From NCBI GenBank assembly GCA_001914405.1, contig MSDW01000002.1:248001-312000 (forward strand): DNA of 64,000 nucleotides, given 5' to 3'. Below the pieces are notes generated by a model. It was not told where the DNA came from. It made no database searches and saw nothing but the letters and a program-made list of their open reading frames with translations. Within the stretch, counting starts at the first letter, position 1, and each line of letters begins with the position of its first letter. This stretch comes from Candidatus Methanohalarchaeum thermophilum (GTDB lineage Archaea > Halobacteriota > Methanonatronarchaeia > Methanonatronarchaeales > Methanonatronarchaeaceae). Shown here one piece after another: positions 1 through 64,000 of the stretch. The position numbers were made by a program, and so were the translations under genes.

Positions 1-5
1 TATAA

Positions 6-1682
6 ATGAATAGGGAAAAAGTCCTTTTTAGTGATAAAGAATTAGATTTGAATGAAAGAATAGCTTTAGCTATTGGAGTTGCTGTCAAAGATGACTTAAA
101 AAGTTATCTTAAAGAAAAAAAGAAATTATTTATTTTTTCAGTTCTCTTACCAGTAGTAGCTTTAATATTGACTTTTCTTTTGTATGGTTCACTTGGTCTT
201 ATCAGTCTAGTATTTTCTTTTTTCGGAATTGGAGGTGGTGTTTTTTTATATAAACGATTTAAATCAATGAATCCTGATTTAGAAGTTAAAGGAATAGAAA
301 AAAGGTTCTGGACTCTTTATTCTATCCCAACTAATGAAAAAAGCTTTTTATATGATGCTACAAATACTCTCCCCAAAAAAGAGTTTAAATTACGTAATTT
401 AATTGAAGTTGAAGAATTGAAGAATTTGAAAAAGGATTTTGAAGAAAATGTTGATTTACCAGTTGTATTGTCTAAAAAAGGAAACATAGAGTCTCAATAT
501 AAAGATAATCTTAAAAAAATACGGCAAAAACTTGATGAAGCCGAATTCCTTGAAACCAAATTACCATTAATTGAAAGAGAATCAGAAATAGAAAATTCAA
601 TCAAAGATACTTATGGTAAATCTGAGGAGAAATCAAAAAAACTTCCTTCAATTGAAGTTGATTTAAGTGATGCAAAAAAAGAAATAGAGAACATAAAGAA
701 AATTGAAGAGGTTGCTTCTGATTCAGAGGGAAATAAATTATTAGAAGAAATTGAAGAAGGAACTCAAAGTGAAATTGAAAAAATTGATAGTACACAAGAA
801 AAGAGCATAAAACTGTTAAATGATTTCGTGGATAAAAGTAGTGATTTGTTAACCATAGGAAGTTATAATTTTTATTGTATAAATTGTATTGCCGAGGGTG
901 TTGATTCAGAGCTTGAATTAATGAGTTCTGAAGAAAAACTCAAATGGGTTTGCCCTACTTGTGAATCAGAGTTTTCCGTCAGTAATCTTCCTGTTCCCAA
1001 GTTGAGAATCAAGGACGAGCTAGTTGAGGACATATGGGATTCATTATGGATTGAAAAGGAAGACGAAAAAAGGAAAATATACGAGAATATTGAAGACCAA
1101 AAAGCCAATTTAAGTGAAAAAGAGTTTGAACAAAAACAAGAAGCTATTAGAAATGCTTGGAATCGCATAAAGGATATTAGATCTAAGATCCGGGATTTAA
1201 AAACAGAGGCTAAAGCTGCTGAAGGAACAGTAGATAGAATGGGAGAGTTAATGGAAAGATATGATAGATTAAAAAAAGAGAAAAAAGAAAGATTCAATAA
1301 AGAAGTAAATAAGGAATTTGAGAAAATTGATAAAAAAACTCAAGAAATTATTGAAGAAACAAGGAATTACGATGCTAAAAAGCTTAACCAGGCATCAAAA
1401 GAAACAGAAAAGAAGGCAAAAGCAGTAAAAAAAGAAAAAGAAAAAAGACATCGTGAAAAAATAGCGATGTTATCTATAAACAACAAATTAGAGGACAGAT
1501 CTTCAAAAGCAATCGGTGTAACTGCTCAAGAGATCTCAGATCAGAAAAAAATGCAAAAAAAACACGAAAAAAGAGATACTCTTTTAAAGACAAGAGGTAA
1601 AACCAGTAGGGTCCCAGGAGTTGATACTCTTCTTTATTGGTTTGGTAAAAAATATAGATTCAAGATGAAGGAGGAAGATTGA
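6..1682 (+). CDS. Membrane-anchored coiled-coil protein with zinc ribbon
   Basis: I do not recognise a named family. The 558-residue product has two hydrophobic segments at about residues 41-60 and 62-82, so it is probably anchored by a hairpin with a long cytoplasmic C-terminal part. Highly charged Lys/Glu-rich coiled coil fills residues 130-280 and 330-540, split by a possible zinc ribbon with Cys291, Cys294, Cys316 and Cys319. It is the first visible gene of a tight three-gene operon: its stop overlaps the next start by one base, and the third gene is bactofilin-like. That context suggests a membrane-linked scaffold, which is inference. The start is six bases from the window edge, after TATAA, so a longer N-terminus cannot be excluded. 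Confidence 0.75.
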   Translation: MNREKVLFSDKELDLNERIALAIGVAVKDDLKSYLKEKKKLFIFSVLLPVVALILTFLLYGSLGLISLVFSFFGIGGGVFLYKRFKSMNPDLEVKGIEKRFWTLYSIPTNEKSFLYDATNTLPKKEFKLRNLIEVEELKNLKKDFEENVDLPVVLSKKGNIESQYKDNLKKIRQKLDEAEFLETKLPLIERESEIENSIKDTYGKSEEKSKKLPSIEVDLSDAKKEIENIKKIEEVASDSEGNKLLEEIEEGTQSEIEKIDSTQEKSIKLLNDFVDKSSDLLTIGSYNFYCINCIAEGVDSELELMSSEEKLKWVCPTCESEFSVSNLPVPKLRIKDELVEDIWDSLWIEKEDEKRKIYENIEDQKANLSEKEFEQKQEAIRNAWNRIKDIRSKIRDLKTEAKAAEGTVDRMGELMERYDRLKKEKKERFNKEVNKEFEKIDKKTQEIIEETRNYDAKKLNQASKETEKKAKAVKKEKEKRHREKIAMLSINNKLEDRSSKAIGVTAQEISDQKKMQKKHEKRDTLLKTRGKTSRVPGVDTLLYWFGKKYRFKMKEED

Positions 1683-2614
1683 TGGCTAAGGGAAATGTTC
1701 TACAACCACTAATAGAAAATATTAGCGAAAAAATTACAGATATAAAAGTTTCAATTAAAGAACTTCTGGGTGAAGTAAAAAAAGTTAATAAAACCGTTAA
1801 AAAAGGGATAAATAGTTTAAGAAATGCTATTTATGAGAACATAGAAGCTCAAGCTGAAATGAAGTTGATGGATCATATGGCTAAAATCCATGGTATTCGG
1901 CCCCAGATTGAAGCAGAGAATGAACAAATTTCGATGGAAAAAGATGAATTAGAAGATAAATTACAAAAATTGACTGAGAGATACTCTAGAAAGCAAAGTG
2001 AATTGAATAAAAAAGCGGAAAAAAGAATTAGGGAGTTAGGAGAACATATTTTCGAAATACAAGAAGAAGAATATGAAGATAACATAGAAATATCATATAC
2101 ATCAAATATTTTTCCTATCTGGGAAGAAATTAAAGAACACAATGATTTTGTAAGTGATCATAGACATAAATCTTTAGAAAACGAATTAGATATGACAAAA
2201 GAGGAGATTGAAAATTTTAAGGATGAAAGACCAGCTGTAGTTGAAAAAATACAGAAATATAAAACTGATTTCCCAGGAAAACCGACAGATGAAGAGTTAG
2301 TTCGGATTCCTTATTGGGTTGTAGAAGTAAAGTCAGGTGAAAGTATTAGAAAAGTAATAATCGATCCATCTGATCTGAGAACAGATGATGAAAAATTGTT
2401 CAAAGCAGAAATAGAATCCAAGGGATTAAAAAGTTATTTAAAGAAATTAAATAAAAAAGAAATAGAAACAAAAGTTATTAAAGAAATTTCAGGTTCTGAG
2501 ATAGCATCAAACTTAAATGAATTTACTAAAAACCAATTTGGTCCAATACCTAATTTTGCCCAAGCCCTTGAAACAACATTAAAAGACAATATCAAGATAA
2601 AGGAGGAGAAATAA
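1682..2614 (+). CDS. Soluble coiled-coil protein, middle gene of scaffold operon
   Basis: This 310-residue protein is unrecognised, has no membrane segment and is rich in Lys and Glu. Residues about 20-130 and 150-210 are predicted coiled coil from their heptad-like spacing; the C-terminal third is less charged and probably folded. I chose ATG at 1682 over the TTG one codon upstream because an AAGGAGGA ribosome site (1669-1676) lies at ideal spacing and the ATG overlaps the upstream TGA by one base. It overlaps the next gene's start at 2614. Translational coupling on both sides suggests a complex made in fixed ratio with its neighbours. Confidence 0.75.
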   Translation: MAKGNVLQPLIENISEKITDIKVSIKELLGEVKKVNKTVKKGINSLRNAIYENIEAQAEMKLMDHMAKIHGIRPQIEAENEQISMEKDELEDKLQKLTERYSRKQSELNKKAEKRIRELGEHIFEIQEEEYEDNIEISYTSNIFPIWEEIKEHNDFVSDHRHKSLENELDMTKEEIENFKDERPAVVEKIQKYKTDFPGKPTDEELVRIPYWVVEVKSGESIRKVIIDPSDLRTDDEKLFKAEIESKGLKSYLKKLNKKEIETKVIKEISGSEIASNLNEFTKNQFGPIPNFAQALETTLKDNIKIKEEK

Positions 2615-3375
2615 TGGCCAGAAAGGACGAAACAGGAGTAATTATCGAAGAAAATGAAAACTATGAAACTAAAATCATCCCAACAAAACACTCAGAAATC
2701 AATCGTAAAGTTAAGGTAAAAAACAATGCAACCATTGAAGGAGGGATTTATGGAAAAAAAATCGAAATAAACAATCAAGCTAGGGTCAAGGGCCCTTTAA
2801 TGGCAAAAAAATCTGTACAACTGAGAGGAGGAAAAATAGATTCGGATATAGGTTCAATTGAAAAAACAGAAATAAAGGAAGCTAGCATAATAGGAACAGT
2901 TATAAGCAAGAGGATTAACATTAAAGATTCTATTATTTATGGTAATTTAATTGGAAGCAGAGTTATAATAAAAAATAGTGTCGTATTAGGTAACATAATA
3001 AGCAAAAAAGAACTAAATCTTAAAAAAACTACATGTTTTACTTTCAAATCAAAAGAGAAAAGCGAGATAAAGAATGTCGAATTGATTTTACCTCAAGCTA
3101 TCATAAATGGAGAATATGAACTGAAATCAAACGTAAAAATCATTTCTATTAATAAAAATGGAAAAGACACTTATCCAGAATTAGGCCAAGAGGATATATA
3201 TAAACACGAAGGAAACAGATATTTGACACTTTCAAATAGAATAATGGATTTAACAAAAGTAACCAAAAAAATGAACAATGTATATGAAGCAATTGAAAAA
3301 TTAATCTCTAAAGATCCCAAAGAAATTCATTCAAATTACAGCCAAGAGAAATTAAGAGAAAAATTCAAAAAATAA
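2614..3375 (+). CDS. Bactofilin-like polymer-forming beta-solenoid protein
   Basis: Residues about 30-170 are short repeats that alternate small or aliphatic residues with Gly/Asn turns (for example GGIYGKKIEINNQARVKGPL and related units). This is the pattern of bactofilins, the polymer-forming cytoskeletal family (PF04519), which assemble unpolymerised-nucleotide-free filaments at membranes. The tail, about 180-253, is charged and probably helical. A strong AAGGAGGAG site (2600-2608) precedes the ATG, which overlaps the previous stop. As the last gene of an operon with a membrane-anchored coiled-coil protein and a soluble one, it may form a cytoskeletal assembly; that role is inferred. Assignment rests on repeat pattern only. 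Confidence 0.6.
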   Translation: MARKDETGVIIEENENYETKIIPTKHSEINRKVKVKNNATIEGGIYGKKIEINNQARVKGPLMAKKSVQLRGGKIDSDIGSIEKTEIKEASIIGTVISKRINIKDSIIYGNLIGSRVIIKNSVVLGNIISKKELNLKKTTCFTFKSKEKSEIKNVELILPQAIINGEYELKSNVKIISINKNGKDTYPELGQEDIYKHEGNRYLTLSNRIMDLTKVTKKMNNVYEAIEKLISKDPKEIHSNYSQEKLREKFKK

Positions 3376-3790
3376 AAACATCAAAAGAAACCACCTCTAT
3401 CTAGGAATAAGTGATCGTATAGTAAACTCCTTTTTGCTTTTTTTGGTAATATTCGATAAAGATTTATCCCCATTACTCTCCTTTCTTTAGATATTATTTA
3501 ATAATTGTTTTAGTGGTAATATGGGATTTAGACTTAGCTTATCTAGGTTATTTTCATTCAATTAAAAAATATGCAAATCCATCTAATAAATAACCAAAAA
3601 ACATACTTTTTTTTTAAATTAAGTTACTTAGGAAGCATTGGTTAGTTAAATCAATTTTAGATTAGAGGTCCTTATTGTGACCTCCTATGAAGACCTTATA
3701 AAACCAAGGATAACTATATAGATAGATTAGGGGTAATTAAGTTTAATTTAGTGAATTTAGGTGGTTCCTTAGACCTGTGTTTGGTTCTTG
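3376..3790. other. Intergenic region between convergent units, one hairpin
   Basis: No gene is supported. A perfect 6-bp inverted repeat with an 8-base loop (GAGGTC at 3665-3670 and GACCTC at 3679-3684) lies between the ends of the bactofilin operon and the chorismate mutase gene. It could be a transcript end for either side; there is no following T-run on the plus strand. Confidence 0.3.
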
Positions 3791-4078
3791 TTATGGTAGG
3801 TTTCCTCCTTCTCCTTTGAGTGAGTGTTGTTTTTGTATGTTCATTTGTATTAGGAGTTGGAAGATTTGTTTTATGTTTCCTGTGTCTAGGTTTTTTTCTG
3901 TTGCTAGGTCGGTTGCTCTGTTTATGACTTTTTGGTTTTGTTCTGTGTCTTCTATTGGTGTATTGTTTTTTTTCTTGATTTTTACGATTTCTTCTGCTAG
4001 CTGGGTTCTTTTTTGGATTAGTTCTATTATTTGTTTGTCTATTTCTTCTACTTCCTTTCTTACTTCTTCTAGGGTCAT
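3791..4078 (-). CDS. aroQ: Chorismate mutase, AroQ class
   Basis: This converts chorismate to prephenate for phenylalanine and tyrosine synthesis. The 95-residue all-helical protein has the AroQ pattern: [20 protein letters not shown] at residues 5-24, then a basic helix containing the conserved Lys (EEIVKIKK), then an E/D-x-Q-x-x-K segment (EDTEQNQKV) that begins the second helix. Size is normal for a single-domain archaeal enzyme. Its ATG overlaps the shikimate kinase stop by the ATGA arrangement at 4075-4078, so the two are translated together and serve the same pathway. Confidence 0.85.
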
Positions 4079-4923
4079 AACTTAGTAGCTCCTTTATTAT
4101 TTATTTGTGTTTCTATCACTTTACCATACTTATCCCAAGCTTCTTTAACTGAGGGGATTTTTTGTTTTTTTACTAGTGCCGCAAATGCGGTTCCTGTTCC
4201 AGATAGTCCAGCAGCTTCTGCTCCAGCCTCCAAAGCATCAACCGCAATCTGCTCATCATAACCCAAAGTAGCACAATACAATAACCCATTAAGAGTTAAA
4301 GCATCCTCAACTTCATCGTTTAAAGCCATTTGATGGGCTTTTTTAACTAGTGATTCAAGTAGCTTGGTTTTCTCTACATCCGTTGACCCAGACCGATGTC
4401 TCTCACTAGGAAAAACTATCAAAACATCATGCTCTTTTTCTTGTCTTTTAAGAAGCCTTCTTTTTTTGTTGTCGGTTATAGTTATTCCTCCAAGGTAACT
4501 GGCGCTCGCATCATCGTACGCTCCAGTCACAGTTACATCCGCTTCTATAGCCGCTTCAACACCCAAACCAATACCGGTTTCCGGCTCAGGGTCTTCTCCA
4601 ATTGCCTCACAGGTCGCTAAGACCACTGCATTAGCAGCTGCACTACTACTTTTCAAACCCCGAGAAACCGGTAACTCAGAAGAAGTAACAACCTCACCAC
4701 CCAAATCCAAACCATAATAGTCTAATGTCTTTTCAACAGCTATTTCAATCAAGGTAGGATCTAAACCACCAGCATCCCCTGTTATCTTATCTCCCTCTTT
4801 TAATCTTACTTCTGCTTTTGTGTAGAGGTTTATTGCGAATGCTGCTCCATTCCAACCAGCTACTGCATTTACTATCGTAGCAGCTCCAGGCGCCCTAGCA
4901 ACGCCAACACATCCATCATCCAT
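4075..4923 (-). CDS. aroK: Shikimate kinase, archaeal GHMP type
   Basis: The enzyme phosphorylates shikimate at the 3-hydroxyl using ATP. It belongs to the GHMP kinase fold used by archaea rather than the bacterial P-loop enzyme. Evidence is the N-terminal [20 protein letters not shown] segment and the ATP loop [17 protein letters not shown] near residues 84-100, followed by a C-terminal [10 protein letters not shown] motif. I start at the ATG at 4923 because the family begins a few residues before that first motif; a TTG 66 bases upstream (4989) keeps the frame open but adds an unmatched extension. It overlaps chorismate mutase by four bases, forming an aromatic amino-acid operon. Confidence 0.88.
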
Positions 4924-5935
4924 AAAAAACACCAAACAAGGAACAACTACATAAAAACTATCTAATTGTTCTTCGTTTACTTGACCCAATAGTAGATGAT
5001 ATTACATTAAATTTCTAATAACTTTAATTTTGTATTGGATCTCTACCTTAAGCCCAAAGTTACCCATTAGATCAGTTAGATTCTTCTAATTCTATTTTTA
5101 TATCTGGACTTTGTAGAAGCATAGTTAATTTTTGATGGTTTTTGTGTTCTGGGTTTTGAGTTCTTTTTGGTTTGTAGGTTGTTTTTTTTATTGGTTAATG
5201 TACATTATTTTTTATTTTCTTTTTTTTTTTTGATTAATTGGGAGGTTTGTTTTAGTTGGATCCCCTTGACTGGATTCTATATTTTATTATTTTGTAAACT
5301 AGGTTTGTGGCCCATTATACTAGATTTATTGGAATATTTTGATAGGTATCTACTTTTATATTTCTCTCTTTATTGAATAACTTGACTCTATTATCTAGAG
5401 GATAGGTTTTTTGTTCAGGAAATTAATCTGTTATTGCAACCTGTTCGGTGTCTTCTTCCTTTTTTATTGGTTTTTTATTATTTGATTTAGGATTTGATTG
5501 GAAAAAAAACTAAGATGAGTCTGAAATTGAGGAATTGAGTAAAAAAGCTTTTTTGGGTGTTTTTTTAACAAAAAAGAAGCTTTTACTAAGAAAAGTTCTA
5601 GGTATAGATAGATGAAGATGGATCATTCTAGATTCTTTAAATAATCGAATAAGTAGTTAGTGAACATAAATAAATGGGTTTAGAAGATTTTAATTTATAT
5701 AGTGTTTTTTGTTTTTTTTTGTTTTTTGTGTTGATCATAAAGTTGAGTTTTTGTATTTAAGAGGGTTCGATTTTTTTTATTTTTTTGAGAAATAGTAAGT
5801 TCTTGATTGATATTATTTAGTGATTTAAAACATATTGAAAAGAAAATAGTGTCTATTAGTTTTATTTTTGGTTTTTGGAAAGTTTTTTTTAAATAAAAAA
5901 AGAGAAGAAAATTGTTTTTGGTTAATTATCTTGTT
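4924..5935. other. AT-rich intergenic kilobase
   Basis: I see no convincing gene. A 69-codon plus-strand frame near 5167 is Phe/Leu-rich low-complexity translation of T tracts. An imperfect inverted repeat (AAAAGCTTTTTTG near 5544, CAAAAAAGAAGCTTTT near 5569) could be a hairpin, but such pairs are easy to find in sequence this AT-rich. Confidence 0.3.
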
Positions 5936-8900
5936 TTATTGTATGTTTCTTTTTCTGTAGAGTATTAGTGCTGCTGCTAGTACTCCTGTTAGTGCGGCTA
6001 TTGTGGTGAATCCTGGTGTTTTTTGTACTGTTATTGTTGTGCTGTCGCTATTGTATGTGGTTATTGTTGTTTCGGTTGTTTCGTCTTCTTTGGTTGCTGT
6101 TACTGTGTAGTCATCTGGGTTATCGAATGTTAGTGAGGCGGTTCCGTCTGATCCGGTGGTTGCTGTTTGTTCTCCTGCTGAAATTGTTGCATCTTCAACT
6201 GGTTCTCCGTCTGCTGTTACTTTGAAGGTTATTGCGTTATCAACCTTTCTATCGCCTTCAGCGGTTTCCACAGTCAAATTCAAGTCTTTGGTCTCTGTTT
6301 GTTTTTCTACTGTGGTGGTCATTGTTGCTTGTTTGTACCCTTCTTTTTCGGCTGTCACAGTTACATCTCCAGCTTCAGTGTATGTGAACTGTACCTCTCC
6401 ATCTGAGTTTGTTGTCGCAGTCTTATCACCAGCTGTTACGGTTACGCCTGTTATGGGTTCTCCATCTTCATCGGTTAATGTGTAGGTTGCTGTTTCTTCT
6501 ATCGTTATGCTTGAAGATCCATCTATCGAGAGTGTTTCTTTTTCAGGTTCTTCTACGGTGAATGTTGCTTCTCCTGGAGCGTAACCAGCCTTCTTAGCTG
6601 AAGCAGTATATGTTTCTCCTGCACTCAACTTATCTTCCGTTAGCTGTATTTTACCTTCACTTCCGGTTATAGCTTCAACGCCATCTATGTCTACTCTAGC
6701 ATCTGCTACTGGGTTACCAAATTCATCGGTTACTTCTAGGACAACGGGTAGCTGTGTGCTAACTACATTCACTTTTAGGTTGATCGCGCTTTGTACAACA
6801 TCTATGTTTTCTACGCTTCCTAGGCCACTGATGGTTACATTTAATATTTTTTCTCCGACACCACTAGGTGTTAAGGTTAATCTAGCAACCTGTGCTGTAC
6901 CGTTAAATCCTTCAACATCATTTACATCCTCTTGTTCTGATAAAGACATCACAGCAGTTTCTGATACTGGGCCAAGTACTTCCACTTGCTTGCTACCAAA
7001 GTCTGCGTCTCTTTGATCAGCTGGCTGTAAGATAACCATTATTTCGCTCTGCACTCCAAGTGGCAAATCAACGATGGTTTCATTTAGTTCGTCCATTGGA
7101 ATCGTTCCACCGGCAGCATCTCTAATTGTAGCTTTTGGATTATCTGCCACTAGAGCTGGTTCTTCAACAACAGCCATACTATCATTATTAGATTCTATGT
7201 CACTGTATTCTCCTACTTTCCAGACAACCTCTACTGGTTCCTGTGGCGTGAACGTGAAGTTTGCACTACCATTCACATCCAACTCCAACTTAATGTCGCT
7301 GTTATTTACATGGCTATCGTTGAGTTTTGTGAAGTTTGCTTTATCCATTGAACCAAGTAGGATATATGCGTGGTCTGCGATTGTGCTTCCGTTTATTGGG
7401 TCATCATTTATGTCGTATGCTGTTACTGATACATTGTATGTTTTATTGGTTCCAGCTGTAGCAGTAAAGTTATCCATACAGGTGAATGTGTCGTAGACAT
7501 CGCCTTCACTATCAAATACTGTTATCTCGTATTCTACAGTTGGTAATATAGCGTTAAATGTTCCAGTTCCCGTCTTAGTGTTGTCAGATGTTGTTACAGT
7601 AACATTATGGCTTCCTTCCTCACTGAACACTGGATTCTCTCCATCTACCTCTTCTATCGCATACTTTCCTTGTGAAGCATTTATCTCTTCTAAGTCGGTT
7701 ACAGCTTCTCCGTCTACCTCAACTGTGTAATAACTACTGTTTGCTACTAGGTCTGTTACTGGTCCCTCGTCATCTGAGATTGTCATTGTTAGGTTTTCTT
7801 GTTGGATTCCAGCGGTAACTGCTTCCGGTTCAACCGAAATATCATACACATCAGCTGGCTCTATTGTGTAGTTTTTGTATACTGCAAGGCTTACTTCGTC
7901 TTTTTTGAATTGATCGTCATTGTCTGCGTCTTCGTACCAGTATCCAATGAACCACATATCGTGGTTTGCTGAGATATTATCCCATAGTTGATCAGTTAAG
8001 TTAAAGCTGTATTTTCCATCATTGACGAAATCACTTCTAGCATCGGTTACCTCAAATTTAGTGTAGCTATCGCTTGATGTATTGTAGGCCATTAGGTAAA
8101 CAAATCCATTGTTTACATAGTTGTCTTCTTTTGTTATCTGAGCATTCATTTCTGCCTCAGTTCCCCAAGTAATTACATCTTGTTCTTCACCGTCTATTAA
8201 TACATCAGCTGTTAATCCTGTGACTTCTTTCTTGATGGTCTTGGTTATTATTTCTCCAGAATTATTGATCTTTATTTCAGCGGTTACATAATCGTCATCC
8301 TGCATTGGTACAAATGGCACTAAATACTCGTTTCCTCCCTGGTTATCATATAAGTCATCTAGTTCTGAAACATTATATGTAACTTCTCCGTCAGGTCCTG
8401 CCACTCCTGCTCCTGTCACTGAAACCTCTATTGTTCCGTTCTGCTGTTGTGGTCCAATCAGATCACCGTCTTCACCCCATCTTAATCCAAATTCAAACAG
8501 ATAAACTGATTGACCTTTAAATTGTTCTCCAAATCTATTGTCTTCTGTCTGAAGCCTTTCTTTATCTGTATCGTTTATAGGTAGAACTTCTATTGTTTGG
8601 TTCTCAGTTACTTCAACAAACTCACCATATGAATCCATGAAAGTACTTAGATTACTGTAATCGACTGATGCGATTCCTGCATCCCATGTTTTGTTGTACA
8701 TTACATTGGCATCTTCTGGTGCGACTATCTTTGCTGCTGGATCTAGTGTACCAAGTCTATCGTAGTACTCAGATGAAGCATCCCAAGTACTTGGTGTTTC
8801 TACTTCAGGGTCTTCGTACATTGCATCAACTACGATATCACCAGTCGAATTTGGTTTAGCAGTAAAGTTAACCATTCCATTGTTGTTGCTGTCGTTGAAT

Positions 8901-11152
8901 AATAGCCAGGTTGCATCTCCAGTATCACTATCACTGCCATTAGCTACTAATGTACCACCAACTATGTCATCTGAATCTGGTGCTTGTTTCCATTGTATTC
9001 CTGTTACATTTATTAGGCCGTATTTGTCGTTTGTTCTGTTTGTAATCGTTATATTGTAGTCTCCTTCTGCTAGTCTTGCCACGGTGTTTTCTGTATCAAA
9101 TTCTATGTTTAGGTCTTCTTTTGGCTCAGTTTTGACATCGTAGTATTTGTATACATAGCTTGTGTTGTCTGTTACTCCTAGTGTCCAGTTTGCGTGGTCG
9201 TTAATTATTGTTGTGAAACCGAAGAAACCATCTTGGAAGTTATCATATTCAACTGTTTTATCGCCTCTTAATAAGGTTACATTGTAATCCTCTATTACAT
9301 TGCCTTTTGCGTCTAGTAGTTTACCGCTAAAGCCTTGAGTTGAATCATATTTGAATGGTTGGTCATCAGCTTCGTTCCAACTAAAGTTAAGTTCTTGTTG
9401 GATTATGAATTTGGCTTCCCAATTGCTTTGAGTTGGATCTTCATTTGTGTTTACATATACTGTGTAGTTTGCTTCGTATGGTGTATTTTCACTATCATTG
9501 TAAACGAAATCTTGGGTGTGCGTGAATTCTCCATCATTCGTGGTTCCGTAACCAACTTGTTGTCCTTCTGGAGTATAGACTGAGTAATTTACTTGCGTCT
9601 GTAATAAGTCTCCACCTTCAGTCAAAGTACCCGTTAATTCAACGCCTTCATCATTGTATATAACGGTGTCAGGTGAAACCGATAGATCATAACTAGCTAC
9701 GCTGAAAGCAGTTCCAGTCAAAGGTACTGCTGGTGTCGTTTCACTATTTACAGTTATTTCAACATAATTAGCGGATGTGTTTACAGTGTAATCACTACAT
9801 TCAACCCATTCATCGCCATCAAAGTACTGCGGCACTAAGTCATCTTCATCTAAACCTGCTACATCGCTATCATCGTAATTTATGGTTATCGTAGCATTAG
9901 TTCCACTAACCTGTACATCAACTTTACCGAACCTGTATACATTATTGCTACTTGCATCTGCTGCTGCAGGAATTATCGAAATATTCAAAGTATCGGCTTT
10001 ACCAGGATTCTCAAGCTCAACTTCAACACCCGGAGCAACACAACTACCTAAAACAGTCATCTCTGAATTTTTGAAGAATGGGTTATATGAAACATTTTCA
10101 GACACATTACTTCCAGAACCACAGCCTACACCACCAGGACCATCACTAGCACCCCAATAGTTGAGGGTGGCGTTTACAGTATCAGTATAACCCGTTACAA
10201 CATTAATTCCATATTCTTCTCCAATTAACTGATTATAATGAACATTTAGATCAACAGCAGCGGCTTTACCTACTTTAATGTCAGTGGCTGATTCACCTGA
10301 TTCAGGAGCTTGAGTTTCTATGATGTTATTTTCTATAGTTACATTATCTTTAGAAACATCTATTCCTCTTATTACAGAGAAAGAATCTTTGTCATACTGG
10401 TTATCTGCCCCACTTACATAAATCTCATTGTGGCTAACAGTCATATTGTGTGCTCTCCAACCAGAAACTCCCTGAATTGTAGATCTGATGATGTTATGAT
10501 GAATTTCGGTTCCATTTGTTTCTTTATTTGGATCAGCAGAAGTTTGTCCAATACCGTATGTACAATTCTCTATTACATTGTATTTAATTAGAACAGAGTC
10601 GCTCTTAACCTGGATTCCACCGAAACCATTAGTAACATTGAAGATTTCATTGTAGGTAACTGTTAGATTATTTGAAGAATTTTCTGCTAAAATAGCATCT
10701 GCCCCTACATTTTTAATATTGAATCCTTTAATGATGGCATTTGAACCACTGACTAAGAATGCATTATTTTTTTCAGAAACATCTATTACTGTTCCACTTG
10801 GTCCTTCCATTGAAACAATAGTTACATTATCAACATCCACTGGAATTGGGAATTGTTCATAACTATCGTTGTAGGTCGAATTTACGAAAATTACACTATC
10901 TGAAGAAAAACTTGAATTAGTTGTTGCATTGTAAATCGAATTTACGACATTATCAGAACCACTAGCATTTGCTTGACTTGCATTCCCTACTACCCAGTCA
11001 GCACTGCTAGCAGTATAATCTGTTGAATATTGTGGGATATCTGCTCCTGCATCTTGTGCTTGTGCTGGAGCTAATGTTATTAGACTGAATACTGATATGA
11101 CTAAGGCAATTGAACTTACTATAGCGATTAATCTCTTTCTTGAATCGTTCAT
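5936..11152 (-). CDS. Giant secreted surface (S-layer-like) protein, PGF-CTERM
   Basis: This 1738-residue protein is probably a major cell-surface or S-layer component. Residues 1-32 are a Sec signal peptide ending APAQAQ. Residues about 95-370 are NosD-like right-handed beta-helix repeats (IKGFNIKNV, YNVIENCTYGIG type). About 500-1450 are successive Ig-like beta domains with TY/TVTAT strands, and 1490-1690 are carboxypeptidase-regulatory-like repeats (VTAGDKTATTNSDGEVQFTY and relatives). The tail starts with PGF at 1713-1715, then a membrane segment and Arg/Lys, which is the archaeosortase signal for lipid anchoring. It is very acidic and unusually dense in N-x-S/T glycosylation sites. The ATG has a GGAGGT site 11 bases upstream. 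Confidence 0.85.
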   Translation of the reverse strand: MNDSRKRLIAIVSSIALVISVFSLITLAPAQAQDAGADIPQYSTDYTASSADWVVGNASQANASGSDNVVNSIYNATTNSSFSSDSVIFVNSTYNDSYEQFPIPVDVDNVTIVSMEGPSGTVIDVSEKNNAFLVSGSNAIIKGFNIKNVGADAILAENSSNNLTVTYNEIFNVTNGFGGIQVKSDSVLIKYNVIENCTYGIGQTSADPNKETNGTEIHHNIIRSTIQGVSGWRAHNMTVSHNEIYVSGADNQYDKDSFSVIRGIDVSKDNVTIENNIIETQAPESGESATDIKVGKAAAVDLNVHYNQLIGEEYGINVVTGYTDTVNATLNYWGASDGPGGVGCGSGSNVSENVSYNPFFKNSEMTVLGSCVAPGVEVELENPGKADTLNISIIPAAADASSNNVYRFGKVDVQVSGTNATITINYDDSDVAGLDEDDLVPQYFDGDEWVECSDYTVNTSANYVEITVNSETTPAVPLTGTAFSVASYDLSVSPDTVIYNDEGVELTGTLTEGGDLLQTQVNYSVYTPEGQQVGYGTTNDGEFTHTQDFVYNDSENTPYEANYTVYVNTNEDPTQSNWEAKFIIQQELNFSWNEADDQPFKYDSTQGFSGKLLDAKGNVIEDYNVTLLRGDKTVEYDNFQDGFFGFTTIINDHANWTLGVTDNTSYVYKYYDVKTEPKEDLNIEFDTENTVARLAEGDYNITITNRTNDKYGLINVTGIQWKQAPDSDDIVGGTLVANGSDSDTGDATWLLFNDSNNNGMVNFTAKPNSTGDIVVDAMYEDPEVETPSTWDASSEYYDRLGTLDPAAKIVAPEDANVMYNKTWDAGIASVDYSNLSTFMDSYGEFVEVTENQTIEVLPINDTDKERLQTEDNRFGEQFKGQSVYLFEFGLRWGEDGDLIGPQQQNGTIEVSVTGAGVAGPDGEVTYNVSELDDLYDNQGGNEYLVPFVPMQDDDYVTAEIKINNSGEIITKTIKKEVTGLTADVLIDGEEQDVITWGTEAEMNAQITKEDNYVNNGFVYLMAYNTSSDSYTKFEVTDARSDFVNDGKYSFNLTDQLWDNISANHDMWFIGYWYEDADNDDQFKKDEVSLAVYKNYTIEPADVYDISVEPEAVTAGIQQENLTMTISDDEGPVTDLVANSSYYTVEVDGEAVTDLEEINASQGKYAIEEVDGENPVFSEEGSHNVTVTTSDNTKTGTGTFNAILPTVEYEITVFDSEGDVYDTFTCMDNFTATAGTNKTYNVSVTAYDINDDPINGSTIADHAYILLGSMDKANFTKLNDSHVNNSDIKLELDVNGSANFTFTPQEPVEVVWKVGEYSDIESNNDSMAVVEEPALVADNPKATIRDAAGGTIPMDELNETIVDLPLGVQSEIMVILQPADQRDADFGSKQVEVLGPVSETAVMSLSEQEDVNDVEGFNGTAQVARLTLTPSGVGEKILNVTISGLGSVENIDVVQSAINLKVNVVSTQLPVVLEVTDEFGNPVADARVDIDGVEAITGSEGKIQLTEDKLSAGETYTASAKKAGYAPGEATFTVEEPEKETLSIDGSSSITIEETATYTLTDEDGEPITGVTVTAGDKTATTNSDGEVQFTYTEAGDVTVTAEKEGYKQATMTTTVEKQTETKDLNLTVETAEGDRKVDNAITFKVTADGEPVEDATISAGEQTATTGSDGTASLTFDNPDDYTVTATKEDETTETTITTYNSDSTTITVQKTPGFTTIAALTGVLAAALILYRKRNIQ

Positions 11153-11340
11153 GTTTTATCTTTACCTCCCTTTTTTTAAGGGAACTTGTTTTTAGATGAG
11201 GGACTTATGTCTAAAAAAGGTTTTGATTTTGGACGAATATTGTACACTCGACATTAGTCGAAAACAAGAAAATTCCTTGGCTTTCGCCATCCCCCATCCA
11301 ATAAATTTCTATCTGTTATAAAAATATAACAATAACCTCA
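11153..11340 (-). promoter_or_regulatory. Leader and candidate promoter of the S-layer-like gene
   Basis: Reading on the minus strand, GGAGGT (11164-11169) is the ribosome-binding site. Further upstream lies GTTATA-AAAA-TATAAC (11315-11330), a perfect inverted repeat holding TATA-like sequence. If this is the TATA element, the transcript has a leader of over 100 bases, long for an archaeon but usual for strongly expressed S-layer genes. The transcription start is not determined. Confidence 0.35.
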
Positions 11341-13014
11341 TATATTACTTTCGGTCAAAAACCCAACAAACACAAAACAAAACCCACAAAAAACCGCTAA
11401 CAAAAAACAAAAACATCCACATTATAAAAATAAAACATAAAAGAAACCAAATTAACCTAACTACGAGATACATAAAAAAATAAATTAAAAATTTTAGCTA
11501 CAGAACCCACACTAAAAACAGATCTTCGGAGACGAAATTTATTAAAGAAATCAACTTATGTACCCAAATTTACTAAAACTAGTTTAATAAAAGTTTAGTA
11601 GATAGAACAAATCAAAAGACCATGCCTTTTAATTTAAAGGCCATTGAACAATTTTTTACTTTAATTAATTGTAAATAAGCTCAAAGATTAATTCTATGAA
11701 AGATATTCCTACCTTAACCTCTTTTAATCTGACTCTATAAAAAAATAAGAATTCGCTTTTATCTCATTAAAGTAATGGTGAACTAGCTCTACCTTACTTG
11801 ATTTTCGCTCGGGAAAGAAAAGGAAAGGGATTTCAGGAGAAGACTTAGACACAAACAGTTTCCCTATTCTACTCGGTGTGGCCATACCACCTACTTACAC
11901 TCTACTGATTCGGGTTTATCCCAATGCACAATATTCAGGCCACCATTCACATTAGGATTAATCAAATTACTATTATTTGTCTATTCAAAGACATCTATCC
12001 GAATTGGGGGCTAATGGCTGTGCCCGAAACTCCAGCAGAGAAAAGTGAAGCAAAATGCAAAAACAGTATACGACTGGAAAAAAACCCCTATACTCTAACC
12101 ATAGGAGAAATTAGATGTTACTTTATCTGAATTATCAAATATAATTTTTGTATCTAAAGTTTTTGTGTATCCTCCAACTAAAGATAAAGAAAAATGGTCT
12201 TAATAAAAAAACTACGAGATAAAATACCTTAACCTAGGCATAACCTGTTGAATATAGTTTTCTCTTTTTTTCGTTGAATTATGAGGTAAGAATGAGGAAA
12301 GTGGGGGATGAAGGTATTCTAATTGTTGAGGGAATCTGTTATTTCTGTGATATTGAAGAAAGGGAACTAGGTTCAAAGCCCAATAACTGAGGCAGGTCCA
12401 AAGGAAGGTAATTTATGCTGGAAAGAAACCAGTTATTCACCATATTTTAGATGTTTTAAGAGAAGAGAAAGGGATAAAATAGAGTTTACTAATATTTTAG
12501 TAGAATAGGCATTAGGCAATGGATTATGTTGGTTCTGGAGAGAAATATGAATTGGAAACGTGTTATTGGATCTAGGAAGAGGTAAAGAGAACTGCAGATA
12601 CAATAAATTTAGTTTATAAACCATATAACCAACGAAAAATACATAGTAATGCATGAGGGATAATTATATCTGGCCCTACCAAGAAGAGAAGGAGATAATC
12701 AACTACTACAGGAAGATAATGAAGCCAAAGAATATCGTTGCTCCCGAATCCCACAGATAACCAACAAAATAGAGGATTATTGGCCTAGACAAAGGCAAAG
12801 ATATCAAAGGAATGATTTAAAAAATCAAGTCTAAAAGAAGTGGAATCACCTAAAACAACCTGGCTATTGGCTCAATATCTAACTTATTTTCTTGTAAAAT
12901 TGATTATTTTTTCTTCTGATACAATAGTCATTTTTTCCCAACAAAAGGTTATTTTTCTCATAAGATACAACCCTATTTACAAGACCATTATAAGAAAGTT
13001 TTTTTTAGGAATTA
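11341..13014. other. Gene-poor decayed stretch
   Basis: No intact gene is visible in 1.7 kb. Short open stretches look once-coding on the plus strand, for example around 12000-12130 (WGLMAVPETPAEKSEAK) and 12428-12480 (AGKKPVIHHILDVLREEKG), and 12660-12840, all interrupted by stops and frame changes. I could not assign any to a family. The stretch is continuous with the decayed tRNA, AbrB-like and caspase-like pieces that follow. Confidence 0.4.
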
Positions 13015-13090
13015 GGGTCATATTACTAGTCTGGACAAGTTGACGGGCTTCGGAGCCGTATATTTAGGGTTTAGATCCCTCTTGAGCCCT
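13015..13090 (+). pseudogene. Degenerate tRNA-Arg(UCG)-like sequence
   Basis: The stretch can be laid out as a tRNA. A GGGTCA 5' end faces TGAGCCC at 13084-13089 with one base missing from the acceptor. The D-arm contains TAGTCTGGACA, and the anticodon stem-loop is ACGGG-CTTCGGA-GCCGT, where CTTCGGA is the usual loop of arginine tRNA with anticodon TCG. A five-base variable loop and a T-arm AGGG-TTTAGAT-CCCT follow. The T-loop lacks the conserved TTC, the D-stem has a mismatch and the acceptor is short by one base, so I call it a decayed copy or an attachment-site remnant, not a working tRNA. Confidence 0.45.
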
Positions 13091-13182
13091 TATTCGTTGA
13101 AGTTCAATATCACCCCAATTTTTTACTTTTTTTTACTTATTTCTCCGTTTTTTATACAATTAATACATTGATTTAGATTTTG

Positions 13183-13335
13183 TTGAATTTGGGAACTAGA
13201 AAACTGCAACAAAAAAAGATGGCAGTTACCAAATTATCTTACCCAAAGGTATGGTAGAAGGCCTTGGATGGGGAAAAAGAAGACAAAATAGGTTTTAGTT
13301 ATGAAAGTGGTGTGTTGTTCCTAAAAAAGAGTTAA
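13183..13335 (+). pseudogene. AbrB/SpoVT-type DNA-binding domain, frameshifted
   Basis: Translation gives KKDGSYQIILPKGMVEGLGW, then after a one-base change GKEDKIGFSYESGVLFLKKS and a stop. This is the looped-hinge AbrB pattern (S-x-x-I-x-L-P-K-x-x-V-x-x-L-G-W-x-x-G-D-x-I). The frame breaks at a G4 run (13270s) and again at an A7 run near 13211; shortening the first and lengthening the second by one base would give a 50-residue ORF from TTG at 13183. Either real decay or homopolymer sequencing error fits. Such proteins are regulators or antitoxins. Confidence 0.5.
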
Positions 13336-13639
13336 AGAGATTTATTAGTGTTGCTAGGCCATAAAAGAGATATATTTCTCGATATTTTTTTTTCTTGGCT
13401 TATTTTATGTTTATTTTTTTTAGGTTTGGGAAAAGTTATTTTCCTTGTCATTCAAAACAAATAAGAGTCTTGGATGGAGTTTAGGTCGTGGAGTATTTCT
13501 AGTCTAGTTGAAATTACGTAAACTCGTTTCAGATCACTCAAAAACAATATTTGTCCTCAGCGCTTTTTTAATAACAATTATTTTAATTTCTCCCTTACCT
13601 ACTTGGCTAAATCAAATCCAAAGTGATTCAAAAGAAATG

Positions 13640-14294
13640 TAGGAACAGGGGGACAGGTCGCAGTACTCGCCAATTCCCAGAACAAGGAAAAAACTTCACT
13701 GAAAAAAAAAAACAATTGAACTCTTCAATGAAAGAGGTGTTGAAGTAGATGTTTTCAATAATATTACTGTGGATTTGTATAGGCGGTTACCTGGCTTAAA
13801 TTACAAGGTCATTATCTTTATCTTTAGAGTTCATTTTACAACTGATATAAGGAGTGAAGAATTTGATTACAAGTCTTCATTATTTACAGAGGAAAAGTAT
13901 GAGTCTTCTAAGTATCTAGTTCTGCAGTCAAAAAAGCTGTTGTTGCAGGGTGTTTTTGAAGAGAAAAGAGTTTTTGCAGCCACATATAAGTTTGTGTCAA
14001 CAGAAATGGAAGGAGAATTCAATGACACACTCGTCATCTTTGACAGTTGCCACACATTCACCCTAAGCAACAAATACAAACTTATACAAGCCTTTTTATG
14101 AAAAAGGAATTAAAGCCGCTATAGGTTGGCAGGGTACAGTGACACTTGAACAAGGAGACAAAGGAACACTAAAGCTCTTAAAACACTTATTTGATGACAA
14201 AACATTGAAAGAAGCTACAGTAGAAGTGGAAAAAGATCTCGAAAAAGACCTAGAATACAACGCAACCATCAAAGTTTCAGAAAAAAGCACATAA
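13640..14294 (+). pseudogene. Caspase/CHAT-like cysteine-protease relative, frameshifted
   Basis: Three frames join into one protein. The first holds NERGVEVDVFNNITVDLYRR and an IFRVHF segment; the middle holds VIFDSCHTF; the last holds YEKGIKAAIGWQGTVTLEQG and ends at 14294. An FRVH histidine followed by a hydrophobic strand ending D-S-C is the order of the catalytic His and Cys in caspase-like folds (clan CD), which is the basis for the tentative call. Frame changes sit at an A11 run (13701-13711) and a T5 run (14093-14097, where four T would read QAFYEKG). The original start is unclear. Family identity is uncertain. Confidence 0.45.
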
Positions 14295-14403
14295 CTAAAA
14301 CTAAAAAAATAAATGAAGACCTAACTTTAGTGAAAAAATAAATAAAAAAAGAAAGGGAAACATTTCCTTAATTCACTTAAGTCTTGATTATTGCTTACTT
14401 GTT

Positions 14404-17400
14404 TTAATCCTTAGACCACAATCTCCAACCCGAATAAACCATCACTACTCCCAAGAGGCTAATTAGAGCTAGTAACCCTATGTGCGGCAACCAAATATCT
14501 AAGAGATTTGTGTTGAGTATTGTTCCTCCAATGATTTTGTCACTAGTTGAAGTTGTTCCTATTGCGAAGTAAGAGAAACCTGGTGTTTGTGCTTTGTATT
14601 TAATGTGTGTGGTGTTTTCACCTATCTTTTCTGTTCTTAGTTCATTCCATTCTTCGTTATTGTATCTTTTCAACACTATGTTCTCTGAATCCGCACCAAC
14701 ACCCTCTAGCCATGTCTTGTTTACAGTGAAAGTTATATTAGCTGATACATCCCCTGGATCTACAGTTGCAGTATCTGATAGGGTTAGGTTTATTTCTATG
14801 TATTGGTAGATGTTGCTAATTTCTGGAACACTATCAATGTCAATGGAGGTGCCAAGATCACTAATCGCCACACTGACTTGGCCATAATATTCATCTGATA
14901 CATTCACTGACTCAATTACACCATCATATTGGTAAATTTCTAATGTATTTGTAGTGTTACCTGTATTTCCCGCATCATCAAAAACATTAACATTGATGTC
15001 GTAGCTTCCTTCACTATCAGGTACATTTCCAGCGTCAACAGTTAAAGTATGCGATCCATCGGAAGACACCGAAAAAGTCTGAGTACTTTGAGAACCAATT
15101 TGGATATCAACACTAGAAGGATCACTTTCAATGAAACTGACATCAAAATCAACACTTTCCCCAGATTGCGTGATAATGGGTGCATTATCTACTGATACGT
15201 CGGAAGGAGCCGAGGTATCTAGGGTTACGGTGTCGGATTCAGTATTTGCTCCATCGTTACCTGCTGAATCTTGGGCGGTGTTGAGAGTTGCTGTAAAGTC
15301 TCCATCACTATCACCAGATGCATCATAAGTTGCAGTATACAAATAAGGTCCAGAACCAGATTCCGTAAAATCATTACCAGTTAAAGTACCTGTTCCTGAA
15401 CCAGAAATAGATACTTCTATGTCTCCATCATCGCTTCCCAACTCCTCATCGGTTTCTATCTCAATCTCAAGCTGATCATTATTCGTTGGGTCATTGTTAG
15501 TAAAACCAAAAGACTGAATTGTAGGGGCTGTGTTGTCTGGTTGAGCTTCTATTTGGGTTTCTCGATTCAGTGACTGTAGTATTGGGTAGCCATCAGAATC
15601 AGCATCACCATCACTTAATGACACAGTTTCCCAAGTATATTGGAAATCGAAAGCTGACATATTATATAAAGCGGAGTCTCCAGTCATATTAGCAGTTGGA
15701 AGACCCACAACATTCGTAGTGGAACCAGTATCATCTCCTATTCCATTGTTTTGAGTGGTTGTCTGGTTATCCCAGTAGGAGTCGATCACCGTGTTTTTGT
15801 TTTGCCCAGCAAGTCCACCGACATCATCATAGCTATCGGAGACGTTACCCGCAGCGTACGAATTCGTAATCTCTCCATTTTCTGCGTTTTCCCCGACCAA
15901 ACCACCAGTCCCCGAATTCTGAGCAGTTGAACTTTCAGGAGGGCCTGTGACGTTGGTGGTCGCGTAGGAGTTATTGACCACGCCATCATTCCAGCCTACG
16001 AGTCCTCCCACATCTTGAAAAACACCAGTGACCGATCCTGTCGCGTAGGTTTCGTTCACCGTTCCGTAGTTCTCTCCAACAACACTTCCAACCCACTCCT
16101 TACCGTGAACAGTCACATCTTCGATACCGATGTTTTTGATCGTTCCACCGCTCCCAACCAAGCCAAACAGCCCGACAAAACTCCCTCCCGACCGATCAAT
16201 CGTCAGGTTGGCGATAGTGTAGCCGTTGCCATCGAACGTTCCGTTGAACGATATATCCCAATCACGTGGACCATCCCCGATCGGGTCGAAGCCAACCCCG
16301 CCGTTCCATGTGCTGGTATCGGAAGCATCTATGTCACTAATTAATTCGTAGTGGGCGGTTAGGTTGTTTCGTGTTTGGTTTAGTTGGTTAAGATTTTCTA
16401 TTTGGTATGGATCATTTTTGGTTCCAGTTCCGTCTGCGAAAACCATAATTCCTTGAGAAAGAAGTTGGTCACCCCTATTTAGAACTTGAAGTATTGGATA
16501 CCCATCATCAGTCGTATCTGGATCACTTATGGATACCGTTTCCCAAGTATTTTGGAAATCAAAGGCACTCATATTAGTTTTAGCGGAGTCTCCAGTCATA
16601 TTAGCAGTTAGAAGACCCACAACATTATTAACAGTACCATCTTGAATACCGATTCCCTCGGTTTGAGTGGTTGTCTGGTTATCCCAGTAAGAATCACTGA
16701 CAACGCCATCACTCCAACCAATTAAACCTCCGATTTCACTGTTTCCTGTTACATTACCTGTTGCATAAGAATTACTGACATCTCCATTATTTCCTCCTAT
16801 CAGACCCCCGACATCGTCGTTTCCCGTTACATCTCCAGTTGCGTAAGAATTATTAATATTACCATGACTCCATCCAACCAATCCTCCAAAGCCATATTCG
16901 CTTGTCTCGTTTCCTATTACTTCACCAGTTGAATAAGAATTATTAATATTGCTATTACCTGTTGATTCTTCTAAATATCCTACTAAGCCTCCAACATACC
17001 CCATGTTCCCTATTACATTTCCAGTTGAATATGAACTGTTAATATTACTATCTTCTAGGTTTCCAATCAAACCTCCAACTTCTGAAACACCTTCTACCTC
17101 TCCATCAGAATAAGAATCACTAACCCCTCCATCACTCCAACCAATCAAACCACCAACATAATCACCACTTCCATTCACATCACCAGTCGAGGAACAATTA
17201 CTAACATCAGCCTCATTCCCTCCGATTAAACCACCAACATAATCACCCTGTCCTTCTACATCACCGGTTGAGGAAGAATTACTGACATCACCCTCATTCA
17301 AACCGATCAGACCACCCACATCCATACCGATTCCTGTTACATCACCATCTGAGTGTGAATCAACAACATTACCTCCATAATTCCCTCCTATCAATCCTCC

Positions 17401-18324
17401 AACTTCAGCATCTTTCCCTGTTACATTACCGGTTGAGGAACAGTTACTAACATCAGCCATATCATTCCATCCGATCAAACCTCCAATTTCTTCACCGGTT
17501 CCATTCACATCCCCAGTAGCGTATGAATCACTAACACTACTACCCGTATCTGAGTATCCGATCAATCCTCCAACATTGTTACCGGTTCCTTCTACATCAC
17601 TGGTTGAATAAGAATTACTAACTTTACTTTTCCAAGCATTTCCTACCAATCCTCCGACGTCATCTGCATTTCCTATAACATTACCAGTTGAGTAAGAATT
17701 TTTCACGTTACCGTCATCGATCTCTCCTATCAAACCTCCAACATATGTATCCCCCTCTACATTCGCATCAGAATACGAATCAGTAACATTACTCTGATAA
17801 GCATATCCAATTAATCCGCCTGCAAAAGAGGATCCATTAACCTCACCAGTTGAATAAGAATCACTGACATCACCATAACAATATCCAATTAAACCTCCTA
17901 CATAACCATTATCGGCTGTAACATTAATATCAACCAATCCTACATCAGTAACTTTTGATCCATCTTCAATTTGTTCAAACAGTCCTACATCGTCATGTGT
18001 TTCAGGACGGTTTATGTAAAGATCACTTATCTCATAACCATTTCCGTCAAAAGTTCCTGTAAAGCTATCTATCGGGTTCCAGCCATCAGTAGTATTGACT
18101 AAGTCATCATATCCGTCGGTCGTTTTGTTAATGTCGTTCACTAATGTGTAATTTGCACCCAATTCATTCCTCACATCATCTAGATGGGTCCAATTCCCTA
18201 TTTCGTAGGGATCGGTTTCAGTTCCGGAGCCGTCTTCGAAAGCTGTTGCTGAACCTGTTGTAAACAAGAAGAGACAAATGAAAACTAAAAAAACTAAAAA
18301 TAATTTTTGATTTGTATTTTTCAT
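14404..18324 (-). CDS. Secreted GLUG-repeat surface protein with PGF-pre-PGF domain
   Basis: The 1306-residue product starts with a signal peptide ending in TGSATA. It then carries about 19 GLUG repeats (V-G-G-L-I-G ... S-Y-S-T-G-x-V-x-G) in two blocks, at about residues 130-560 and 690-850. Two or three Ig-like domains follow, then a PGF-pre-PGF domain ending TPGFSYFAIG, and a C-terminal membrane helix with WRLWSKD. GLUG repeats occur in adhesins and surface fibres, so attachment is likely. The ATG at 18324 is preferred to a TTG at 18348 because it directly precedes the signal peptide. The second repeat block is much richer in G+C than the rest, suggesting recombination. Confidence 0.82.
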   Translation of the reverse strand: MKNTNQKLFLVFLVFICLFLFTTGSATAFEDGSGTETDPYEIGNWTHLDDVRNELGANYTLVNDINKTTDGYDDLVNTTDGWNPIDSFTGTFDGNGYEISDLYINRPETHDDVGLFEQIEDGSKVTDVGLVDINVTADNGYVGGLIGYCYGDVSDSYSTGEVNGSSFAGGLIGYAYQSNVTDSYSDANVEGDTYVGGLIGEIDDGNVKNSYSTGNVIGNADDVGGLVGNAWKSKVSNSYSTSDVEGTGNNVGGLIGYSDTGSSVSDSYATGDVNGTGEEIGGLIGWNDMADVSNCSSTGNVTGKDAEVGGLIGGNYGGNVVDSHSDGDVTGIGMDVGGLIGLNEGDVSNSSSTGDVEGQGDYVGGLIGGNEADVSNCSSTGDVNGSGDYVGGLIGWSDGGVSDSYSDGEVEGVSEVGGLIGNLEDSNINSSYSTGNVIGNMGYVGGLVGYLEESTGNSNINNSYSTGEVIGNETSEYGFGGLVGWSHGNINNSYATGDVTGNDDVGGLIGGNNGDVSNSYATGNVTGNSEIGGLIGWSDGVVSDSYWDNQTTTQTEGIGIQDGTVNNVVGLLTANMTGDSAKTNMSAFDFQNTWETVSISDPDTTDDGYPILQVLNRGDQLLSQGIMVFADGTGTKNDPYQIENLNQLNQTRNNLTAHYELISDIDASDTSTWNGGVGFDPIGDGPRDWDISFNGTFDGNGYTIANLTIDRSGGSFVGLFGLVGSGGTIKNIGIEDVTVHGKEWVGSVVGENYGTVNETYATGSVTGVFQDVGGLVGWNDGVVNNSYATTNVTGPPESSTAQNSGTGGLVGENAENGEITNSYAAGNVSDSYDDVGGLAGQNKNTVIDSYWDNQTTTQNNGIGDDTGSTTNVVGLPTANMTGDSALYNMSAFDFQYTWETVSLSDGDADSDGYPILQSLNRETQIEAQPDNTAPTIQSFGFTNNDPTNNDQLEIEIETDEELGSDDGDIEVSISGSGTGTLTGNDFTESGSGPYLYTATYDASGDSDGDFTATLNTAQDSAGNDGANTESDTVTLDTSAPSDVSVDNAPIITQSGESVDFDVSFIESDPSSVDIQIGSQSTQTFSVSSDGSHTLTVDAGNVPDSEGSYDINVNVFDDAGNTGNTTNTLEIYQYDGVIESVNVSDEYYGQVSVAISDLGTSIDIDSVPEISNIYQYIEINLTLSDTATVDPGDVSANITFTVNKTWLEGVGADSENIVLKRYNNEEWNELRTEKIGENTTHIKYKAQTPGFSYFAIGTTSTSDKIIGGTILNTNLLDIWLPHIGLLALISLLGVVMVYSGWRLWSKD

Positions 18325-18505
18325 TAAGTAAACCTTCTTTCTTCCCAATATCTAAAAAAACTATAAGTAACTTATGGGTTTAGAAAAAAAAATTGTTTTT
18401 TTTGTCAATAACAACTAATTAAATCAATTACTTTTTTGTTTATTTTATTTGATTTGATTATTTTTTAAATCAAAATCTAAGAAAAAATCAGTTTATTTAG
18501 GTAGA

Positions 18506-18889
18506 TTATATTTGGTTTTTTAGGTTCTTTCTGCATATGCCTTTGGGGTTACATGCTTCTGGTCGATTAATTAGGTCCTTGATAGCTTTCTCTTTATCAA
18601 CTTCTGCATTTCTAACCTCTTCAGGGAGATGTTCTAATGTTGGGGTTTCTCCTATAGGTGATTTATGATTATCCATGTATTCTACCAATTCTTCGTGTCT
18701 TTCTTTCAGAGACTTTAGTTCGATGATTCCAGATTTTGCAAGTGTAGTAAGATTTTTCCTATGCTTTTCATGATTATCGTATTTTGGTTTGGTTCTTTCA
18801 AGAGATCCTTTTAAGGCATGGAGTTCTCTATGCTCTCCAACAACATGCTGCATACACATTAGCTCTGGATCAATCATCCACATCCTCAT
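18506..18889 (-). CDS. Pyrimidine-dimer DNA glycosylase family protein
   Basis: The N-terminus MRMWMIDPELMCMQHVVGEH, followed by E-L-H-A-L-K and later ERHEELVEYM, matches the phage T4 endonuclease V-like family (PF03013). Those enzymes cut UV-induced pyrimidine dimers. The start at 18889 fits because the family begins within a few residues of this motif and a GAGAGG site lies about ten bases upstream; a TTG at 18949 gives an unmatched extension. Length of 127 residues is usual. It stands alone but near the XPB-Bax1 repair pair. Activity is not certain because archaeal relatives are little studied. Confidence 0.6.
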   Translation of the reverse strand: MRMWMIDPELMCMQHVVGEHRELHALKGSLERTKPKYDNHEKHRKNLTTLAKSGIIELKSLKERHEELVEYMDNHKSPIGETPTLEHLPEEVRNAEVDKEKAIKDLINRPEACNPKGICRKNLKNQI

Positions 18890-19243
18890 AAATAACAAAC
18901 CTCTCTTTAAAAAAACACGGCTATACTGTAGTATTTCTAAACCTTTCAATTATAAGGGAACTAATCAAAGTTGTTTTATAGACCAAAAAAGCATTTCATC
19001 CCTCAGACTTATCTTTCTTCCTTTATATCTTGTTTTGTTTTTTCTAGAAACAAAAATATTTGATATAAAAATAGTCTTTACTTATCGAATCTATGGCTTC
19101 TTCGTAGAAAAAGAATTGATTTGAGTTAATAGGTTTTTTCTTAGGGATTTAATTCTTTTATTGTTTATTTAGGGAAGAGTTTGATGTTTTTTAGATATCT
19201 AAGAAACAAGTTTATTAAATTAAGGTTTTTTCTTAAGACGAAG
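18890..19243. other. Intergenic, no feature seen
   Basis: This AT-rich spacer separates the glycosylase-family gene and the 3' end of bax1. A plus-strand frame here is antisense to the glycosylase N-terminus and is not supported as a gene. Confidence 0.4.
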
Positions 19244-20797
19244 TTACTGCTGTTTTTTCTTCGTGATTTTTGCTTCATTTTGGTTCAGTGTTTTGTATTG
19301 GATTGTGTAACCTATTTTTTGTAGGATTTCTTGACCAGCTCCGTATTTCTCTAAGATTGGGTTTACGTCTGATAGCGTTGGATCCTTAATTGAATCAATC
19401 TCTGTTTTTATTTCCTTGAGAACTGGCTTTGGTAGGTAGATTCCGTTTGAGATTATTCCCGAATGATTATTTTTTAGGTATTGTTCTATGGCTTTTGGTT
19501 CAACTCCTTGTTCCTTTGCTAGTTCTTGGATGTCTTTTGCTTCTGTTGGGGTTTTTATGTCTTTGTTTTTTAGGTTCTTGAGGTCTTTTTTTATGATTTT
19601 TTCTTCTATCTGGTTTAGGTGCTTTATTACTGGTTTAACTGGAATCTGTTTGCCGTAAAAAAAGACGTGTTCTTGTTCTTCGAAGTCTTCTTTGGTGCAA
19701 TTCAGGTTCTCGTTAACCGCTAAAAGCATCGGAACCTCTGTTTCGATTGACTGGAGTTTTCTAAGCTTCTTTTCTAGGTATTTGGGTGTCCAGAACCCAA
19801 TAACTTCTAAGAAGAGATCATAGTTTTTATGTCTTTTTTTTCTTTTTTGTTTTCTTTCTCTTTTTTGTTTTCGTTTTCGTTTGAAGCTGAAGTCTGGTAT
19901 CATCACTTGGTTGTTTGTGCGGAGGATTGTTGGTTCTCTTTTTATTTTCCAGTTTTGGGTTAGGGAATTTATTCGGGTTGCGAAGTCTTTTTCTACTTCG
20001 CTATCGAATGATTGGGTCGTTGTTTTTTGTGGGAATAGGTGTTCTTTGTTTGAGTCAAGAGAGAATTCGTATACGCGTGTTTCATTGCTTACCTCGGTCT
20101 CGACTTTGGCTGAAATACCCCATTTTTTGGCTTTCATTATGGTTGGTAGGAGTTTGGCGATTTTGGTTCCATATTTCCTGGTCTTCTTGAATAAAGCAGC
20201 AGGTCCTGTTACAGTGACTTCTAGTTCTTTGTTGACGCTGTACATTAGGCCAAGGTACTTCATGTACCCAAAGATCTCCTGATAGTTCTCTGAAGCATTG
20301 AATTTGAGTTCGAGGGCGTCAAAAAGAAGTGTCTGCGTTAATGAGAGATTGTATTGCTTCAGTAGTTCTTTGGCTGAGGTCTGGGGTTTTGAGATTAATA
20401 CTTCGTTTTTTTCTTGGTCTGCCCAAAGATCCTGGTCCACTTGTTCAGTATTTGTGTTGAATTTTTTTGCTACTTCTTTGAGGACGTTTTTTCTTTCTTC
20501 TTTGTTTGTTACGTAGCCATGTTCAAAGACGGTTTCTCTTAATTCTGTGGGAGAAAACTCTGATTGCTGCATGAACTTTGATTGGCGCTCCAATAACTTT
20601 GAGAGTCCACGTACAAATTTAAATGTGTCATGTGTCTCTAAATCAGTTATTCTCTCATTTATCTCTTCACGCGTACATTCTTCTTTGTAGGCGCTGATAA
20701 CATTTTCTGCAACATCCTTGTATTCTTGAATTTCTCTGTAACGGGGATTTATGTCGGATTTGTACTTCTTGACTTCTAGTAACTTCTTCGTTAACAT
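19244..20797 (-). CDS. bax1: Bax1-type nuclease, partner of XPB (DUF790)
   Basis: Bax1 is the structure-specific nuclease that binds archaeal XPB and cuts DNA bubbles and forks. The 517-residue protein begins in family style (MLTKKLLEVKKYKSDINPRY). It has the RecB-like nuclease core late in the chain: a VMIPDFSF strand near residue 300 and LFLEVIGFWTPKYLEKKL near 326, supplying Asp and Glu metal ligands. An odd Lys/Arg tract (about 308-322) is inserted between these two motifs. The gene lies 16 bases downstream of the XPB stop, so they form an operon, as in other archaea. The neighbour strongly supports the call. Confidence 0.85.
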   Translation of the reverse strand: MLTKKLLEVKKYKSDINPRYREIQEYKDVAENVISAYKEECTREEINERITDLETHDTFKFVRGLSKLLERQSKFMQQSEFSPTELRETVFEHGYVTNKEERKNVLKEVAKKFNTNTEQVDQDLWADQEKNEVLISKPQTSAKELLKQYNLSLTQTLLFDALELKFNASENYQEIFGYMKYLGLMYSVNKELEVTVTGPAALFKKTRKYGTKIAKLLPTIMKAKKWGISAKVETEVSNETRVYEFSLDSNKEHLFPQKTTTQSFDSEVEKDFATRINSLTQNWKIKREPTILRTNNQVMIPDFSFKRKRKQKRERKQKRKKRHKNYDLFLEVIGFWTPKYLEKKLRKLQSIETEVPMLLAVNENLNCTKEDFEEQEHVFFYGKQIPVKPVIKHLNQIEEKIIKKDLKNLKNKDIKTPTEAKDIQELAKEQGVEPKAIEQYLKNNHSGIISNGIYLPKPVLKEIKTEIDSIKDPTLSDVNPILEKYGAGQEILQKIGYTIQYKTLNQNEAKITKKKQQ

Positions 20798-20813
20798 AAT
20801 GTGGCACCATTTT

Positions 20814-22133
20814 TTAGGTTTTTCGGCGGTATGAGGTTTGGATTTCTCCTGTTCCTTTTGAAACGATTTCGTATAATTTGGCTTTTTTACTTGATGGGCG
20901 AAGAATTCTTCCTAGTCGTTGTCTGTATTCGCGGCTGCTTCCTGTGCCTGATAAGATGATTCCGATGTTTGCGTCAGGAACATCCACTCCTTCATCCAGT
21001 ACTTGGGAGCTAACGATGGCTGAGTACTTGTCTTCCTTAAATCGCTGTAGGATTTGTCTTCGCTCCTCTTTAGGTGTCTTGTGAGTAATAGGTGGTATTA
21101 AGTAGCGATCCGCTACCTCATAAACTAAGTCATTGTATCGGGTGAAAATAATGATTCTGTCGCCTCGGTGTGTTTTTAGGAGGTTTGCTAATTCATTTAG
21201 TTTTGCGTTGGAGCTGTAGGCAATTTGGCGTGCATCATTCCGAGCTCTAACAGCCTTCCATGCCCTGGGGTCGTTGCCGCTTCGCATCACTATCTTCCTG
21301 TAGTCACTTGGCCCCCTCATCTGGAGGTTTGAGGACATGAGGTAATTCCTGAAGACCTCAACCTTTTCATCATATTCTTCCTTTTCGCTAGGGGTTAGGT
21401 CTACAGTGATTCGCTCAACCGTGTACTTTGAGAGATACTCCCCAGTCAATTCCTCGGTCTCAATCTCATAAACCTTTCCACCCAACAACCTAGTAAGATC
21501 CTTGTGTTTGTCGTCTTGGCGTTCATATGTTGCAGTTAAACCCATCCTATAGGGAGAGGCGAAGAGTTCCGCAATATGTCTATATCCCTCAGAAGCCAAA
21601 TGATGAACCTCATCAAACACAACGAACTTAAAGCGATTACCAATGTTCTCAGCCTGATTATAAGCCGAATCATACGTCGAAACAGTAATAGCCTCAATTT
21701 GTTTCTCTCTTCCTGTGTATTCCCCGATTTTGGTGTCGAATTTTTTGAGTTCCTGTCGCCATTGATCAACGAGGTCAAGAGTTGGAACAACTACGAAAGC
21801 AGGAGCATTTACTTCTTGGATTGCTGCCATCCCAATGTATGTTTTGCCTGAACCCGTGGGCAAAATAAGAACTCCCCTCTTATCCGCCCGCCAACGATCT
21901 AGGGCTTCTTCTTGGTATGGTCGGAGTTCTATGTCGCATTTCAGCTCCAGACACGATACAAGATCCATTACATTGTCCTCGTAGGGGATGTCGGAGTTTT
22001 TTAAGTAATCAAGGATGTCTCTGTAATGAAGAGCTAAAGCACGATCCTCCCCACTCCGATCATCCCACCTAGTATGCGGAAGATTATAACTCCCATCTAC
22101 AATTATTGTTCCCTTCTGAAAACGAAGCTCCAT
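20814..22133 (-). CDS. xpb: XPB/Rad25-family DNA helicase
   Basis: This is an ATP-dependent superfamily 2 helicase of nucleotide-excision repair or transcription. In a 439-residue protein I see an N-terminal damage-recognition region, motif I LPTGSGKT near residue 92, motif II DEVHH near 174, motif III GLTATYER near 198, and C-terminal motifs SSQVLDEGVDVP and RQRLGRILRP. A Lys/Arg-rich insertion resembling the thumb lies between the two RecA lobes. I take ATG 22133; a TTG three codons earlier is possible. No Shine-Dalgarno is evident and a T/A-rich box lies 20-25 bases upstream, so transcription may be leaderless. It is paired with bax1. Confidence 0.9.
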   Translation of the reverse strand: MELRFQKGTIIVDGSYNLPHTRWDDRSGEDRALALHYRDILDYLKNSDIPYEDNVMDLVSCLELKCDIELRPYQEEALDRWRADKRGVLILPTGSGKTYIGMAAIQEVNAPAFVVVPTLDLVDQWRQELKKFDTKIGEYTGREKQIEAITVSTYDSAYNQAENIGNRFKFVVFDEVHHLASEGYRHIAELFASPYRMGLTATYERQDDKHKDLTRLLGGKVYEIETEELTGEYLSKYTVERITVDLTPSEKEEYDEKVEVFRNYLMSSNLQMRGPSDYRKIVMRSGNDPRAWKAVRARNDARQIAYSSNAKLNELANLLKTHRGDRIIIFTRYNDLVYEVADRYLIPPITHKTPKEERRQILQRFKEDKYSAIVSSQVLDEGVDVPDANIGIILSGTGSSREYRQRLGRILRPSSKKAKLYEIVSKGTGEIQTSYRRKT

Positions 22134-22242
22134 AAATACCAATTCATGTGAATAAATAAAAAAATGTTCTGAACCACCAACTCATTTATCTCCAGAAGAA
22201 AGTTAGATCCCTCTCTATATTTATCTTATAAAAGGAGTTATG

Positions 22243-22731
22243 TTACTTATGTTGCTTTTTTTGGTTGTTTTTGTATTTTTTTGCTAATTCGTAGTATTCT
22301 TGGGCTCTTTCCTTTATCAAGTCAATTTCTTCTTCCTTAGTTTTTCTGACAACTTTTCCAGGAACTCCCATAACAACGGAATCTGGTGGTAATTCTTCGT
22401 TTTCAGGGACTAAGGCATTTGCAGCTACTATCGTGTTTTCACCTACCCTGGAATCAGTTAAAACCGATGAATTTATCCCAATTAAGCAATTATCTTTTCT
22501 CTCTGAACCATGCACAACCGCTGAATAACCAACAGTCACTTCTTCCCCTACTACTGTCTTTTCCGAACCCTTTGAATGAAGAACACAATTATCCTGAACA
22601 TTAGATTTCTTCCCTATCCCTATAAATGACTCCGACCTAATTGTAGCATTATGCCAAACACTCGTCTTCACCCCAAAATCAACCTCACCAACCACTTCCG
22701 CGGAATTGGCACCAAAAAAAGGCTCATTCAT
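22243..22731 (-). CDS. Gamma-carbonic-anhydrase-fold hexapeptide protein
   Basis: The 162-residue left-handed beta-helix protein has the order of the gamma-class carbonic anhydrase/YrdA/PaaY family: Arg32 in IRSES, Gln46 in VQDNCVLH with His52, and VGYSAVVHG with His74. In Cam and its active relatives three His bind zinc. Here the middle ligand, normally G-H in the TIGH motif, is Tyr69, so the classical zinc site is incomplete. The C-terminal helix packs on the helix as in the family. It may be an acyltransferase-like or non-catalytic member. No operon partner is evident. Confidence 0.75.
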   Translation of the reverse strand: MNEPFFGANSAEVVGEVDFGVKTSVWHNATIRSESFIGIGKKSNVQDNCVLHSKGSEKTVVGEEVTVGYSAVVHGSERKDNCLIGINSSVLTDSRVGENTIVAANALVPENEELPPDSVVMGVPGKVVRKTKEEEIDLIKERAQEYYELAKKYKNNQKKQHK

Positions 22732-23634
22732 TAAAAATTACCTCTTACTTTTCTAATTCATCTATTAAACAAAAATCATAAAAACTTCGGATAAAAAGAC
22801 AAAAACAAAAAAACTTAGGTAGAGGCATTAAATGCTGGTCTTAAGGTGGAAGGGGGGGCAAAGAAGTTTCGGAGCTTTTAATATTGGGTAAAATTTTGAA
22901 GGTTTACTTCTTTTAGGTGATTAAATCTCATTGATTCTCCCATACAGGTATTTGAATCATCAAAATAGTTTTTCAATAATTTTAATCTTCAGTTAATTTG
23001 AAGAATTATTTTGTTTAATTTGATTTAGAGAAACAGGATAGATGTTAATTGGCTTCAATAAAAAGATTAATTTTATTCAGAGCCCTGATTACTTTATTAA
23101 ATTTCATTATAGTTATAAAAAGATGTTTTCATTAGTTTTTATTAAAAAAGATATTTTATACAGAGGATGTACGAGAAAAAATTTTTTATTTCATCAATGA
23201 ACTAGTAATTGTTTAACCAATTCTGTTTTCAAATGAACCAAGAATAGAAAGTTATGTTAACGATGTATGAGAAATTTACATACAAATGGTTCTCCAAAGT
23301 AAGGGAAAATAACTTTCCTTTTTGGGAAAATGGAAGAGGAGTAAAATTGTAAAAGAAAATTTTGATCTAATATATGAGTGTAGATATATGGGAAGTATAT
23401 TAGGGAAGGGGGTCAAAGGATGAGTAGGTTTTTGAATCCGAAATAGTGCGAAAAGATGTCTTTTGTATATTAATTGCTTTCATCTCCCCTTTTTCATCCT
23501 AAAAATGAGAGAGATCATCTGAAACTATTCTCCCCTATTTAATAAGTATACACTACCTACTATAGATGTATTGGATTTGGTAAAATACACAGTGACCTAT
23601 TCATAGATAGTGTTTCTAATTATCTATAGGATTT
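22732..23634. other. Intergenic 0.9 kb, no gene seen
   Basis: Both strands are broken by stops throughout. The only structure I find is at its right edge, the triplicated 18-bp repeat and promoter of the next gene. Confidence 0.4.
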
Positions 23635-23688
23635 CTATTTATGTGTACTTCTCTATTTATGTGTAGCTCTCTATTTATGCACAGTTGA
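23635..23688 (+). repeat. Three tandem copies of an 18-bp repeat
   Basis: The unit CTATTTATGTGTACTTCT occurs at 23635-23652, 23653-23670 (two changes) and 23671-23688 (more diverged, GCACAG replacing GTGTAC-like bases). It ends about 17 bases before a TATA-like box of the zinc-ribbon gene, the position where archaeal operators or activator sites sit. A regulatory role is inferred. Confidence 0.55.
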
Positions 23689-23703
23689 GGAATTTTTTTT
23701 ATC

Positions 23704-23725
23704 TCATATATAAAACTTTATTATA
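23704..23725 (+). promoter_or_regulatory. Candidate TATA box, leaderless start
   Basis: The sequence CATATATAAAA (23705-23715) sits about 15-20 bases before the ATG at 23726, and no ribosome-binding site is present between them. This is close for an archaeal TATA box, so the mRNA would have little or no leader. Confidence 0.4.
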
Positions 23726-24118
23726 ATGAATAGTGCAAATTCAGTAGATTATGAAAAAATTTTAAAGAAAGTTTCTTCTAAAGACTACGATATTACGGTA
23801 GAGATGTTAGAGAGTTTAGATAAAAAGTTCTTACCTTATAAAGTTATAAAGGATATGGGAGTCGTTGAATTAGTTAATAACTCTGAACAAGTAGTTCTTG
23901 GTAAGATATCAATTAAACCTGAACCTAATCTCAGATGCCGAGCTTGTGGCTATGAATGGAAAACGAGAAAAACAGATGGATTACCCAAGTATTGTCCAAG
24001 ATGTAAGAGAAGACTCGTATACCCTGACGACTTTTATAAATTTAAAGAAATCGCAGATGGCTTCAAATGCCCTCATTGTAATGAGGAAATAAGTTTTATT
24101 GACCTAAAAGAGGAATAA
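23726..24118 (+). CDS. Small protein with two zinc-binding CxxC pairs and a CPHC
   Basis: The 130-residue protein is unrecognised. Residues 1-65 form a short alpha/beta domain. Then follow C-R-A-C (about residues 71-74) and C-P-R-C (about 90-93), a typical zinc ribbon, and a last C-P-H-C near 115, which leaves a possible second, incomplete site. Zinc ribbons of this kind usually bind nucleic acid or protein. Three tandem 18-bp repeats and a TATA-like box sit directly upstream, so expression may be controlled. The gene stands alone. Confidence 0.65.
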   Translation: MNSANSVDYEKILKKVSSKDYDITVEMLESLDKKFLPYKVIKDMGVVELVNNSEQVVLGKISIKPEPNLRCRACGYEWKTRKTDGLPKYCPRCKRRLVYPDDFYKFKEIADGFKCPHCNEEISFIDLKEE

Positions 24119-24557
24119 TAAGTATAGCGCCTCCAGATTTTATAAACGAAACACGAGATATAGAGAACAGAGCATTAGGGATTTCTTTTTTCTTTTTTTT
24201 TTTGCTTTGTTTTTAAGTTCTTTCTTCATCCTGCTTCTATACTTAAATTAGTTAAAATAGATAATTTTACTAAAAAAACTTTTATTTGTTTTATTTTGGA
24301 TTATTAATTCTTTTAAAAACCTAATTTTTTTTTCTAGAAGATCACCATGATTGAGTCGTTAAAATATCTTAGGGCTGATTTTTCGAGAAATAAAAAAGGA
24401 TTTAATGTTTTTTTTGGATTTAATATTCAAAAAAAAGGTTTTTTATATCATAAAAACTATAATAGATGTTAGTTTGTTCTCTTAGAAAGATGTCTTAGTT
24501 TTAGATGATAAAGAGATTAATGAGTGAATAGTGACATGGTTTGGTTTTTTTGTGTTT
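24119..24557. other. Intergenic, AT-rich
   Basis: No gene or clear structure is visible between the zinc-ribbon gene and the converging HTH gene. T-runs near 24190-24205 could end transcription of the zinc-ribbon gene. Confidence 0.3.
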
Positions 24558-24968
24558 TCATAGTGGTTTTTTTGTTTTTTTGAATGCTTTTTTTGCTTCT
24601 TTTAGTCTTTGTGCGCATTCTTTGATCACTTCCTCGTTTTGTTTTTCTATTTTGTCCATTCTTTTTTCTATTTGTTTTATTCTTTCTTCTTTTATTTCGG
24701 AGATTGTTTCTCCTTTTAGTTCTTGGTGTTGTCTCCACCATTTTCTCGCCGTCTCTTTCTTTATGTCATGTTTTTTCCAGGCATCGATTGGTTTCTTTCC
24801 TTCTTCAAAAGCTTTGAATATTTTTTGTTTTGGACTTTTTTGTTTGAGCCATTTGACTATGGTGGTTCGGGAAACACCTAGTTCCTCAGATATTTGTTCC
24901 TGGGTTTTACCTTCTTTCTTTAGGTCAAATGCTCTTTGTTTTGTTTCTAGACAATACTTCTTAGGCAT
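24558..24968 (-). CDS. Helix-turn-helix DNA-binding protein, transposase-OrfA-like
   Basis: The 136-residue product begins MPKKYCLETKQRAFDLKKEG, followed by TQEQISEELGVSRTTIVKWL. This is a helix-turn-helix of the Hin/IS3-OrfA homeodomain-like type (residues about 10-45). A second HTH-like stretch (DAWKKHDIKKETARKWWRQH, about 62-81) and a Lys/Glu coiled coil complete it. No transposase catalytic domain or inverted repeats are nearby, so it may be a domesticated regulator or an orphan. It is divergent from the gene at 25504, and an array of 19-bp repeats lies between the two, which could be its binding sites; that link is speculative. Confidence 0.65.
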   Translation of the reverse strand: MPKKYCLETKQRAFDLKKEGKTQEQISEELGVSRTTIVKWLKQKSPKQKIFKAFEEGKKPIDAWKKHDIKKETARKWWRQHQELKGETISEIKEERIKQIEKRMDKIEKQNEEVIKECAQRLKEAKKAFKKTKKPL

Positions 24969-25202
24969 CTTTATTATTTTAATTAAACTTTCTTTTATAA
25001 GTAATTATGTTTTTTTATACAAAACACTTTTTTTATTAAACAAAAATAAACAAACAAAGAAACAAAACAAAATAACCAAAAAAACAGGATCAACCAAAAA
25101 AATAGACGCCTATAGGGACGAAAAAATGGGGTGATTAGGAAAAAAAATCTCCTCATATAAAAAGGTTTACTTTATTATTAACATAAATCATGAACCGAAC
25201 CA

Positions 25203-25351
25203 CTAACAGGTATTAGAACTTCTAATGGATATTAGTGTTTCTAATGGGTATTAGAAGCGCGGTGGGATATGAGCATTCCTGATGAACATATGAATTTCTG
25301 ATGGGTATAAGGTCTGATGGATATAAGGATTTCGGTGGAATATCAATATTA
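25203..25351 (+). repeat. Eight imperfect tandem copies of a 19-bp repeat
   Basis: Copies start at 25203, 25222, 25241, 25260, 25279, 25298 (16 bp), 25314 and 25333. The approximate unit is CTGATGGGTATTAGAATTT, with the core TGG-N-TAT best kept. Only one copy departs from the 19-bp period. It lies in the gap between divergent genes, 150 bases before the ATG at 25504. It is neither a CRISPR (no spacers) nor coding. Confidence 0.7.
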
Positions 25352-25503
25352 TTCGGTGTTGTGACAGAAATCTTGTAGATGAGCAGAAATAATACAGAAA
25401 TCTTTAGGATACACTAAAAATGTGCCTAATCTCTTGAGAAGAAAATAGAAAAAATTAAAAAAAAATACCTATTTCCCTCTGAATTGAGGTTATTGGAGAA
25501 AAG

Positions 25504-26328
25504 ATGTCTTTTAAAAACAAAGAACAAGCAATAGATTACATAAAAAACACAAACTTCCAAAAACAAGAAAAAGAAGATGGAGAAGAGGAGGCTGAGGAAC
25601 TAGGCTTAGAGGAAGCAAAGGAAATTATCCAAGAAACCAGCTTCAAGTTAGAAATTGACTTAGGAGCACCACCAAAGGAAGGTGAAACAACTTTCATATA
25701 TGAGGCATTATTAAAGGAAGGACCTGGTCAACGCCTCTATTATAGAGTAATGGAAGCAGCAAACAAACTAAAACAAAAGATCCAGGAAATAAAAACAAAA
25801 ATAAAGGAAAAAACAAAAAAAGAAGAAATCTGGAAAGACTATCAAGAAAATAGATATCTCTATTTTAGTAGAGAAGAGTACTGGAAATTCATTGAAAAAA
25901 TACTTGATTTAGAAGAATTGCTTCAGTTCTCTGCAACAAAAGCAGAGGGCTACATAGAACTAAACAGAACCTTCAATGTAAGTGATTGGAGAAAAGCCAA
26001 GAGAAAAAACACACAACTACTCGAAACCATTCAAGGAGATAAAGCAGCTGGTTATGGCGAAGAAAAAAACAAGTACCCAATAAAAGAAAAACCATTAACC
26101 GAGAAAGTGAATGAATTAAGTGAACCAGTTAGCCACATAGTTGGTTACTTAAAGGGAATAGCAGAAATACTCCGAGATTCAAAGGACCTAGACCAAATAT
26201 CAAGAGAAATCGAAGGATATACAACAATTAAGTCAAGAGAAACACCAAGATACCTAGACAGGCACTACATGATGACCCAACACCACAGAGAAGACCTAAA
26301 AGACCTATTACTGGAACAAGAAACATAA
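25504..26328 (+). CDS. Charged helical protein of unknown function
   Basis: I do not recognise this 274-residue protein. It is acidic, very rich in Lys/Glu and mostly helical. Residues 18-45 are Glu-rich; about 75-105 is a basic coiled coil; residues 105-145 contain aromatic-rich YFSREEYWKFIEKIL. There is no signal or membrane segment. A GGAG site (25494-25497) precedes the ATG. The next gene begins 22 bases after its stop, so they may be cotranscribed. The upstream 19-bp repeat array could regulate it. Confidence 0.6.
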   Translation: MSFKNKEQAIDYIKNTNFQKQEKEDGEEEAEELGLEEAKEIIQETSFKLEIDLGAPPKEGETTFIYEALLKEGPGQRLYYRVMEAANKLKQKIQEIKTKIKEKTKKEEIWKDYQENRYLYFSREEYWKFIEKILDLEELLQFSATKAEGYIELNRTFNVSDWRKAKRKNTQLLETIQGDKAAGYGEEKNKYPIKEKPLTEKVNELSEPVSHIVGYLKGIAEILRDSKDLDQISREIEGYTTIKSRETPRYLDRHYMMTQHHREDLKDLLLEQET

Positions 26329-26350
26329 AAAAAATTTTTTTAAAGAAATT

Positions 26351-26815
26351 ATGCCTGGTCTTAGAGAACACAGGAACCATGTAGAGGAGTGGTTTGGAAA
26401 AGAATTTACAGACATATATGAAGAAGTTCATGATGGAATAGATTTAGATGAGGGAGCACGTCACAGAGCTATCACACATCACAAGGGATTTTTTGAAGAA
26501 CACCTGGAAAGAGAGGGTGTGTTAGTAGCTGCATTAATTATTTCACACGTTTATTTAGACCTAAAGGACTCGTCTGAGCATTTTGAGCCATATGTTAGGA
26601 AAGAACACGAAATAATTGATCCTAAGGAATTAAACAAGATTCGGTGGAAAGGTGGGGCACCGCAATACAAGATAAGTGAATACGAATTACTTTACACAAA
26701 CCTCATCGCAATGATCAAGATGCTAACTAAACACATTGGCCAAAAACCAGAGACAGAGATAGAAAAAATAATAATCAAGTACCTAAAACACATCGCAAAA
26801 GAAATGAACAAATAA
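26351..26815 (+). CDS. Small His-rich protein, paralog of the gene at 27556
   Basis: The 154-residue protein has HHKGFFEEHLEREG near residues 43-56 and SHVYLDLKDSSEHFEPYVRK near 63-82, and these segments align with the protein encoded at 27556. The N-terminus, with H-R, E-V-H-D and ARHRAITHH, resembles short archaeal and actinobacterial proteins that keep Arg-His-Arg and paired His for a possible metal site. That similarity is from memory and weak. No enzyme function is claimed. It follows the gene at 25504 closely and is likely in its operon. Confidence 0.6.
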   Translation: MPGLREHRNHVEEWFGKEFTDIYEEVHDGIDLDEGARHRAITHHKGFFEEHLEREGVLVAALIISHVYLDLKDSSEHFEPYVRKEHEIIDPKELNKIRWKGGAPQYKISEYELLYTNLIAMIKMLTKHIGQKPETEIEKIIIKYLKHIAKEMNK

Positions 26816-27555
26816 ACAAAAAACCCTTCCTCTACCCTTAGACAATTAAGCTAAAAAGTAAAAACTTAACTAAAAAACCCTAATCTTAGCCCCTAAGTCC
26901 CTTTTTAAAGAATCAGGTTGGAGGCTCTAATCTTCTTTTTTCTAATATACTTGTTATGATCGTTTGTAAAAAACTGTGAAAATAGGTTTTTTGGGAAAAA
27001 AAAGATTTTTAAAATGTTTCCTTGGATTCGATTAAGAAAAAAATTCTATGAAGCAAACTTCCTTTCTTCCAGATAACATATTCTTCTTTTTTGTTTCCGG
27101 TTTTTTTAATTATTTGATTAATTCCTAAGGACACACACGTTCTATTTCTACATCCTATGTCTACCTTCTATATCCACTTGGCTATAAACCTTCCGCGGTG
27201 TTTTTGTGATTGGTTTTATCGACTGAGTCCTGGAGTTTGTTTGGCGTAGGAGGTTGGGCCAATGATAGGGCATAGGTGGTTTTTTGTAAGTCATTTTTGT
27301 TTTTTATGGGAGATTTCGCTAGATTTTTCCTCTTTACCTTTCCTATATATGATTTTGTGTTGTTCAGCACCCTGTTTCTTTTTTAAAATCCCCATAAAAT
27401 GAGTTAATTTCTTTTTCTAAATTCTTAAGTTCCATTATTTATTTTTCTTAATTAGTTTTTATACTTACTTAGTGTCTCTAGGGTTTTTGAAGCCTTATTT
27501 GGTTCATAGAGCTTATTTAAGGGAATTAAATATCACAGGCGGTCAAAATCAATAA
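26816..27555. other. Intergenic 0.7 kb, no gene seen
   Basis: No frame of convincing composition is present on either strand. A 62-codon minus frame at 27182-27370 has Asn/Lys-rich noise composition and no family signature. Confidence 0.35.
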
Positions 27556-27954
27556 ATGGATACTCATCACTTCGATTTCTTTTTGGACATGTTAGCTGAC
27601 TATGGAGTGTTTCATGCTGTAGTGGTTATGTTTCACCTTTATCTGGATCTAAAGAACAAGGCAAAGAAATTTTCCAACGAATTAAGGAAAAAAAGATTGA
27701 TAATAGCGCCTAAAGGGAGTAGAGAAATCTATAAAACCTGCTACAACTTACCTTGGTTAGATAAACTCAGATGGAGATCCTACATTAATTCAAACACGGT
27801 AGATGAACTACTGTTATTAAGAAATAATCTAACTGAAATGCATAGAGAAACAGATGAAGTTCTCAGAGACATTGAATCACTAGAGCTTTGCGAAAAAGAA
27901 AAAATCCGGAAATACTTGGATTTTCTTTACGATAATGGGCCAATATACTACTAA
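27556..27954 (+). CDS. Small protein paralogous to the gene at 26351
   Basis: This 132-residue protein shares with the product at 26351 the order T-H-H-x2-F-F, then G-V-x2-A, then H-x-Y-L-D-L-K, then R-K and I-I-x-P-K. The paralog at 26351 has about 40 extra N-terminal residues that this one lacks, so either this one is shorter or its start was lost. No membrane or signal segment exists. The two genes, 740 bases apart, look like a diverged duplication. Function is unknown. Confidence 0.55.
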   Translation: MDTHHFDFFLDMLADYGVFHAVVVMFHLYLDLKNKAKKFSNELRKKRLIIAPKGSREIYKTCYNLPWLDKLRWRSYINSNTVDELLLLRNNLTEMHRETDEVLRDIESLELCEKEKIRKYLDFLYDNGPIYY

Positions 27955-28076
27955 AAAAAATAAAACCAAAAAAAAAAACAAAACAAAAAACTAGTTCAAG
28001 CTTTAATTAACTTAGATCCTAAAGAACCATAACTGTCATACGGAAACACAGCTGATGTTCCTATTCCAAATAGGGG

Positions 28077-28210
28077 AGAAGCAGATATTTGATAATAAAT
28101 ATCACCAATATGTAGGGGTTTTCAAGTTAAGGGATAAAGAACCGCGTAATGCGTTGGAGATGCAGGTATCAAGAATGAGTCTGAGGTTAGTTGAAACAAT
28201 GTATCTGTAA
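28077..28210 (+). pseudogene. Unidentified C-terminal coding remnant
   Basis: A 44-codon open stretch (GEKQIFDNKYHQYVGVFKLR, then PRNALEMQVSRMSLRLVETM and a stop at 28210) has natural protein composition but no start codon at its head and a stop just upstream. It looks like the tail of a deleted gene at the edge of the glycan locus. I could not place its family. Confidence 0.3.
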
Positions 28211-28336
28211 ATTAGAAAAGAAATATTTTTTTTCTATGTTTTTATTTATTTTTTTTAGTTATCTAGAACTAAGGGATATTTTGTTTTTACCAAAACAAAT
28301 TAAAAGGCTAAGAGTTTATTTTTCTTTTATAAAAAG

Positions 28337-29449
28337 ATGAAGATTCTTCAGACTCCAATAAGGTTTTATCCTTACACTGGTGGGGTTGAAAACCATGTTT
28401 ATGATCTTAGCAAAAAATTAATTCAGTTAGGGAACGATGTTTCAGTTATTTGTTCAAGAGAACCAAGAGATTTAAAGAAAAAAGAAGAAATCGATGGCAT
28501 CAAAGTAAATAGATTACGTTATTATGGAAAAATAGCTAATACAAACATAACACCCTCATTACCACTTAAATTACTCAAAGAAAACTTTGATTTAATTCAT
28601 ACCCATTTACCAACTCCTTGGAATGCAAACTGGAGTTCAATAATCTCAAGACTAAAAAATAAGCCATTAGTCCTGACATACCACAACGACATTGTTGGCG
28701 AAGGAATAAATGATTATATCGCCAAATACTACAACAAAACCTTTCTAAAAACACTATTAAGTAACTCAGATAAAATAATAATAACTCAACCTTCTTATCT
28801 AAATTATTCTCCCTACTTAAAGCCCTTTGAGGACAAAGTGGAAGTTATTCCAAATGGAGTAGATGTAAACAGATTCACTCCTAAATATGGAGAAGGGGAA
28901 GGAATTTTTTTCTTAGGCGTATTAGATGAATATCATAGATATAAGGGCCTTGATGTACTATTAAAGGCATTTAAAAAAGTTTCTTCTAAAATAGACACAG
29001 AACTAATTATTGGTGGAAGCGGAGAATTATTAAAGGAATATAAAGACCTTGCTAAAGAATTAAATATAGAGAATAAAGTAAATTTTGTTGGGTATATTCC
29101 TGAAAGAGATCTTCCCAGGTATTATAGAAAAAGTAATTTATTTGTTTTACCATCCATCTCTTCTGAGCAAGAAGGCTTTGGGATGGTTTTGCTAGAAGCT
29201 ATGGCTTCTGGATTACCCGTCATTACAACTGATGTTGCTGGAGTTTCTGATGAAATAAAAAACAATGTTTATGGAAAAGTTATTCAACCAAATAATATTG
29301 AAAAACTGGCAAAAGCAATTACCTCAATCTTAAGAAATAAAGAAAAAAAGAGAAAAATGGGTAAAAGAGGAAGAAAGTTAGTCGAAGAAAGATTTAATTG
29401 GAAAAAAATAGCCAAAAAAACAAACGAATTATATAAAGAGGTGTTGTAA
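28337..29449 (+). CDS. Glycosyltransferase, GT4 family
   Basis: This GT-B fold enzyme probably transfers a sugar from a nucleotide-sugar to a surface-glycan intermediate on the cytoplasmic face. The 370-residue protein has an N-terminal GGVENHVYDLSKKL acceptor-side motif at residues 15-28, and the donor-side EQEGFGMVLLEAMASGLPV region near 275-293 with the E-x7-E pattern of GT4 retaining enzymes. It opens the glycan locus. A TATA-like TTTATAAAAA directly precedes the ATG. It is followed after one base by a second GT4 gene. Sugar and linkage cannot be read from the sequence. Confidence 0.88.
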   Translation: MKILQTPIRFYPYTGGVENHVYDLSKKLIQLGNDVSVICSREPRDLKKKEEIDGIKVNRLRYYGKIANTNITPSLPLKLLKENFDLIHTHLPTPWNANWSSIISRLKNKPLVLTYHNDIVGEGINDYIAKYYNKTFLKTLLSNSDKIIITQPSYLNYSPYLKPFEDKVEVIPNGVDVNRFTPKYGEGEGIFFLGVLDEYHRYKGLDVLLKAFKKVSSKIDTELIIGGSGELLKEYKDLAKELNIENKVNFVGYIPERDLPRYYRKSNLFVLPSISSEQEGFGMVLLEAMASGLPVITTDVAGVSDEIKNNVYGKVIQPNNIEKLAKAITSILRNKEKKRKMGKRGRKLVEERFNWKKIAKKTNELYKEVL

Positions 29450-29450
29450 G

Positions 29451-30542
29451 ATAAAGATATTATCAGTTACCCATGAATACCCACCATACACTGTAGGTGG
29501 AATGGCTTATCATTCTAAAAACCTTGCTGAGGGTCTAAGCCAATTGGGGCATGAAATTCATGTTTTAACATCCTCCCATCCAAATACAAATAACAGATAT
29601 AGTAGAAACGGAGTTCAAATACATAGAATCAAAACAAGTAAATTTGGGGGTATAGATGCTGTAAAAAAATTCTCTTTTTTAATTAAAGCGAAAAAAAAGG
29701 CAAAGAACCTTGATAATAAATATGACTTTGATTTAATTCATTCACACGGAAATTCAGGTGTTTTTGTTAGTCTAAATAAACCTTTTGTGATGAAATGTCA
29801 TAGTCTATGGGCCGATGAAATTGAATTACCTTTCAAAAAAAGTTGGCTCAAAAAACAATATATGAAAATTGATAGTTATCTAGAAAAAAAAGCAATCAAA
29901 AAAGCAGATTTAATTGTTTCAGTCAGCAAAAAAATAGCAAATTCGATAAAAAAAAGATATAATAAAGAATCTAAAGTGGTATATAATGGTGTTCCCGATA
30001 TCATGGAACCAAAAGACGTGGATAAGGAAAATCAGATTTTAAATGTTTCTGCTTTTTCTAAGAGAAAAGGTTGCCACCTATTTCCAAACATACTTGAGGA
30101 AATTGATGAAAAATATTCATTACTCCATATAGGCCCAATTCCAGAAAAAAAACTATTCAAAAAAGTCTTAAAAAAACTTAAAGAAAAAAAGATGAGAGAT
30201 AGATTTAACCACATTGATTTTATTTCACAAGAAAAGCTTCCACGACATTATTCTCAATCGAAGATATATATACATCCTTCTTTATATGAAGCATTTGGAA
30301 ATACACCAATGGAAGCTATTGCTTGTGGAACAACATCTTTAGTATCCAACCAATGCGGATGCTCGGAACTTTCTAATAAAATTAGAAATTTAGTTCCAAC
30401 TAATATTAATAGATTTAGTTCCAAAATTAGATATATCCTAAAAAACAAATTAGTTAATAAACAAAATCAAGAGAATACATTTAAGAAAGATTGGAAACAA
30501 GTAGGTTTGGAATCACAAAAATTTTTTAAAAAAATTATTTAA
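29451..30542 (+). CDS. Glycosyltransferase, GT4 family, probable AUA start
   Basis: The protein has GT4 features: VGGMAYHSKNLAEGLSQLGH near the N-terminus and a donor-side region with HPSLYEAFGNTPMEAIACG. The first ATG in frame is at 29502, but the reading frame upstream encodes IKILSVTHEYPPYTVGG, which is the first beta strand and loop every GT4 enzyme needs. Its first codon is ATA at 29451, two bases after the previous stop, and GAGGTG (29438-29443) is a ribosome site seven bases before it. I therefore start at ATA. Either AUA is used or the ATG mutated. The stop overlaps the convergent gene by four bases. Confidence 0.8.
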   Translation: MKILSVTHEYPPYTVGGMAYHSKNLAEGLSQLGHEIHVLTSSHPNTNNRYSRNGVQIHRIKTSKFGGIDAVKKFSFLIKAKKKAKNLDNKYDFDLIHSHGNSGVFVSLNKPFVMKCHSLWADEIELPFKKSWLKKQYMKIDSYLEKKAIKKADLIVSVSKKIANSIKKRYNKESKVVYNGVPDIMEPKDVDKENQILNVSAFSKRKGCHLFPNILEEIDEKYSLLHIGPIPEKKLFKKVLKKLKEKKMRDRFNHIDFISQEKLPRHYSQSKIYIHPSLYEAFGNTPMEAIACGTTSLVSNQCGCSELSNKIRNLVPTNINRFSSKIRYILKNKLVNKQNQENTFKKDWKQVGLESQKFFKKII

Positions 30543-31747
30543 GAATTTTTTATTTTTTTACTGTCTATTAATTCTAAAAAAGTAGTTTCAAGTTTTTTAC
30601 CTACTACATCTTTCGAAAAATTTTCAATAGCATATTTTCTAGCATTTTCAGACAATCTTTTTCTTTTTTTATCTTTTTTAATCAATTGCAAGATAGCTTT
30701 TCTTAATTCTTTTACGTTTTTAGGTTCAACTATAATCCCATTCTTATTGTGCTCTATTATTTCTGGGATGGCGCTAATATTTGTAGAAATAGTAGGGGTT
30801 TTCATGGCTAAAGCTTCCTTAATTACTACTGGCATAGCGTCTCTATCACCTTCTTCAGTTATTATACTCGGTAACAAAAAAATACTAGCTTTATCGTATT
30901 CTTCTATTAGTTTTTTGTCGCTAACATTTCCTAAAAATTTTACTTTATTTTTTAGTCCTAATTTTTTAGTAAGTTCTTTGAGATTTTTTTCTTCAGAGCC
31001 AGATCCTATTATATGATACTCAAAATCATCTTCTATATCACTTAGAGCCTTTAAAGCATATTCAATCCCTTTTTTCTTTACTAAACGCCCTACAGTTAAA
31101 ATTTTATTTTCTTGTGTATTTTTGGATGGTCTAAATTTCGTTAAATCGTTACTTGCAGGTATATATTTGATGCGGGGTAAATGGTCAAATTTACTCTCAA
31201 ACCATTTTTTATTATACTTAGAAGGAACAATTAAAAAATCTAATTTATCTAAAAATAATTGTAAGTTTGATTTTGGCTTTGTAAAGATATCAAAAGCATG
31301 TGCTGTGCATGAAAGAGGAATATTTAATCTTGAGCAGACCTTATTAGCTGCTAAAATCTTGTTATCTAAAAAATGTGTATGTATCAAATCTAGATCAATA
31401 TCATGAGATTCAATATAATTAATAATTTCCTTATAAAATAAGATAGAAGAAATAGATTTCTTAGGATTCATTATTACATTTACTAAGTCTTCTTGTTCAA
31501 AAAGAGATTTAAAAAATTTATAATCTAAATTATTAATTAAAAATAAAAGATTGTTCTGTTTATAACTATTTGAATATTTAACATTTACATCCATCTTTTT
31601 GATTTCATTGTGCTCATAATCCTCTTCAGGATTATTTAATGCAAATATATGAACATCATGTCCACTTTCAGTCAAAAATTTAATCTCATTTAAGATAAAA
31701 GTTTCAGAAAGCTTTGGCCAATTTCCTAAGAAATATAAAATTTTCAT
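30539..31747 (-). CDS. Glycosyltransferase, GT4 family (WcaL/AmsK-like)
   Basis: The 402-residue GT-B enzyme starts MKILYFLGNWPKLSETFILN, the pattern of colanic-acid and amylovoran-type GT4 enzymes (P-x-x-S-E-T-F). It has the acceptor motif THFLDNKI and the donor-side block TEEGDRDAMPVVIKEALAMK near residue 300. It leads towards 30539, convergent with the previous gene. It follows the GT4 gene at 31765 after 17 bases and belongs to the long minus-strand glycan operon. The specific sugar is unknown. Confidence 0.85.
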   Translation of the reverse strand: MKILYFLGNWPKLSETFILNEIKFLTESGHDVHIFALNNPEEDYEHNEIKKMDVNVKYSNSYKQNNLLFLINNLDYKFFKSLFEQEDLVNVIMNPKKSISSILFYKEIINYIESHDIDLDLIHTHFLDNKILAANKVCSRLNIPLSCTAHAFDIFTKPKSNLQLFLDKLDFLIVPSKYNKKWFESKFDHLPRIKYIPASNDLTKFRPSKNTQENKILTVGRLVKKKGIEYALKALSDIEDDFEYHIIGSGSEEKNLKELTKKLGLKNKVKFLGNVSDKKLIEEYDKASIFLLPSIITEEGDRDAMPVVIKEALAMKTPTISTNISAIPEIIEHNKNGIIVEPKNVKELRKAILQLIKKDKKRKRLSENARKYAIENFSKDVVGKKLETTFLELIDSKKIKNS

Positions 31748-31764
31748 TTTAAGCCTCTATGTTT

Positions 31765-32859
31765 TTAATCAATCCTCTTAATGATTTCATGAAATTTTTT
31801 CGACAAAACATTCCAATCAAATTTTTTCTTTGCAACTTTCCTCGCAAATTCATTCTCACTTTTTTCATCTTCCATTGCTTTAACCAACCCTTTTTTAATA
31901 CCTCTCCAACCTGGTTCAACTAAATATCCAGCTTCCCCATACATTAAATCTCTTTTATTTTCCCCAATACCCGTGGCAACAACTTTCTTTGCCATAGACA
32001 TATACTCCTTAATCTTCACGGAACTTCTGCACCTCGAACTAAAATTATCTTCCTTTAAAGGATTAACACATATATCAGATGCTTTAATAGCTTTTCTTAC
32101 ATTTGAACGATTAATAAAGCCTGTAAAGATAAAATTTTCTCTGCAATTCATCTTACTTACATATTTTTTAAAATTAGAAAGGTTAGGGCCATCACCAACA
32201 ACCATTGCCTCCAATTCTTTTCCTTCCTTTAACAATTTAATTGTTGCATTTGCCACTTCTTTTCCCGCAAATTCATTTTTATTCCCACCTATTCTTCCTA
32301 AAAATAAAATAGTGTTTTTTTGAGTATCTATTTGATGTTTTTCTATAAATTTACTCGCTTTAGTTTTTTTAGGATCAAAAAAATCAGTATCAACTCCGTT
32401 AGATATATAAGAAACATCATTGTTATTAACTCCTATATCTAGTGCCACATTTCTTAAATATTTACTAACCACAACAAGCTTATTTGCCTTTTTTACGCTT
32501 TTATATTCATAGTAAGCTCTAGGATTAAAAAAAGAAGGTTTTATTTTTCTAAAATCAATAAATGCATCGTCCCAATCTACAATTATAGGTTTTGAATAGA
32601 TTTTTTTAATTAAGTTTCCAGCAAAAGAACTTGGGAGTAATGGTGCATTGAAATATATTACATCTGAGTTTTTAAGTTTTTTAAGGCTCTGAATAGTGTT
32701 TTTGATTACTTTAAAGCCTTTTTTAGGATAACCTCCTTCCCAATTTTTTAGATTAACTTCTTTTACTTTTATATCAGAAGAAAGTGAATTGATAAGGTTT
32801 TTCATTCTTATTGTTGTTGCATATTTATCAGGTAATCCGTATATTACTCCTAATTCCAT
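31765..32859 (-). CDS. Glycosyltransferase, GT4-like
   Basis: The 364-residue protein has a GT-B layout. There is an N-terminal domain with YGLPDKYATTIRMKNLINSL. The donor-binding half contains FLGRIGGNKNEFAGKEVANA near residues 194-213, GDGPNL near 240, and KIKEYMSMAKKVVATGIGENKR near 305. The usual E-x7-E is less clear than in its neighbours. Its start overlaps the end of the GT2 gene at 32850 by ten bases, so it is translationally coupled. It probably adds one sugar of the same glycan. Confidence 0.78.
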   Translation of the reverse strand: MELGVIYGLPDKYATTIRMKNLINSLSSDIKVKEVNLKNWEGGYPKKGFKVIKNTIQSLKKLKNSDVIYFNAPLLPSSFAGNLIKKIYSKPIIVDWDDAFIDFRKIKPSFFNPRAYYEYKSVKKANKLVVVSKYLRNVALDIGVNNNDVSYISNGVDTDFFDPKKTKASKFIEKHQIDTQKNTILFLGRIGGNKNEFAGKEVANATIKLLKEGKELEAMVVGDGPNLSNFKKYVSKMNCRENFIFTGFINRSNVRKAIKASDICVNPLKEDNFSSRCRSSVKIKEYMSMAKKVVATGIGENKRDLMYGEAGYLVEPGWRGIKKGLVKAMEDEKSENEFARKVAKKKFDWNVLSKKFHEIIKRID

Positions 32860-33791
32860 TTTAGATACACCATTAAAACCCCAATCGATTCAGATAATTT
32901 TTTACACCAATAAATAGATGTGAAGATTAAGTTTTCGAAAAAAGTGTCTGAAATATCCTTTGTTTTTAAAAACCCATAACTAAAAACTAAAATTAAAAAT
33001 ACTATTGGAAAAAAAAAGGAAAAGTATCCTAATAAAAAAGTTAATATAGCGACTGGTAGTAAAAAAATCGATTTTGGCAAACCGTTCCATTTTTTTGTAT
33101 AAGATCCAATACCCTTCCCTCTTGTAAAAGAATTCTTTATGAAATCAAAGAAATCTAAAGAATGTAAATGTTCTCCTTTAACAGGAAGGTAAACTATTTT
33201 ATATCCAGCATTACATATTCTTTTCTTTAAATCTGCATCTTCACCTCCAGGATTTCTGAAATTTTTCTCATCAAATCTAAAATCGTTAAGTATATCTTTT
33301 CTATAACTCATGTTACCCGTTCCACCTGCAGGCGACTCAAATCCACCTACCTTTTTCTTATTATCTATCCCATATTTCTCCTTACTCATTTTCTCATTAA
33401 AATCATCAAAAACCGATCTTTCTTTTCCAGGGACCTCAATATAACCTCCTACCCCTCCTATTTCTTCGGAATTATATTCCGGTAAAAAAGAAGAAATCCA
33501 ATCCTCCGGCATTACAACGTCATCATCAGTTAAAAAAATTATTTCTCCCTTAGATTCTTCTATTCCCTTATTCCTAGCTGATGCAGGACCCTTGTTTTCT
33601 TGAAAAAAATATTTCAAAATTTCGTTATTTTTTCCCATATCCTCTAAAAAACTTCTAGTACCATCAGTAGAACCATCATCTATTACAATAACTTCATAAT
33701 TTCCATCAAAATCCTGAAAAATTAAACTATCCAAACATTTCTCTAATTTTTCCTTCCTATTAAATGTAGGAACTAATACACTAACCCTCAT
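32850..33791 (-). CDS. Glycosyltransferase, GT2 family, membrane-tethered
   Basis: The GT-A domain is clear: VSVLVPTFNRKEKLEKCLDS at residues 3-22, VIVIDDGSTDGT near 35-46, and FLTDDDVVMPEDW (the DxD-like metal motif) near 90-102, followed by an aromatic GGEDADLKKR. Hydrophobic segments at about 235-275 anchor it. It extends or starts a glycan chain on a lipid carrier. It lies five bases after the AP-superfamily gene at 33796 and overlaps the next gene. Confidence 0.85.
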   Translation of the reverse strand: MRVSVLVPTFNRKEKLEKCLDSLIFQDFDGNYEVIVIDDGSTDGTRSFLEDMGKNNEILKYFFQENKGPASARNKGIEESKGEIIFLTDDDVVMPEDWISSFLPEYNSEEIGGVGGYIEVPGKERSVFDDFNEKMSKEKYGIDNKKKVGGFESPAGGTGNMSYRKDILNDFRFDEKNFRNPGGEDADLKKRICNAGYKIVYLPVKGEHLHSLDFFDFIKNSFTRGKGIGSYTKKWNGLPKSIFLLPVAILTFLLGYFSFFFPIVFLILVFSYGFLKTKDISDTFFENLIFTSIYWCKKLSESIGVLMVYLKWN

Positions 33792-33795
33792 TTAT

Positions 33796-34647
33796 CTATC
33801 CCTCAATCTCCAACCAAGGAACTTCTCTTAAAACATCCAAACCAGAGTCAGCAGGATGACCCCATCTTCCTTTCTCACCAAACGCCTCTCCATGGTCAGC
33901 TGTGATAATTATTTTACCACTTAACTCTTTTATTAGGTTTGAAATTGATTCAAGAGCAATCTCGGCATTTTTCTTATACCAACTTAAATCAGAAGTTCTA
34001 AAGACATATTCATATTCGCTACACAGTTCTAAAGATAGCAACTTTCTTATTTTCCAAATATTTTGTCTTCCAAAATGTTTCTCTAATAAAGGACCTATTT
34101 TATCTCTAAAAGAGTACATAAGTCTATCTTCTTGAGATTTATTACCAGATCCTTCTACTATTTTATTTTTCATTTCTCCTATCGAAGACCCCTTTACTTT
34201 ATCAAATCCTATATACGGCACATGAGGTTGAATATAGTGTAATATATTTTTCCCAGAATTCTTATACCTAAATAAATTAATATTAACCTCCTTAGGATGA
34301 ACAGTACTGATTTCTTCGTCCCACCCAGTATACCAAACATCAATTATCTTCTCAAAGTGGTCTGTCGCCTTCCAGTTATAATTCGTATGATGAATATCTC
34401 CAATCTCAACACCCATGTCATTTATAAAAGGGTTTGCAGAAATATAAGTATAGTCATATTCCTCCTGAAAGGTTTTTGAAAGCCATGCAGGAGTAGCAGA
34501 TCCCCTGCTTTTGACTTTTTTTAATTCTCCATCCAAGTAATCATCATAAACTTCTTCAAAAACATCGTATCTACACGCATCTAATATAATCAAATAATCC
34601 CAATCAACCTCATGAACAGGCTGCAACCGTAAGTTATCATTAGCCAT
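33796..34647 (-). CDS. Alkaline-phosphatase-superfamily hydrolase/transferase, copy 1
   Basis: This soluble 283-residue protein keeps the superfamily order: ILDACRYDVFE with metal Asp23, GSATPAW with a candidate nucleophile Thr52, HYIQPHVPY with His142, and ITADHGEAFGE with Asp251-His252, then His264. The family is the archaeal sulfatase-like group seen in surface-polysaccharide loci; actual chemistry (sulfatase, phosphodiesterase, or phospho-alcohol transfer) is not known. It has no signal peptide, so it would act in the cytoplasm. Four more paralogs lie in this locus, each beside different glycosyltransferases, so each may act on a different sugar. Confidence 0.78.
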   Translation of the reverse strand: MANDNLRLQPVHEVDWDYLIILDACRYDVFEEVYDDYLDGELKKVKSRGSATPAWLSKTFQEEYDYTYISANPFINDMGVEIGDIHHTNYNWKATDHFEKIIDVWYTGWDEEISTVHPKEVNINLFRYKNSGKNILHYIQPHVPYIGFDKVKGSSIGEMKNKIVEGSGNKSQEDRLMYSFRDKIGPLLEKHFGRQNIWKIRKLLSLELCSEYEYVFRTSDLSWYKKNAEIALESISNLIKELSGKIIITADHGEAFGEKGRWGHPADSGLDVLREVPWLEIEG

Positions 34648-34710
34648 AATAGAAAACCTAGCCTATATTGGGTTTGAATTCCATAAAAATCATTTGAAAT
34701 TTAAAAAAAC

Positions 34711-35567
34711 TTATTTCTTTTTTACCTCAAACCAAGGAACTTCAACTAGCTTAGGTGTGTAGACACCAAATGGGTGTCCATATATTTTGTATTCGCCAAA
34801 GCATTCTCCATGATCTGCTGTAATTATAGTTTTTTCATTATTAAATTCATCAGTCAATTTCTGTAATTTATCTAAAACCAGTTTTGAAGTTTTCTTATAT
34901 GCTTTTTTCGCTATTTCTTTATCTTTTGAACTTGAAATAGTTAGGGGAGAGACTTCTTTCTCATTATCTTCAAAAAGGTATGGATGATGTGGTTGTAGAA
35001 AGTGAATTATGAATTTCTTTTTAGGATATTGTTTTTTTAATTCCTGAGTTTTTTCAATCATGGCTTCAGGGTCAACCATTCCTAGTTCTTTGTTCCAGCC
35101 ATAGTCCCAAACATTTTCGATATGATAAAACAGGGTTGGTTGATTTAATCTATTTCTTAGCTTATGATTTACAACAGGATTACCACAAACATAAACAATA
35201 TCCTTGCCAAAAGCCCCCTTAAAGTTCCTTATAACCCATTCAGCAGTATTGGAGCCCAAGGAATTTTTTTTTTCTCCAGTTTTCCATCCAAATAATCTCC
35301 GTAGAGGCTTTCAAACATGTCATACCTCATCGTATCTAATACGATTAAGTTTTCCCAGTCCTCACAAAAAATAGACTCCTGTTTTTTCCATAACCTAGAC
35401 CAAAACCAAATTAACTTATGGAAAGTTGTTGACCTACCGATCGTAGTTGCATCACCAATGTAAGCCCCTAAAAATTCTCTAAACCATGGCCTCTTCTGAA
35501 TAAATCTTGGAGGATTAGATTCCTCTAACTTTTTTTCTATTAATGATAATAATCCAATAAAAACCAC
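34711..35567 (-). pseudogene. Alkaline-phosphatase-superfamily protein, copy 2, frameshifted at A10
   Basis: Two overlapping frames together make one member. The upstream part (35229-35567, from GTG) ends with LDTMRYDMFESLYGDYLDG; the downstream part (34711-35259) carries GSNTAEW, HFLQPHHPY and ITADHGECFGE. They change frame at a run of ten A (plus strand T10, 35264-35273); eleven would give L-E-K-K-K-N-S-L-G-S-N-T. The copy differs from others in a longer N-terminal region (about 75 residues before the first motif). Options are real disruption, transcriptional slippage on the A-run, or sequencing error. Confidence 0.65.
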
Positions 35568-35652
35568 CTGAACAAATTTTTCCTAAACCATTTAAATAAC
35601 CCTTCCCATTTTCCTTCTCTACAAATAAATTATTTTCTAATTCAAAGTATTT

Positions 35653-36133
35653 CTAGGATGCAGGGAAAACATAACACAGTCCAAAAGTGGTATAAAGATG
35701 CTTAAATCTATTTGTAAACCACTTTAATATTTTATTATTGGCTATAATTCGTCTATCTTTAATTTTAAAAGTTTTTTCAATATAAGGTTCATTTGAATCC
35801 TCAGTAAAAGCTTTTATGGAATCATAATGGAAAGCTCGCTTATATTGGTAATGAGTTAAGGCTTTAAAATTTGTGAACTAGGGAGCCCCATATCTTAAAA
35901 ATTCCACCAGGCTTCAAGACCCTTCAACTCTCTTCAAACAATACCTCACGATTGCTGATATGTTCAATAACATGACTTCTCCTAATCAACTCTACATTTT
36001 CATCTTTAAAGAGAAGATACTGTCCTTCTGTATCACAAACTATATCTGCATCACCTGTTTCAAGTTTATCCAAACCGATAAAACCTTTGGGCTTATCATT
36101 ACCGCAACTTAAATCAATTTTTAACCATATCAA
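35653..36133 (-). pseudogene. SAM-dependent methyltransferase, nonsense and frameshift
   Basis: The open part (36133-35924) encodes IDLSCGNDKPKGFIGLD, the SAM-binding motif I, and HVIEHI. It then hits TGA exactly where family members read S-x-R-V-L-K-P-G-G; the frame continues RVLKPGGIFKIWGS after the stop. A further one-base change at a T4 run leads into LTHYQYKRAFHYDSIKAF and ends at 35653. It lies four bases after the GT4 gene at 36138. Because TGA elsewhere here is an ordinary stop, this is most likely a dead methyltransferase of the glycan operon. Confidence 0.65.
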
Positions 36134-36137
36134 ACAC

Positions 36138-37208
36138 TTAGATATTTAGTTTTTCCAGCAATCTCTTTGTTGTTTTCTTCCAAGTATATTTTTCGGAAAC
36201 CAATTTCCTATTTTTTCTACCATATTTTTTATTTAAGCTCCTATTTTCTAAAAAATCCTTCAGATAGTTACTAATTTGATTAATCTCTCCAGGTTTTACT
36301 ATCTTTCCACCCCCTGATTCTCTAACTAAATCCTTAGCGCCCACATTTTCTGATATAATTATAGGGACACCAACTGCCATTGCTTCAACAACAGGTATTC
36401 CAAATCCTTCAGAATAACTTGGTAAAATAAGAACTTTAGCATTAGAATAAAGCTCATATAATCTCTTATCAGAAACATACCCCTCTATATCTATATTTTC
36501 TTCGAGATCTTTATCTTTAACTAATTTTTTTATTTTACTCCAATTTCCATAGCCTACTAGCTTAGATTTAAATGAACCATAAATCTCCTTTAATCTATTT
36601 AAAGCTTCAATTAAATCATTTATACCTTTTCTATTGCTCACTCCTCCTACAAACAATATGAAATCACCAGAATTCTTTCTTTTATAACTAAACAACTTTT
36701 TATCAACACCATGAGGATATATCACAGATTTTTTTCCAAACTCTGAATTATAATATTTAAGTTGATTTTTTACAAAAGATGAGGGAACTATAATTTTTTC
36801 CGATATCTCTAAATCATGCTTATGTAAGTCAATAAGGAAATTATTACCAAAGTCATTAATAATGTGATTTAGTTTCTCCTTTAAATTCGTAAATTCCATT
36901 AAACCTTTCTGATGTAACTTATCTAAAAATGGCCTCACATCACCACAAATAGTGTAATATCTTCCATTATGATCTTCAGAAGCAAAATAATTCTGACCCA
37001 TAAACCCAATCAATATACTATCTCTATCAATTTTCTTTTCTGCTTGGTAGCTAAAAATCAAATCAGAAAAAAAGTAGGAAGGAATCTCATTTTCAAAAGC
37101 GTAATAAGTAACATCATATCCTAATTTATCAATTGATTTATACATATTATAACTTAATCTCCCTAATCCTCCCTTATTCGGTTGAGTTTGAGCTATTATC
37201 TCAATCAT
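36138..37208 (-). CDS. Glycosyltransferase, GT4 family
   Basis: The 356-residue protein begins MIEIIAQTQPNKGGLGRLSY, a GT-B glycine loop. The donor half has GGVSNRKGINDLIEALNRLK near 187-206 and SYSEGFGIPVVEAMAVGVPI near 274-293, with the E-x7-E signature of GT4 enzymes. Sixteen bases separate it from the AP-superfamily gene at 37225. Mannosyl- or glucosyltransfer is typical, but the donor cannot be told. Confidence 0.86.
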   Translation of the reverse strand: MIEIIAQTQPNKGGLGRLSYNMYKSIDKLGYDVTYYAFENEIPSYFFSDLIFSYQAEKKIDRDSILIGFMGQNYFASEDHNGRYYTICGDVRPFLDKLHQKGLMEFTNLKEKLNHIINDFGNNFLIDLHKHDLEISEKIIVPSSFVKNQLKYYNSEFGKKSVIYPHGVDKKLFSYKRKNSGDFILFVGGVSNRKGINDLIEALNRLKEIYGSFKSKLVGYGNWSKIKKLVKDKDLEENIDIEGYVSDKRLYELYSNAKVLILPSYSEGFGIPVVEAMAVGVPIIISENVGAKDLVRESGGGKIVKPGEINQISNYLKDFLENRSLNKKYGRKNRKLVSEKYTWKKTTKRLLEKLNI

Positions 37209-37224
37209 ATTTCATAAGTTAATC

Positions 37225-38067
37225 TTATTTATTAATTTCAAGCCAAGGGATGTCCCTCAAGACATCCAGTTCGCTTCCGCTTGGATGTTCCCAGATCCCG
37301 TTTTCTCCTAAGGCTTCACCGTGATCTGCAGTTATGACAATTTTTCCATTAATTTCACCTATTAAATTGGAAACTGAATTTAATACTTTCTGTAAATTAA
37401 TTTTATAATGTTTTAAAATATCCTCTAAGTATCCCTTTCTAAAAATTTCTTCATATGGGGTGGTGGGTTCAATATCCAAAACTCTTTTAAAAGACCAGAT
37501 AGCTTTTTTATCAAAAATTTTTTCTAATAAAACCCCTAACTTGTCCTTTAAGACATTTTTATCAACATTACCTGATTTTACTCGTTTTTTTCCGGTTTTA
37601 AATGTTCCACCAATAGGCCCTAAGTGCAAAAAGGGTAAATGAGGCTGAATATAATGTAAAATAAATTTATAATTTTCTTTTTTATTGGAAAAGTAAGCTA
37701 AATTCATTTGTCGTGGTGGAACAGTTTCTAAATTCTTATCCCATCCAAAATCCCAGACATCTACGATTTCTTCAAAATGTTCATTTGGATCATAACGATT
37801 TTTTATTTTATGTCCTAGTGAATTTATACTAGGATTACCTGAGATATATTTAATATCCTTATAACAACCTGGAAAAGTATTAACTAACCATTCTCCAGTC
37901 TTAGATCCTCTACTTCTAACTTTAATTAATTCTCCATCCAAATAATCTTCATAAACTTCTTGGAAGAAATCGAATCTACAGGCATCTAAAACAATTAAGT
38001 AATCCCAGTCAACAGAATGAATAGGTTGTATCTCTGGTTTAGGTCTATCAGACATTTTTATCACCAT
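37225..38067 (-). CDS. Alkaline-phosphatase-superfamily protein, copy 3
   Basis: The 280-residue protein repeats the family motifs: VLDACRFDFFQ near residue 26, GSKTGEW near 53 with the conserved Thr, HYIQPHLPF near 135, and ITADHGEALGENG near 245 followed by a HPSGSELDVLRDIPWLE tail that closely matches copy 1. Copies 1 and 3 are the closest pair by eye. The start at 38067 abuts the flippase stop at 38068, suggesting coupled translation. Confidence 0.78.
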   Translation of the reverse strand: MVIKMSDRPKPEIQPIHSVDWDYLIVLDACRFDFFQEVYEDYLDGELIKVRSRGSKTGEWLVNTFPGCYKDIKYISGNPSINSLGHKIKNRYDPNEHFEEIVDVWDFGWDKNLETVPPRQMNLAYFSNKKENYKFILHYIQPHLPFLHLGPIGGTFKTGKKRVKSGNVDKNVLKDKLGVLLEKIFDKKAIWSFKRVLDIEPTTPYEEIFRKGYLEDILKHYKINLQKVLNSVSNLIGEINGKIVITADHGEALGENGIWEHPSGSELDVLRDIPWLEINK

Positions 38068-39489
38068 TTATTTTTCTATTAAACCAATAAAAATTTTTTT
38101 AGCTAATTTATATATGTCTCTGTCTATATAAAGCAGGATAGTAAAGTAGATCATTCCCCCTAATAAGACAGTTGTTAATAGGTAATATATATTAGAGGTA
38201 TTCAAAAATTTTGTAAGAACAAAAACAAATACTAGCATCATAGATGAAGAAATAACTTCTTTTATCCATTTTTTTATAGGAAAAACACTTCCTAATTCTT
38301 TTTTTAAAATGTACATTAGAAAAAAACACATTATTAAGGAAGAAGCCAAGGTTCCTACTGCAACTCCTATTATGCCATAGTAATAAAGTAAGGGAGCTCC
38401 AATTAAGATATTTAATAAGGTTGCTATTGCATCTACTTTGAAGACCTTTTCAGGTTTGCTTACCCCATAGAAAAACTGAGAAGGACTTACACTTAGAGTA
38501 ATAAAAACCATTGAGAGCAACAAAATTATTAGAACTAACCACCCATTTTCAAATTTGGGGCCATATATAGTTCCTAATATATCTTTTGATAGAATTAATG
38601 ATCCGAAAAAGACTGGGAGTATTATAATTGGAAGATAAGCTAACGAATCCTTGACTACTCTGGCAATTTTTTTTTTCTTATTTTTGTAGTGGTAATCACT
38701 TATTTCAGGTAGTATTGATTGGCCTATTGCGCCTGAAAAATTGACATTTTCAGATATCGCCCATGTTATTCCATAAACTCCTGCTGCAGAGCTTCCAGTA
38801 GATAATGATCCTATTAAAAATAGATCTATCCATCTTTGTCCAGCACCTACAAAACCGTCTATCCAACTGAAGGAAGTAAATCTTACTACTTCCTTTAAAT
38901 GTCTTCGAGAAGGTTTTTTTAATTTTAAATCTACAATAAAACCCATAGAAACCGATATTATAAGAAGAGAAACTATTAACCCTGTTATCATTCCAAATAA
39001 TTCAAAACCTAGGTAAATTAAAATTAATTGAAAAAAAACTGTAGTTATTCTTTCAAAACTTTTGATAAACCCTGCACGGCCAACTAACTTCTTTGCTTTT
39101 AATGCATTATATCCTAATGTCGTTAAAAATCTAAAAAATAACACTAAAACTAATAGATACCATACATTGTATCCTCCTACATACAAGTTTACCTTCTTCT
39201 TAAATAGGAAAATTGAAAGAGAAAGAATTAAACTAGTTATCAATATTAAGATAACTGAAGCTGAAAAATATCTTTTAGGTTCTTTAGATGATAGTTTTTG
39301 GACAATAGTAGCTCCAATCCCCAGATTACCTACTCTACCTAATATAGATACAAGCGACATGAAAAGATAAAAAGCTCCAAGAACTTTTGCCCCTAATACT
39401 CTTGCAAAGACTATAGATGATAAAAAACCAATTAACATTATAATAGCTTTTGAAGTGAACCACTTCAAGGCATTTTTGGCTAACCTCAC
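38068..39489 (-). CDS. Wzx-like lipid-linked oligosaccharide flippase
   Basis: The 473-residue protein has about fourteen hydrophobic segments from residue 10 to 465. It starts with a family-typical LAKNALKWFTSKAIIMLIGF followed by SIVFARVLGAKVLGAFYLFM, which matches MOP-superfamily polysaccharide exporters (PF01943/PF13440). It would carry the completed lipid-linked glycan across the membrane. Its ATG overlaps the stop of the AP-superfamily gene at 39486 by four bases, so it is in the same operon. Confidence 0.88.
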   Translation of the reverse strand: MRLAKNALKWFTSKAIIMLIGFLSSIVFARVLGAKVLGAFYLFMSLVSILGRVGNLGIGATIVQKLSSKEPKRYFSASVILILITSLILSLSIFLFKKKVNLYVGGYNVWYLLVLVLFFRFLTTLGYNALKAKKLVGRAGFIKSFERITTVFFQLILIYLGFELFGMITGLIVSLLIISVSMGFIVDLKLKKPSRRHLKEVVRFTSFSWIDGFVGAGQRWIDLFLIGSLSTGSSAAGVYGITWAISENVNFSGAIGQSILPEISDYHYKNKKKKIARVVKDSLAYLPIIILPVFFGSLILSKDILGTIYGPKFENGWLVLIILLLSMVFITLSVSPSQFFYGVSKPEKVFKVDAIATLLNILIGAPLLYYYGIIGVAVGTLASSLIMCFFLMYILKKELGSVFPIKKWIKEVISSSMMLVFVFVLTKFLNTSNIYYLLTTVLLGGMIYFTILLYIDRDIYKLAKKIFIGLIEK

Positions 39490-40325
39490 CTTTTTACCTC
39501 AAACCAAGGTACTTCCATTCTTCTATGACCAAACCCTTCATCGCCTCCTAAGGCTTCACCATGATCTGCTGTAATAATAATTTCCTCTTCTTCACTTAAA
39601 CTATCTACTAGATTCCTAACTTCTCGCAGAGCTAATCTCAAGTTTTCTTCATATGCTTTATGTAAAGCTTCTATTCCTCTTGTCTTGGCTAAATCTTCGG
39701 GAAACCTAGGCGTTAGACCAAAATATTTGATACCTATTCTTCGTAAAAAGTCGTTGTTTATTATTTTAGTGGAAAAAGACTCTGGTAGATAATCCGTAGC
39801 TTTTTTAAAAAACTTGAAGATCTTAGTCCCTATATATTTATTAAATTTAGTAGATCCTCTATCGCTTCCAACACCCTCGTCATCTTTCCTTAATATGGGT
39901 ATATAGGGTTCATGAGGCTGTAAATAGTGAACAATGATTTTTTTACCAGGATATTTTTCTTTCCATTCTAAGGCTGCCTCTGTCACATCTTCAGGTAATG
40001 TAACATCCAGCTCCTCATCCCAAGCAAAATCCCAGACATCAACTACCTCATAAAATTTTTCATGTGCATCAAGAGGAGGAGTACCAAATGCACCTATTCC
40101 CTTAGAGTTTACTACAGGATTACCAGACACATAGATTGTATCATGATAATCTTCAGTAAAAACTGACTTAAAAAACCCTCCAGTTCCAGATCTCATAGAA
40201 ACTATTGAATCTAATTCTCCATTTAAAAAATCACCGTAATTTTTCTCAAAACAATCATATCTACATTCATCTAAGACTACTAGTAAATCCCACTCAGTCT
40301 CATGAATTAATTTTTTTTGATCCAT
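39486..40325 (-). CDS. Alkaline-phosphatase-superfamily protein, copy 4
   Basis: The motifs are VLDECRYDCFE near residue 17, RSGTGGF near 46 where the conserved Thr lies in a slightly changed context, HYLQPHEPY near 133, and ITADHGEALGGDEGFGH near 250. At 279 residues it is the same length as its relatives. It is first in the stretch that leads into the flippase, and overlaps it by four bases. Substrate unknown. Confidence 0.77.
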   Translation of the reverse strand: MDQKKLIHETEWDLLVVLDECRYDCFEKNYGDFLNGELDSIVSMRSGTGGFFKSVFTEDYHDTIYVSGNPVVNSKGIGAFGTPPLDAHEKFYEVVDVWDFAWDEELDVTLPEDVTEAALEWKEKYPGKKIIVHYLQPHEPYIPILRKDDEGVGSDRGSTKFNKYIGTKIFKFFKKATDYLPESFSTKIINNDFLRRIGIKYFGLTPRFPEDLAKTRGIEALHKAYEENLRLALREVRNLVDSLSEEEEIIITADHGEALGGDEGFGHRRMEVPWFEVKR

Positions 40326-40424
40326 TTTTTCCCCATATCCATTTATTACTTCAAATCCTTCTATTCTGAAATAACTTTTTGATAAACTAGATTTTAATTT
40401 ATTTCCATACAGAACTAAAACCTT

Positions 40425-42053
40425 TTAAGACCACCTATACACTGTAATCTTCGATGAATTGTAGGTTTGATTTAATTCATCACCTATTTCTTCTAAAAGT
40501 ATTTGATCTGCTTCATACCTTCCAGATAAAACAACCCATCCCTGCTTATTTCTATCCATTACCTCAAGCAGCTCTTTATCATTACCTAATTTTTCAATTG
40601 GAAGATAAAAGCTTATTTTGGTTTTTTCAGTTTTAACATAACTATACATTTTATACTCCAGATCTTTAATGTTGTTACTATAATCATAGTAGTTTAAATA
40701 CCTATATAAGCTATTTGTTCCTGTAAATGCTTTTGAAGTTGATACAACTGGTATTGGCTCCTTTATATTTTCTTCTGAGTCAGTTAATTTAATTTTCTCT
40801 GCTGCTGGCCTCACCTTTATAAAAGGAGGGCCAAACTGGTGGGGGCCTTTTTCAGGGTTTTTGGGATAAGTATAGAGAAAGCTATCCTTAAAAATATTAT
40901 TTAATGTTACTTGTGGTGCTAAAGAAGTTAAAAAAGGTATAAGCAATATAAAAATAACTAAAACTGAAATTTTCAAATATTCTTTACGAAATTCAAGAAA
41001 ACTTAATTTACTGAAGGATTTTTCAGTAATTTTAAAAAATATATAAGAAGAGAACAACAAAAATATGGGTAGATAAAAAAAGAAATATCTAGTCCTTATA
41101 TCACCTGAAAACATTGGTATAACAATTAAAACCAAAAATGGGACTAAATTTAACGAGGAAATAACTTTATCTTTCTTACTACCTCCATAATACATATAAA
41201 AAGTTACCAACAAAGTTGATATTATTAAACTTAAAATAATAAGAACCTTAACCATTGAATGAGGGGTCAAAAAGGAAAGTCCCTTAAAATTTGTTCGACT
41301 CTCCCCAACAAGATTAACTAATATTTTTTCAAAAAACCTAAGAAAAGGAAAATCTAGAACAAATAAAGATAAGCCCAAAACAAAAATTAAGATATAAGCT
41401 GGTAAGATCCAATTTATATATATTTGTTTGTTTAAAATTATTAAATGGATAATTATTATTGCAGGTAATAAAGATATGACTGGAGGAAAAGTAAAAAAAC
41501 CTAGTGTAAACAAGATAAATAAACTTATTATGTTTTTTTTAGGCTTATCTAGGTAATTAAAGTATGTAAACAGTATTAATAAAACTATGAACAAAAGTAG
41601 AGAGTAATGTCTTATCATACGGGACCAGAATATACTTATGCTAGAGAAAGTCAGTAAACCAGAACTTAATAATCCTACCTCTTTATTAAAGATCTTCTTA
41701 CCTACTATATAAATTAACGGAATACTTAAAATCCCTAAAACTGCACTCGGCAATCTACCAGCCCAATCAGTGTGGCCAAGTATCTTATAGGAAAATGTTA
41801 GAAGATAAGTATGAGTCCAATGTCCAAAATACTCAGAACCACTAGGTAAAAGAGGGGGAAAGTGGCTAAATCCATTAACTGCAGCTAAACTTGATATCGA
41901 CTCATCAGTATAAATATAAGGGTGGCCTAAATTCCTAAACCGATTAAAAATCCCGATCAAAGTAAAAACCAAAACAAAAAAACGACCCAAATCTTTTTTT
42001 ATCTCCTCAAATAAAGAAGTTAAAAAATCCCTAATAAAAAGAAAACTGATCAA
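40425..42053 (-). CDS. GT-C glycosyltransferase, ArnT/PMT (GT39/GT83)-like
   Basis: The 542-residue polytopic protein has about eleven membrane segments. The first external loop holds YIYTDES (Asp50-Glu51), the acidic pair that binds metal or acceptor in GT-C enzymes, followed by DWAGRLPSAVLGILSI near 90. Such enzymes use polyprenyl-phosphate sugars outside the membrane. It is separated from copy 4 of the AP family by 100 bases. It could add a sugar to the surface glycan or a protein; the acceptor is unknown. Confidence 0.82.
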   Translation of the reverse strand: MISFLFIRDFLTSLFEEIKKDLGRFFVLVFTLIGIFNRFRNLGHPYIYTDESISSLAAVNGFSHFPPLLPSGSEYFGHWTHTYLLTFSYKILGHTDWAGRLPSAVLGILSIPLIYIVGKKIFNKEVGLLSSGLLTFSSISIFWSRMIRHYSLLLFIVLLILFTYFNYLDKPKKNIISLFILFTLGFFTFPPVISLLPAIIIIHLIILNKQIYINWILPAYILIFVLGLSLFVLDFPFLRFFEKILVNLVGESRTNFKGLSFLTPHSMVKVLIILSLIISTLLVTFYMYYGGSKKDKVISSLNLVPFLVLIVIPMFSGDIRTRYFFFYLPIFLLFSSYIFFKITEKSFSKLSFLEFRKEYLKISVLVIFILLIPFLTSLAPQVTLNNIFKDSFLYTYPKNPEKGPHQFGPPFIKVRPAAEKIKLTDSEENIKEPIPVVSTSKAFTGTNSLYRYLNYYDYSNNIKDLEYKMYSYVKTEKTKISFYLPIEKLGNDKELLEVMDRNKQGWVVLSGRYEADQILLEEIGDELNQTYNSSKITVYRWS

Positions 42054-42419
42054 TAACCACCTCTTTACTTAAAAGAAATTTAGTTTACAAAAAAATTTAC
42101 CCCTCTGAAAACAAAGCACCTGAGAAAACAAGGATATACCTCTAGAGAAAAATAAAAATAAATACTCTACCATTACTCAAAGAATCCTTATATCCTCCTA
42201 GATCATCCAATTAAAACCGAAAATTAATCCAAAATAAAATCTTTAAAGGAGATATAAGAAATAGATCACACCTAAAGAGCAAATCTAAAATTAATATTAT
42301 AACCTTCATTTAGAACTCACTCTAAAACTTCCCATAATATAAGGATGCATCCCAAGCAAATGAAAGCTTCGAAAGCTCTTAGCACTACCTCGTATCTCAA
42401 TCCTATTTTCTCGAAAATT

Positions 42420-43060
42420 TTTAGTTAGAAAAAGAATCTCTCAACTAACTTTCCATCATTATAGGAGCCATCATCAAACTTCATTAGTCTGCCTCCGTCC
42501 CCATCCTCTGTATAACTCCCAATTACCTCGTCATTTCAAAAACCCCCTATCCCTTTAGTTCTGTATAGCGAATCGGCTAAAATCCCTCCCAGTCTCGTCC
42601 AAGGGCCACCTACTATTTTGATAATTATATTCTTTAAAATTCCCTCAAATAAACTTAAAAAAAATCTTTTACCTCTAAGAACCTTTATTAATAAAAAACC
42701 AGCTTTCATAATTAAAAAATAAATTTTAGATCCCTTTCCTGCCCTTGTAACTACCATATCCTATCCGTTGCTCCTATTTTGTTTCTAAAGTTGTTGAACC
42801 TATTATTGCCTTATTTAATTCAAGCTCTCCGTTCCTTGTATGCTTTCTCCTGCAGCATTTCATCTATTCTATTCTATTCTATTCTATTCTATATATCCTT
42901 CTTCTTGCAACTTCTTTGAGCGTCCTTAGGCCCCGCAACATAGGATCCATATCCCCCAGACATATTACTCCACTTAAACCCCATTAATAGAACATGAGGA
43001 ATATCTTCAATTGCTCTAAAATCGTTAGCTATCATCCTATATATTTCAAAGTGAGTAAAG
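42420..43060 (-). pseudogene. Decayed coding stretches, unidentified
   Basis: Several minus-strand pieces look once-coding: IANDFRAIEDIPHVLLMGFK with SNMSGGYGSYVAGPKDAQR (around 42940-43040), GELELNKAIIGSTTLETK (near 42800), a 73-codon piece at 42536-42757 with GGPWTRLGGILADSLYR, and after a TGA, NDEVIGSYTEDGDGGRLMK. They are in different frames with intervening stops. Position between glycosyltransferase genes suggests a lost glycan gene. I could not assign a family. The rest of 42054-43505 holds nothing else I can support. Confidence 0.4.
42864..42892. repeat. CTATT pentanucleotide tandem repeat
   Basis: Five full copies and a partial copy of CTATT run uninterrupted. The repeat lies within a decayed stretch of the glycan locus. 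On the minus strand it introduces TAG in each frame, so it could not keep a gene open. Confidence 0.75.
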
Positions 43061-43505
43061 AAATACAGACTCTAATAAAACTCCATTAATAGCTCTTTAC
43101 CCCCTCAAATCCCAAAAACCACCTCATGCCATAAACCTAAACTTAGAAGCTACTAAACACTTTTGAAATGAATTTAAAATTAAATCAGATAAAGTCACCT
43201 GAGTAGCTTAAAAACGATTTATTGGTTAAATAAACAAACTAAAAACATAAAAAATAAAAATAGAATAAAAACGAGATCCAAAAAATAATTTCTAAATAAT
43301 GGCCTAAAAAACTTGAAGAACAAGAAAAAAAGATATCTGCAACTAAACAACCATTTAACCAAATTATATAAATCAGATTTGAACTAAAAAATCCACTGAT
43401 AACTTGGAACCACTAAAATTCTTTAAACACCAAAAACCAAAAAAACAAAACAATGAAATCACTACCCCCAAAATGTAATTTGAAAAACACCTTGGTAAAT
43501 GAAAA

Positions 43506-44429
43506 ATGAATGATAAAATTAAGACAATCTCCAAGTTCGTAATTAGTTTTACATTAATCGCGGTACTATTATACAAAACCGACATAAGCAAAATAATAAG
43601 CCAACTAAAAAACATAAAAATAACTTTTTTCGTATTAGCACTTTTCCTAAGTTTCATAGGCCTAGTTATTAGCGCAAAAAAATGGCAGATCCTACTAAAA
43701 GCAAAAGGAGAAAACCAAAAACTCCTAAAAGTATTCAAACACTACTACATCGGAGCATTCTCAAACCTATTCCTCCCCAGCACAATAGGAGGAGACGCAG
43801 TAAAAGCAACCACCATATCAAAAGACCTAAACAACAAAGAAGAAGGATTCTCCTCAGTATTCATGGAAAGATACACGGGTTTAATCTCTCTAATAATGAT
43901 ATCATCATTTGGATTCACATACAGTTACGAACTCCTGGGTAAAAAAATATTAACGGCTTTTATTTTAGTTCTTGTACTATTCGGTACAATAACTTTTTTA
44001 GCATTATCTGAAAAAAGCCAAAAGATACTTAATTTTTTACCTAGTAAACTTCCATTAAATCTAAGGGAAAAAATTCTAAATCTTCATTTTTCAATCAGGG
44101 AATATAAAGACCAAAAAAAAGCAATATTATACTCTATAATAGTTTCAATATTTTTTCATGTAATAAAAATTTTATATGTTTTCGTTCTGGCTCTAGCTTT
44201 AGGCATCGAAATACCTATATTATTCTTAATTGTAATGGTACCGGTTTCCCAAATCATTCTATTTTTACCAATATCAATTCAGGGAATCGGAGTCCGAGAA
44301 ACCTTATATGTTTCCTTTTTAAATGAAATCGGGCTGCCTGCTTCAACATCCCTATCGCTATCCCTGCTTATTGAAATCACCATCATTATTAAAAATATTC
44401 CCGGTATACTTCCTATCCTTAAAAAATAA
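43506..44429 (+). CDS. LPG-synthase-like integral membrane protein (UPF0104/AglD type)
   Basis: The 307-residue protein has about eight membrane segments and the family block AFSNLFLPSTIGGDAVKATT near residues 88-107, then VFMERYTGLISL, and a late LPISIQGIGVRETLY. This is the lysylphosphatidylglycerol synthase transmembrane region family (PF03706), found alone in archaeal glycosylation loci and as the C-terminal half of AglD. It may handle a lipid-linked glycan precursor. It is alone on the plus strand within a minus-strand locus. Confidence 0.85.
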   Translation: MNDKIKTISKFVISFTLIAVLLYKTDISKIISQLKNIKITFFVLALFLSFIGLVISAKKWQILLKAKGENQKLLKVFKHYYIGAFSNLFLPSTIGGDAVKATTISKDLNNKEEGFSSVFMERYTGLISLIMISSFGFTYSYELLGKKILTAFILVLVLFGTITFLALSEKSQKILNFLPSKLPLNLREKILNLHFSIREYKDQKKAILYSIIVSIFFHVIKILYVFVLALALGIEIPILFLIVMVPVSQIILFLPISIQGIGVRETLYVSFLNEIGLPASTSLSLSLLIEITIIIKNIPGILPILKK

Positions 44430-44459
44430 AAATATTTTTAAAATCAAATTCAAAAATTA

Positions 44460-45167
44460 TTAGCTCTTCCGCTTTTCTCCTATTACATAGATTGATGGTT
44501 GAAAGATAAGAGGTAATTTATTGAAAGGTATCAGCTTAGTTATATATTGAATGATTGGCCCAAGTTTCTCTTTTTGGTAATTAGGTAATCGACTTGATTT
44601 TAAAAAACTAAATTTAAATTTATAATCCTTTAAAATATTTTTTAGAGCGTGATGAGTTAATACATTAGGATGAAATTTTTTGGATTCGAAATAATTAAAT
44701 TTATAGGCCTGAAAGATATCATGAGTGAACTTATTAGGTGTTTTTAAAAAAAAATATCCATCGTCTTTCAAAACTCGATTAACTTGCTTTATTAAATTTT
44801 TAGGTTCTTTAAGGTGTTCTATTACCTCTATTGACACAACTGCATCAAAAGTATTTGAATTAAAAGGCAAATTTTCTGCATCACACCTTATGAAATTTTT
44901 TCCTCTTTTTAATTGATGTGCTTTTTTTAATCTATTTAATTTAAGATCACAACCAACTACACTATGGCCATCCCTATTAAATTCACCACTTAATGCTCCA
45001 GTACCACATCCAACCTCTAAAACCGATGAATTACGATTTAAACTATCCTTGATAATGTCTTTAAACCAATTAGGCGTGGTGACCTTAGAGCGATCTCTTG
45101 ACCCCAAATCTGACATGTTATTATGGTAGTTCACTAAACCCCAAAAAATTTTTCCTAAATAGCACAT
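44460..45167 (-). CDS. SAM-dependent methyltransferase
   Basis: The class I fold is clear: motif I VLEVGCGTGALSGEF near residues 48-62, the acidic end of beta 2 VVGCDLKLNRL, CDAENLPFNSNTFDAVVSIE near 95-114, and LKDDGYFFLKTPN. Length 235 is standard. In this setting it probably methylates a sugar of the surface glycan. There is no obvious ribosome site; the in-frame TTG/ATG options shift the N-terminus by few residues. Its 5' end faces the plus-strand copy 5 of the AP family with 19 bases between. Confidence 0.85.
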   Translation of the reverse strand: MCYLGKIFWGLVNYHNNMSDLGSRDRSKVTTPNWFKDIIKDSLNRNSSVLEVGCGTGALSGEFNRDGHSVVGCDLKLNRLKKAHQLKRGKNFIRCDAENLPFNSNTFDAVVSIEVIEHLKEPKNLIKQVNRVLKDDGYFFLKTPNKFTHDIFQAYKFNYFESKKFHPNVLTHHALKNILKDYKFKFSFLKSSRLPNYQKEKLGPIIQYITKLIPFNKLPLIFQPSIYVIGEKRKS

Positions 45168-45186
45168 TAAAAGATATGTTTTTTAG

Positions 45187-46011
45187 GTGATGCCTATCCA
45201 AGAGCAATCGAAACTGATGTTAAAAAAAGAATGGAAAAATCTAATTGTTCTAGATGCTTGTAGATACGATTATTTTTCAGAAATTTGTGATATCAAAGGA
45301 AAATCTAAAAAAGTTTACTCTCCTGCAATAAAAGGTGATTCAGCTCCAACAACAAACTGGTACAAACAGATTTTTGAGAGAAACCTAAAAGATTGTGTTC
45401 ATATCTCTGCTCATCCTAGAGTTAATTCTAAGACCGAAGTAGATGGATATAATGCTAGTAAATGGTTCGGTAAGATCTATGATTTATGGGACAGTCATTG
45501 GGATGAGGAATATGGAACAGTTTTTCCTGAAGATGTTTCAGATGAGGCTAAAAAGATTGTAAGAGAGAGAGCCGAACAAAAATATATTATTCATTTTATG
45601 CAACCTCATACTCCTTATATCTGTTTACCCCCTCCCAAAACAAAAAAGAAAAAACAGCCAAAATCCAGAAATTCCATATTTAGAAAAATTAGGAACCTAG
45701 CAGTTAAACATACTAGAAATTATATAGGCGACATGCAAGCTGTTAAATTAATGGAGATATTTAATATGCCCCCATTAAGCCCTCAAGACGATGCATTAAG
45801 AAAAGTTGGTAAAGAAGGAGTGAAAGAAGCATATGAAGGGAATCTCAAGAGAGCATTGCAAAGCATTAAGCCACTATTAGATCACCTAGATGGAAAAACT
45901 ATTATAACAGCTGACCATGGAGAACTTCTAGGAGAAAAAGGAAGATTCGGTCATTCATTTAAAAAAGAAATCAAAGAACTTGTTGAAGTCCCTTGGCTAG
46001 AAATCGAATAA
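45187..46011 (+). CDS. Alkaline-phosphatase-superfamily protein, copy 5
   Basis: The 274-residue protein is the most diverged family member: VLDACRYDYFS near residue 20, SAPTTNW near 55 with Thr in the conserved place, HFMQPHTPY near 138, and ITADHGELLGEKGRFGH near 243. It is the only copy on the plus strand. An AGGTG lies only one or two bases before the ATG, so the start may be leaderless. Function as for copy 1, substrate unknown. Confidence 0.77.
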   Translation: MMPIQEQSKLMLKKEWKNLIVLDACRYDYFSEICDIKGKSKKVYSPAIKGDSAPTTNWYKQIFERNLKDCVHISAHPRVNSKTEVDGYNASKWFGKIYDLWDSHWDEEYGTVFPEDVSDEAKKIVRERAEQKYIIHFMQPHTPYICLPPPKTKKKKQPKSRNSIFRKIRNLAVKHTRNYIGDMQAVKLMEIFNMPPLSPQDDALRKVGKEGVKEAYEGNLKRALQSIKPLLDHLDGKTIITADHGELLGEKGRFGHSFKKEIKELVEVPWLEIE

Positions 46012-46030
46012 AATTTCGATTTTAAAGACA

Positions 46031-46960
46031 TTAAATTTTTTCCTCTACATTATATGATTTTTTATTTTCGTAGTATATTTTTTTGAGTATTTCTGTTAAG
46101 AATCCGAATATTATTAGTAGTAGGCCGAATAGGACTAGTCCTATTACTAAGATTAGTTGGGGGAGATGTTGAAGTAGTGGTTCTCCAAATAAGTATTTCA
46201 TTATTACCCTATAACTTCCTATTAGTAGTCCAGCCACCATAAATATGAATCCGGATGTTCCTAGGAAATGTACTGGCCTTAACGAATATCTATTCCAGAA
46301 GATATGAAAAGCCAGATCCAATGATCCTTTTATTAGTCTTTTGGCTCCGTATTTTGTTTTTCCGTGTTCTCTTGGTCGGTGGTTTATTGGTGTTTCGGTT
46401 ATTTTGTATCCTTTTTTGTAGAGTTTTGATGGTATGTATCGGTGTTCTTCTCCATATATGTTTAGGTCTTTGAGTGCTGTTTTTTGGTATGCTCTGAATG
46501 TGCATCCGAAGTCGTGTAGTTTTACTCCTGTTAGGGATGCTAGTTTATTGGATATTTTTGATGGAATTTTTTTCCGAATTAGTGGGTCTTTTCTGTTTTT
46601 TCTCCATCCGCAGACGCAATCGTATCCTTCTTTGATTTTTTCTAGGAGTTTTGGTATGTCTTTTGGGTCGTTCTGTAGGTCTGCATCCATGCTAATTATT
46701 ATTTCTCCTTTTGCGTGGTCGAATCCTGCTTGTAGTGCTGCGCTTTGGCCAAAGTTTCTTTTAAAACTAATTAATTTAACTCTTTCATCTTTTTTGTGTA
46801 ATTTTTTTGTTTTTTGTTTTGTTTTGTCGGTGGATCCGTCATCTATGTAAATTAATTCCCATCTCCCACCTATCTCTTCCATTACTTTTTTAATTTCCTT
46901 GTATAATGGTTTTATGTTTTTTTCTTCGTTGTATGCTGGAGCTATAATAGAATAATCCAT
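46031..46960 (-). CDS. Polyprenyl-phosphate glycosyltransferase (DPM1/GtrB/ArnC-like GT2)
   Basis: The 309-residue protein has the GT2 motifs YSIIAPAYNEEKNIKPLYKE at 3-22, YIDDGSTDKT near 38-47, SMDADLQNDP near 90-99, and GCTFRAY followed by a basic RPREHGKTKYG that binds the lipid phosphate. Two C-terminal membrane helices (about 233-255 and 270-295) are typical of GtrB-type enzymes. It makes a polyprenyl-phosphate sugar, which could feed the GT-C enzyme at 40425. Confidence 0.88.
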   Translation of the reverse strand: MDYSIIAPAYNEEKNIKPLYKEIKKVMEEIGGRWELIYIDDGSTDKTKQKTKKLHKKDERVKLISFKRNFGQSAALQAGFDHAKGEIIISMDADLQNDPKDIPKLLEKIKEGYDCVCGWRKNRKDPLIRKKIPSKISNKLASLTGVKLHDFGCTFRAYQKTALKDLNIYGEEHRYIPSKLYKKGYKITETPINHRPREHGKTKYGAKRLIKGSLDLAFHIFWNRYSLRPVHFLGTSGFIFMVAGLLIGSYRVIMKYLFGEPLLQHLPQLILVIGLVLFGLLLIIFGFLTEILKKIYYENKKSYNVEEKI

Positions 46961-46977
46961 TTATTTTTATCCCTTTG

Positions 46978-47967
46978 TTAGATTAGTGGTTGATACCAGT
47001 CTTTGTTTTCTTTATACCAATTTATGAATTTATTTATTCCTTCACTTATCTCGGTTTCTGGTGAATAATCTATTAATTCGTTGGCTTTTGTTGTATCTGC
47101 TAAGGTATGGCTGACATCTCCTTTCCTTTCCTCTGAGTACTTTGGTTTTCCTTCATATCCAGTTTTTTTAATTATTTTTTGAGCTAATTTGTTTATGGTT
47201 ATTTTTTTTCCGCTTCCGATGTTTATTGTTTCTCCGTCTGCTTGATCGGTTTTTAATAGTTTTAGGTTTGCTTTTACTATGTCTTTTATGTATGTGAAGT
47301 CTCTTGTTTGTTTTCCATTTCCGTATATTTCTGGGGGCTTATTGTTTAGGCATCTGCTTACGAAGTTGGATATTGCCATGTTTGGTCTCATTCTTGGTCC
47401 GTATACTGTGAAGTATCTTAGGTTAACTGTAGGTAGTTCGTATAGTTTTTTGAATATTTGAGTGTATTTTTCTGCTGATAGTTTGCTGACTGCATATGGG
47501 CTGACTGGGTTTTCTTTGGCTTTTTCTTTAAACTTTTTTTTATTTATGTCTCCGTATACGGATGAAGAAGAAGCATTAATAAATCTTTTTGCTTCTATTT
47601 CTGATGAAATCTTTAATAGGTGTAGTGTTCCTAAGATATTTGTTTTTGCTGGTTTAATTGGGTTTTTTACTGAGGTTCTGACTCCTGCTTGTGCTGCCTG
47701 GTGAAAAACAAAATCTGGTTTTATTTTTTTGACTTTTTTTTCTAGTGTTTTAAAGTTAGTTATATCTAGGTTAATGAAATCTAGTTCTGAACCTGTTTTG
47801 TTTGCTATTTTTCTATTTTTGGCTAGGTTTTTTTTCTTTAGTTTCTTCGAATAATATGGGTCTAGATTATCTATAACTGCCACATTATATCCTTTTTTTA
47901 AGAAAGCAGTGGTTAAATGGGACCCTATGAATCCTGCTCCGCCTGTCACCAGTATGTTTTTTGGCAT
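46978..47967 (-). CDS. NAD-dependent nucleotide-sugar 4-epimerase (UDP-glucuronate epimerase-like)
   Basis: This extended short-chain dehydrogenase has the Rossmann motif ILVTGGAGFIGSHLTTAF at 5-22, HQAAQAGVRTSV near 89 typical of UDP-glucuronate 4-epimerases, SSSSVYG near 131, catalytic Tyr-x3-Lys in SPYAVSKLSAEK, and FTVYGPRMRP. It likely interconverts UDP-glucuronate and UDP-galacturonate, using the product of the UDP-glucose dehydrogenase nearby. A UDP-glucose epimerase is the alternative. It lies 17 bases upstream of the GT2 gene at 46031. Confidence 0.82.
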   Translation of the reverse strand: MPKNILVTGGAGFIGSHLTTAFLKKGYNVAVIDNLDPYYSKKLKKKNLAKNRKIANKTGSELDFINLDITNFKTLEKKVKKIKPDFVFHQAAQAGVRTSVKNPIKPAKTNILGTLHLLKISSEIEAKRFINASSSSVYGDINKKKFKEKAKENPVSPYAVSKLSAEKYTQIFKKLYELPTVNLRYFTVYGPRMRPNMAISNFVSRCLNNKPPEIYGNGKQTRDFTYIKDIVKANLKLLKTDQADGETINIGSGKKITINKLAQKIIKKTGYEGKPKYSEERKGDVSHTLADTTKANELIDYSPETEISEGINKFINWYKENKDWYQPLI

Positions 47968-48018
47968 TTTCAGACAAAAATAAGAGATAGTTAAATAAAA
48001 ATTGTTTGGTACAAAAAA

Positions 48019-48786
48019 ATGGTTAGAACTGCAGTAGTCCTAGCTGGAGGTAAGGGAAGTAGGTTAAATCCTATCACTAACTCTATTCCTAAGGAGATGC
48101 TTAGAGTAGGAGAAAAACCAATTATAGATCATATAATCACTGGATTAACTAAAGTAGGATTAAATAGGATTCTTGTAGTAATTAATAGAGATAAAAAACC
48201 AGTAATGGATTATTTAGGTTCAGGTAAGAGATTTAAATCTGATATTTTTTATAGGGTTCAAGAAGATGCTAAGGGAACTGCACATGCCCTAAAATTAGCT
48301 AAAGAATTTATCGAGAAAGAAGATTTTCTTGTAATCTACGGAGATAACTACCTTCAATCATACAACGAACTCCAAGATCTGATTAGAAAACATATAGTAA
48401 GTAAGAGTTCAGGTACATTAGCTCTTCACTATGTCGATAACCCTGAAAGATACGGTATAGTTGATTTAAAAGAGAAAAATAAGGAAAGAGTTGTAGAGGA
48501 TATAGTTGAGAAACCTAAACGAGAAGAAGTAACGGAATATAAGAGGGACAATGGGTGGCTTAATATTGCTGGGGCTATGGTATTAAATAGAAGAGTTTTT
48601 AACTATTTTGATAGTTTAAAAAGAAGTAAGGAAGGAGAGTTTTGTTTAACTAATTTAATCGATTTAATGAGGGTAAAAGAAGAGGAAGAGGAGGTCCATG
48701 GATATATCTTAGAGAAGGAAAGAATAGATGTTGGAACTTTTAGTTCATTAGTTAGAGCAAATAGGTTGGAAAGAAAAAAAGACTAA
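48019..48786 (+). CDS. Sugar-1-phosphate nucleotidyltransferase
   Basis: The 255-residue enzyme has the signature LAGGKGSRLNPITNSIPKEM at 8-27, IYGDNYL near 110 for metal and nucleotide binding, and VEKPKREE near 173. It has only the catalytic domain, no beta-helix tail. It makes an NDP-sugar (UDP- or dTDP-type) from a sugar phosphate. It is alone on the plus strand, divergent from the epimerase at 47967 with a shared 51-base promoter gap. Confidence 0.85.
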   Translation: MVRTAVVLAGGKGSRLNPITNSIPKEMLRVGEKPIIDHIITGLTKVGLNRILVVINRDKKPVMDYLGSGKRFKSDIFYRVQEDAKGTAHALKLAKEFIEKEDFLVIYGDNYLQSYNELQDLIRKHIVSKSSGTLALHYVDNPERYGIVDLKEKNKERVVEDIVEKPKREEVTEYKRDNGWLNIAGAMVLNRRVFNYFDSLKRSKEGEFCLTNLIDLMRVKEEEEEVHGYILEKERIDVGTFSSLVRANRLERKKD

Positions 48787-48800
48787 GGATCAAGGTCATT

Positions 48801-49736
48801 TCATTTGAAGTATTCTATTGTTTTTTGTAGGCCCTTATTTAGGTCTGTTTTTGGTTTCCAATTTAATTTTTGTTTTGCTTTAGTTATGTCTGCTTTTCTT
48901 CTTTTTGGATCGTCTTTAGGTAGTGTTTCATAGGTTATTTCTGGTTCGTTTTCTATTAATGACTTTATTTTTTTAGCTAGATCTATTATTTTAATTTCCT
49001 TGTTACTTCCTAGGTTAATTATTTCTCCTGTTGTATCTTTTTTCCTCATAGCTTTAATTAATCCCTTTATCATGTCATTTACGTAACAGAAGCTTCTTGT
49101 CTGTGTTCCATCTCCATATACCGTAAGTGGTTTGTTATCTAATGCTTGTGTTACAAAGTTAGGTATTACTCTTCCATCATCTCTAGCCATTCTAGGGCCA
49201 TATGTATTAAAGATCCTAATTATTCTAGCGTCCACTCCGTTTTTTATGTAGTTTGTGGTTATTGATTCTCCCAGTCTTTTGGATTCATCGTAGCATGATC
49301 TTGGTCCATTTGGATTGACATTTCCCCAATATTCTTCGTTTTGTGGATGTTTTTCCGGGTTCCCATATACTTCGGATGTTGAGGTAAATAAGAACTTTGA
49401 GTTTTTTTCTTTTGCTAGGTCGAGCAAGTTTTTTGTTCCTAGGGAGTTAGTCATCGCTATCTCGATTGAGTGGTCTTTAAAATCTCTTGGTGATGCTCTG
49501 CTTGCAAGATGAAATATCTCATCAAATTCTATATCAGGTAAATCGAATTCGTCTCTAATATCTCCTTTGATAAAATGAAAGTCCTCTTTTTCATTTAGGT
49601 GCTTGATGTTTTCTTTTCTACCACTACCTAAGTTATCAAAGCAATAAACCTCTAAGTCTTCCTCAATTAATTTATCGCATAGGTGGGAGCCTAAGAATCC
49701 TGCTCCTCCAGGAACTAATGTCTTCATTTTTTTCAA
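48801..49736 (-). CDS. UDP-glucuronate decarboxylase (UDP-xylose synthase)-like
   Basis: The 311-residue extended SDR matches UXS landmarks: HLASRASPRDFKDHSIEIAM near 72-91, TSTSEVYGNPEKHPQNEEYW near 119-138, GPRSCYDESKRLGE with the catalytic Tyr-x3-Lys, and RIFNTYGPRMARDDGRVIPN. The glycine motif reads VPGGAGFLGSH, with Pro where Thr is usual. It would convert UDP-glucuronate to UDP-xylose. Its start overlaps the end of the nucleotidyltransferase gene at 49733 by four bases. Confidence 0.85.
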   Translation of the reverse strand: MKKMKTLVPGGAGFLGSHLCDKLIEEDLEVYCFDNLGSGRKENIKHLNEKEDFHFIKGDIRDEFDLPDIEFDEIFHLASRASPRDFKDHSIEIAMTNSLGTKNLLDLAKEKNSKFLFTSTSEVYGNPEKHPQNEEYWGNVNPNGPRSCYDESKRLGESITTNYIKNGVDARIIRIFNTYGPRMARDDGRVIPNFVTQALDNKPLTVYGDGTQTRSFCYVNDMIKGLIKAMRKKDTTGEIINLGSNKEIKIIDLAKKIKSLIENEPEITYETLPKDDPKRRKADITKAKQKLNWKPKTDLNKGLQKTIEYFK

Positions 49737-50737
49737 AACTCCAATTTACTATTATCTCCTATGTTTAGGCTATTTTTTTCTCCTGTTACTTCTGCTTCTT
49801 CACCAACAATACTATCTACTAAATTTATGTCCTTTACTTTACTTCCTTTTCCCAAGATTGTGTTTTGGACAATGCTGTTCTTGATTTCTACATGATCTGA
49901 AACAGATACATTTGGACCGATTATACTATTTTCTATTTTGACATTTTCGCCAACATAAACAGGTTTGTTAACTAAGGAGTGTTCGAATTTATTTATTTTG
50001 TAGGTATTTTGTTTTAATAGGGTTTTATTTGCTTCTAAGAGAGTTTTTGGTCTGCCACAATCGTACCAATCTTTTACCTCAAAGTTACCAAGTTTTACTC
50101 CGTTTTCGACCATTTGTTGAAGTGCATCGGTTAACTGAAACTCATTTCCCTTTCCTCGGATCTCGTTTTCGATCAAATATTCTAGGGAATTAAATAGTTC
50201 TTTGGTGTTTTCTATTATGTATACTCCACTTATTGCGTTGTTACTTTCTGGTTCGTCTGGTTTTTCTTCTAATTTTTTTATTGAATTATTTTGGATGGTT
50301 GCAATACCGTAGTGGCTTGGTTCTTTTACTTTTTTTATTCCAATAGAACCATCTAAGCCTCCATCTTTTTCGTGTTCCAAGATAAATTCATTGTATCCTT
50401 TTTCAAAGATCATGTCACCTAAAGCGATTATCACAGGCTCATCATTGACTACATCCTTAGCTTGATATATTGCGTGGCCAAGCCCTTCTCTGTTATCTTG
50501 CTCAACATAATAGATTTCATTAAATTTGCTTCCAAATGCGTTGTCAACATAGTCTATTAATTGTTCTTTCATGTACCCAACTACCAAGACTACCTCATTT
50601 ATCTTTGATTGCTCAAATCTATCTAATATGTGTCCTATGACTGGTTTACCTGCTAATTCAACCAAGGGCTTAGGCTTAGTGTGCGTCTGAGGATAAAGAC
50701 GAGTCCCCTTACCAGCTACAGGTATAACTCCCTTCAA
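49733..50737 (-). CDS. Nucleotidyltransferase with beta-helix tail (glucose-1-phosphate UTP/dTTP type)
   Basis: The 334-residue protein joins a nucleotidyltransferase domain (VIPVAGKGTRLYPQTHTKPK at 4-23, ALGDMIFEKG near 105, EFQLTDALQQMVENG near 197) to a left-handed beta-helix tail (about 250-330). This is typical of archaeal UDP- or dTDP-glucose pyrophosphorylases. It likely makes UDP-glucose for the dehydrogenase encoded seven bases upstream; the next gene is the UXS-like decarboxylase, so the order UDP-glucose, UDP-glucuronate, UDP-xylose is encoded together. Confidence 0.85.
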   Translation of the reverse strand: MKGVIPVAGKGTRLYPQTHTKPKPLVELAGKPVIGHILDRFEQSKINEVVLVVGYMKEQLIDYVDNAFGSKFNEIYYVEQDNREGLGHAIYQAKDVVNDEPVIIALGDMIFEKGYNEFILEHEKDGGLDGSIGIKKVKEPSHYGIATIQNNSIKKLEEKPDEPESNNAISGVYIIENTKELFNSLEYLIENEIRGKGNEFQLTDALQQMVENGVKLGNFEVKDWYDCGRPKTLLEANKTLLKQNTYKINKFEHSLVNKPVYVGENVKIENSIIGPNVSVSDHVEIKNSIVQNTILGKGSKVKDINLVDSIVGEEAEVTGEKNSLNIGDNSKLEF

Positions 50738-50743
50738 ATTACA

Positions 50744-53401
50744 TCACCAACAAATCCCATCACACTTATCTAATCTTCTTCCCTCAACACAAGGAACATC
50801 TATATCTAAATCATTATACTCTTCCCAATCAGTTAACAACAAACAACCATCTATTTTACTTAACAACTCAGTAGCATCTTCAAAATATTGTATATCTGGA
50901 AATATTTCTTTTGTATTCTTTATTGCTTTTGGGTCATGTGCCAATATCTCTGCTCCTCTGTCCTTTAGTTCTTTTATAACTGGTATTGATCGACTATTTC
51001 GTATGTCATCAGTTCCTGGCTTAAAGGCCAAACCAAGAACACCTATCCTCTTATCTTCTAAATCACCTATTTTTTCTTCCAATAATTTTGTTATTTTCTT
51101 AGGTTGTTCTTTATTTATATTTAAAACTGATTTTAGTATTTTTGGTTTGATTCCAAGTTTTTTTGCTTTTTCTTTTAGGGCTTTTACATCTTTTGGGAAG
51201 CAGTTATGGGTTATTAATCCATTGGTTGTTACAAAATTGTGTTCACTATTCATTTCTATCGAATAGACTATTGTCTCCTTGTTTTTAGTTGAAATATTTC
51301 TTATTTTAACTGTCGTATAATCTTTGGTTTTTTTGTGGCCAGTAGGCTGGATCTCTTTATCATAATTATTTAGTCTTTCCTCTATTTTTTCTTGATCTTC
51401 TCTTAGAAATATGTCTTTTAGTTGTTTTATTTGTTTTTTTCCACTGATACGTAAGAAATGAGCGTCTTTTGTTGATTTTTTTGATCTTGATGTTTTATAA
51501 CTTGGAACTATATCTAAACTATGTAATAAGAACTGCATTCCCCTTATTAATTCCTCGCTAACTGATCCATATGAGAATACTACAGCATTTGTATGGGATG
51601 GATAAGCTATATGGCCGTCTCCTCTGAATAATCCACTTAATAAAGCTTTTTTGTTTTCTTTTGATTCTTGATAAGCTTCAGATGGTAATTTGGCACTATA
51701 AGATCCTTTTCCACACTCTAAATGCTGTGATAGAAAGTGGGCAAGGATTCTTGAAGAAAAAACTATTTCAGTCGAAGTCTCTTTTTTGTTTATTCTATAC
51801 TTAATCCCACACCCAGTTAAGAAATCAATGACTTCTTCTACATATTCTTCTTCATCAGTTGGATGAAAACTAATAATTATTCGTTTCCGTGGATTTTTGC
51901 CATGACCAGAGTCATCTATGTTTATATGGCCCTCGCTTATGTAGTAGCCTATGAATCTCCAAAAATCCTTATCTGCTGCTAGTATTGCTGGAACCAATGT
52001 TGCATTACCTTTGGTTGTATAAATTCTAAAATCACTTCTTTTTAACCCTAAGTCATCTTCTATTCCTAAAAAAATATCAAGAGGTAAGTAATTTCCCCTA
52101 ACAAAGTCATATACCCTATCATAGCTAAAAGAACTATTATAGTCTCTTAAGTTTTCCCTCAACCCATCCTTCAACTTAGATAAATCAAAATTAGGTCTTA
52201 AATACACTTTCTCATCGTTAAAAGAACCAGATTCTTTGATAACCTCAATCAAATCAAAAGAACCTACAGGGTCCTCAGGAATCTCCCTAAGCAAAGGCAA
52301 CCTATCCCCTGTCTTTAATTTACCCGCCTTCTTTACTTCAATATCTTCTCCATCAAAAACTAGCATTGGATGATCTGCCGTAACCTCAATCTTTTTATTC
52401 ATACTAGTCTCGACTTCAACAATTTCTCCGTCATATTCCCTTTTAATCGCAGCCTCGACCTCCTCAAAACTAAAGCCCTCTCCCTTTTTGCTCAAAACCC
52501 TAACATCACCCAACAAAGGAGAATCAACATATCTATCAAAAAAATCCACAAAAGAAACTAAATCAACCTCGCCCCCATCCTTAACCATAATCTCTTCACT
52601 ACCCACCAAACAGCTACCACCAAAGCCAACACCAGAATCCAAAAAACTCCGATTTACCCTATGATCGAGTCCTACAGCGTCCATTACTTCGTAGCTATCT
52701 ATATTTAACTGCTTGCATAGGTTTCCTATTTCGTTTGCAAAACTAATTTTGGTCGCTAGGAGTGAGTTGTTTGCGTATTTTATCATTTCTGCTGTACGAA
52801 TATCCGTTTCAAATAAACTTGTTTCAGGAATTAGTTTTCTATAAGCATTTTTTAGTTTTTTTCTTGTTTTTTGTTGACCTCCTAAAACTAGTTTGTCAGG
52901 TTCCATGAAGTCCTTTACTGCAGAACCTTCTCGTAAAAATTCAGGATTCATCCCCAAAAACAAATCTTTATTCAATTCCTTGCTGGATTTTTTTTCAACA
53001 AGCTCACCAATCCTTTCAGTTGTCCCTGGCACAACCGTACTTTTAACCACAACAAAATGACTTTTATTTTTGCTCTGAAGGGTTCGTCCAAGTTGGTCAG
53101 CAGCTTCTTCGATTATTGAAAGATCGATTTCTCCACTTTTTTTAGCTGGTGTAGGTAAACATAAGAAAGTTAATTCAGTATCTAATATGCTAGAGTAATC
53201 TGTAGATCCTTTAAAATTTTTTCCTAAGTGTTTTTCTAGGAGATTTCCTAATTTGGGTTCGTGTATGTGTAACTCTCCACTATTCAAGGAATCAACAACT
53301 TCTTTATCAATGTCTATATTAGTTACTTCATTTCCTAGTTCAGCTAAACATAATGCCGTTGTCGTTCCTACATAACCTGATCCTATTATGCTGATTTTCA
53401 C
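50744..53401 (-). CDS. ugd: UDP-glucose 6-dehydrogenase precursor with intein
   Basis: The mature enzyme oxidises UDP-glucose to UDP-glucuronate with NAD. The precursor is 885 residues. Its extein parts are 1-263 (NAD-binding IIGSGYVGTTTALCLAELGN, then FLREGSAVKDFMEPDK) and 734-885, which join to 415 residues, the usual length. The junction lies in the active-site motif GGS-CFPKD: the intein begins at Cys264, and the catalytic cysteine is Cys734, the +1 residue needed for splicing. The enzyme is therefore inactive until the intein leaves. It heads the UDP-sugar operon. Confidence 0.92.
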   Translation of the reverse strand: MKISIIGSGYVGTTTALCLAELGNEVTNIDIDKEVVDSLNSGELHIHEPKLGNLLEKHLGKNFKGSTDYSSILDTELTFLCLPTPAKKSGEIDLSIIEEAADQLGRTLQSKNKSHFVVVKSTVVPGTTERIGELVEKKSSKELNKDLFLGMNPEFLREGSAVKDFMEPDKLVLGGQQKTRKKLKNAYRKLIPETSLFETDIRTAEMIKYANNSLLATKISFANEIGNLCKQLNIDSYEVMDAVGLDHRVNRSFLDSGVGFGGSCLVGSEEIMVKDGGEVDLVSFVDFFDRYVDSPLLGDVRVLSKKGEGFSFEEVEAAIKREYDGEIVEVETSMNKKIEVTADHPMLVFDGEDIEVKKAGKLKTGDRLPLLREIPEDPVGSFDLIEVIKESGSFNDEKVYLRPNFDLSKLKDGLRENLRDYNSSFSYDRVYDFVRGNYLPLDIFLGIEDDLGLKRSDFRIYTTKGNATLVPAILAADKDFWRFIGYYISEGHINIDDSGHGKNPRKRIIISFHPTDEEEYVEEVIDFLTGCGIKYRINKKETSTEIVFSSRILAHFLSQHLECGKGSYSAKLPSEAYQESKENKKALLSGLFRGDGHIAYPSHTNAVVFSYGSVSEELIRGMQFLLHSLDIVPSYKTSRSKKSTKDAHFLRISGKKQIKQLKDIFLREDQEKIEERLNNYDKEIQPTGHKKTKDYTTVKIRNISTKNKETIVYSIEMNSEHNFVTTNGLITHNCFPKDVKALKEKAKKLGIKPKILKSVLNINKEQPKKITKLLEEKIGDLEDKRIGVLGLAFKPGTDDIRNSRSIPVIKELKDRGAEILAHDPKAIKNTKEIFPDIQYFEDATELLSKIDGCLLLTDWEEYNDLDIDVPCVEGRRLDKCDGICW
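51203..52612 (-). mobile_element. Intein with LAGLIDADG (DOD) homing endonuclease
   Basis: The intein is residues 264-733 (470 residues) of the precursor. It starts CLVGSEEIMV, has the splicing block B VTADHPML with His344, and ends ITHN with His732-Asn733 before Cys734. A homing endonuclease is inserted: DOD-type motifs FIGYYISEGH (near 483-492) and LLSGLFRGDGH (near 588-598). The first has Glu where Asp is standard in one position, which many such enzymes accept. The endonuclease looks intact, so the intein may still be mobile. Confidence 0.9.
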
Positions 53402-53614
53402 AAATTCACACCTAAATTAGCTATCAAATTCTTATTTTTCTACAATAAAAAAAATCCTCTTTATAGTTAAAGCTAGATTTGATGAAAACATAGAGCAACT
53501 TAGTGATGGGGTAGTTAAAAAATAGCTTTCGGCTAATTAATTAAAAAAGGTTCAAATTTTTTAGATAAAAAGATTTAGTCTTGGCTCTCTGAATTTCTAT
53601 TAATCAAATAAAAA

Positions 53615-54541
53615 CTATTTTTTGGATAGTATTTGGTAGTTTCTTTCTTTTTTCTTATCCAGATTTACTTTGTCGGTTATGATGTTTTTTAGTCTTGAGT
53701 TTTTTATTGTTGAGTTGATTATTATGCAGTTTTTTAGTTTGGAGTTTTTTATTTCTGAGTTTTGTGCGTAAACGTTTTCTAGTTCGGAGTTTTGTGTTTT
53801 TGTGTTTTTTGTGTGGTTTTTTTGGTTTAGGATGGTTTTGTTTGCTCTTAGGTAGCCTTTGGGTGTTCCTATGTCGAACCAGTCGCCACTGAATTTGTAG
53901 GCTCTTAGGTGTTGGTGCTGTAGTAGCCATTCGATGAAGTAACCTGGGCTTTCTGGGTTGTTGTCTTCTTTTATGTATTTGTTTAGTAGGTCGAGTTCGT
54001 TTTGTCTAAATACATAGTATGCGATTCCTGCTAATGTTGATGGTGGCTTGTTTGGTTTTTCGACAAAATCCACTACCTTGTTGCTTTTTAGTTCTAGGAT
54101 GCCGTATTGGTTTGCTTCGTCTCTTGGGATGTTGTATGCTGCTATTAGTGAGGAGTTGTTTTTTTGGTAGTAATCGATGAAGTCTTTGATCTCGAAGCTT
54201 GCGTAGTTGTCTCCTGCTGCTACTAGTGGTGTTTTTGGGTTTTTTTGTTTTGTTACTTGGTGTAGGGCTGCGATGGCTCCTTGCTTCTCTTCTTCTTTCT
54301 TAGAGTCTTTCACGACTACTTCGGTTTTTTGGTAATTTTTTTGTTGTATGTGTTGTTGGAAATCGTTTCTAAATCGTTTGTTGGTTGATAAGTAGATTGA
54401 TTCGATTGTTTTTTGGTTCTCTAAGGGTTCGAGGGTGTAGTCTATTTTTTTTGTTTCCTAGAGATGTAATGATTTGAATTTGTCATCTGTCAGGTGCCAT
54501 AAGCGTGTTGCGAATGCTTCCACTAATACTACGGCATCCAT
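53615..54541 (-). pseudogene. Nucleotidyltransferase (glucose-1-phosphate type), dead
   Basis: From ATG 54541 the frame reads MDAVVLVEAFATRLWHLTDD, a relative of the usual L-A-G-G-x-G/A-T-R-L-x-P-L-T, but the GG is replaced by EA, Pro by His, and the K-P by K-S. A TAG follows at residue 28 and the same frame continues IDYTLEPLENQKTIESIYLS. The part open from GTG 54313 carries VAAGDNYASF, VDFVEKPNKPPSTLAG, WFDIGTPKGYLRANKT and an Asn/Lys-rich beta-helix tail. Loss of catalytic residues plus nonsense argue for real inactivation. Confidence 0.7.
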
Positions 54542-54681
54542 ACATTAAATTCAAAGTACTCTTTACCTAGACTTACTTAAAAAAAGGTTGAGCTAAAAAA
54601 ATGATTCAATAAAAGATTTATGTTTCCTATAACGTTTAATAAGTGATTTTGAGGAATAAATTGGTTATATTGGGTTGAGCT

Positions 54682-55248
54682 GAATGGCTTGATGTTGGTA
54701 GGCCCTGGGACCTATTAGAAGCGAATGAAGCTAAAATGAAGGGATTAGGTAGAGAGATAAGGGGAAAAGTAGAAGATGATGCAAGAGTTAAGGGAGATGT
54801 AGTTGTTGAGGATGGTTCAGTTGTTAAGGATGGTGCCTACACAGAAGGACCAACATATATTGGCAGAGACGCAGTGGTTGGCCCCAATTGTTATTTAAGA
54901 AAAAACACTGTCTTAGAGAAAAACGTTAAAATAGGTAATGCCGTAGAAGTAAAGAACTCCATAGTCTCTGAAAACACAAACATTGGTCATCTTAGCTATG
55001 TTGGTGATAGCGTAATAGGAGAAAACTGTAATTTTGGAGCTGAAACCAAAGTAGCTAACCTAAGACACGACGAAGAAAACATTAAAGTCAATAATAAGGG
55101 AAGGGAAGTGGATACTGGTAGACGTAAACTAGGAACAATCATGGGTGATAACGTAAAGACTGGGATTAATACTTCAATTAATTGTGGAGTTAAAATTGGA
55201 TCTGGTGAAAACACGAGGCCCGGTGAAGAAGTTATGGAGGACAAATAG
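54682..55248 (+). pseudogene. Truncated nucleotidyltransferase/acetyltransferase, C-terminal half
   Basis: From 54682 the frame reads EWLDVGRPWDLLEANEAKMK, the end of a GlmU-like nucleotidyltransferase domain, and continues from ATG 54736 into a left-handed beta-helix (VVEDGSVVKDGAYTEGPTYI, NCYLRKNTVLEKNVKIGNAV type repeats) with NINTS- and GVKIGSG-like turns to 55248. The roughly 220-residue catalytic N-terminus is absent and a TGA precedes the remnant. The beta-helix part (170 residues) could still be translated. Its end is abutted by mobile element E0. Confidence 0.65.
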
Positions 55249-55256
55249 TTTTTTAT

Positions 55257-55567
55257 CTTAATGGTTGAGAAGACCCCTCTCCTAATCTTTTGATTAGGTG
55301 GGGGATGAATCAACCCGCAAGGCTTAAATGGCTCCATGTTCTAGGTTTTTGGTGTAGGCAGGGGCGCGGCCGAAGCTAAAGCCCGTGGACAGATTGAGCC
55401 TCTGGTTACCAAGCTCGCTGGCTGAATCGGGAACCTCCCAAAAGAAAGCTTCCAGATAAGCCCGCCCGGGACTGAGATTGGATGACGGCGGTAGGAAGTA
55501 AACCCCTTTGACTCTGGAAGCATCCTTCCTCACGAACGAACGTGAGTAAGGTAGGGGAGGAAGTCAC
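55257..55567 (-). mobile_element. IS200/IS605-type non-autonomous element E0
   Basis: A 311-bp element read on the minus strand. It starts GTGACTTCC, with hairpin CTCACG-TTCGTT-CGTGAG at 55529-55546 flanked by pairing CCTT/AAGG. It ends with hairpin CCTAATC-AAAA-GATTAGG (55281-55297) and TTCTCAACCATTAAG. No transposase ORF is inside. The core is G+C-rich, unlike the flanks, and could encode a structured RNA (omega-RNA-like). The outer flank at its AAG end is ...ATAAAA, so the opposite strand reads TTTAT before the element, the same target as its relatives. It lies eight bases past the stop of the beta-helix gene. Confidence 0.6.
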
Positions 55568-55592
55568 TCCAAAATACCCTAACATCTATCCT

Positions 55593-56969
55593 GTGAACTA
55601 CCCCTACCTAATCAGGGATTAGGAAGAGGGCTTCCCTGTTCAACCACATGACTTACTGGAATCGAAGTGGTTCCAGCAGAGGTCATTGTGTCTGAGGGGT
55701 TTGACTTCGGACAGTCCCTGCCCTACCAAACCTATAGCCCTATTCACAACATTTATGGCGGCATTCAAATCACGATCAATCTCTAAACCACATACTTTAC
55801 ACTTATGTTCCCTATCTGATAGTTCTTTATCCACCTTATTACTACAACTTGGGTTTGAGCAACTTTTTGTGGTGTTTTTTGCTTCTACCTCTACATACTT
55901 GCTTACCAGCTTGTGAAGCTTTGTAAGCAAGCATAGAGACGAATTCATTCCAAGCATGATTAGCTATATGTCTATTTAGGGCACTACTCTCCCCTTCCGA
56001 TAAGTTCTTACTATCCAAATCCTCTACCGCTATCACATCGTATTTGTCGCTATATGCTCTTGATAGTTTATGTAAGAAATCTCTTCGTGCATCTCTCAGT
56101 TTTTTGTGGGCTTTCGCCAATTTTTTCTTTTGTTTCTTCCAGTTGTTGCTTCCTTTCTCTTTCCTCGATAACTTCTTTTGTTCTTTCTTAACTCTCTTGT
56201 ATTTATTGTATAACAAGTTTTTTAGGTCCTGTATTTCTCTGTCTTCGCTGTCAGTTAAGAAGTTGGATACGTTTAGGTCTATTCCTATTATGTCGCTATC
56301 TTCTGTAATTGGTTTTTTATCAGGCTTTGGGACTTCTATCTCGAGAATAACTTTCCAGTCACCGCAACTGTATTCTTTTATTACTACGCCTTTAACTTCA
56401 GCGTCTTTTGGGATTGGTCTGTGGAAGTTTACGGGTATTTTCCCTATTTTTGATAGATGTATGATTTCTTTTTGTTGGTTTATTTTGTAGCCTGATTGGT
56501 TGATTTTCGATGCTGTTTATTGAATTCTTGTATCTTAGTTTTCCAACTTTTTTTCCTTTCTCTTTTTTTGTGTTTAAGGCTTTGATTGCGTCATATATTC
56601 TTCCAATGGTTTGTTGAGCAGTATTCTTCCAATGGTTTGTTGAGCAGTCTTTGAATACACGTTTTGGAATTCGGGATTTGATGTTTTCTTCCATTTTGGG
56701 AGTTTGTTGTACATCTCGTATATTTGGTATCCATTCACTTGATTCGTTTAATGTTTCTAGTGCTTTATTGTAGATGTCTTTGTGTATTTTGAAGTGCTTT
56801 TTCAACTCTCCTTTGTTTTCTTCTGTAGGATGGGCATCGTATTTGTAAGAAAGTGATTGAGTCATCCCATCACTAATTTATGGTTTTATGGTTTAAGTGG
56901 TTTGAGGTTTTTAGTTGATTCATCCCCTACCAAACCTTTGATTTAGAAGGGTTTTTCTCAACCATCAAG
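55593..56969 (+). mobile_element. IS200/IS605-type element E1 carrying tnpB (no tnpA)
   Basis: The 1377-bp element begins GTGAACTACC with hairpin CCCCTaCCTAATC-AGG-GATTAGGaAG (55601-55628). It ends with a degenerate hairpin near 56924-56952 and TTTCTCAACCATCAAG. tnpB lies on the minus strand, its 3' end at the GT end. The flanks rejoin a MazF/PemK-like gene (HPF-Y-R-I-D). The target read on the minus strand is TTTAT. TnpA is absent, so it depends on a transposase elsewhere. Confidence 0.7.
55640..56865 (-). pseudogene. tnpB: TnpB RNA-guided nuclease, frameshifted
   Basis: TnpB is the RNA-guided RuvC nuclease of IS605-type elements. Joined frames give an N-terminal MTQSLSYKYDAHPTEENKGE, a RuvC-I Asp in IGIDLNVSNF, RuvC-II Glu in VEDLDSKNL, a C4 zinc finger (CSNPSCSNK, HKCKVCG), and RuvC-III Asp in LEIDRDLNAAINV. 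The gene is broken by 4-base insertions near 56500 and 55895, which look like small duplications and not homopolymer errors. There is also an exact 26-bp tandem duplication at 56597-56648 that keeps the frame open. All catalytic residues remain. It is probably dead, though its RNA could still be made. Confidence 0.8.
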
Positions 56970-57074
56970 ATAAAAGGGGTGATGTTCGTTGCTGATTATT
57001 AGCCAAGGCCTTGGTTTAATTATTTCTTTAAATGGCTCTGGTCCCCAAACTACAGTTCCTCTATCGAAAACCAA
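56970..57074 (-). pseudogene. MazF/PemK-like toxin, 5' part, cut by E1
   Basis: From TTG 57074 (no ATG in frame) the frame reads DRGTVVWGPEPFKEIIKPRP, then WLIISNEHHPFY, and hits the end of E1. This is the start of a PemK/MazF-family endoribonuclease (R-G-x-V-V-W ... P-R-P-W-L-V-I-S-N). The 25 bases between E1 and E0 (55568-55592) continue the frame as RIDVRVF. The C-terminal half is missing beyond E0. It follows the antitoxin-like gene at 57093 by 18 bases. Confidence 0.55.
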
Positions 57075-57092
57075 AGAATTTCATTTCTTAGT

Positions 57093-57431
57093 TTAGATCC
57101 AATCGTTTTTCTTTTCTTCGCCTAGTTCTTCGTTAGCTATTTTGGTTCCATTAACTTCTGAGGCGTAGGATGCTAATCTTTCGTCTCGAGCGAGAGCCCA
57201 GTAATTGCCTTTATGCCGAATTAATCCTTTTTTTCTTAGTCTGGAGAGGGTGACACCTATGCTTCCGGATTTAATCTCTGTTGCTTCTATTAATTCCTTT
57301 CTTGTAAATGCTTTCTTGGGGTTTTTTAGTAAAAAACTCAATACTTTATCTGCATTTGTTTTTTCACCGATCTCTAGGGCGTCTTCAGGAGCTTTTTCAA
57401 ATTCATCAATACCAATAGGCATATGTAACAA
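57093..57431 (-). CDS. MarR-like winged-helix regulator, probable antitoxin
   Basis: The 112-residue protein has an N-terminal MPIGIDEFEKAPEDALEIGE and a winged helix from about residue 27 (VLSFLLKNPKKAFTRKELIE, then ATEIKSGSIGVTLSRLRKKG and GNYWAL). In archaea this type precedes PemK/MazF-like toxins, and here the remnant of one follows it. It likely neutralised the toxin and repressed its own operon. With the toxin cut, it may persist as an orphan. The MLH three codons earlier is an alternative start. Confidence 0.7.
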   Translation of the reverse strand: MLHMPIGIDEFEKAPEDALEIGEKTNADKVLSFLLKNPKKAFTRKELIEATEIKSGSIGVTLSRLRKKGLIRHKGNYWALARDERLASYASEVNGTKIANEELGEEKKNDWI

Positions 57432-57461
57432 TTTGTAAAAAAAAGTAATAAAACCTGGGGG

Positions 57462-57539
57462 TCAGAAACCGCAAACCTCCTCCAACTAACAGACCCAAAT
57501 CTAATAGAGTACTTAGAAAAAAAACCATATCCTGACGCC
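57462..57539 (+). pseudogene. Nucleotidyltransferase gene fragment cut by a solo hairpin
   Basis: The 26-codon frame SETANLLQLTDPNLIEYLEK-KPYPDA aligns with the segment YNLLKLTDSGLIDYLEK-NLYPDA of the wHTH-nucleotidyltransferase at 60012. It stops at the left end of the 55-bp element. Joining the flanks as for the other elements gives PDA-I-I, close to PDAIV of the homolog, but the sequence past that does not continue the gene. It is a partial duplicate. Confidence 0.45.
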
Positions 57540-57594
57540 GTGAAGTGACCCCTACCTAATCAAAAATTAAGAAGGAGACTTCTCAAACACTAAG
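57540..57594 (+). mobile_element. 55-bp solo-hairpin element
   Basis: It begins GTGAAGTGACCCCTACC like the GT end of E1 and ends GACTTCTCAAACACTAAG like the AAG end of E0 and E1, with one hairpin (CCTAATC-AAA-AATTAAG) between. It appears to be a full element reduced to one shared hairpin, as recombination between its two terminal hairpins would leave. The opposite-strand target is TTAT. Confidence 0.6.
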
Positions 57595-57833
57595 ATAATT
57601 TTTTATTTAGATTTTTTTAGTTCAAAGAAGTTATTTAATAATTTAAAAGGGTTTTTAAGTAAAATTTGTTGGTTTTAGGGATTTCTTTATAGTTATGATA
57701 GGTTCTATTGTTTTTGAGGGATTTTGGTTTGGAAAAAAGAGTTTTTTTGGTGTTGGTTTTTGTTTCCGTCAGTTTTATCTAACAAGTGTTCGATTTATAA
57801 AACAGATGTTTGATAAAAAACAAAATAAAATTA

Positions 57834-57926
57834 ATGCAATACCTATTCAAGAACCCAAGAAAAAACTACCACATCAGAGAACTAGCCCGAAAAACAGATT
57901 ATTCACCCTCAACCGTCTCAAAATCA
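57834..57926 (+). pseudogene. wHTH-nucleotidyltransferase gene, 5' part, cut by E2
   Basis: From ATG 57834 the frame reads MQYLFKNPRKNYHIRELARK, then TDYSPSTVSKS, and meets the IscB element. The segment is a winged helix of the kind found before archaeal minimal nucleotidyltransferase domains. Joined to the sequence at 60012, it continues STVSKS-IKELEKKEFVEV, a consensus recognition helix and wing. The first base of the element is therefore 57927. Confidence 0.65.
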
Positions 57927-57965
57927 GTCAACTACCTCTCCCTAAATCGGAAATTTAGGAAGGGG

Positions 57966-58260
57966 CTTGAAAAAGCTCCGTAGAGGGGTGAGAGATTAGC
58001 CTGAGCGATGTCCCCTCATAGGGTGAGGGCAGATGAGCTACGTTCGGGGCCAAGTGTCTGACAATACACCCTGGGGTGCCTCCCAAGCCACCAGGCTCTA
58101 AAAGTCCAGGCGGACGAAACACTTCGCTAACCCAATGGCATGCAACATCGCCTTGGACCTCTATGCCTGCCCCAACATTGGCGATGGGAACCAACTCACC
58201 CTTGGCAAGGTGAGGCCGAAGACCTCGGCACAAAAAACTGCCAGACTAAAAAACGAAAAC
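57966..58260 (+). ncRNA. Candidate IscB omega-RNA
   Basis: The 295-base stretch between the left-end hairpin and the iscB start has no ORF but is about 60% G+C in places (58021-58080), twice the genome level. It contains complementary runs such as CCCCTCA/TGAGGG near 58012-58027. IscB omega-RNAs are encoded exactly here, 5' of iscB, with the guide taken from sequence before the element's left end. The guide would then be the end of the cut wHTH gene (up to 57926). Structure and expression are predicted, not shown. Confidence 0.55.
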
Positions 58261-58293
58261 AAAACGAAAAAACAAAAACAGAAAGGAGTGAAC

Positions 58294-59944
58294 ATGGGTA
58301 GCCAAAAGGTATTTGTTCAAGACAAAAACGGAGCGCCATTGATGCCCTACAAAACCCGCTAAAGCTAGGCACTTATTAGAGGAGGATGAGGCAGAAGTAG
58401 TGGAGAGAACACCCCTCACTATTCGATTGAACTACAAAATCAAGGGAAAAAAGAACAAGGAAAAAGTTACCCTAGGAATGGACCCTGGATACTCCAAAGT
58501 AGGTTTTTCAGTGGTTGCAGAGAACGAAGAGCTGATAGCTGGTGAACTAGAGCCTAGAAACGATATTTCAAAAAAGCTTGATAAGAGAAGAAAGTACCGG
58601 AGACAAAGGAGGAGCAGAAACACAAGGTACAGAGAACCAAGATTCGATAATAGAGAAAGAGAGAATGGGTGGTTAGCTCCTTCGATTAGGCACAAGAAAA
58701 ACACCCACATCAAGCTAGTTAAGAAACTTAAAGAGGTTTTGCCCATTGACGAGGTAGTGGTGAAAGTAGCTAAATTTGACCAACAAAAAATACAGAACCC
58801 CGAAATATCGGGAGTAGAATACCAGCAAGGAACATTACAAGGCTATAATGTCAGAAACTATTTATTAGAGAAATTCGACCACGAATGTGCTTACTGTGGA
58901 AAAGAAGATGTCCCCCTATAGTTAGAGCACATCATTCCCAAATCCAGAGGTGGAACAGATAGAGCCTCCAACCTAGCCATCAGTTGCCGTCAACTACCCC
59001 TACCAAAATCAAAGATTTTGGAAGGGGCTTGTGTATGATAGGACCAGACCACATGTACAATTTAATTATCGGTTTCCTCGGAGAACTTCCGTTACACACA
59101 GAGAGGTTCTCGCTCATCTAGAACCGATTCCAAGGGCCAGTTGACCGTGACCCATCCACTTCTGGGAACCGAACATGGTCAGTGGTCCCGTCGGCTCTCG
59201 CGAGCACGCTTTTGCCCGAAGCGGAAAAGTTCAGGTTCTCAAGCATGGTAGCGTTCCCCGAAGAAGCGGTTTTCTCTCCTTTAAGAGAGTGCCTTAAACC
59301 GGGAGCCAACCATTCAAACCTATTGACTTTGACCAAAAATATGTGTTCTAGCCATTTAAGCATTACCTCAATTCCTCTCCCACCTAATCAGAGATTAGGA
59401 AGGAGTCTCCTTGAGGTGAAAAGATGAATGTAACCAAGAGAAAGGCAACCAGACGGCAGAGGAATTTGGACACCCAGAAGTTCAAAAGAGAGCAAAAGAA
59501 CCTCTAAAGAAAATGGCTTTCATGAACCAAGTTCGTTGGAAAATAGTCAACGAATTGGGTTGCAACCACACCTTTGGATACATTACCAAGAAAAAGCGGA
59601 TAGAGCTTGGGTTAGAAAAGTCCCACATCAACGATGCCTTCATCATCGCCGGCGGAAAAAACCAGGAAAGAACACAACCATATGTTGTAGAACAGAACCG
59701 CAGAAACAACAGATCAATACAAACAAACAGAAATGGCTATGGTAGAAGCATTAGAAAAGAAAGACATTACTTTCAGCCCAAAGACTTAGTAGAAAAAAAC
59801 CACCTCATCCATAAGGTCAAAGGTGTATTCAACTATGGCAAATGGGTAAGGTTAGTTAATCGATGGGGAGAAAAAGTGAACTCCTCCATCGAAGAAGTTA
59901 ATTTGGTCAAATATGGTGCAGGACTCCAGTTCATACCAACCTAA
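58294..59944 (+). pseudogene. iscB: IscB RNA-guided nuclease, broken
   Basis: IscB is the Cas9-ancestor nuclease. Joined frames give PLMP ([16 protein letters not shown]), [14 protein letters not shown] and TPLTIRL, Ruv[17 protein letters not shown], the Arg-rich bridge helix ([20 protein letters not shown]), RuvC-II region [15 protein letters not shown] (CAYCG, LEHIIPKSRGGTDRASNLAI), and C-terminal RuvC-III SHINDAFIIAGG. Start ATG 58294 has AGGAG upstream. Damage: a one-base shift at a C3 run (~58356), TAG at 58919, insertion of E3 at 58989, and Lys at 58763 where catalytic Glu is expected. It is inactive. Confidence 0.85.
58989..59423 (+). mobile_element. IS200/IS605-type element E3, nested in iscB
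   Basis: A 435-bp element beginning GTCAACTACCCC with a strong hairpin CCAAAATC-AAA-GATTTTGG (59003-59021) inside CCCCT/AGGGG arms. It ends with hairpin CCTAATC-AGA-GATTAGG (59382-59398) and a tail finishing GAAAAG. Excision joins AGTTGCC to ATGAATG, restoring C-H-E-C-N-Q-E-K-G in the HNH zinc site. The core is G+C-rich with no intact ORF; a minus-strand 81-codon frame (59118-59363) may be tnpB tail. It looks like an RNA-carrying non-autonomous relative. The target on the minus strand is TTCAT. Confidence 0.7.
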
Positions 59945-60011
59945 AAAACGTTTTCAATTCATCTTCCACCAAAATCAAAGATTTTGAAAGAGGTCTTCTC
60001 GAAAATTAAAG

Positions 60012-60409
60012 ATAAAAGAATTAGAGAAAAAAGAATTTGTTGAAGTAAAAGAAGGAATTACAAAAAAGTTAAATTAAGCCAAAACAACAAAGCCAAAGAA
60101 TACAAAAGAGCTTATAACCTCCTGAAACTAACAGACTCAGGCCTAATAGATTATTTAGAAAAAAATCTTTATCCTGATGCCATTGTATTATTTGGAAGCT
60201 ATTCAAGAGGAGAAGACGACTCAAACAGCGACATAGACTTAGCAATAATTAACGGAAACAATAAAGGAACACAACTGGATCTAAAGGAGTTTGAGAAAAC
60301 ACTTGAGAGATCCGTGAATCTACAAGAAGTAGAATTAAAGGATGTTGGAGAAAATTTTAAATTAACACTTGCAAATGGAGTTATTTTAAGAGGGTATTTG
60401 GAATTATGA
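60012..60409 (+). pseudogene. wHTH-nucleotidyltransferase gene, 3' part
   Basis: After E2 the frame reads IKELEKKEFVEVKEGITKK (wing), then, following a one-base change in an A6 run (60061-60066), LSQNNKAKEYKRAYNLLKLT and the nucleotidyltransferase core IVLFGSYSRGEDDSNSDIDL with Gly-Ser-x9-Asp-x-Asp. It ends at TGA 60407-60409. Such single proteins with winged helix plus minimal nucleotidyltransferase domain are common in archaea and resemble MntA-type antitoxins. The next small ORF overlaps its stop. Confidence 0.7.
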
Positions 60410-60534
60410 AGGAAATAAAAGATTATATAGAAGAAAAGAGATTAAAACAAAAAATGAAAGAATTAAAAGACATAGAAGAGATAAACAAAGAAGATGTAGT
60501 TAAAGCAATTAGAGAAACAAGAAAGGAAAGCTAA
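60406..60534 (+). CDS. 42-residue basic/acidic helical peptide
   Basis: ATG 60406 overlaps the nucleotidyltransferase stop (ATGA), the sign of translational coupling. The peptide, MKEIKDYIEEKRLKQKMKEL then DIEEINKEDVVKAIRETRKE, is one or two helices with no known motif. It might be a shortened partner protein (toxin or HEPN remnant) or a short regulator of the nucleotidyltransferase. Its reality rests on the overlap and composition only. Confidence 0.4.
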   Translation: MKEIKDYIEEKRLKQKMKELKDIEEINKEDVVKAIRETRKES

Positions 60535-60599
60535 GTATTTTATTAGATGTTTCAGCCATAAAAAAGAAACCAAATACCCAAGAAAAAGTTAGTATTTAC

Positions 60600-60818
60600 T
60601 CAATTCTTTTCTTCCTTCATCTCTCTTATCGCCTTAGCTGATTCCTTCGATATCGAATTAGCTAATTCATCATAACTAGGTGCTTTTTTTTCGATTAATC
60701 TCTCTATTAAGTCACCAAAGCTTTCATCACTTCTTTTCATTTCCTTGAGTCTTTTATAGAGTGATTCCTTTATTCTTATAGTCTCTCCTTTTTCAGTCAC
60801 CAAACCAACCACCCTCAT
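60600..60818 (-). CDS. VapB-type antitoxin (DUF217-like)
   Basis: The 72-residue protein reads GETIRIKESLYKRLKEMKRS, then DESFGDLIERLIEKK, the archaeal VapB ribbon-helix-helix-like pattern (T/I-R-I-x-E-x-x-Y-x-x-L-K ... E-S-F-S-D-x-I). Such antitoxins bind and repress a PIN-domain VapC. No vapC lies next to it, so it appears to be an orphan. The short spacing to neighbouring genes suggests an island of exchangeable TA modules. Confidence 0.6.
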   Translation of the reverse strand: MRVVGLVTEKGETIRIKESLYKRLKEMKRSDESFGDLIERLIEKKAPSYDELANSISKESAKAIREMKEEKN

Positions 60819-60937
60819 TGAATAAAGAATACTCTTAAAGAACCCAAAAAGTTATGGAAAAAATAATCAATCCTTTTACCAAACAAAAATTAGAAGAAAT
60901 AATAAAGAACCAATTGCTTAGAACTACCTAAATCTAA

Positions 60938-61222
60938 CTAAAGTAATTCTTTTTGATATAGCATTCTATCTATCTCTTCTTCATTGGTCTCCTCACCAAA
61001 ATCAGTTATCACTTCCTCAAACTCCCTTATCTCCTCTTCAGACAGAGGAAACTCTTTTTCCTTAAATGAATTAATGAAGTCTTCTTTTGATTCTAAAGCT
61101 TTTTCCAAGGCTTTATCTATAATCTCTTTTTTAGATACTTCTCTTCCTATTTTTCGTTTAATTAATTTCTTTAATTCTTTTATTTTTTCCTTGGTTTCCT
61201 CACTGATATCTATTTTAGGCAT
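60938..61222 (-). CDS. Small helical antitoxin-like protein
   Basis: The 94-residue protein begins MPKIDISEETKEKIKELKKL, then GREVSKKEIIDKALEKALES, a ribbon-helix-helix-like N-terminal region with an acidic C-terminal tail. This is a common antitoxin architecture. No cognate toxin is adjacent. Function inferred from architecture and from the surrounding TA genes only. Confidence 0.5.
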   Translation of the reverse strand: MPKIDISEETKEKIKELKKLIKRKIGREVSKKEIIDKALEKALESKEDFINSFKEKEFPLSEEEIREFEEVITDFGEETNEEEIDRMLYQKELL

Positions 61223-61355
61223 CTAAAGAACCACCTCAATTAAGTATTTGGAACTCACATTAATTTAGATTTAGGAACACAAAATAATCTCTTAGTAACA
61301 AAGAACCTAAAGGAAAAAATTATTTCCTTAAGCCCAAATAACTTCTTATCTAAGA

Positions 61356-61886
61356 ATGCAGAAAAAAATAAAGAATATAATTCTAGAGTTTTTTGTGGGA
61401 GATATTTCTGAGCAACCGGGTTATGCCGCTGTTGTGAATGCGGCGAATGCAGAATTAAGGCCAGGTGGAGGAGTAGCAGGCGCCATACACCAAAAAGCAG
61501 GACCCAGGTTAGATAAAGAATGTAGGAAACATGCGCCAATTGAAACAGGAGAAGCCGTTATAACAGATGCCTATGATTTGCCAAATGAAAAAGTGATCCA
61601 CACACTAGGACCAGTCTATGATGAAAGCAGGGATCAGAAGAAACAATTAGCCCAGTGCTACAAGAATTCATTGGAACTAGCAGAAGAAAACGAAATAAGT
61701 TCTGTTTTGTTTCCTGCGATCTCAACCGGAGCATTCAACTACCCAATCCAAGAAGCAACAGAAACAGCACTAAAAACCATAAGATCAAAGTTAAATGAAT
61801 TAAGTGAAGTAAAAGAAATCGGCTTCATCTTACATAACCAAGAGGACTTAGAAGTTTACAGAGAAAAAGCAAAAGAGATCCTTTAA
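61356..61886 (+). CDS. Macro-domain ADP-ribose-binding protein
   Basis: The 176-residue single macro domain has AAVVNAANAELRPGGGVAGA near residues 24-43 (ADP-ribose Asn and glycine loop), ETGEAVITDAYDLP near 64, VIHTLGPVYD near 80, and the phosphate loop ISTGAFNYPIQEATETAL near 121. Relatives hydrolyse O-acetyl-ADP-ribose or remove ADP-ribose from DNA or proteins, as antitoxins against ADP-ribosylating toxins. It is alone on the plus strand amid TA genes. Only a weak start context is seen. Confidence 0.85.
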   Translation: MQKKIKNIILEFFVGDISEQPGYAAVVNAANAELRPGGGVAGAIHQKAGPRLDKECRKHAPIETGEAVITDAYDLPNEKVIHTLGPVYDESRDQKKQLAQCYKNSLELAEENEISSVLFPAISTGAFNYPIQEATETALKTIRSKLNELSEVKEIGFILHNQEDLEVYREKAKEIL

Positions 61887-61923
61887 ATAGATTATAAAAT
61901 AAAAACGCCTTTATTTGTTTTTA

Positions 61924-62166
61924 TTAATCTTTTTCTAGTTCTGAGTAAATTATTTCGTCCCAATCAATTTCCTCTGGTTCTTCTTTTTTCTCTATTTCAT
62001 CTAAATACTCCAATAAAGCCTGTTTGCTATCTATTGGTTTAAGTAAAATATGTGGTGGCTCTGCTTTTATCAATAACTTGGTTCCTGGTTCCAAGTCAAA
62101 TTCCTCTCTCACTTCCTGAGGAAGCCTAATTTTGTTTCCCTCATCCACCTCAATTATTTCATTCAT
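61924..62166 (-). CDS. AbrB/MazE-type DNA-binding protein
   Basis: From ATG 62166 the protein reads MNEIIEVDEGNKIRLPQEVR then EEFDLEPGTKLLIKAEPPHI, the looped-hinge AbrB fold with an acidic tail. A TTG overlapping the hepT stop (62223) extends it by 19 residues; I prefer the ATG because the fold begins at once. It could regulate its own operon or act as an antitoxin. It lies downstream of mntA-hepT. Confidence 0.65.
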   Translation of the reverse strand: MNEIIEVDEGNKIRLPQEVREEFDLEPGTKLLIKAEPPHILLKPIDSKQALLEYLDEIEKKEEPEEIDWDEIIYSELEKD

Positions 62167-62219
62167 AGAAACCAAATTAGTGAAAGACCATTCATTTTGG
62201 GTTTTTATTGTTTCTTTAT

Positions 62220-62636
62220 TCAATCTTCTTCCATGTAATCATAAATTTGCTCTAAAAAATCCTTGAGGTCCTTTAAGTCGTTTTCTATTATTTCCTTTAT
62301 TTCCCTATCACTTAATTCTCCATATCGGTGAATTAATACATTTCTAAATTTAGACATCTGAGCTAATCTCTTACCTAACTCATCTGACAAAATATCTTCT
62401 TTTGATAACTTAAGAAATAAATCAGAATAATTATTTGGTCTCTTATATCCTTCTTCAGAAATTATATGACTAGCAATATCTATACTGGCCTGAATTGCTT
62501 CAAACAAACTATGTCGAATTGCTTGAATAACACGAAAACTCGATTCTCTAGGACTGAACTCTTCTTCTTCCAAATAATCCAAGTTTTCCTTAATAACCTC
62601 TATTTTTGACTTAATTGTCTCTTTTTCTTCATTCAT
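62220..62636 (-). CDS. hepT: HepT-type HEPN ribonuclease toxin
   Basis: The 138-residue helical protein carries the HEPN catalytic motif Arg98-x4-His103-x-Tyr105 (RNVLIHRY) of the HepT family (DUF86). HepT cuts RNA and is silenced when MntA adds AMP to the Tyr near this motif. Its start overlaps the end of the mntA-like gene by eight bases, the normal order of the MntA-HepT module. It looks complete. Confidence 0.82.
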   Translation of the reverse strand: MNEEKETIKSKIEVIKENLDYLEEEEFSPRESSFRVIQAIRHSLFEAIQASIDIASHIISEEGYKRPNNYSDLFLKLSKEDILSDELGKRLAQMSKFRNVLIHRYGELSDREIKEIIENDLKDLKDFLEQIYDYMEED

Positions 62637-63036
62637 TTTTTATCTCCCTCTTATTTCTTTCATCGAATTTCTCAATCATTGGCTTCATATCAAGATACTT
62701 AATTAATGTCTTAGCCTCGAAATCTTTTCTATATCTTTCATCTCTGGAAAATAATAACTTGGAATTATTTAGTACGTTGTTAACGAACCTGATATCGTTA
62801 TTGCTTAGTTTACGTAAATCTACTTCTCTATTTAGTTCTTTTTCCAATTCCAGTGCTATTTTAGCCAAATCCCTTAGATCCAAGTCATCTTTTTTACCCA
62901 ATAATAGGGCTAGGTCTATGTCGCTTCTTTCATCTTCTCTATCTTTTGCAAAGGAACCGTATAAGTAAACGGCTTTTATTTCCTCATATTTTTTTAATTT
63001 GGTCTTTATTGTTTTGATTTGTTCCTCAGAAAGCAT
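62629..63036 (-). CDS. mntA: MntA-type nucleotidyltransferase antitoxin
   Basis: The 135-residue protein has the minimal nucleotidyltransferase signature YGSFAKDREDERSDIDLAL: Gly27-Ser28, then Asp39 and Asp41, and a third acidic residue in REVDLRKL near 72. MntA silences HepT by AMPylation. It is followed with an eight-base overlap by hepT, so the two form the module. All visible active-site residues are present. Confidence 0.82.
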   Translation of the reverse strand: MLSEEQIKTIKTKLKKYEEIKAVYLYGSFAKDREDERSDIDLALLLGKKDDLDLRDLAKIALELEKELNREVDLRKLSNNDIRFVNNVLNNSKLLFSRDERYRKDFEAKTLIKYLDMKPMIEKFDERNKREIKNE

Positions 63037-63201
63037 TAATTTAATTTTTGTTTTGATTAAAGAAAAAACTTACTTTAAAATTTCTTGATTTGTCTTATTT
63101 GGTTGAGAAGATGTCTTTTTATTTCTGTTAGGGAAAAATAATTCAGGATTTTGTTTTTTCGAAAGAATTAAGTACGTGTATGTGTATTTGTATGTGTATT
63201 T

Positions 63202-63432
63202 ATGCCTTCTAAAAATATATCTATTAAAGAAGAAGCATACAAAAGACTCAAAGAACTAAAAGACAAAGAAAAAAGCTTCAGCGACGTGATCCTTGAACTC
63301 ACCGAAAAAAACAAAAAAGATTTCTCAAACATCATTGGAAAAAACATCGACATAAGCTGGGAAGAAATTAAAGAGACACGAAAAAGAACTGAAGAGGACG
63401 AAGACCGTGAAAAATTACTTTTTAGACACTAG
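63202..63432 (+). CDS. vapB: VapB antitoxin
   Basis: The 76-residue protein reads MPSKNISIKEEAYKRLKELK then KSFSDVILELTEKN, the VapB pattern seen also at 60600, with an acidic C-terminus that would wrap the toxin. The stop lies within the start of vapC (overlap of 26 bases), the usual coupled arrangement. A purine-rich GTATGTGTATT stretch precedes it. Confidence 0.7.
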   Translation: MPSKNISIKEEAYKRLKELKDKEKSFSDVILELTEKNKKDFSNIIGKNIDISWEEIKETRKRTEEDEDREKLLFRH

Positions 63433-63767
63433 TTTTTTAATTGATTTAATTAAAAAAAGAAACAAAGGCATTAAAAATACATGAAAAAATAAAGGGAAAC
63501 GAAATCACTGGAACACCATGCATATATGAATTAAACAAATTCATTGACTCAAAAAAACTATCAGCGCTCTCAAGAAACAAAATAATCTCCCTCAATATCC
63601 AGGATGCTCAAGCAACAGGAAAACTATATTATAAACTAAAAAAAGAAGGAGAAACCGTCTCCGAAATCGACACAATAATAGCAGGGATGGTAAAAAACCG
63701 GAACCTTGAATTGGTAACAAGGGACAAGGACTTCTCAAAAATCCAAGAAATACAAAAAACAATCTAA
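63407..63767 (+). pseudogene. vapC: VapC PIN-domain ribonuclease, frameshifted
   Basis: From GTG 63407 the frame reads KNYFLDTSFLIDLIKKRNK with the first PIN Asp, then stops at an in-frame TGA. A one-base shift near 63466 continues ALKIHEKIKGNEITGTPCIY with the conserved Glu region, SEIDTIIAGMVKNR with the second Asp, and LVTRDKDFSKI with the third, ending at 63767. All acidic residues survive, so a single-base sequencing error at the AAAGG run is as likely as inactivation. It would cut tRNA or rRNA if active. Confidence 0.65.
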
Positions 63768-63788
63768 AAAACAAAGAACCAAAATTAA

Positions 63789-64000
63789 TTAAATCTTTAT
63801 CTCTTCTCTGACTTTTTCAATTGTTTTTTCCGCATCTTTAATTATTTCTTCCGCATCTGATTGGTTGAACATTTCATGAGGGACATTTATCTCGTCTCCT
63901 CTAATATCCACATACTGGGAGTTGCTTCTCTTTCTTAGCCATTTAAACAATGAGTTTCTTAGTTCTTCACCAATATTTAGAGATTCTACGAAGGATTTTA
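63789..64000 (-). CDS. C-terminal part of a protein running off the window (HEPN-like)
   Basis: The frame is open from 64000 to the stop at 63789-63791. It reads SFVESLNIGEELRNSLFKWL, then NVPHEMFNQSDAEEIIKDAE and TIEKVREEIKI. The helical pattern near the end, with E-E-I-I-x-D-A-x-K-x-I-E-K-V, resembles the last helix of HEPN domains, which suits the TA island, but the rest lies outside. Unknown otherwise. Confidence 0.5.
   Translation of the reverse strand, partial: KSFVESLNIGEELRNSLFKWLRKRSNSQYVDIRGDEINVPHEMFNQSDAEEIIKDAEKTIEKVREEIKI

Follow-up and report, generated by a model that had tools for sequence, protein, structure and literature searches.

Compact alkaline-phosphatase-superfamily proteins with a putative threonine nucleophile in an archaeal glycan locus: possible cytosolic glycan sulfotransferases

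What reaction could five diverged genes of the alkaline phosphatase superfamily contribute to a single archaeal glycan locus? The genes, here called paralogues A to E, lie at positions 33796-46011 of the window, the whole 64,000-nucleotide stretch of Candidatus Methanohalarchaeum thermophilum DNA that was analysed, within a long glycan locus laid out as follows:

28337-32859, two on the plus and two on the minus strand: four group 1 / family 4 glycosyltransferases
32850-33791, minus: family 2 glycosyltransferase beside A
33796-34647, minus: paralogue A, 283 aa, intact
34711-~35582, minus: paralogue B as a whole, broken into two frames
34711-35310, minus: C-terminal half of B (GSNTAEW, QPHHPY, ITADHGE)
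35229-35582, minus: N-terminal half of B (LDTMRYD), out of frame with the C-terminal half
35264-35273: frame-switch site of B, ten consecutive T on the plus strand (A on the coding strand)
36138-37208, minus: group 1 / family 4 glycosyltransferase between B and C
37225-38067, minus: paralogue C, 280 aa, intact; modelled (pLDDT 87.4, pTM 0.84)
38068-39489, minus: polysaccharide flippase (Polysacc_synt_3 / MurJ-like) between C and D
39486-40325, minus: paralogue D, 279 aa, intact, with a variant loop
40425-42053, minus: PMT_2 membrane mannosyltransferase-like protein beside D
43506-44429, plus: LPG_synthase_TM (PF03706) membrane protein
44460-45167, minus: SAM-dependent methyltransferase, divergent neighbour of E
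45187-46011, plus: paralogue E, 274 aa, intact; modelled (pLDDT 92.7, pTM 0.91)
46031-46960, minus: family 2 glycosyltransferase beside E

Pairwise BLASTP among the four intact copies (A, C, D and E) gave identities of 30-48% with E-values of 2e-38 or lower; this is far above chance, and A and C are sisters in the tree. An earlier note on this DNA had listed five homologous genes here, which is borne out, with the correction that B is not intact and is split into two frames at the run of ten T. The note placed copies on both strands; four of the five are on the minus strand, and E is on the plus strand. The glycosyltransferases, the flippase and the mannosyltransferase-like protein among the neighbours bear out the proposed role in a glycan locus. 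Two extra intact paralogues lie outside the window (contig C2:31629-32453 and contig C1:1319113-1319916), and no glycosyltransferases were seen next to them on inspection by eye.

The interval 35653-36145, between B and the next gene, looked by eye like a probable methyltransferase remnant but has no Pfam match, and it was set aside. A 451-aa family protein in genome G001 has an N-terminal half that resembles a methyltransferase by eye, also with no Pfam match. In G010, G059 and G028, what looked like long family fusions, 760 and 837 aa in length, were rejected as stop-free frames of high-GC DNA.

The shared motifs reported earlier, LD-x-C/M-R-Y/F-D, QPHxPY/F and ITADHGE, are present in all five copies. 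The first reads LDACRYD in A and E, LDTMRYD in B, LDACRFD in C and LDECRYD in D; the Thr loop reads GSATPAW, GSNTAEW, GSKTGEW, RSGTGGF and SAPTTNW in A to E, respectively, and the variable position of QPHxPY/F is V, H, L, E and T in the same order. In a wider family alignment of 105 rows, numbered according to C, the putative nucleophile position holds 71 Thr, 33 Ser and one gap (T or S at position 57 in 104/104 rows), D28 is kept in 103/103 rows, and H143, D248, H249 and H261 each in 105/105, row collection having partly required D28, R31, QPH and DHG but not T/S57 or H261. The predicted nucleophile and metal ligands (D28, T/S57, D248, H249 and H261) are constant and follow the canonical superfamily order. 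The threonine, earlier called invariant, is so within the window's own clade, which has Thr throughout and zero Ser, but not in the wider family, with its 33 Ser rows.

Models of C (pLDDT 87) and E (pLDDT 93) are bare catalytic domains with no membrane helix, and hydropathy likewise revealed none in the 274-283 aa proteins (19-residue maximum of 1.02). Both models matched the EptA/MCR catalytic domain best: C aligned with 5fgn (Z 16.6, rmsd 2.8, 196 residues aligned) and E with 4kav (Z 16.1, rmsd 2.5, 194 residues aligned). Sulfatases rank just behind, 1.4 Z units lower for C and 0.6 for E, the latter amounting to a tie. Foldseek matched MCR-1 with an E-value of 1.9e-7, the Z of about 16 for the nearest fold came from VIA-align, and the LtaS structure 2w5q reached a Z of 13.9 with the E model. 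In the C model, D28 follows strand 23-27, T57 begins helix 57-64, and D248/H249 follow strand 242-246, positions that fit the canonical order of nucleophile and metal ligands. Foldseek, VIA-align and the order of the conserved residues all place the window proteins in the alkaline phosphatase superfamily, as the earlier note had assigned them.

The family is broad in archaea and has no Pfam or NCBIfam model of its own. Pfam Sulfatase (PF00884, cut-off 25) matched E at 29.1 bits, the C-terminal half of B at 25.1, C at 11.4 and D at 11.3, leaving A unmatched. The NCBIfam EptA/MCR models gave only 9.8-13.4 bits against cut-offs of 500-1240, and PglZ (PF08665) gave 12.6-18.3 bits, below its cut-off of 25. 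HHalign of the family against E. coli EptA/EptC returned a probability of 88.5 (E 2.7e-6), pairing DHGE-x-LGENGIW-x-H of the family with DHGE-x-LGENGIY-x-H of EptA; the score against the sulfatase AslA, used as a single sequence, was 0.9.

The window proteins resemble EptA/MCR in nearest fold, in DHGExLGENG-x-x-x-H, and in their predicted Thr nucleophile and metal-ligand pattern; they differ in lacking a membrane domain, in showing no visible export signal and in the surroundings of the QPH loop, and identity in the structural alignments is only 14-20%. LtaS, the lipoteichoic acid synthase, whose nucleophile is Thr, also resembles them in fold, but the window proteins lack its membrane domain and it is not their closest fold. 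Type I sulfatases, choline sulfatase among them, share the fold, HxPY and DHGExLGE; the window proteins lack the formylglycine motif and are much shorter.

Two proteins of the Halobacterium salinarum N-glycan cluster were compared with the family. Short primer-derived peptides of VNG1063H (VHYFQPH and KIDEDV) place it among the relatives of the window proteins: when 1377 proteins were ranked with them, all of the top 14 were family members (14/14). VNG1056C/Agl30 probably belongs to the same family, judging from the peptides of its published primers, which placed family members in 7/14 of the top ranks among the 1377 (hypergeometric 5e-5), including the top two; comparison peptides from VNG1057C placed 1/14. 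The Agl30 peptides DFGHLDM and ITDRTV suit the family in order and spacing. A wide family profile was rejected as a discriminator, as it did not separate Agl30 from chance (16.2 bits; null 13.7 +/- 3.7, not significant). Across 13 genomes from the Halobacterium genus group (the genus of G028), a degenerate Agl30 peptide pattern had zero matches and the VNG1063H primer only two, with three mismatches; no exact match to that primer occurred in 392 genomes of the phylum.

Agl30 is reported to be an N-glycan sulfotransferase of H. salinarum: its deletion lowers glycan sulfation, and Haloferax expressing it gains sulfation (PMC11980604). By the published account, the laboratory strain of Haloferax volcanii does not itself sulfate its N-glycan. 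Deletion of VNG1063H leaves N-glycan sulfation unaffected, and a word search of the same text returned no donor, active site or mechanism for Agl30 (PMC11980604). Like the window proteins, Agl30 is an alkaline-phosphatase-like protein of an archaeal glycan cluster with no InterPro family assignment. In the Agl30-like subclade the nucleophile position is Ser (18/18), the N-terminus is longer and an LxxLGY tail often closes the C-terminus, whereas the window proteins have the Thr loop, end shortly past VPW and lack this tail. Agl30, known here by its primer peptides alone, is membrane-associated; the window proteins have no membrane helix by hydropathy.

We tentatively favor, at a little short of an even chance, the reading that the window genes encode compact cytosolic glycan sulfotransferases with a Thr nucleophile. 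Such enzymes would be group transferases in which, by C numbering, D28, D248 and H249 bind a metal that activates T57, with H143 and H261 lining the second half of the site. A donor would hand an acidic group to T57, forming a covalent Thr ester, and T57 would then pass the group to a sugar hydroxyl of the growing glycan at the inner face of the membrane. The group would most likely be sulfate, by analogy with Agl30, a probable family member. Having diverged, the copies may serve different sugars or positions; a different sugar for each copy, as proposed earlier, is plausible from their divergence and neighbors.

The sulfate donor bears on this reading. In the organism's own genome, ATP sulfurylase (PF01747) was not found, APS kinase (TIGR00455) gave nothing over cut-off, and PF01583 matches were discarded by eye as SRP54/FtsY-like P-loop proteins; no canonical sulfate-activation enzyme was found there, only a CysD/PAPS-reductase-like protein whose best score, for phosphoadenylyl-sulfate reductase, is below cut-off. 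Among 12 family-bearing genomes, APS kinase and ATP sulfurylase of known kinds occur in one (G033), and the other 11 have a CysD-like orthologue. In favor of sulfate, this orthologue (>300 bits) was present in 9/10 family-bearing genomes against 1/50 without the family, a co-occurrence that mostly reflects one haloarchaeal clade. Glycan locus L076 contains a family gene, an STT3-like gene, CysD and CysN, the last two both over cut-off, and glycan locus L071 a CysD-like gene with a family gene; these 2/80 loci are not clearly above the roughly estimated chance expectation of ~0.5 (one gene per genome). In L076 and L071, and also in the G033 PAPS operon, the sulfate genes are closer to a PF01663 phosphodiesterase-like gene than to the family gene. 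No sulfoglycolipid biosynthesis gene appeared in the titles and abstract openings of one set of sulfoglycolipid papers. A speculative and rather unlikely elaboration is a ping-pong sulfotransferase of the alkaline phosphatase fold with a sulfo-Thr or sulfo-Ser intermediate, in which APS from a stand-alone CysD-like enzyme would replace PAPS where APS kinase is absent.

The foremost alternative to sulfotransfer, which we consider possible but not probable, is that the Thr draws on a lipid or nucleotide donor for a phosphoryl-alcohol, for example phosphoethanolamine, glycerol phosphate or a different phosphodiester head, and transfers it to the glycan in the manner of EptA and LtaS. The EptA/MCR fold, a DHGExLGENG that is nearly letter-for-letter that of EptA, Thr throughout the window's clade as opposed to Ser in the Agl30-like clade, the missing canonical sulfate activation and the unchanged sulfation on VNG1063H deletion all argue for such a transfer. 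EptA and LtaS, however, have membrane domains and act outside the membrane, and the window proteins have no such domain; the probable membership of a sulfotransferase, Agl30, also speaks against it, as does a profile search of PDB sequences, which returned choline sulfatase first (E 2.3e-6). The same search also matched a phosphonate monoester hydrolase, and members of the superfamily are mostly hydrolases, which would suit an editing or recycling role in glycan assembly, with phosphate or sulfate esters taken off or lipid-phosphate-linked intermediates cleaved. Matches to the STM4013/SEN3800 'family hydrolase' model NF038075 point the same way but are weak (14.3-25.6 bits, all below the cut-off of 250). 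Several diverged copies adjoin synthesis genes, and expression of Agl30 adds sulfate, making hydrolysis improbable; nothing supports the earlier suggestion that the enzymes trim a sugar. That they are formylglycine (type I) sulfatases, as annotated from homology and as the Pfam Sulfatase matches of E and half of B would have it, is already refuted by sequence provided that the Thr is the catalytic residue, no [CS]xPxR occurring at the nucleophile of the window five and Thr or Ser filling that position in all 104 residue-bearing rows. A single [CS]xPxR match in the N-terminal extension of B is unrelated. The earlier view that a Thr nucleophile fits phosphodiesterase-type or phospho-transfer members better than formylglycine sulfatases agrees with the EptA/MCR fold and the missing motif, but it overlooked sulfo-transfer, which VNG1063H and the probable member Agl30 bring into play.

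Acidic surface glycans are common among archaea. Now that the family has been delimited, along with its putative nucleophile and metal ligands, the route and donor of glycan sulfation can be approached by single mutations, and relatives have already been deleted in H. salinarum (VNG1063H and probably Agl30). The diverged paralogues offer a natural set for the dissection of specificity, and many archaeal genes that carry a 'sulfatase-like' annotation probably do not encode sulfatases.

Positions 33796-46011 of the window, which comes from an archaeal genome totalling 2.14 Mb, carry five genes of a single protein family, four of them intact. The five alkaline-phosphatase-superfamily paralogues claimed by the earlier note are thus all present, but one, B, is broken across two frames:

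Paralogue A, 283 aa, intact
Paralogue B, two halves in different frames, switching at a ten-A run of the coding strand (window 35264-35273)
Paralogue C, 280 aa, intact
Paralogue D, 279 aa, intact
Paralogue E, 274 aa, intact
Extra intact copies outside the window, same genome (contigs C2 and C1), C2:31629-32453 and C1:1319113-1319916

B may have decayed, may be switchable, or may look broken because of a sequencing error. Fragmentary frames (35653-36145) without Pfam matches separate it from the next glycosyltransferase, and no glycosyltransferases were seen by eye adjoining the two extra copies. Among the 15 A/T runs of 9-10 bases in the window, four fall in coding frames of the glycan locus:

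33009-33017, glycosyltransferase
35264-35273, gene B
38667-38676, flippase
44746-44754, methyltransferase

The genes carrying them could be switchable, but the genome is AT-rich.

The surrounding glycan locus (28.3-48 kb) encodes five group 1/family 4 and two family 2 glycosyltransferases, a flippase, a PMT_2 membrane transferase, an LPG_synthase_TM protein and a nucleotide-sugar epimerase, and a SAM methyltransferase adjoins E. Methyltransferases flank family members both here (44460-45167) and in genome G033 (L159:10599-11462), and a 451-aa protein of genome G001 (L145:9106-10458) has the family domain at its C-terminus, its N-terminal half being methyltransferase-like by eye and without a Pfam match. 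Elsewhere in the window, inspection by eye noted an 885-aa UDP-glucose dehydrogenase-like protein with an intein-like insertion after GSC (50744-53401) and a number of short frames that look like fragments of TnpB-type transposon proteins (55842-59944).

Searches with single proteins and with alignments turned up relatives in 10 of the 60 genomes, among them the window genome, and in named loci, of which 80 of 162 confirmed were kept. The hosts are foremost haloarchaea, followed by Nanohaloarchaea, Diapherotrites, Woesearchaeota, Thermoplasmata, Lokiarchaeota and Heimdallarchaeota, with further relatives in Desulfurococcales and Thermoprotei MAGs, Phycisphaerae and one Crocinitomicaceae MAG. 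Neighbours were called mechanically, two per side, at 56 of the 80 loci (224 neighbours); the other 24 failed a filter on locus length, 5 kb flank and extracted family gene. In two sets of 112, as raw counts without a control set, the commonest glycosyltransferase model matched 19 and 18 neighbours, Polysacc_synt 3 and 12, Sulfatase 3 and 9, and Phosphodiest 8 and 4. No Pfam or NCBIfam model fits the family well: among the window copies only E and half of B reach the Pfam Sulfatase cut-off, and all NCBIfam matches of the family fall far below theirs.

A script extracted 118 distinct proteins under rules demanding LDxxR-like, QPHxP and DHG-like motifs, which are therefore partly constant by construction. 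After removal of near-duplicates, 105 of 125 rows entered the tree (residues numbered as in C). At positions not demanded by the rules, H261 and P274 were each found in 105/105 rows and D33 in 102/103, and residue 57 was either T (71) or S (33) in every one of the 104 rows filled there. Position 30 was Cys in 100/103. The tree has two large groups: a short form (39 rows) comprising all window copies, the G001 copies, a haloarchaeal type, DPANN archaea and Phycisphaerae, and a mostly haloarchaeal long form (66 rows), many of whose members have an LxxLGY end. The invariant Thr of the earlier note holds throughout the short form (one row gapped) but not across the family, since Ser, confined to the long form, occupies 33 of 104 rows, including 18/18 of one long-form subclade. 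A is sister to C (support 87), E clusters with one copy from G001 (87) and B with a protein from Woesearchaeota (84), and D falls within a weakly resolved set including G001 copies (81); all four values stay below the starred level. The window copies are thus mostly old and diverged, A and C perhaps excepted.

Structural models gave one compact domain for both C (28 sequences, pLDDT 87.4, pTM 0.84) and E (40 sequences, pLDDT 92.7, pTM 0.91). Transfer of a phospho-group, which ranks next after sulfate, has the closest solved chains on its side, the catalytic domains of the phosphoethanolamine transferases EptA/MCR (Z 16.6 for C, 16.1 for E). With Z about 15, arylsulfatases and choline sulfatases come so close behind that the fold does not settle which of the two kinds these proteins are. 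In the sequence-profile search choline sulfatase ranked first (E 2.3e-6, EptA 1e-3), and HHalign against two E. coli transferases (probability 88.5) aligned the DHGE region closely and the N-terminal part poorly. From motif reading and EptA numbering, we take D28 and T57 to correspond to the EptA metal ligand and nucleophile. In the model of C, D28 comes right after a strand, T57 begins a helix and D248/H249 follow another strand; for the metal and nucleophile site, whose modelling the earlier note had proposed, these predicted positions fit such roles. The window proteins of the family have no membrane helix by hydropathy and lack the formylglycine motif, in agreement with the earlier view that Thr disfavours a formylglycine sulfatase.

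One 2025 paper partly touches the family. Zaretsky and colleagues (PMC11980604) studied three genes for alkaline-phosphatase-like proteins in the N-glycan cluster of Halobacterium salinarum: deletion of VNG1056C (Agl30) or VNG1057C (Agl31) lowered sulfation, each sulfated the host glycan when expressed in Haloferax volcanii, and deletion of VNG1063H left sulfation unaffected. The text of the paper does not mention PAPS, a donor or an active site, and neither it nor the literature searched describes a mechanism for the family. The three proteins were placed using peptides translated from the published primers, not full sequences, with 1377 proteins (115 of the family) ranked by similarity to each pair:

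VNG1063H, VHYFQPH and KIDEDV, 14 family members in the top 14
VNG1056C (Agl30), DFGHLDM and ITDRTV, 7 in the top 14 (hypergeometric 5e-5)
VNG1057C (Agl31), NGAEIK and NYIQAA, 1 in the top 14

By this ranking VNG1063H is a member, VNG1057C lies outside, and Agl30 probably belongs to the Ser subclade of the family. Two results speak against Agl30's membership: its pair scored 16.2 bits with a profile built from 62 long-form proteins, inside the null (13.7 ± 3.7), and its pattern had no match in 13 genomes of the genus. The Agl30 LGY tail, read from the cloning primer, is no discriminator because 41 of 1064 non-family ORFs share that ending.

As for sulfate supply, canonical ATP sulfurylase (PF01747) and an APS kinase over cut-off each occur in one of 12 family-bearing genomes, the same one, G033. 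Three of the 12 have a genus code in common; two of these, G028 and G395, match Halobacterium sp. DL1 and H. noricense by identical plasmid DNA. Missing canonical genes are no proof against sulfation, since H. salinarum sulfates its glycans. Each of the remaining 11 has a CysD-like protein orthologous to the others. This CysD-like/PAPS-reductase-like orthologue (L144:1045-1791 and L135-L143) is found in haloarchaea and in the class of the window's genome, where a known ATP sulfurylase or APS kinase is absent; the window genome's copy scores 140 bits as phosphoadenylyl-sulfate reductase (cut-off 154) versus 103 as CysD (cut-off 195). Among 60 genomes, nine have both the family and a CysD-like protein (>300 bits), one the family alone, one CysD-like alone and 49 neither (Fisher 6.6e-9), with few independent events because the co-occurrence lies mostly in haloarchaea. 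The one with the family alone is G033, which has the canonical pair. There, among glycosyltransferases, an operon (L160:6462-11190) encodes a TauE-like permease, APS kinase, a PF01663 phosphodiesterase-like protein, a DHH protein and ATP sulfurylase; the PF01663 protein is a second candidate of alkaline-phosphatase type with a link to PAPS. One Woesearchaeota glycan cluster (L076) unites a family gene, an STT3-like gene, CysD (357 bits, cut-off 195) and CysN (355, cut-off 336), and the Heimdallarchaeota locus L071 has a CysD-like gene in one glycan cluster with a family gene. Since these 2 of 80 loci are not clearly above chance (estimated 0.5 expected) and in both of them the sulfate genes have a PF01663 protein closer by than the family gene, the link of the family to sulfate is no more than suggestive.

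In 20 haloarchaeal loci (L037-L059) the family member has the motif EHHIET; in 11 of them the gene immediately downstream looks by eye like a family 4-like glycosyltransferase. This member might produce haloarchaeal sulfated glycolipids, for which the literature searched yielded no sulfating gene. In the window, a 1738-aa secreted-looking surface protein (5936-11152), whose C-terminal hydrophobic anchor resembles archaeal sorting tails by eye, is a possible carrier of the glycans. Overall, the best reading of the window copies is as cytosolic transferases of the alkaline-phosphatase type that use a Thr nucleophile to decorate glycan intermediates, the likeliest transferred group being sulfate.

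Follow-up and report, generated by a model that had tools for sequence, protein, structure and literature searches.

The 885-residue open reading frame with a GTG start that occupies positions 50744-53401 on the minus strand of the window (the whole 64,000-nucleotide stretch of DNA analysed here) encodes a UDP-glucose 6-dehydrogenase (UGD) split by an intein. We consider it very probable (roughly 0.95) that this element is a class 1, full-length LAGLIDADG homing intein of the known 'udp' allele, residing in the only UGD detected in its methanogen host. The presence of mcrA marks the genome as that of a methanogen, and Methanohalarchaeum belongs to the Methanonatronarchaeia (PMC9071458). The UGD intein is thus not new; rather, a published allele gains a further host. 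The gene is laid out as follows, with invariance scored across 17 aligned UGD inteins:

52613..53401, minus strand: N-extein, residues 1-263, ending in ...GVGFGGS; NAD-binding and central domains
51203..52612, minus strand: full-length intein of 470 aa (residues 264-733) with a HINT splicing domain and a LAGLIDADG endonuclease (profiles, alignment, fold)
52610..52612, minus strand: Cys1 of the intein (Cys264), block A nucleophile; invariant in 17/17
52370..52381, minus strand: block B TADH, intein T78-H81; T78, D80, H81 and P82 invariant in 17/17
51920..51949, minus strand: first LAGLIDADG motif GYYISEGHIN, acid E227; G222, E227 and G228 invariant in 17/17
51605..51634, minus strand: second LAGLIDADG motif GLFRGDGHIA, acid D332; R330-G333 invariant in 17/17; Pfam LAGLIDADG_3
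51203..51208, minus strand: block G His469-Asn470, followed by the +1 Cys; invariant in 17/17
50744..51202, minus strand: C-extein, residues 734-885 plus stop, beginning at the catalytic Cys of CFPKD (domain matches, 3vtf alignment)

The split enzyme and its intein

Pfam places UDPG_MGDP_dh_N at residues 1-181 of the open reading frame (E 1.2e-53) and UDPG_MGDP_dh_C at residues 787-868, while the central UDPG_MGDP_dh domain is matched in two separate stretches, the best of which stops at residue 266. Removal of the intein leaves a 415-residue enzyme of normal form with the motif GGSCFPKD. This spliced sequence matches the nucleotide-sugar dehydrogenase model TIGR03026 in a single continuous stretch (450.7 bits; cut-off 189.8) and aligns across the junction with the solved UDP-glucose 6-dehydrogenase 3vtf (E 5.9e-96). 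The AglM model NF041297 is its best family, yet the score of 547.9 bits lies below the curated cut-off of 670; since only the TIGR03026 threshold is passed, the enzyme is filed here simply as UDP-glucose dehydrogenase-type. In the UDP-glucose dehydrogenase family, catalysis uses the Cys of GG-x-CFPKD as its nucleophile. Because the flanks join to GGSCFPKD, the catalytic Cys of the enzyme is also the +1 nucleophile of the intein.

The junctions read GVGFGGS/CLVGSEE and NGLITHN/CFPKDVK, the slash marking the splice point. NCBIfam TIGR01445 (intein_Nterm) starts exactly at residue 264 (44.2 bits; cut-off 24.5), Pfam Intein_splicing (PF14890) reaches residue 733 (70.4 bits; cut-off 35.8), and LAGLIDADG_3 (PF14528) lies at residues 584-661 (55.3 bits; cut-off 22.5). 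The matches of both intein and host domains far exceed chance. The original prediction had placed the intein at 264-733, from the first Cys of GGSC to just before the C of CFPKD, and these limits hold to the residue. Its proposal that the catalytic Cys serves as the splicing nucleophile of the C-extein agrees with the junction HN/CFPKD and with the alignment of spliced GGSCFPKD to 3vtf. The alignment of 17 members also contains both sets of motifs that it expected, those for splicing and those for homing, and the DOD endonuclease motifs are intact as it had described, with E227 and D332 in place.

Thus, the element combines the hallmarks of a class 1 intein, namely a Cys at position 1, a TxxH block B, a C-terminal His-Asn followed by Cys, and flanks that join to a complete host protein, with those of a LAGLIDADG homing endonuclease, namely two motifs with an acid in each. 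Y450-S451 is invariant as well. The one departure from the typical class 1 pattern is in block F, where Ser451 stands in place of Asp; since all 17 members carry Ser, this is a trait of the family and not a sign of decay. Some splicing-competent GyrA inteins carry Ser at the same block F position. The block F Asp is listed in a review among the highly conserved intein residues that assist step 1 (PMC10663303) and, being described as highly conserved, was counted here as typical, not as a requirement for membership.

The intein fold predicted by AlphaFold2 from the 17-member alignment has a pLDDT of 87 and a pTM of 0.89, with pLDDT below 50 only at residues 331-334. In a Foldseek search with this model, PI-PkoII (2cw7) was the best match (E 4e-28), the TliVMA intein (7qss) and PI-PfuI (1dq3) were among the first four, and I-DmoI was matched as well. 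PI-PkoII, the TliVMA intein and PI-PfuI share with the UGD intein the HINT plus LAGLIDADG architecture but differ from it in host, and sequence identity is only 14-18%. The intein is present and, judged by its sequence, looks intact, with predicted splicing and endonuclease functions.

A decaying element, with the endonuclease or splicing domain dead and persistence by vertical descent only, is an improbable reading of the window copy, which is of full length, with an uninterrupted frame and with the two acids and all splicing residues in place, although decay does occur in the family: in the relative L086, SEGH has become SAGQ, so that the first LAGLIDADG acid is gone, and the frame is shifted. 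This copy lies in genome G520 (contig C7, about 12078-13754), which is 82% complete, and the frameshift falls in the endonuclease domain. A natural split intein was considered for L086 and is unlikely, as the only start codons of the downstream open reading frame before the C-terminal intein half are GTGs within the endonuclease domain, and the break resembles a simple frameshift; decay or sequence error is the likelier cause.

For the window intein, the following course would be expected. After translation, Cys1 of the intein would attack the Ser263-Cys264 bond; the +1 Cys, i.e., the catalytic Cys of the enzyme, would then take over the thioester on its thiol; Asn470 would cyclise with the assistance of His469; and an S-to-N shift would yield GGSCFPKD, the active dehydrogenase. 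At the DNA level, the endonuclease half would target the strongly conserved intein-free junction, and we propose that the intein spreads and is lost patchily for this reason. Splicing, endonuclease cutting and the inactivity of the precursor are predicted here by analogy with the intein family.

Relatives and patchy distribution

Soucy et al. (2014) described the 'udp' intein allele in UDP-glucose 6-dehydrogenases of 7 Halobacteria, 2 bacteria and 6 other Euryarchaeota, with Methanocaldococcus jannaschii NP_248048.1 among its members (PMC4071816). The window intein is likewise located in UDP-glucose 6-dehydrogenase, and its insertion residue is shared with 15 genomes that have intact junctions and with an Aquificota MAG. 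The host protein is the same and, besides halophilic archaea and methanogens, the hosts in both sets include a few bacteria; set against the published members, which were compared by their description, the present host is a methanogen from a class with few sequenced genomes.

Seventeen other genomes of the phylum carry a copy of the UGD intein (E < 1e-60). In 15 of them both junctions, GGS/C...HN/CFPKD, are intact at the identical residue, with 51-54% identity to the window intein; of the remaining two copies, L080 is split across contigs and L086 is the frameshifted one. An insertion unique to this genome is therefore rejected, other genomes using the same site. The 17 UGD inteins of families f10 and f20 (L060-L064, L075-L086), which from their sequences and named plasmid relatives are probably haloarchaea, have the same insertion residue and motifs, measure 470-475 aa and, except for L086, differ from the window intein by sequence divergence only. 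The UGD intein of the Aquificota MAG (L059, JAADES010000023.1) occupies the same GGS/C...HN/CFPKD site and is 451 aa long and 30% identical. The nearest inteins in other host proteins, at about 26-32% identity, belong to Tes radical-SAM lipid synthases (NF045703, L017-L019) and PurL-like proteins (L015, L016), and lie in other genes and at other sites; the best intein-bearing NCBIfam profile for the UGD intein is the Tes-with-intein model. The two PurL-like inteins, found in genomes G287 and G160, share about 30-32% identity with the one in UGD. A UGD of genome G514 that stops at the insertion site merely reaches the end of its contig.

An AglM-type UGD is present in 143 of the 170 genomes of family f20, and 15 of them, about 1 in 10, have the intein; in f10 the UGD intein is found in 2 of 26 genomes. 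The comparison with intein-free homologs suggested by the original prediction thus reveals an intein-free majority. In the extein tree, intein-free UGDs are nested among intein-bearing ones, and the intein label takes 6 changes as compared with 12.4 in shuffles. Between pairs of f10/f20 members, mean identity is 68.2% for the extein and 68.1% for the intein (r 0.86). Read from these sequences, the patchy distribution is what a homing element that is in part co-inherited would be expected to show. Genome G485 contains two UGDs (contigs C74 and C100), one with the intein and one without it, and the DNA of its intein-free junction has diverged from that of the intein-bearing one.

Carriage by viruses or plasmids was considered and rejected: the viral contigs searched hold no relative of the UGD intein, phage records gave only weak matches of 25-30% in four records, and the plasmid UGDs among the matches listed are intein-free, with no record covering 80% of the precursor.

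As for the origin of the gene, it is possible, and compatible with a 'udp' homing intein, that the UGD gene and its intein were acquired together from a haloarchaeon-like donor, as opposed to the intein having invaded a resident gene; we regard this as somewhat less likely than not. The window extein clusters with the UGDs of the intein-holding families (support 99/97), whose inteins are also the closest to that of the window, and UGD was found neither in the sole other genome of its family nor in the sole other one of its class. The gene may therefore have arrived with its intein. The two UGD-less genomes are, however, incomplete (93% and 78%), and both branches are long, so that vertical inheritance from a shared ancestor accounts for the data just as well.

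Genome context and the question of regulation

No second nucleotide-sugar dehydrogenase was found in the genome, which is 95% complete, and a backup enzyme is accordingly rejected. UGD heads a run of genes on the same strand, with sugar-nucleotide genes downstream:

49733..50737, minus strand: sugar-1-phosphate nucleotidyltransferase, candidate UDP-glucose pyrophosphorylase, separated from the upstream UGD stop by 6 bases (PF00483; TIGR01208, TIGR03992, AglF-like)
48801..49736, minus strand: probable UDP-glucuronate decarboxylase (UXS), with a 4-base overlap with the nucleotidyltransferase gene (PDB matches)
46978..47967, minus strand: nucleotide-sugar epimerase, UDP-glucose/UDP-glucuronate 4-epimerase group (best PDB matches 4zrm, 4.5e-60, and 6zl6, 2e-55)

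The UXS candidate matches UDP-glucuronate decarboxylase 1 structures (4gll/2b69) at E 1e-92, the next family following at 5e-40. From these assignments, the run reads as a path from glucose-1-phosphate through UDP-glucose and UDP-glucuronate to UDP-xylose, which is its likely product. The sole detected dehydrogenase, taken with this path, makes it plausible that the supply of UDP-glucuronate hinges on splicing. To this extent the dependence on splicing claimed in the original prediction stands; the dependence of enzyme activity itself would follow from a precursor that is predicted to be inactive.

The original prediction also raised a regulatory role, with salt, redox and temperature as the conditions of interest. 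In such a reading, the intein would be kept because it splices in response to these conditions and thereby gates the supply of UDP-glucuronate and UDP-xylose. Consistent with such a switch are the status of UGD as the only nucleotide-sugar dehydrogenase detected, the coincidence of the +1 nucleophile with the catalytic Cys, the similar identities to f10/f20 homologs of the intein (51-54%) and the extein (45-53%), and a published case of splicing that depends on salt, in an intein of Halobacterium salinarum (Reitter et al. 2016, as cited in PMC10663303). We nevertheless judge a switch very unlikely. Sensor features were not seen: Cys1 is the sole invariant intein Cys among the 17 aligned, and the residues at -1 to -3, GGS, include no Cys. 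Moreover, an intact endonuclease accounts for persistence, and the intein-free majority of orthologs in f20 indicates that a switch is not generally needed. As far as distribution can tell, patchiness speaks for a homing parasite more than for a switch that has been retained. It is similarly hard to credit that conditional splicing, responding for example to intracellular salt, governs how much UDP-glucuronate and UDP-xylose this organism has for its surface glycans, even with no other nucleotide-sugar dehydrogenase detected.

Other elements and implications

The same genome (G000, L070-L074) is rich in inteins; from its open reading frames as read, at least six more are present, in RNA polymerase A'', MCM, GyrB, topoisomerase VI B, the large subunit of DNA polymerase II and a DinG/XPD-like helicase. 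In the window, a nucleotidyltransferase at 53615-54500 (minus strand) has no N-terminus, and a degenerate start, MDAVVLVEAFATRL, lies upstream of it with stops after it, which marks a decayed gene. At 54500-55248 (plus strand), an archaeal GlmU is represented by its C-terminal half, which is the acetyltransferase part, with a stop-ridden stub of the N-terminal domain upstream; this is probably a gene remnant. TnpB/IS605-type transposase fragments in different frames, recognised by eye at 55640-56865 (minus strand), represent a broken insertion element.

Through the UGD intein of this methanogen, an allele already known to cross domains gains a further host lineage. The intein is also one more that is seated on the catalytic residue of a host protein, and losing it imprecisely would abolish the enzyme. 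If its splicing were conditional, control over uronate-containing glycans would be exerted at this single gene; if not, the intein is a mobile element of the ordinary kind.

Follow-up and report, generated by a model that had tools for sequence, protein, structure and literature searches.

The nuclease IscB is served by a 5' guide RNA known both as HEARO RNA and as omega-RNA (PMC9755519). In the OgeuIscB omega system, IscB is likewise accompanied by a 5' omega-RNA and recognizes the motif NWRRNA (PMC11900391). For the related case of TnpB and ISDra2, a donor-joint model has been put forward in which the element is restored after the empty site has been cut, under RNA guidance, beside the transposase target (PMC8612924). 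TTTAT has been reported where solo archaeal tnpB elements end (PMC10640517). The locus described here, from Candidatus Methanohalarchaeum thermophilum, is very probably the HEARO/omega-RNA of an IS200/IS605-family element carrying iscB and inserted in a regulatory gene, encoding a wHTH-nucleotidyltransferase, of a halophilic, methanogenic member of the Methanonatronarchaeia; its targeting of the donor site would be an ancestral function, and it is now most likely a relic.

The window, meaning the whole 64-kb stretch of DNA that was analysed (C2:248001-312000), belongs to a 2.14-Mb, four-contig archaeal assembly (G000) that is 95% complete. The nearest relative compared was archaeon SCG-AAA382B04 (G001), referred to below as the sister genome. 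The features of the locus, in window positions, are the following.

57806-57926, plus strand: 5' part of the wHTH-nucleotidyltransferase gene, containing the HTH domain (orthologue, L108)
57911-57926, plus strand: presumed guide of about 16 nt, AACCGTCTCAAAATCA, formed by wHTH-gene sequence that abuts the left end of the element
57927-60011, plus strand: whole IscB-type IS200/IS605-family element, 2,085 bp, without target duplication
57927-58195, plus strand: HEARO/omega-RNA scaffold, with a full-length Rfam match and covariation in 11 sequences
58195-58240, plus strand: 3' extension of the RNA past the Rfam model, with the hairpin CUCACCCUUGGCAAGGUGAG, which is found in several relatives
58294-59944, plus strand: iscB pseudogene, with an RRXRR domain and several lesions
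58989-59423, minus strand: nested 435-bp miniature IS605-type element in the HNH domain of iscB
59968-59993, plus strand: right-end hairpin of the outer element (repeat family D4)
60012-60016, plus strand: ATAAA, presumed to be the target-adjacent motif on the 3' side; its complement, TTTAT, is the expected transposase target, and ATAAA also follows other right ends
60012-60409, plus strand: 3' part of the wHTH-nucleotidyltransferase gene, matching residues 40-171 of the joined protein (nucleotidyltransferase domain in L108)

The outer element begins with GTCAACTACC, which is at the same time the start of the RNA. This sequence occurs 38 times in the genome (versus 4 occurrences of a reversed control), and the copies carrying it have unrelated sequence to the left and common sequence to the right. 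The right end is marked by the hairpin at 59968-59993 and by CTTCTCGAAAATTAAAG, after which host DNA restarts at 60012 with ATAAAAG, so that the insertion point is exactly ...CTCAAAATCA/ATAAAAG... The sister genome contains an uninterrupted 173-aa wHTH-nucleotidyltransferase gene (L108) in a syntenic neighborhood, where, as in the window, a 170-aa gene and the macro-domain gene flank it on either side. L108 aligns across the junction 57926/60012 without a gap, which sets the boundaries of the element exactly at 57927-60011 and shows that no target was duplicated. The sequence-only reading had taken the host DNA next to the RNA to be a broken wHTH-nucleotidyltransferase gene and had predicted an empty allele in which ...TCAAAATCA is joined to ATAAAAG...; the host gene is as described, and the predicted allele is confirmed by the intact orthologue in the sister genome. 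Subterminal hairpins (repeat families D1, D4, and D5), the lack of a target duplication, and the fixed short target TTTAT place the element in the IS200/IS605 family. No tnpA gene was found inside the outer element (57927-60011), and several Y1 transposase genes are present elsewhere in the genome. Just upstream lies a second nucleotidyltransferase fragment (57474-57539, 82% identical to 60116-60181), truncated at 57548 by another IS end. The decayed tnpB of a neighboring IS605 element contains a perfect 26-bp tandem duplication (56596-56647).

The RNA at 57927-58195 belongs to a known class, the IscB omega-RNA (HEARO, RF02033). It matches the Rfam covariance model over its full length (positions 1 to 211) with a score of 42.5 bits, corresponding to E values of 1.3e-6 for 3.5 kb searched and 2.3e-5 for the 64-kb window, and HEARO was the sole Rfam family matched in the whole window. 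This comparison bears out the identity originally proposed for the leader. As in described HEARO RNAs, the RNA lies 5' of iscB, starts at the left end of the transposon, and has its guide in host DNA; the first position of the match coincides with the left end at 57927 as set by the empty allele, in agreement with the earlier placement of the RNA. The window RNA differs from the Rfam family in that its score falls below the gathering score of 83, indicating a divergent member; two HEARO copies of the sister genome score 87 bits, and more closely related copies can be aligned with the window RNA from its first base onward. Further differences are an extra hairpin, inserted in most copies close to the 5' end, and a 3' hairpin past the end of the model that shows covariation (helix 13 of the consensus fold, about 58195-58240), in which three pairs have changed on both sides.

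The base pairs of the window RNA are kept through paired changes. In an alignment of eleven copies from two genomes (the window RNA and ten relatives), 93.4% of the cells in the consensus fold are paired, and changes on both sides are seen in 16 pairs and 44 cells, compared with 19.9 such cells in shuffles and no more than 10 when the pairing was slid by 1 to 3 columns. The self-complementary runs noted from the letters are present, though the single-sequence folding energy is ordinary for the composition (z = -0.66) and was rejected as proof of an RNA; RNA status is established by the full-length covariance-model match together with the paired changes across relatives. The rise in G+C content that had been reported is real, with values of 0.54 to 0.61 across 57950-58249 versus 0.18 to 0.45 in the surroundings. 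The sequence-only reading had also described 295 bases before iscB as lacking any open reading frame. Between the left end and iscB no gene-like open reading frame was found, those overlapping the RNA being mechanical only (53 to 92 aa; 57955-58233 on the minus strand, 58135-58362 and 58140-58301 on the plus strand), but the length needs correction, as the distance from the left end to the iscB ATG at 58294 is 367 bases.

Since the RNA starts at the exact left end of the element, the adjoining host sequence is a usable guide for the empty site. With a guide length of 16 nt, which is assumed from known IscB systems, the guide has a single mismatch-free occurrence in the genome, at the donor itself, and in the empty site it is contiguous with ATAAAAG. 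ATAAA follows the right end in every copy that could be read there, including the window element, the second iscB copy, the miniature elements of G000 and G001, the intact iscB element of the sister genome (L051), and two elements of G044. Judging from this recurrence, ATAAA is presumed to be the target-adjacent motif of IscB, and the extended form ATAAAA fits the NWRRNA motif of OgeuIscB. The system differs from OgeuIscB in its archaeal host and in its smaller IscB (404 aa in the sister genome), and its motif and guide are read from the anatomy of the locus.

A mechanism can be proposed by carrying the donor-joint model of TnpB (PMC8612924) over to IscB. A transcript from the host gene would run into the RNA, and the last ~16 nt of the host gene segment would become the guide. 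On excision of the element by the transposase, the host gene would be left rejoined; IscB could then be guided to this rejoined gene and would cut beside ATAAA, and repair from the sister chromosome would copy the element back. Unlike the TnpB/ISDra2 case, the nuclease would be IscB rather than TnpB, the guide would stand at the 5' end of the RNA, and the motif would lie 3' of the target.

The RNA lies directly 5' of a relic of iscB. The window copy has an extra base near 58345 (near codon 17), an in-frame TAG at 58919-58921 (codon 208), a Glu-to-Lys replacement in RuvC-II (GAG in L051, AAA in the window), and an HNH domain that is interrupted by the nested 435-bp element. The RuvC-II Glu is taken here to be a catalytic residue, on the basis of an alignment with IscB and Cas9 and of general knowledge. 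PLMP, RuvC, and HNH domains are not all intact in this copy, and the gene is dead. The TAG and the Glu-to-Lys replacement are common to two iscB copies, that of the window and L002. All three iscB copies of the genome are broken (the window copy, C2:121767, and C1:95021), and a search of the 95%-complete assembly gave no intact iscB. The death of the nuclease gene makes it most likely that the locus is a relic and, together with the lack of an intact iscB in the assembly, makes donor-site targeting a presumed ancestral function. The proposal that the RNA targets the donor site after excision would hold for the ancestral element; as a present activity of the window locus, such targeting is probably not taking place.

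Three further copies of the nested element, 98 to 99% identical to it, are present in the genome (C1:450190, C1:1095353, and C2:62334), indicating recent movement. Compared with shuffled sequences, its minus strand is far more stably folded (z = -3.99), and it resembles a TnpB-type guide RNA that has no tnpB. The nested element is inserted before ATGAA, a target that differs from that of the outer element.

In the sister genome, the same RNA precedes an intact iscB gene (L051) encoding a protein of 404 aa that has both an RRXRR and an HNH domain and is related in sequence to IscBs of solved structure. The window and L051 proteins are 77% identical over the 173-aa RRXRR part, and the two elements have the same ends and ATAAA; the gene is intact in SCG-AAA382B04 and broken in the window. 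The intact element (L051:1817-4207) is inserted in the last codons of a PCNA gene, and its joined flanks give ...GAATAA, restoring the stop codon as it stands in the PCNA gene of G000. This element would take its guide from the end of a gene that is presumably essential. In its present position, the element lengthens the PCNA protein by five residues. A different flank was seen at L049/L054, where the HEARO element adjoins another IS end (...GGTCTTCTCAACATATAAG/GTCAAC), so that the guide there would come from another transposon.

A DNA search identified eight copies of the RNA in the genome, five of which have no iscB match (C1:289723, C1:464278, C1:491044, C1:745167, and C1:1679543). Three of these were measured at 451, 484, and 495 bp (L003, L090, and L091); they share both ends with the iscB-bearing elements, again with ATAAA beyond the right one, and the right end was also located in the remaining two. 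The copies without iscB are miniature members of the family, with little content other than the guide RNA. Their existence indicates that transposition needs no IscB in cis, as expected where a separate transposase moves the elements. Occurrence without iscB in unrelated contexts had been named in the sequence-only reading as counting against an omega-RNA. This situation was found in part: the five copies do stand apart from iscB, yet they keep the HEARO RNA and the same transposon ends.

TnpB elements also have the GTCAACTACC end, there as the complementary strand of their right end, ...GGTAGTTGAC, as in L004. This element has a 377-aa TnpB whose 3' end faces the shared end, and the HEARO model matches that end alone, weakly, at 19.9 bits. 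Such likenesses would suit a leader that is only a structured IS605 end, with hairpins for the transposase, or a TnpB-type RNA, and not an IscB guide RNA. It is extremely improbable that the window leader is of this kind, as its match extends over all 211 positions of the model and takes in the central segments GCUACGUU and AACAUUGGCG, which were not seen in L004, and it is placed directly 5' of iscB. L004 had been considered as a fourth HEARO and was rejected as a TnpB element with only the end in common. The RNA might, on the other hand, be an IscB guide RNA that is still useful, if an intact IscB encoded in the 5% of the genome missing from the assembly, or gained by transfer, served all eight RNAs in trans. 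The persistence of eight RNA copies, five of them without iscB, in an assembly that is 95% complete speaks for such a supply, whereas every iscB copy that was found is broken, and the RNA copies could simply be relics; this explanation is unlikely.

A locus that still works, or did so until recently, would call for the lesions of iscB to be read through. The iscB copies of G000 would then have been functional, recoded by +1 slippage at CCC-U near codon 17 (proposed site, ATGCCCTACAAAACC) and by pyrrolysine at the TAG, and the replacement of the RuvC-II Glu by Lys would have made of IscB a nickase or a protein that only bound its targets. The two iscB copies that have the extra base and the TAG in common differ mostly at third codon positions downstream (39/22/69), and the genome contains two pyrrolysyl-tRNA synthetase genes, both above the family cut-off. 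Such a gene pair is a trait reported for Candidatus Methanohalarchaeum thermophilum HMET1, class Methanonatronarchaeia (PMC9071458). These points are opposed by the HNH domain of the window iscB, which is cut by the nested element, and by the intact sister iscB, which has neither the extra base nor the TAG. The iscB copies are moreover mosaic: in a sliding comparison, L006 and L007 differ by 6.7% in codons 91 to 135 versus about 17 to 24% elsewhere, so that the lesions in common may have spread by conversion and need not date selection. TAG also terminates ordinary genes. Its use as a general sense codon was rejected, as 5 of the 38 long open reading frames of the window end in TAG, one of them being iscB itself, and the TAG-ending frame at 54736-55248 equals its sister orthologue in length. 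Recoded and recently functional iscB copies are accordingly very unlikely, and the preferred explanation remains an IscB omega-RNA left behind by a nuclease gene that has died.

The locus is a clean archaeal example of IscB logic, in which the start of the RNA, the end of the transposon, the guide, the empty site, and the motif can all be read from the sequence, and its anatomical predictions can be checked against a relative that lacks the insertion. Decay of the system is likewise visible in the clade, where guide RNAs outnumber nuclease genes and survive as miniature elements. In the sister archaeon, a member of a hypersaline lineage, an intact small IscB and its matching RNA are both present and are directly testable.
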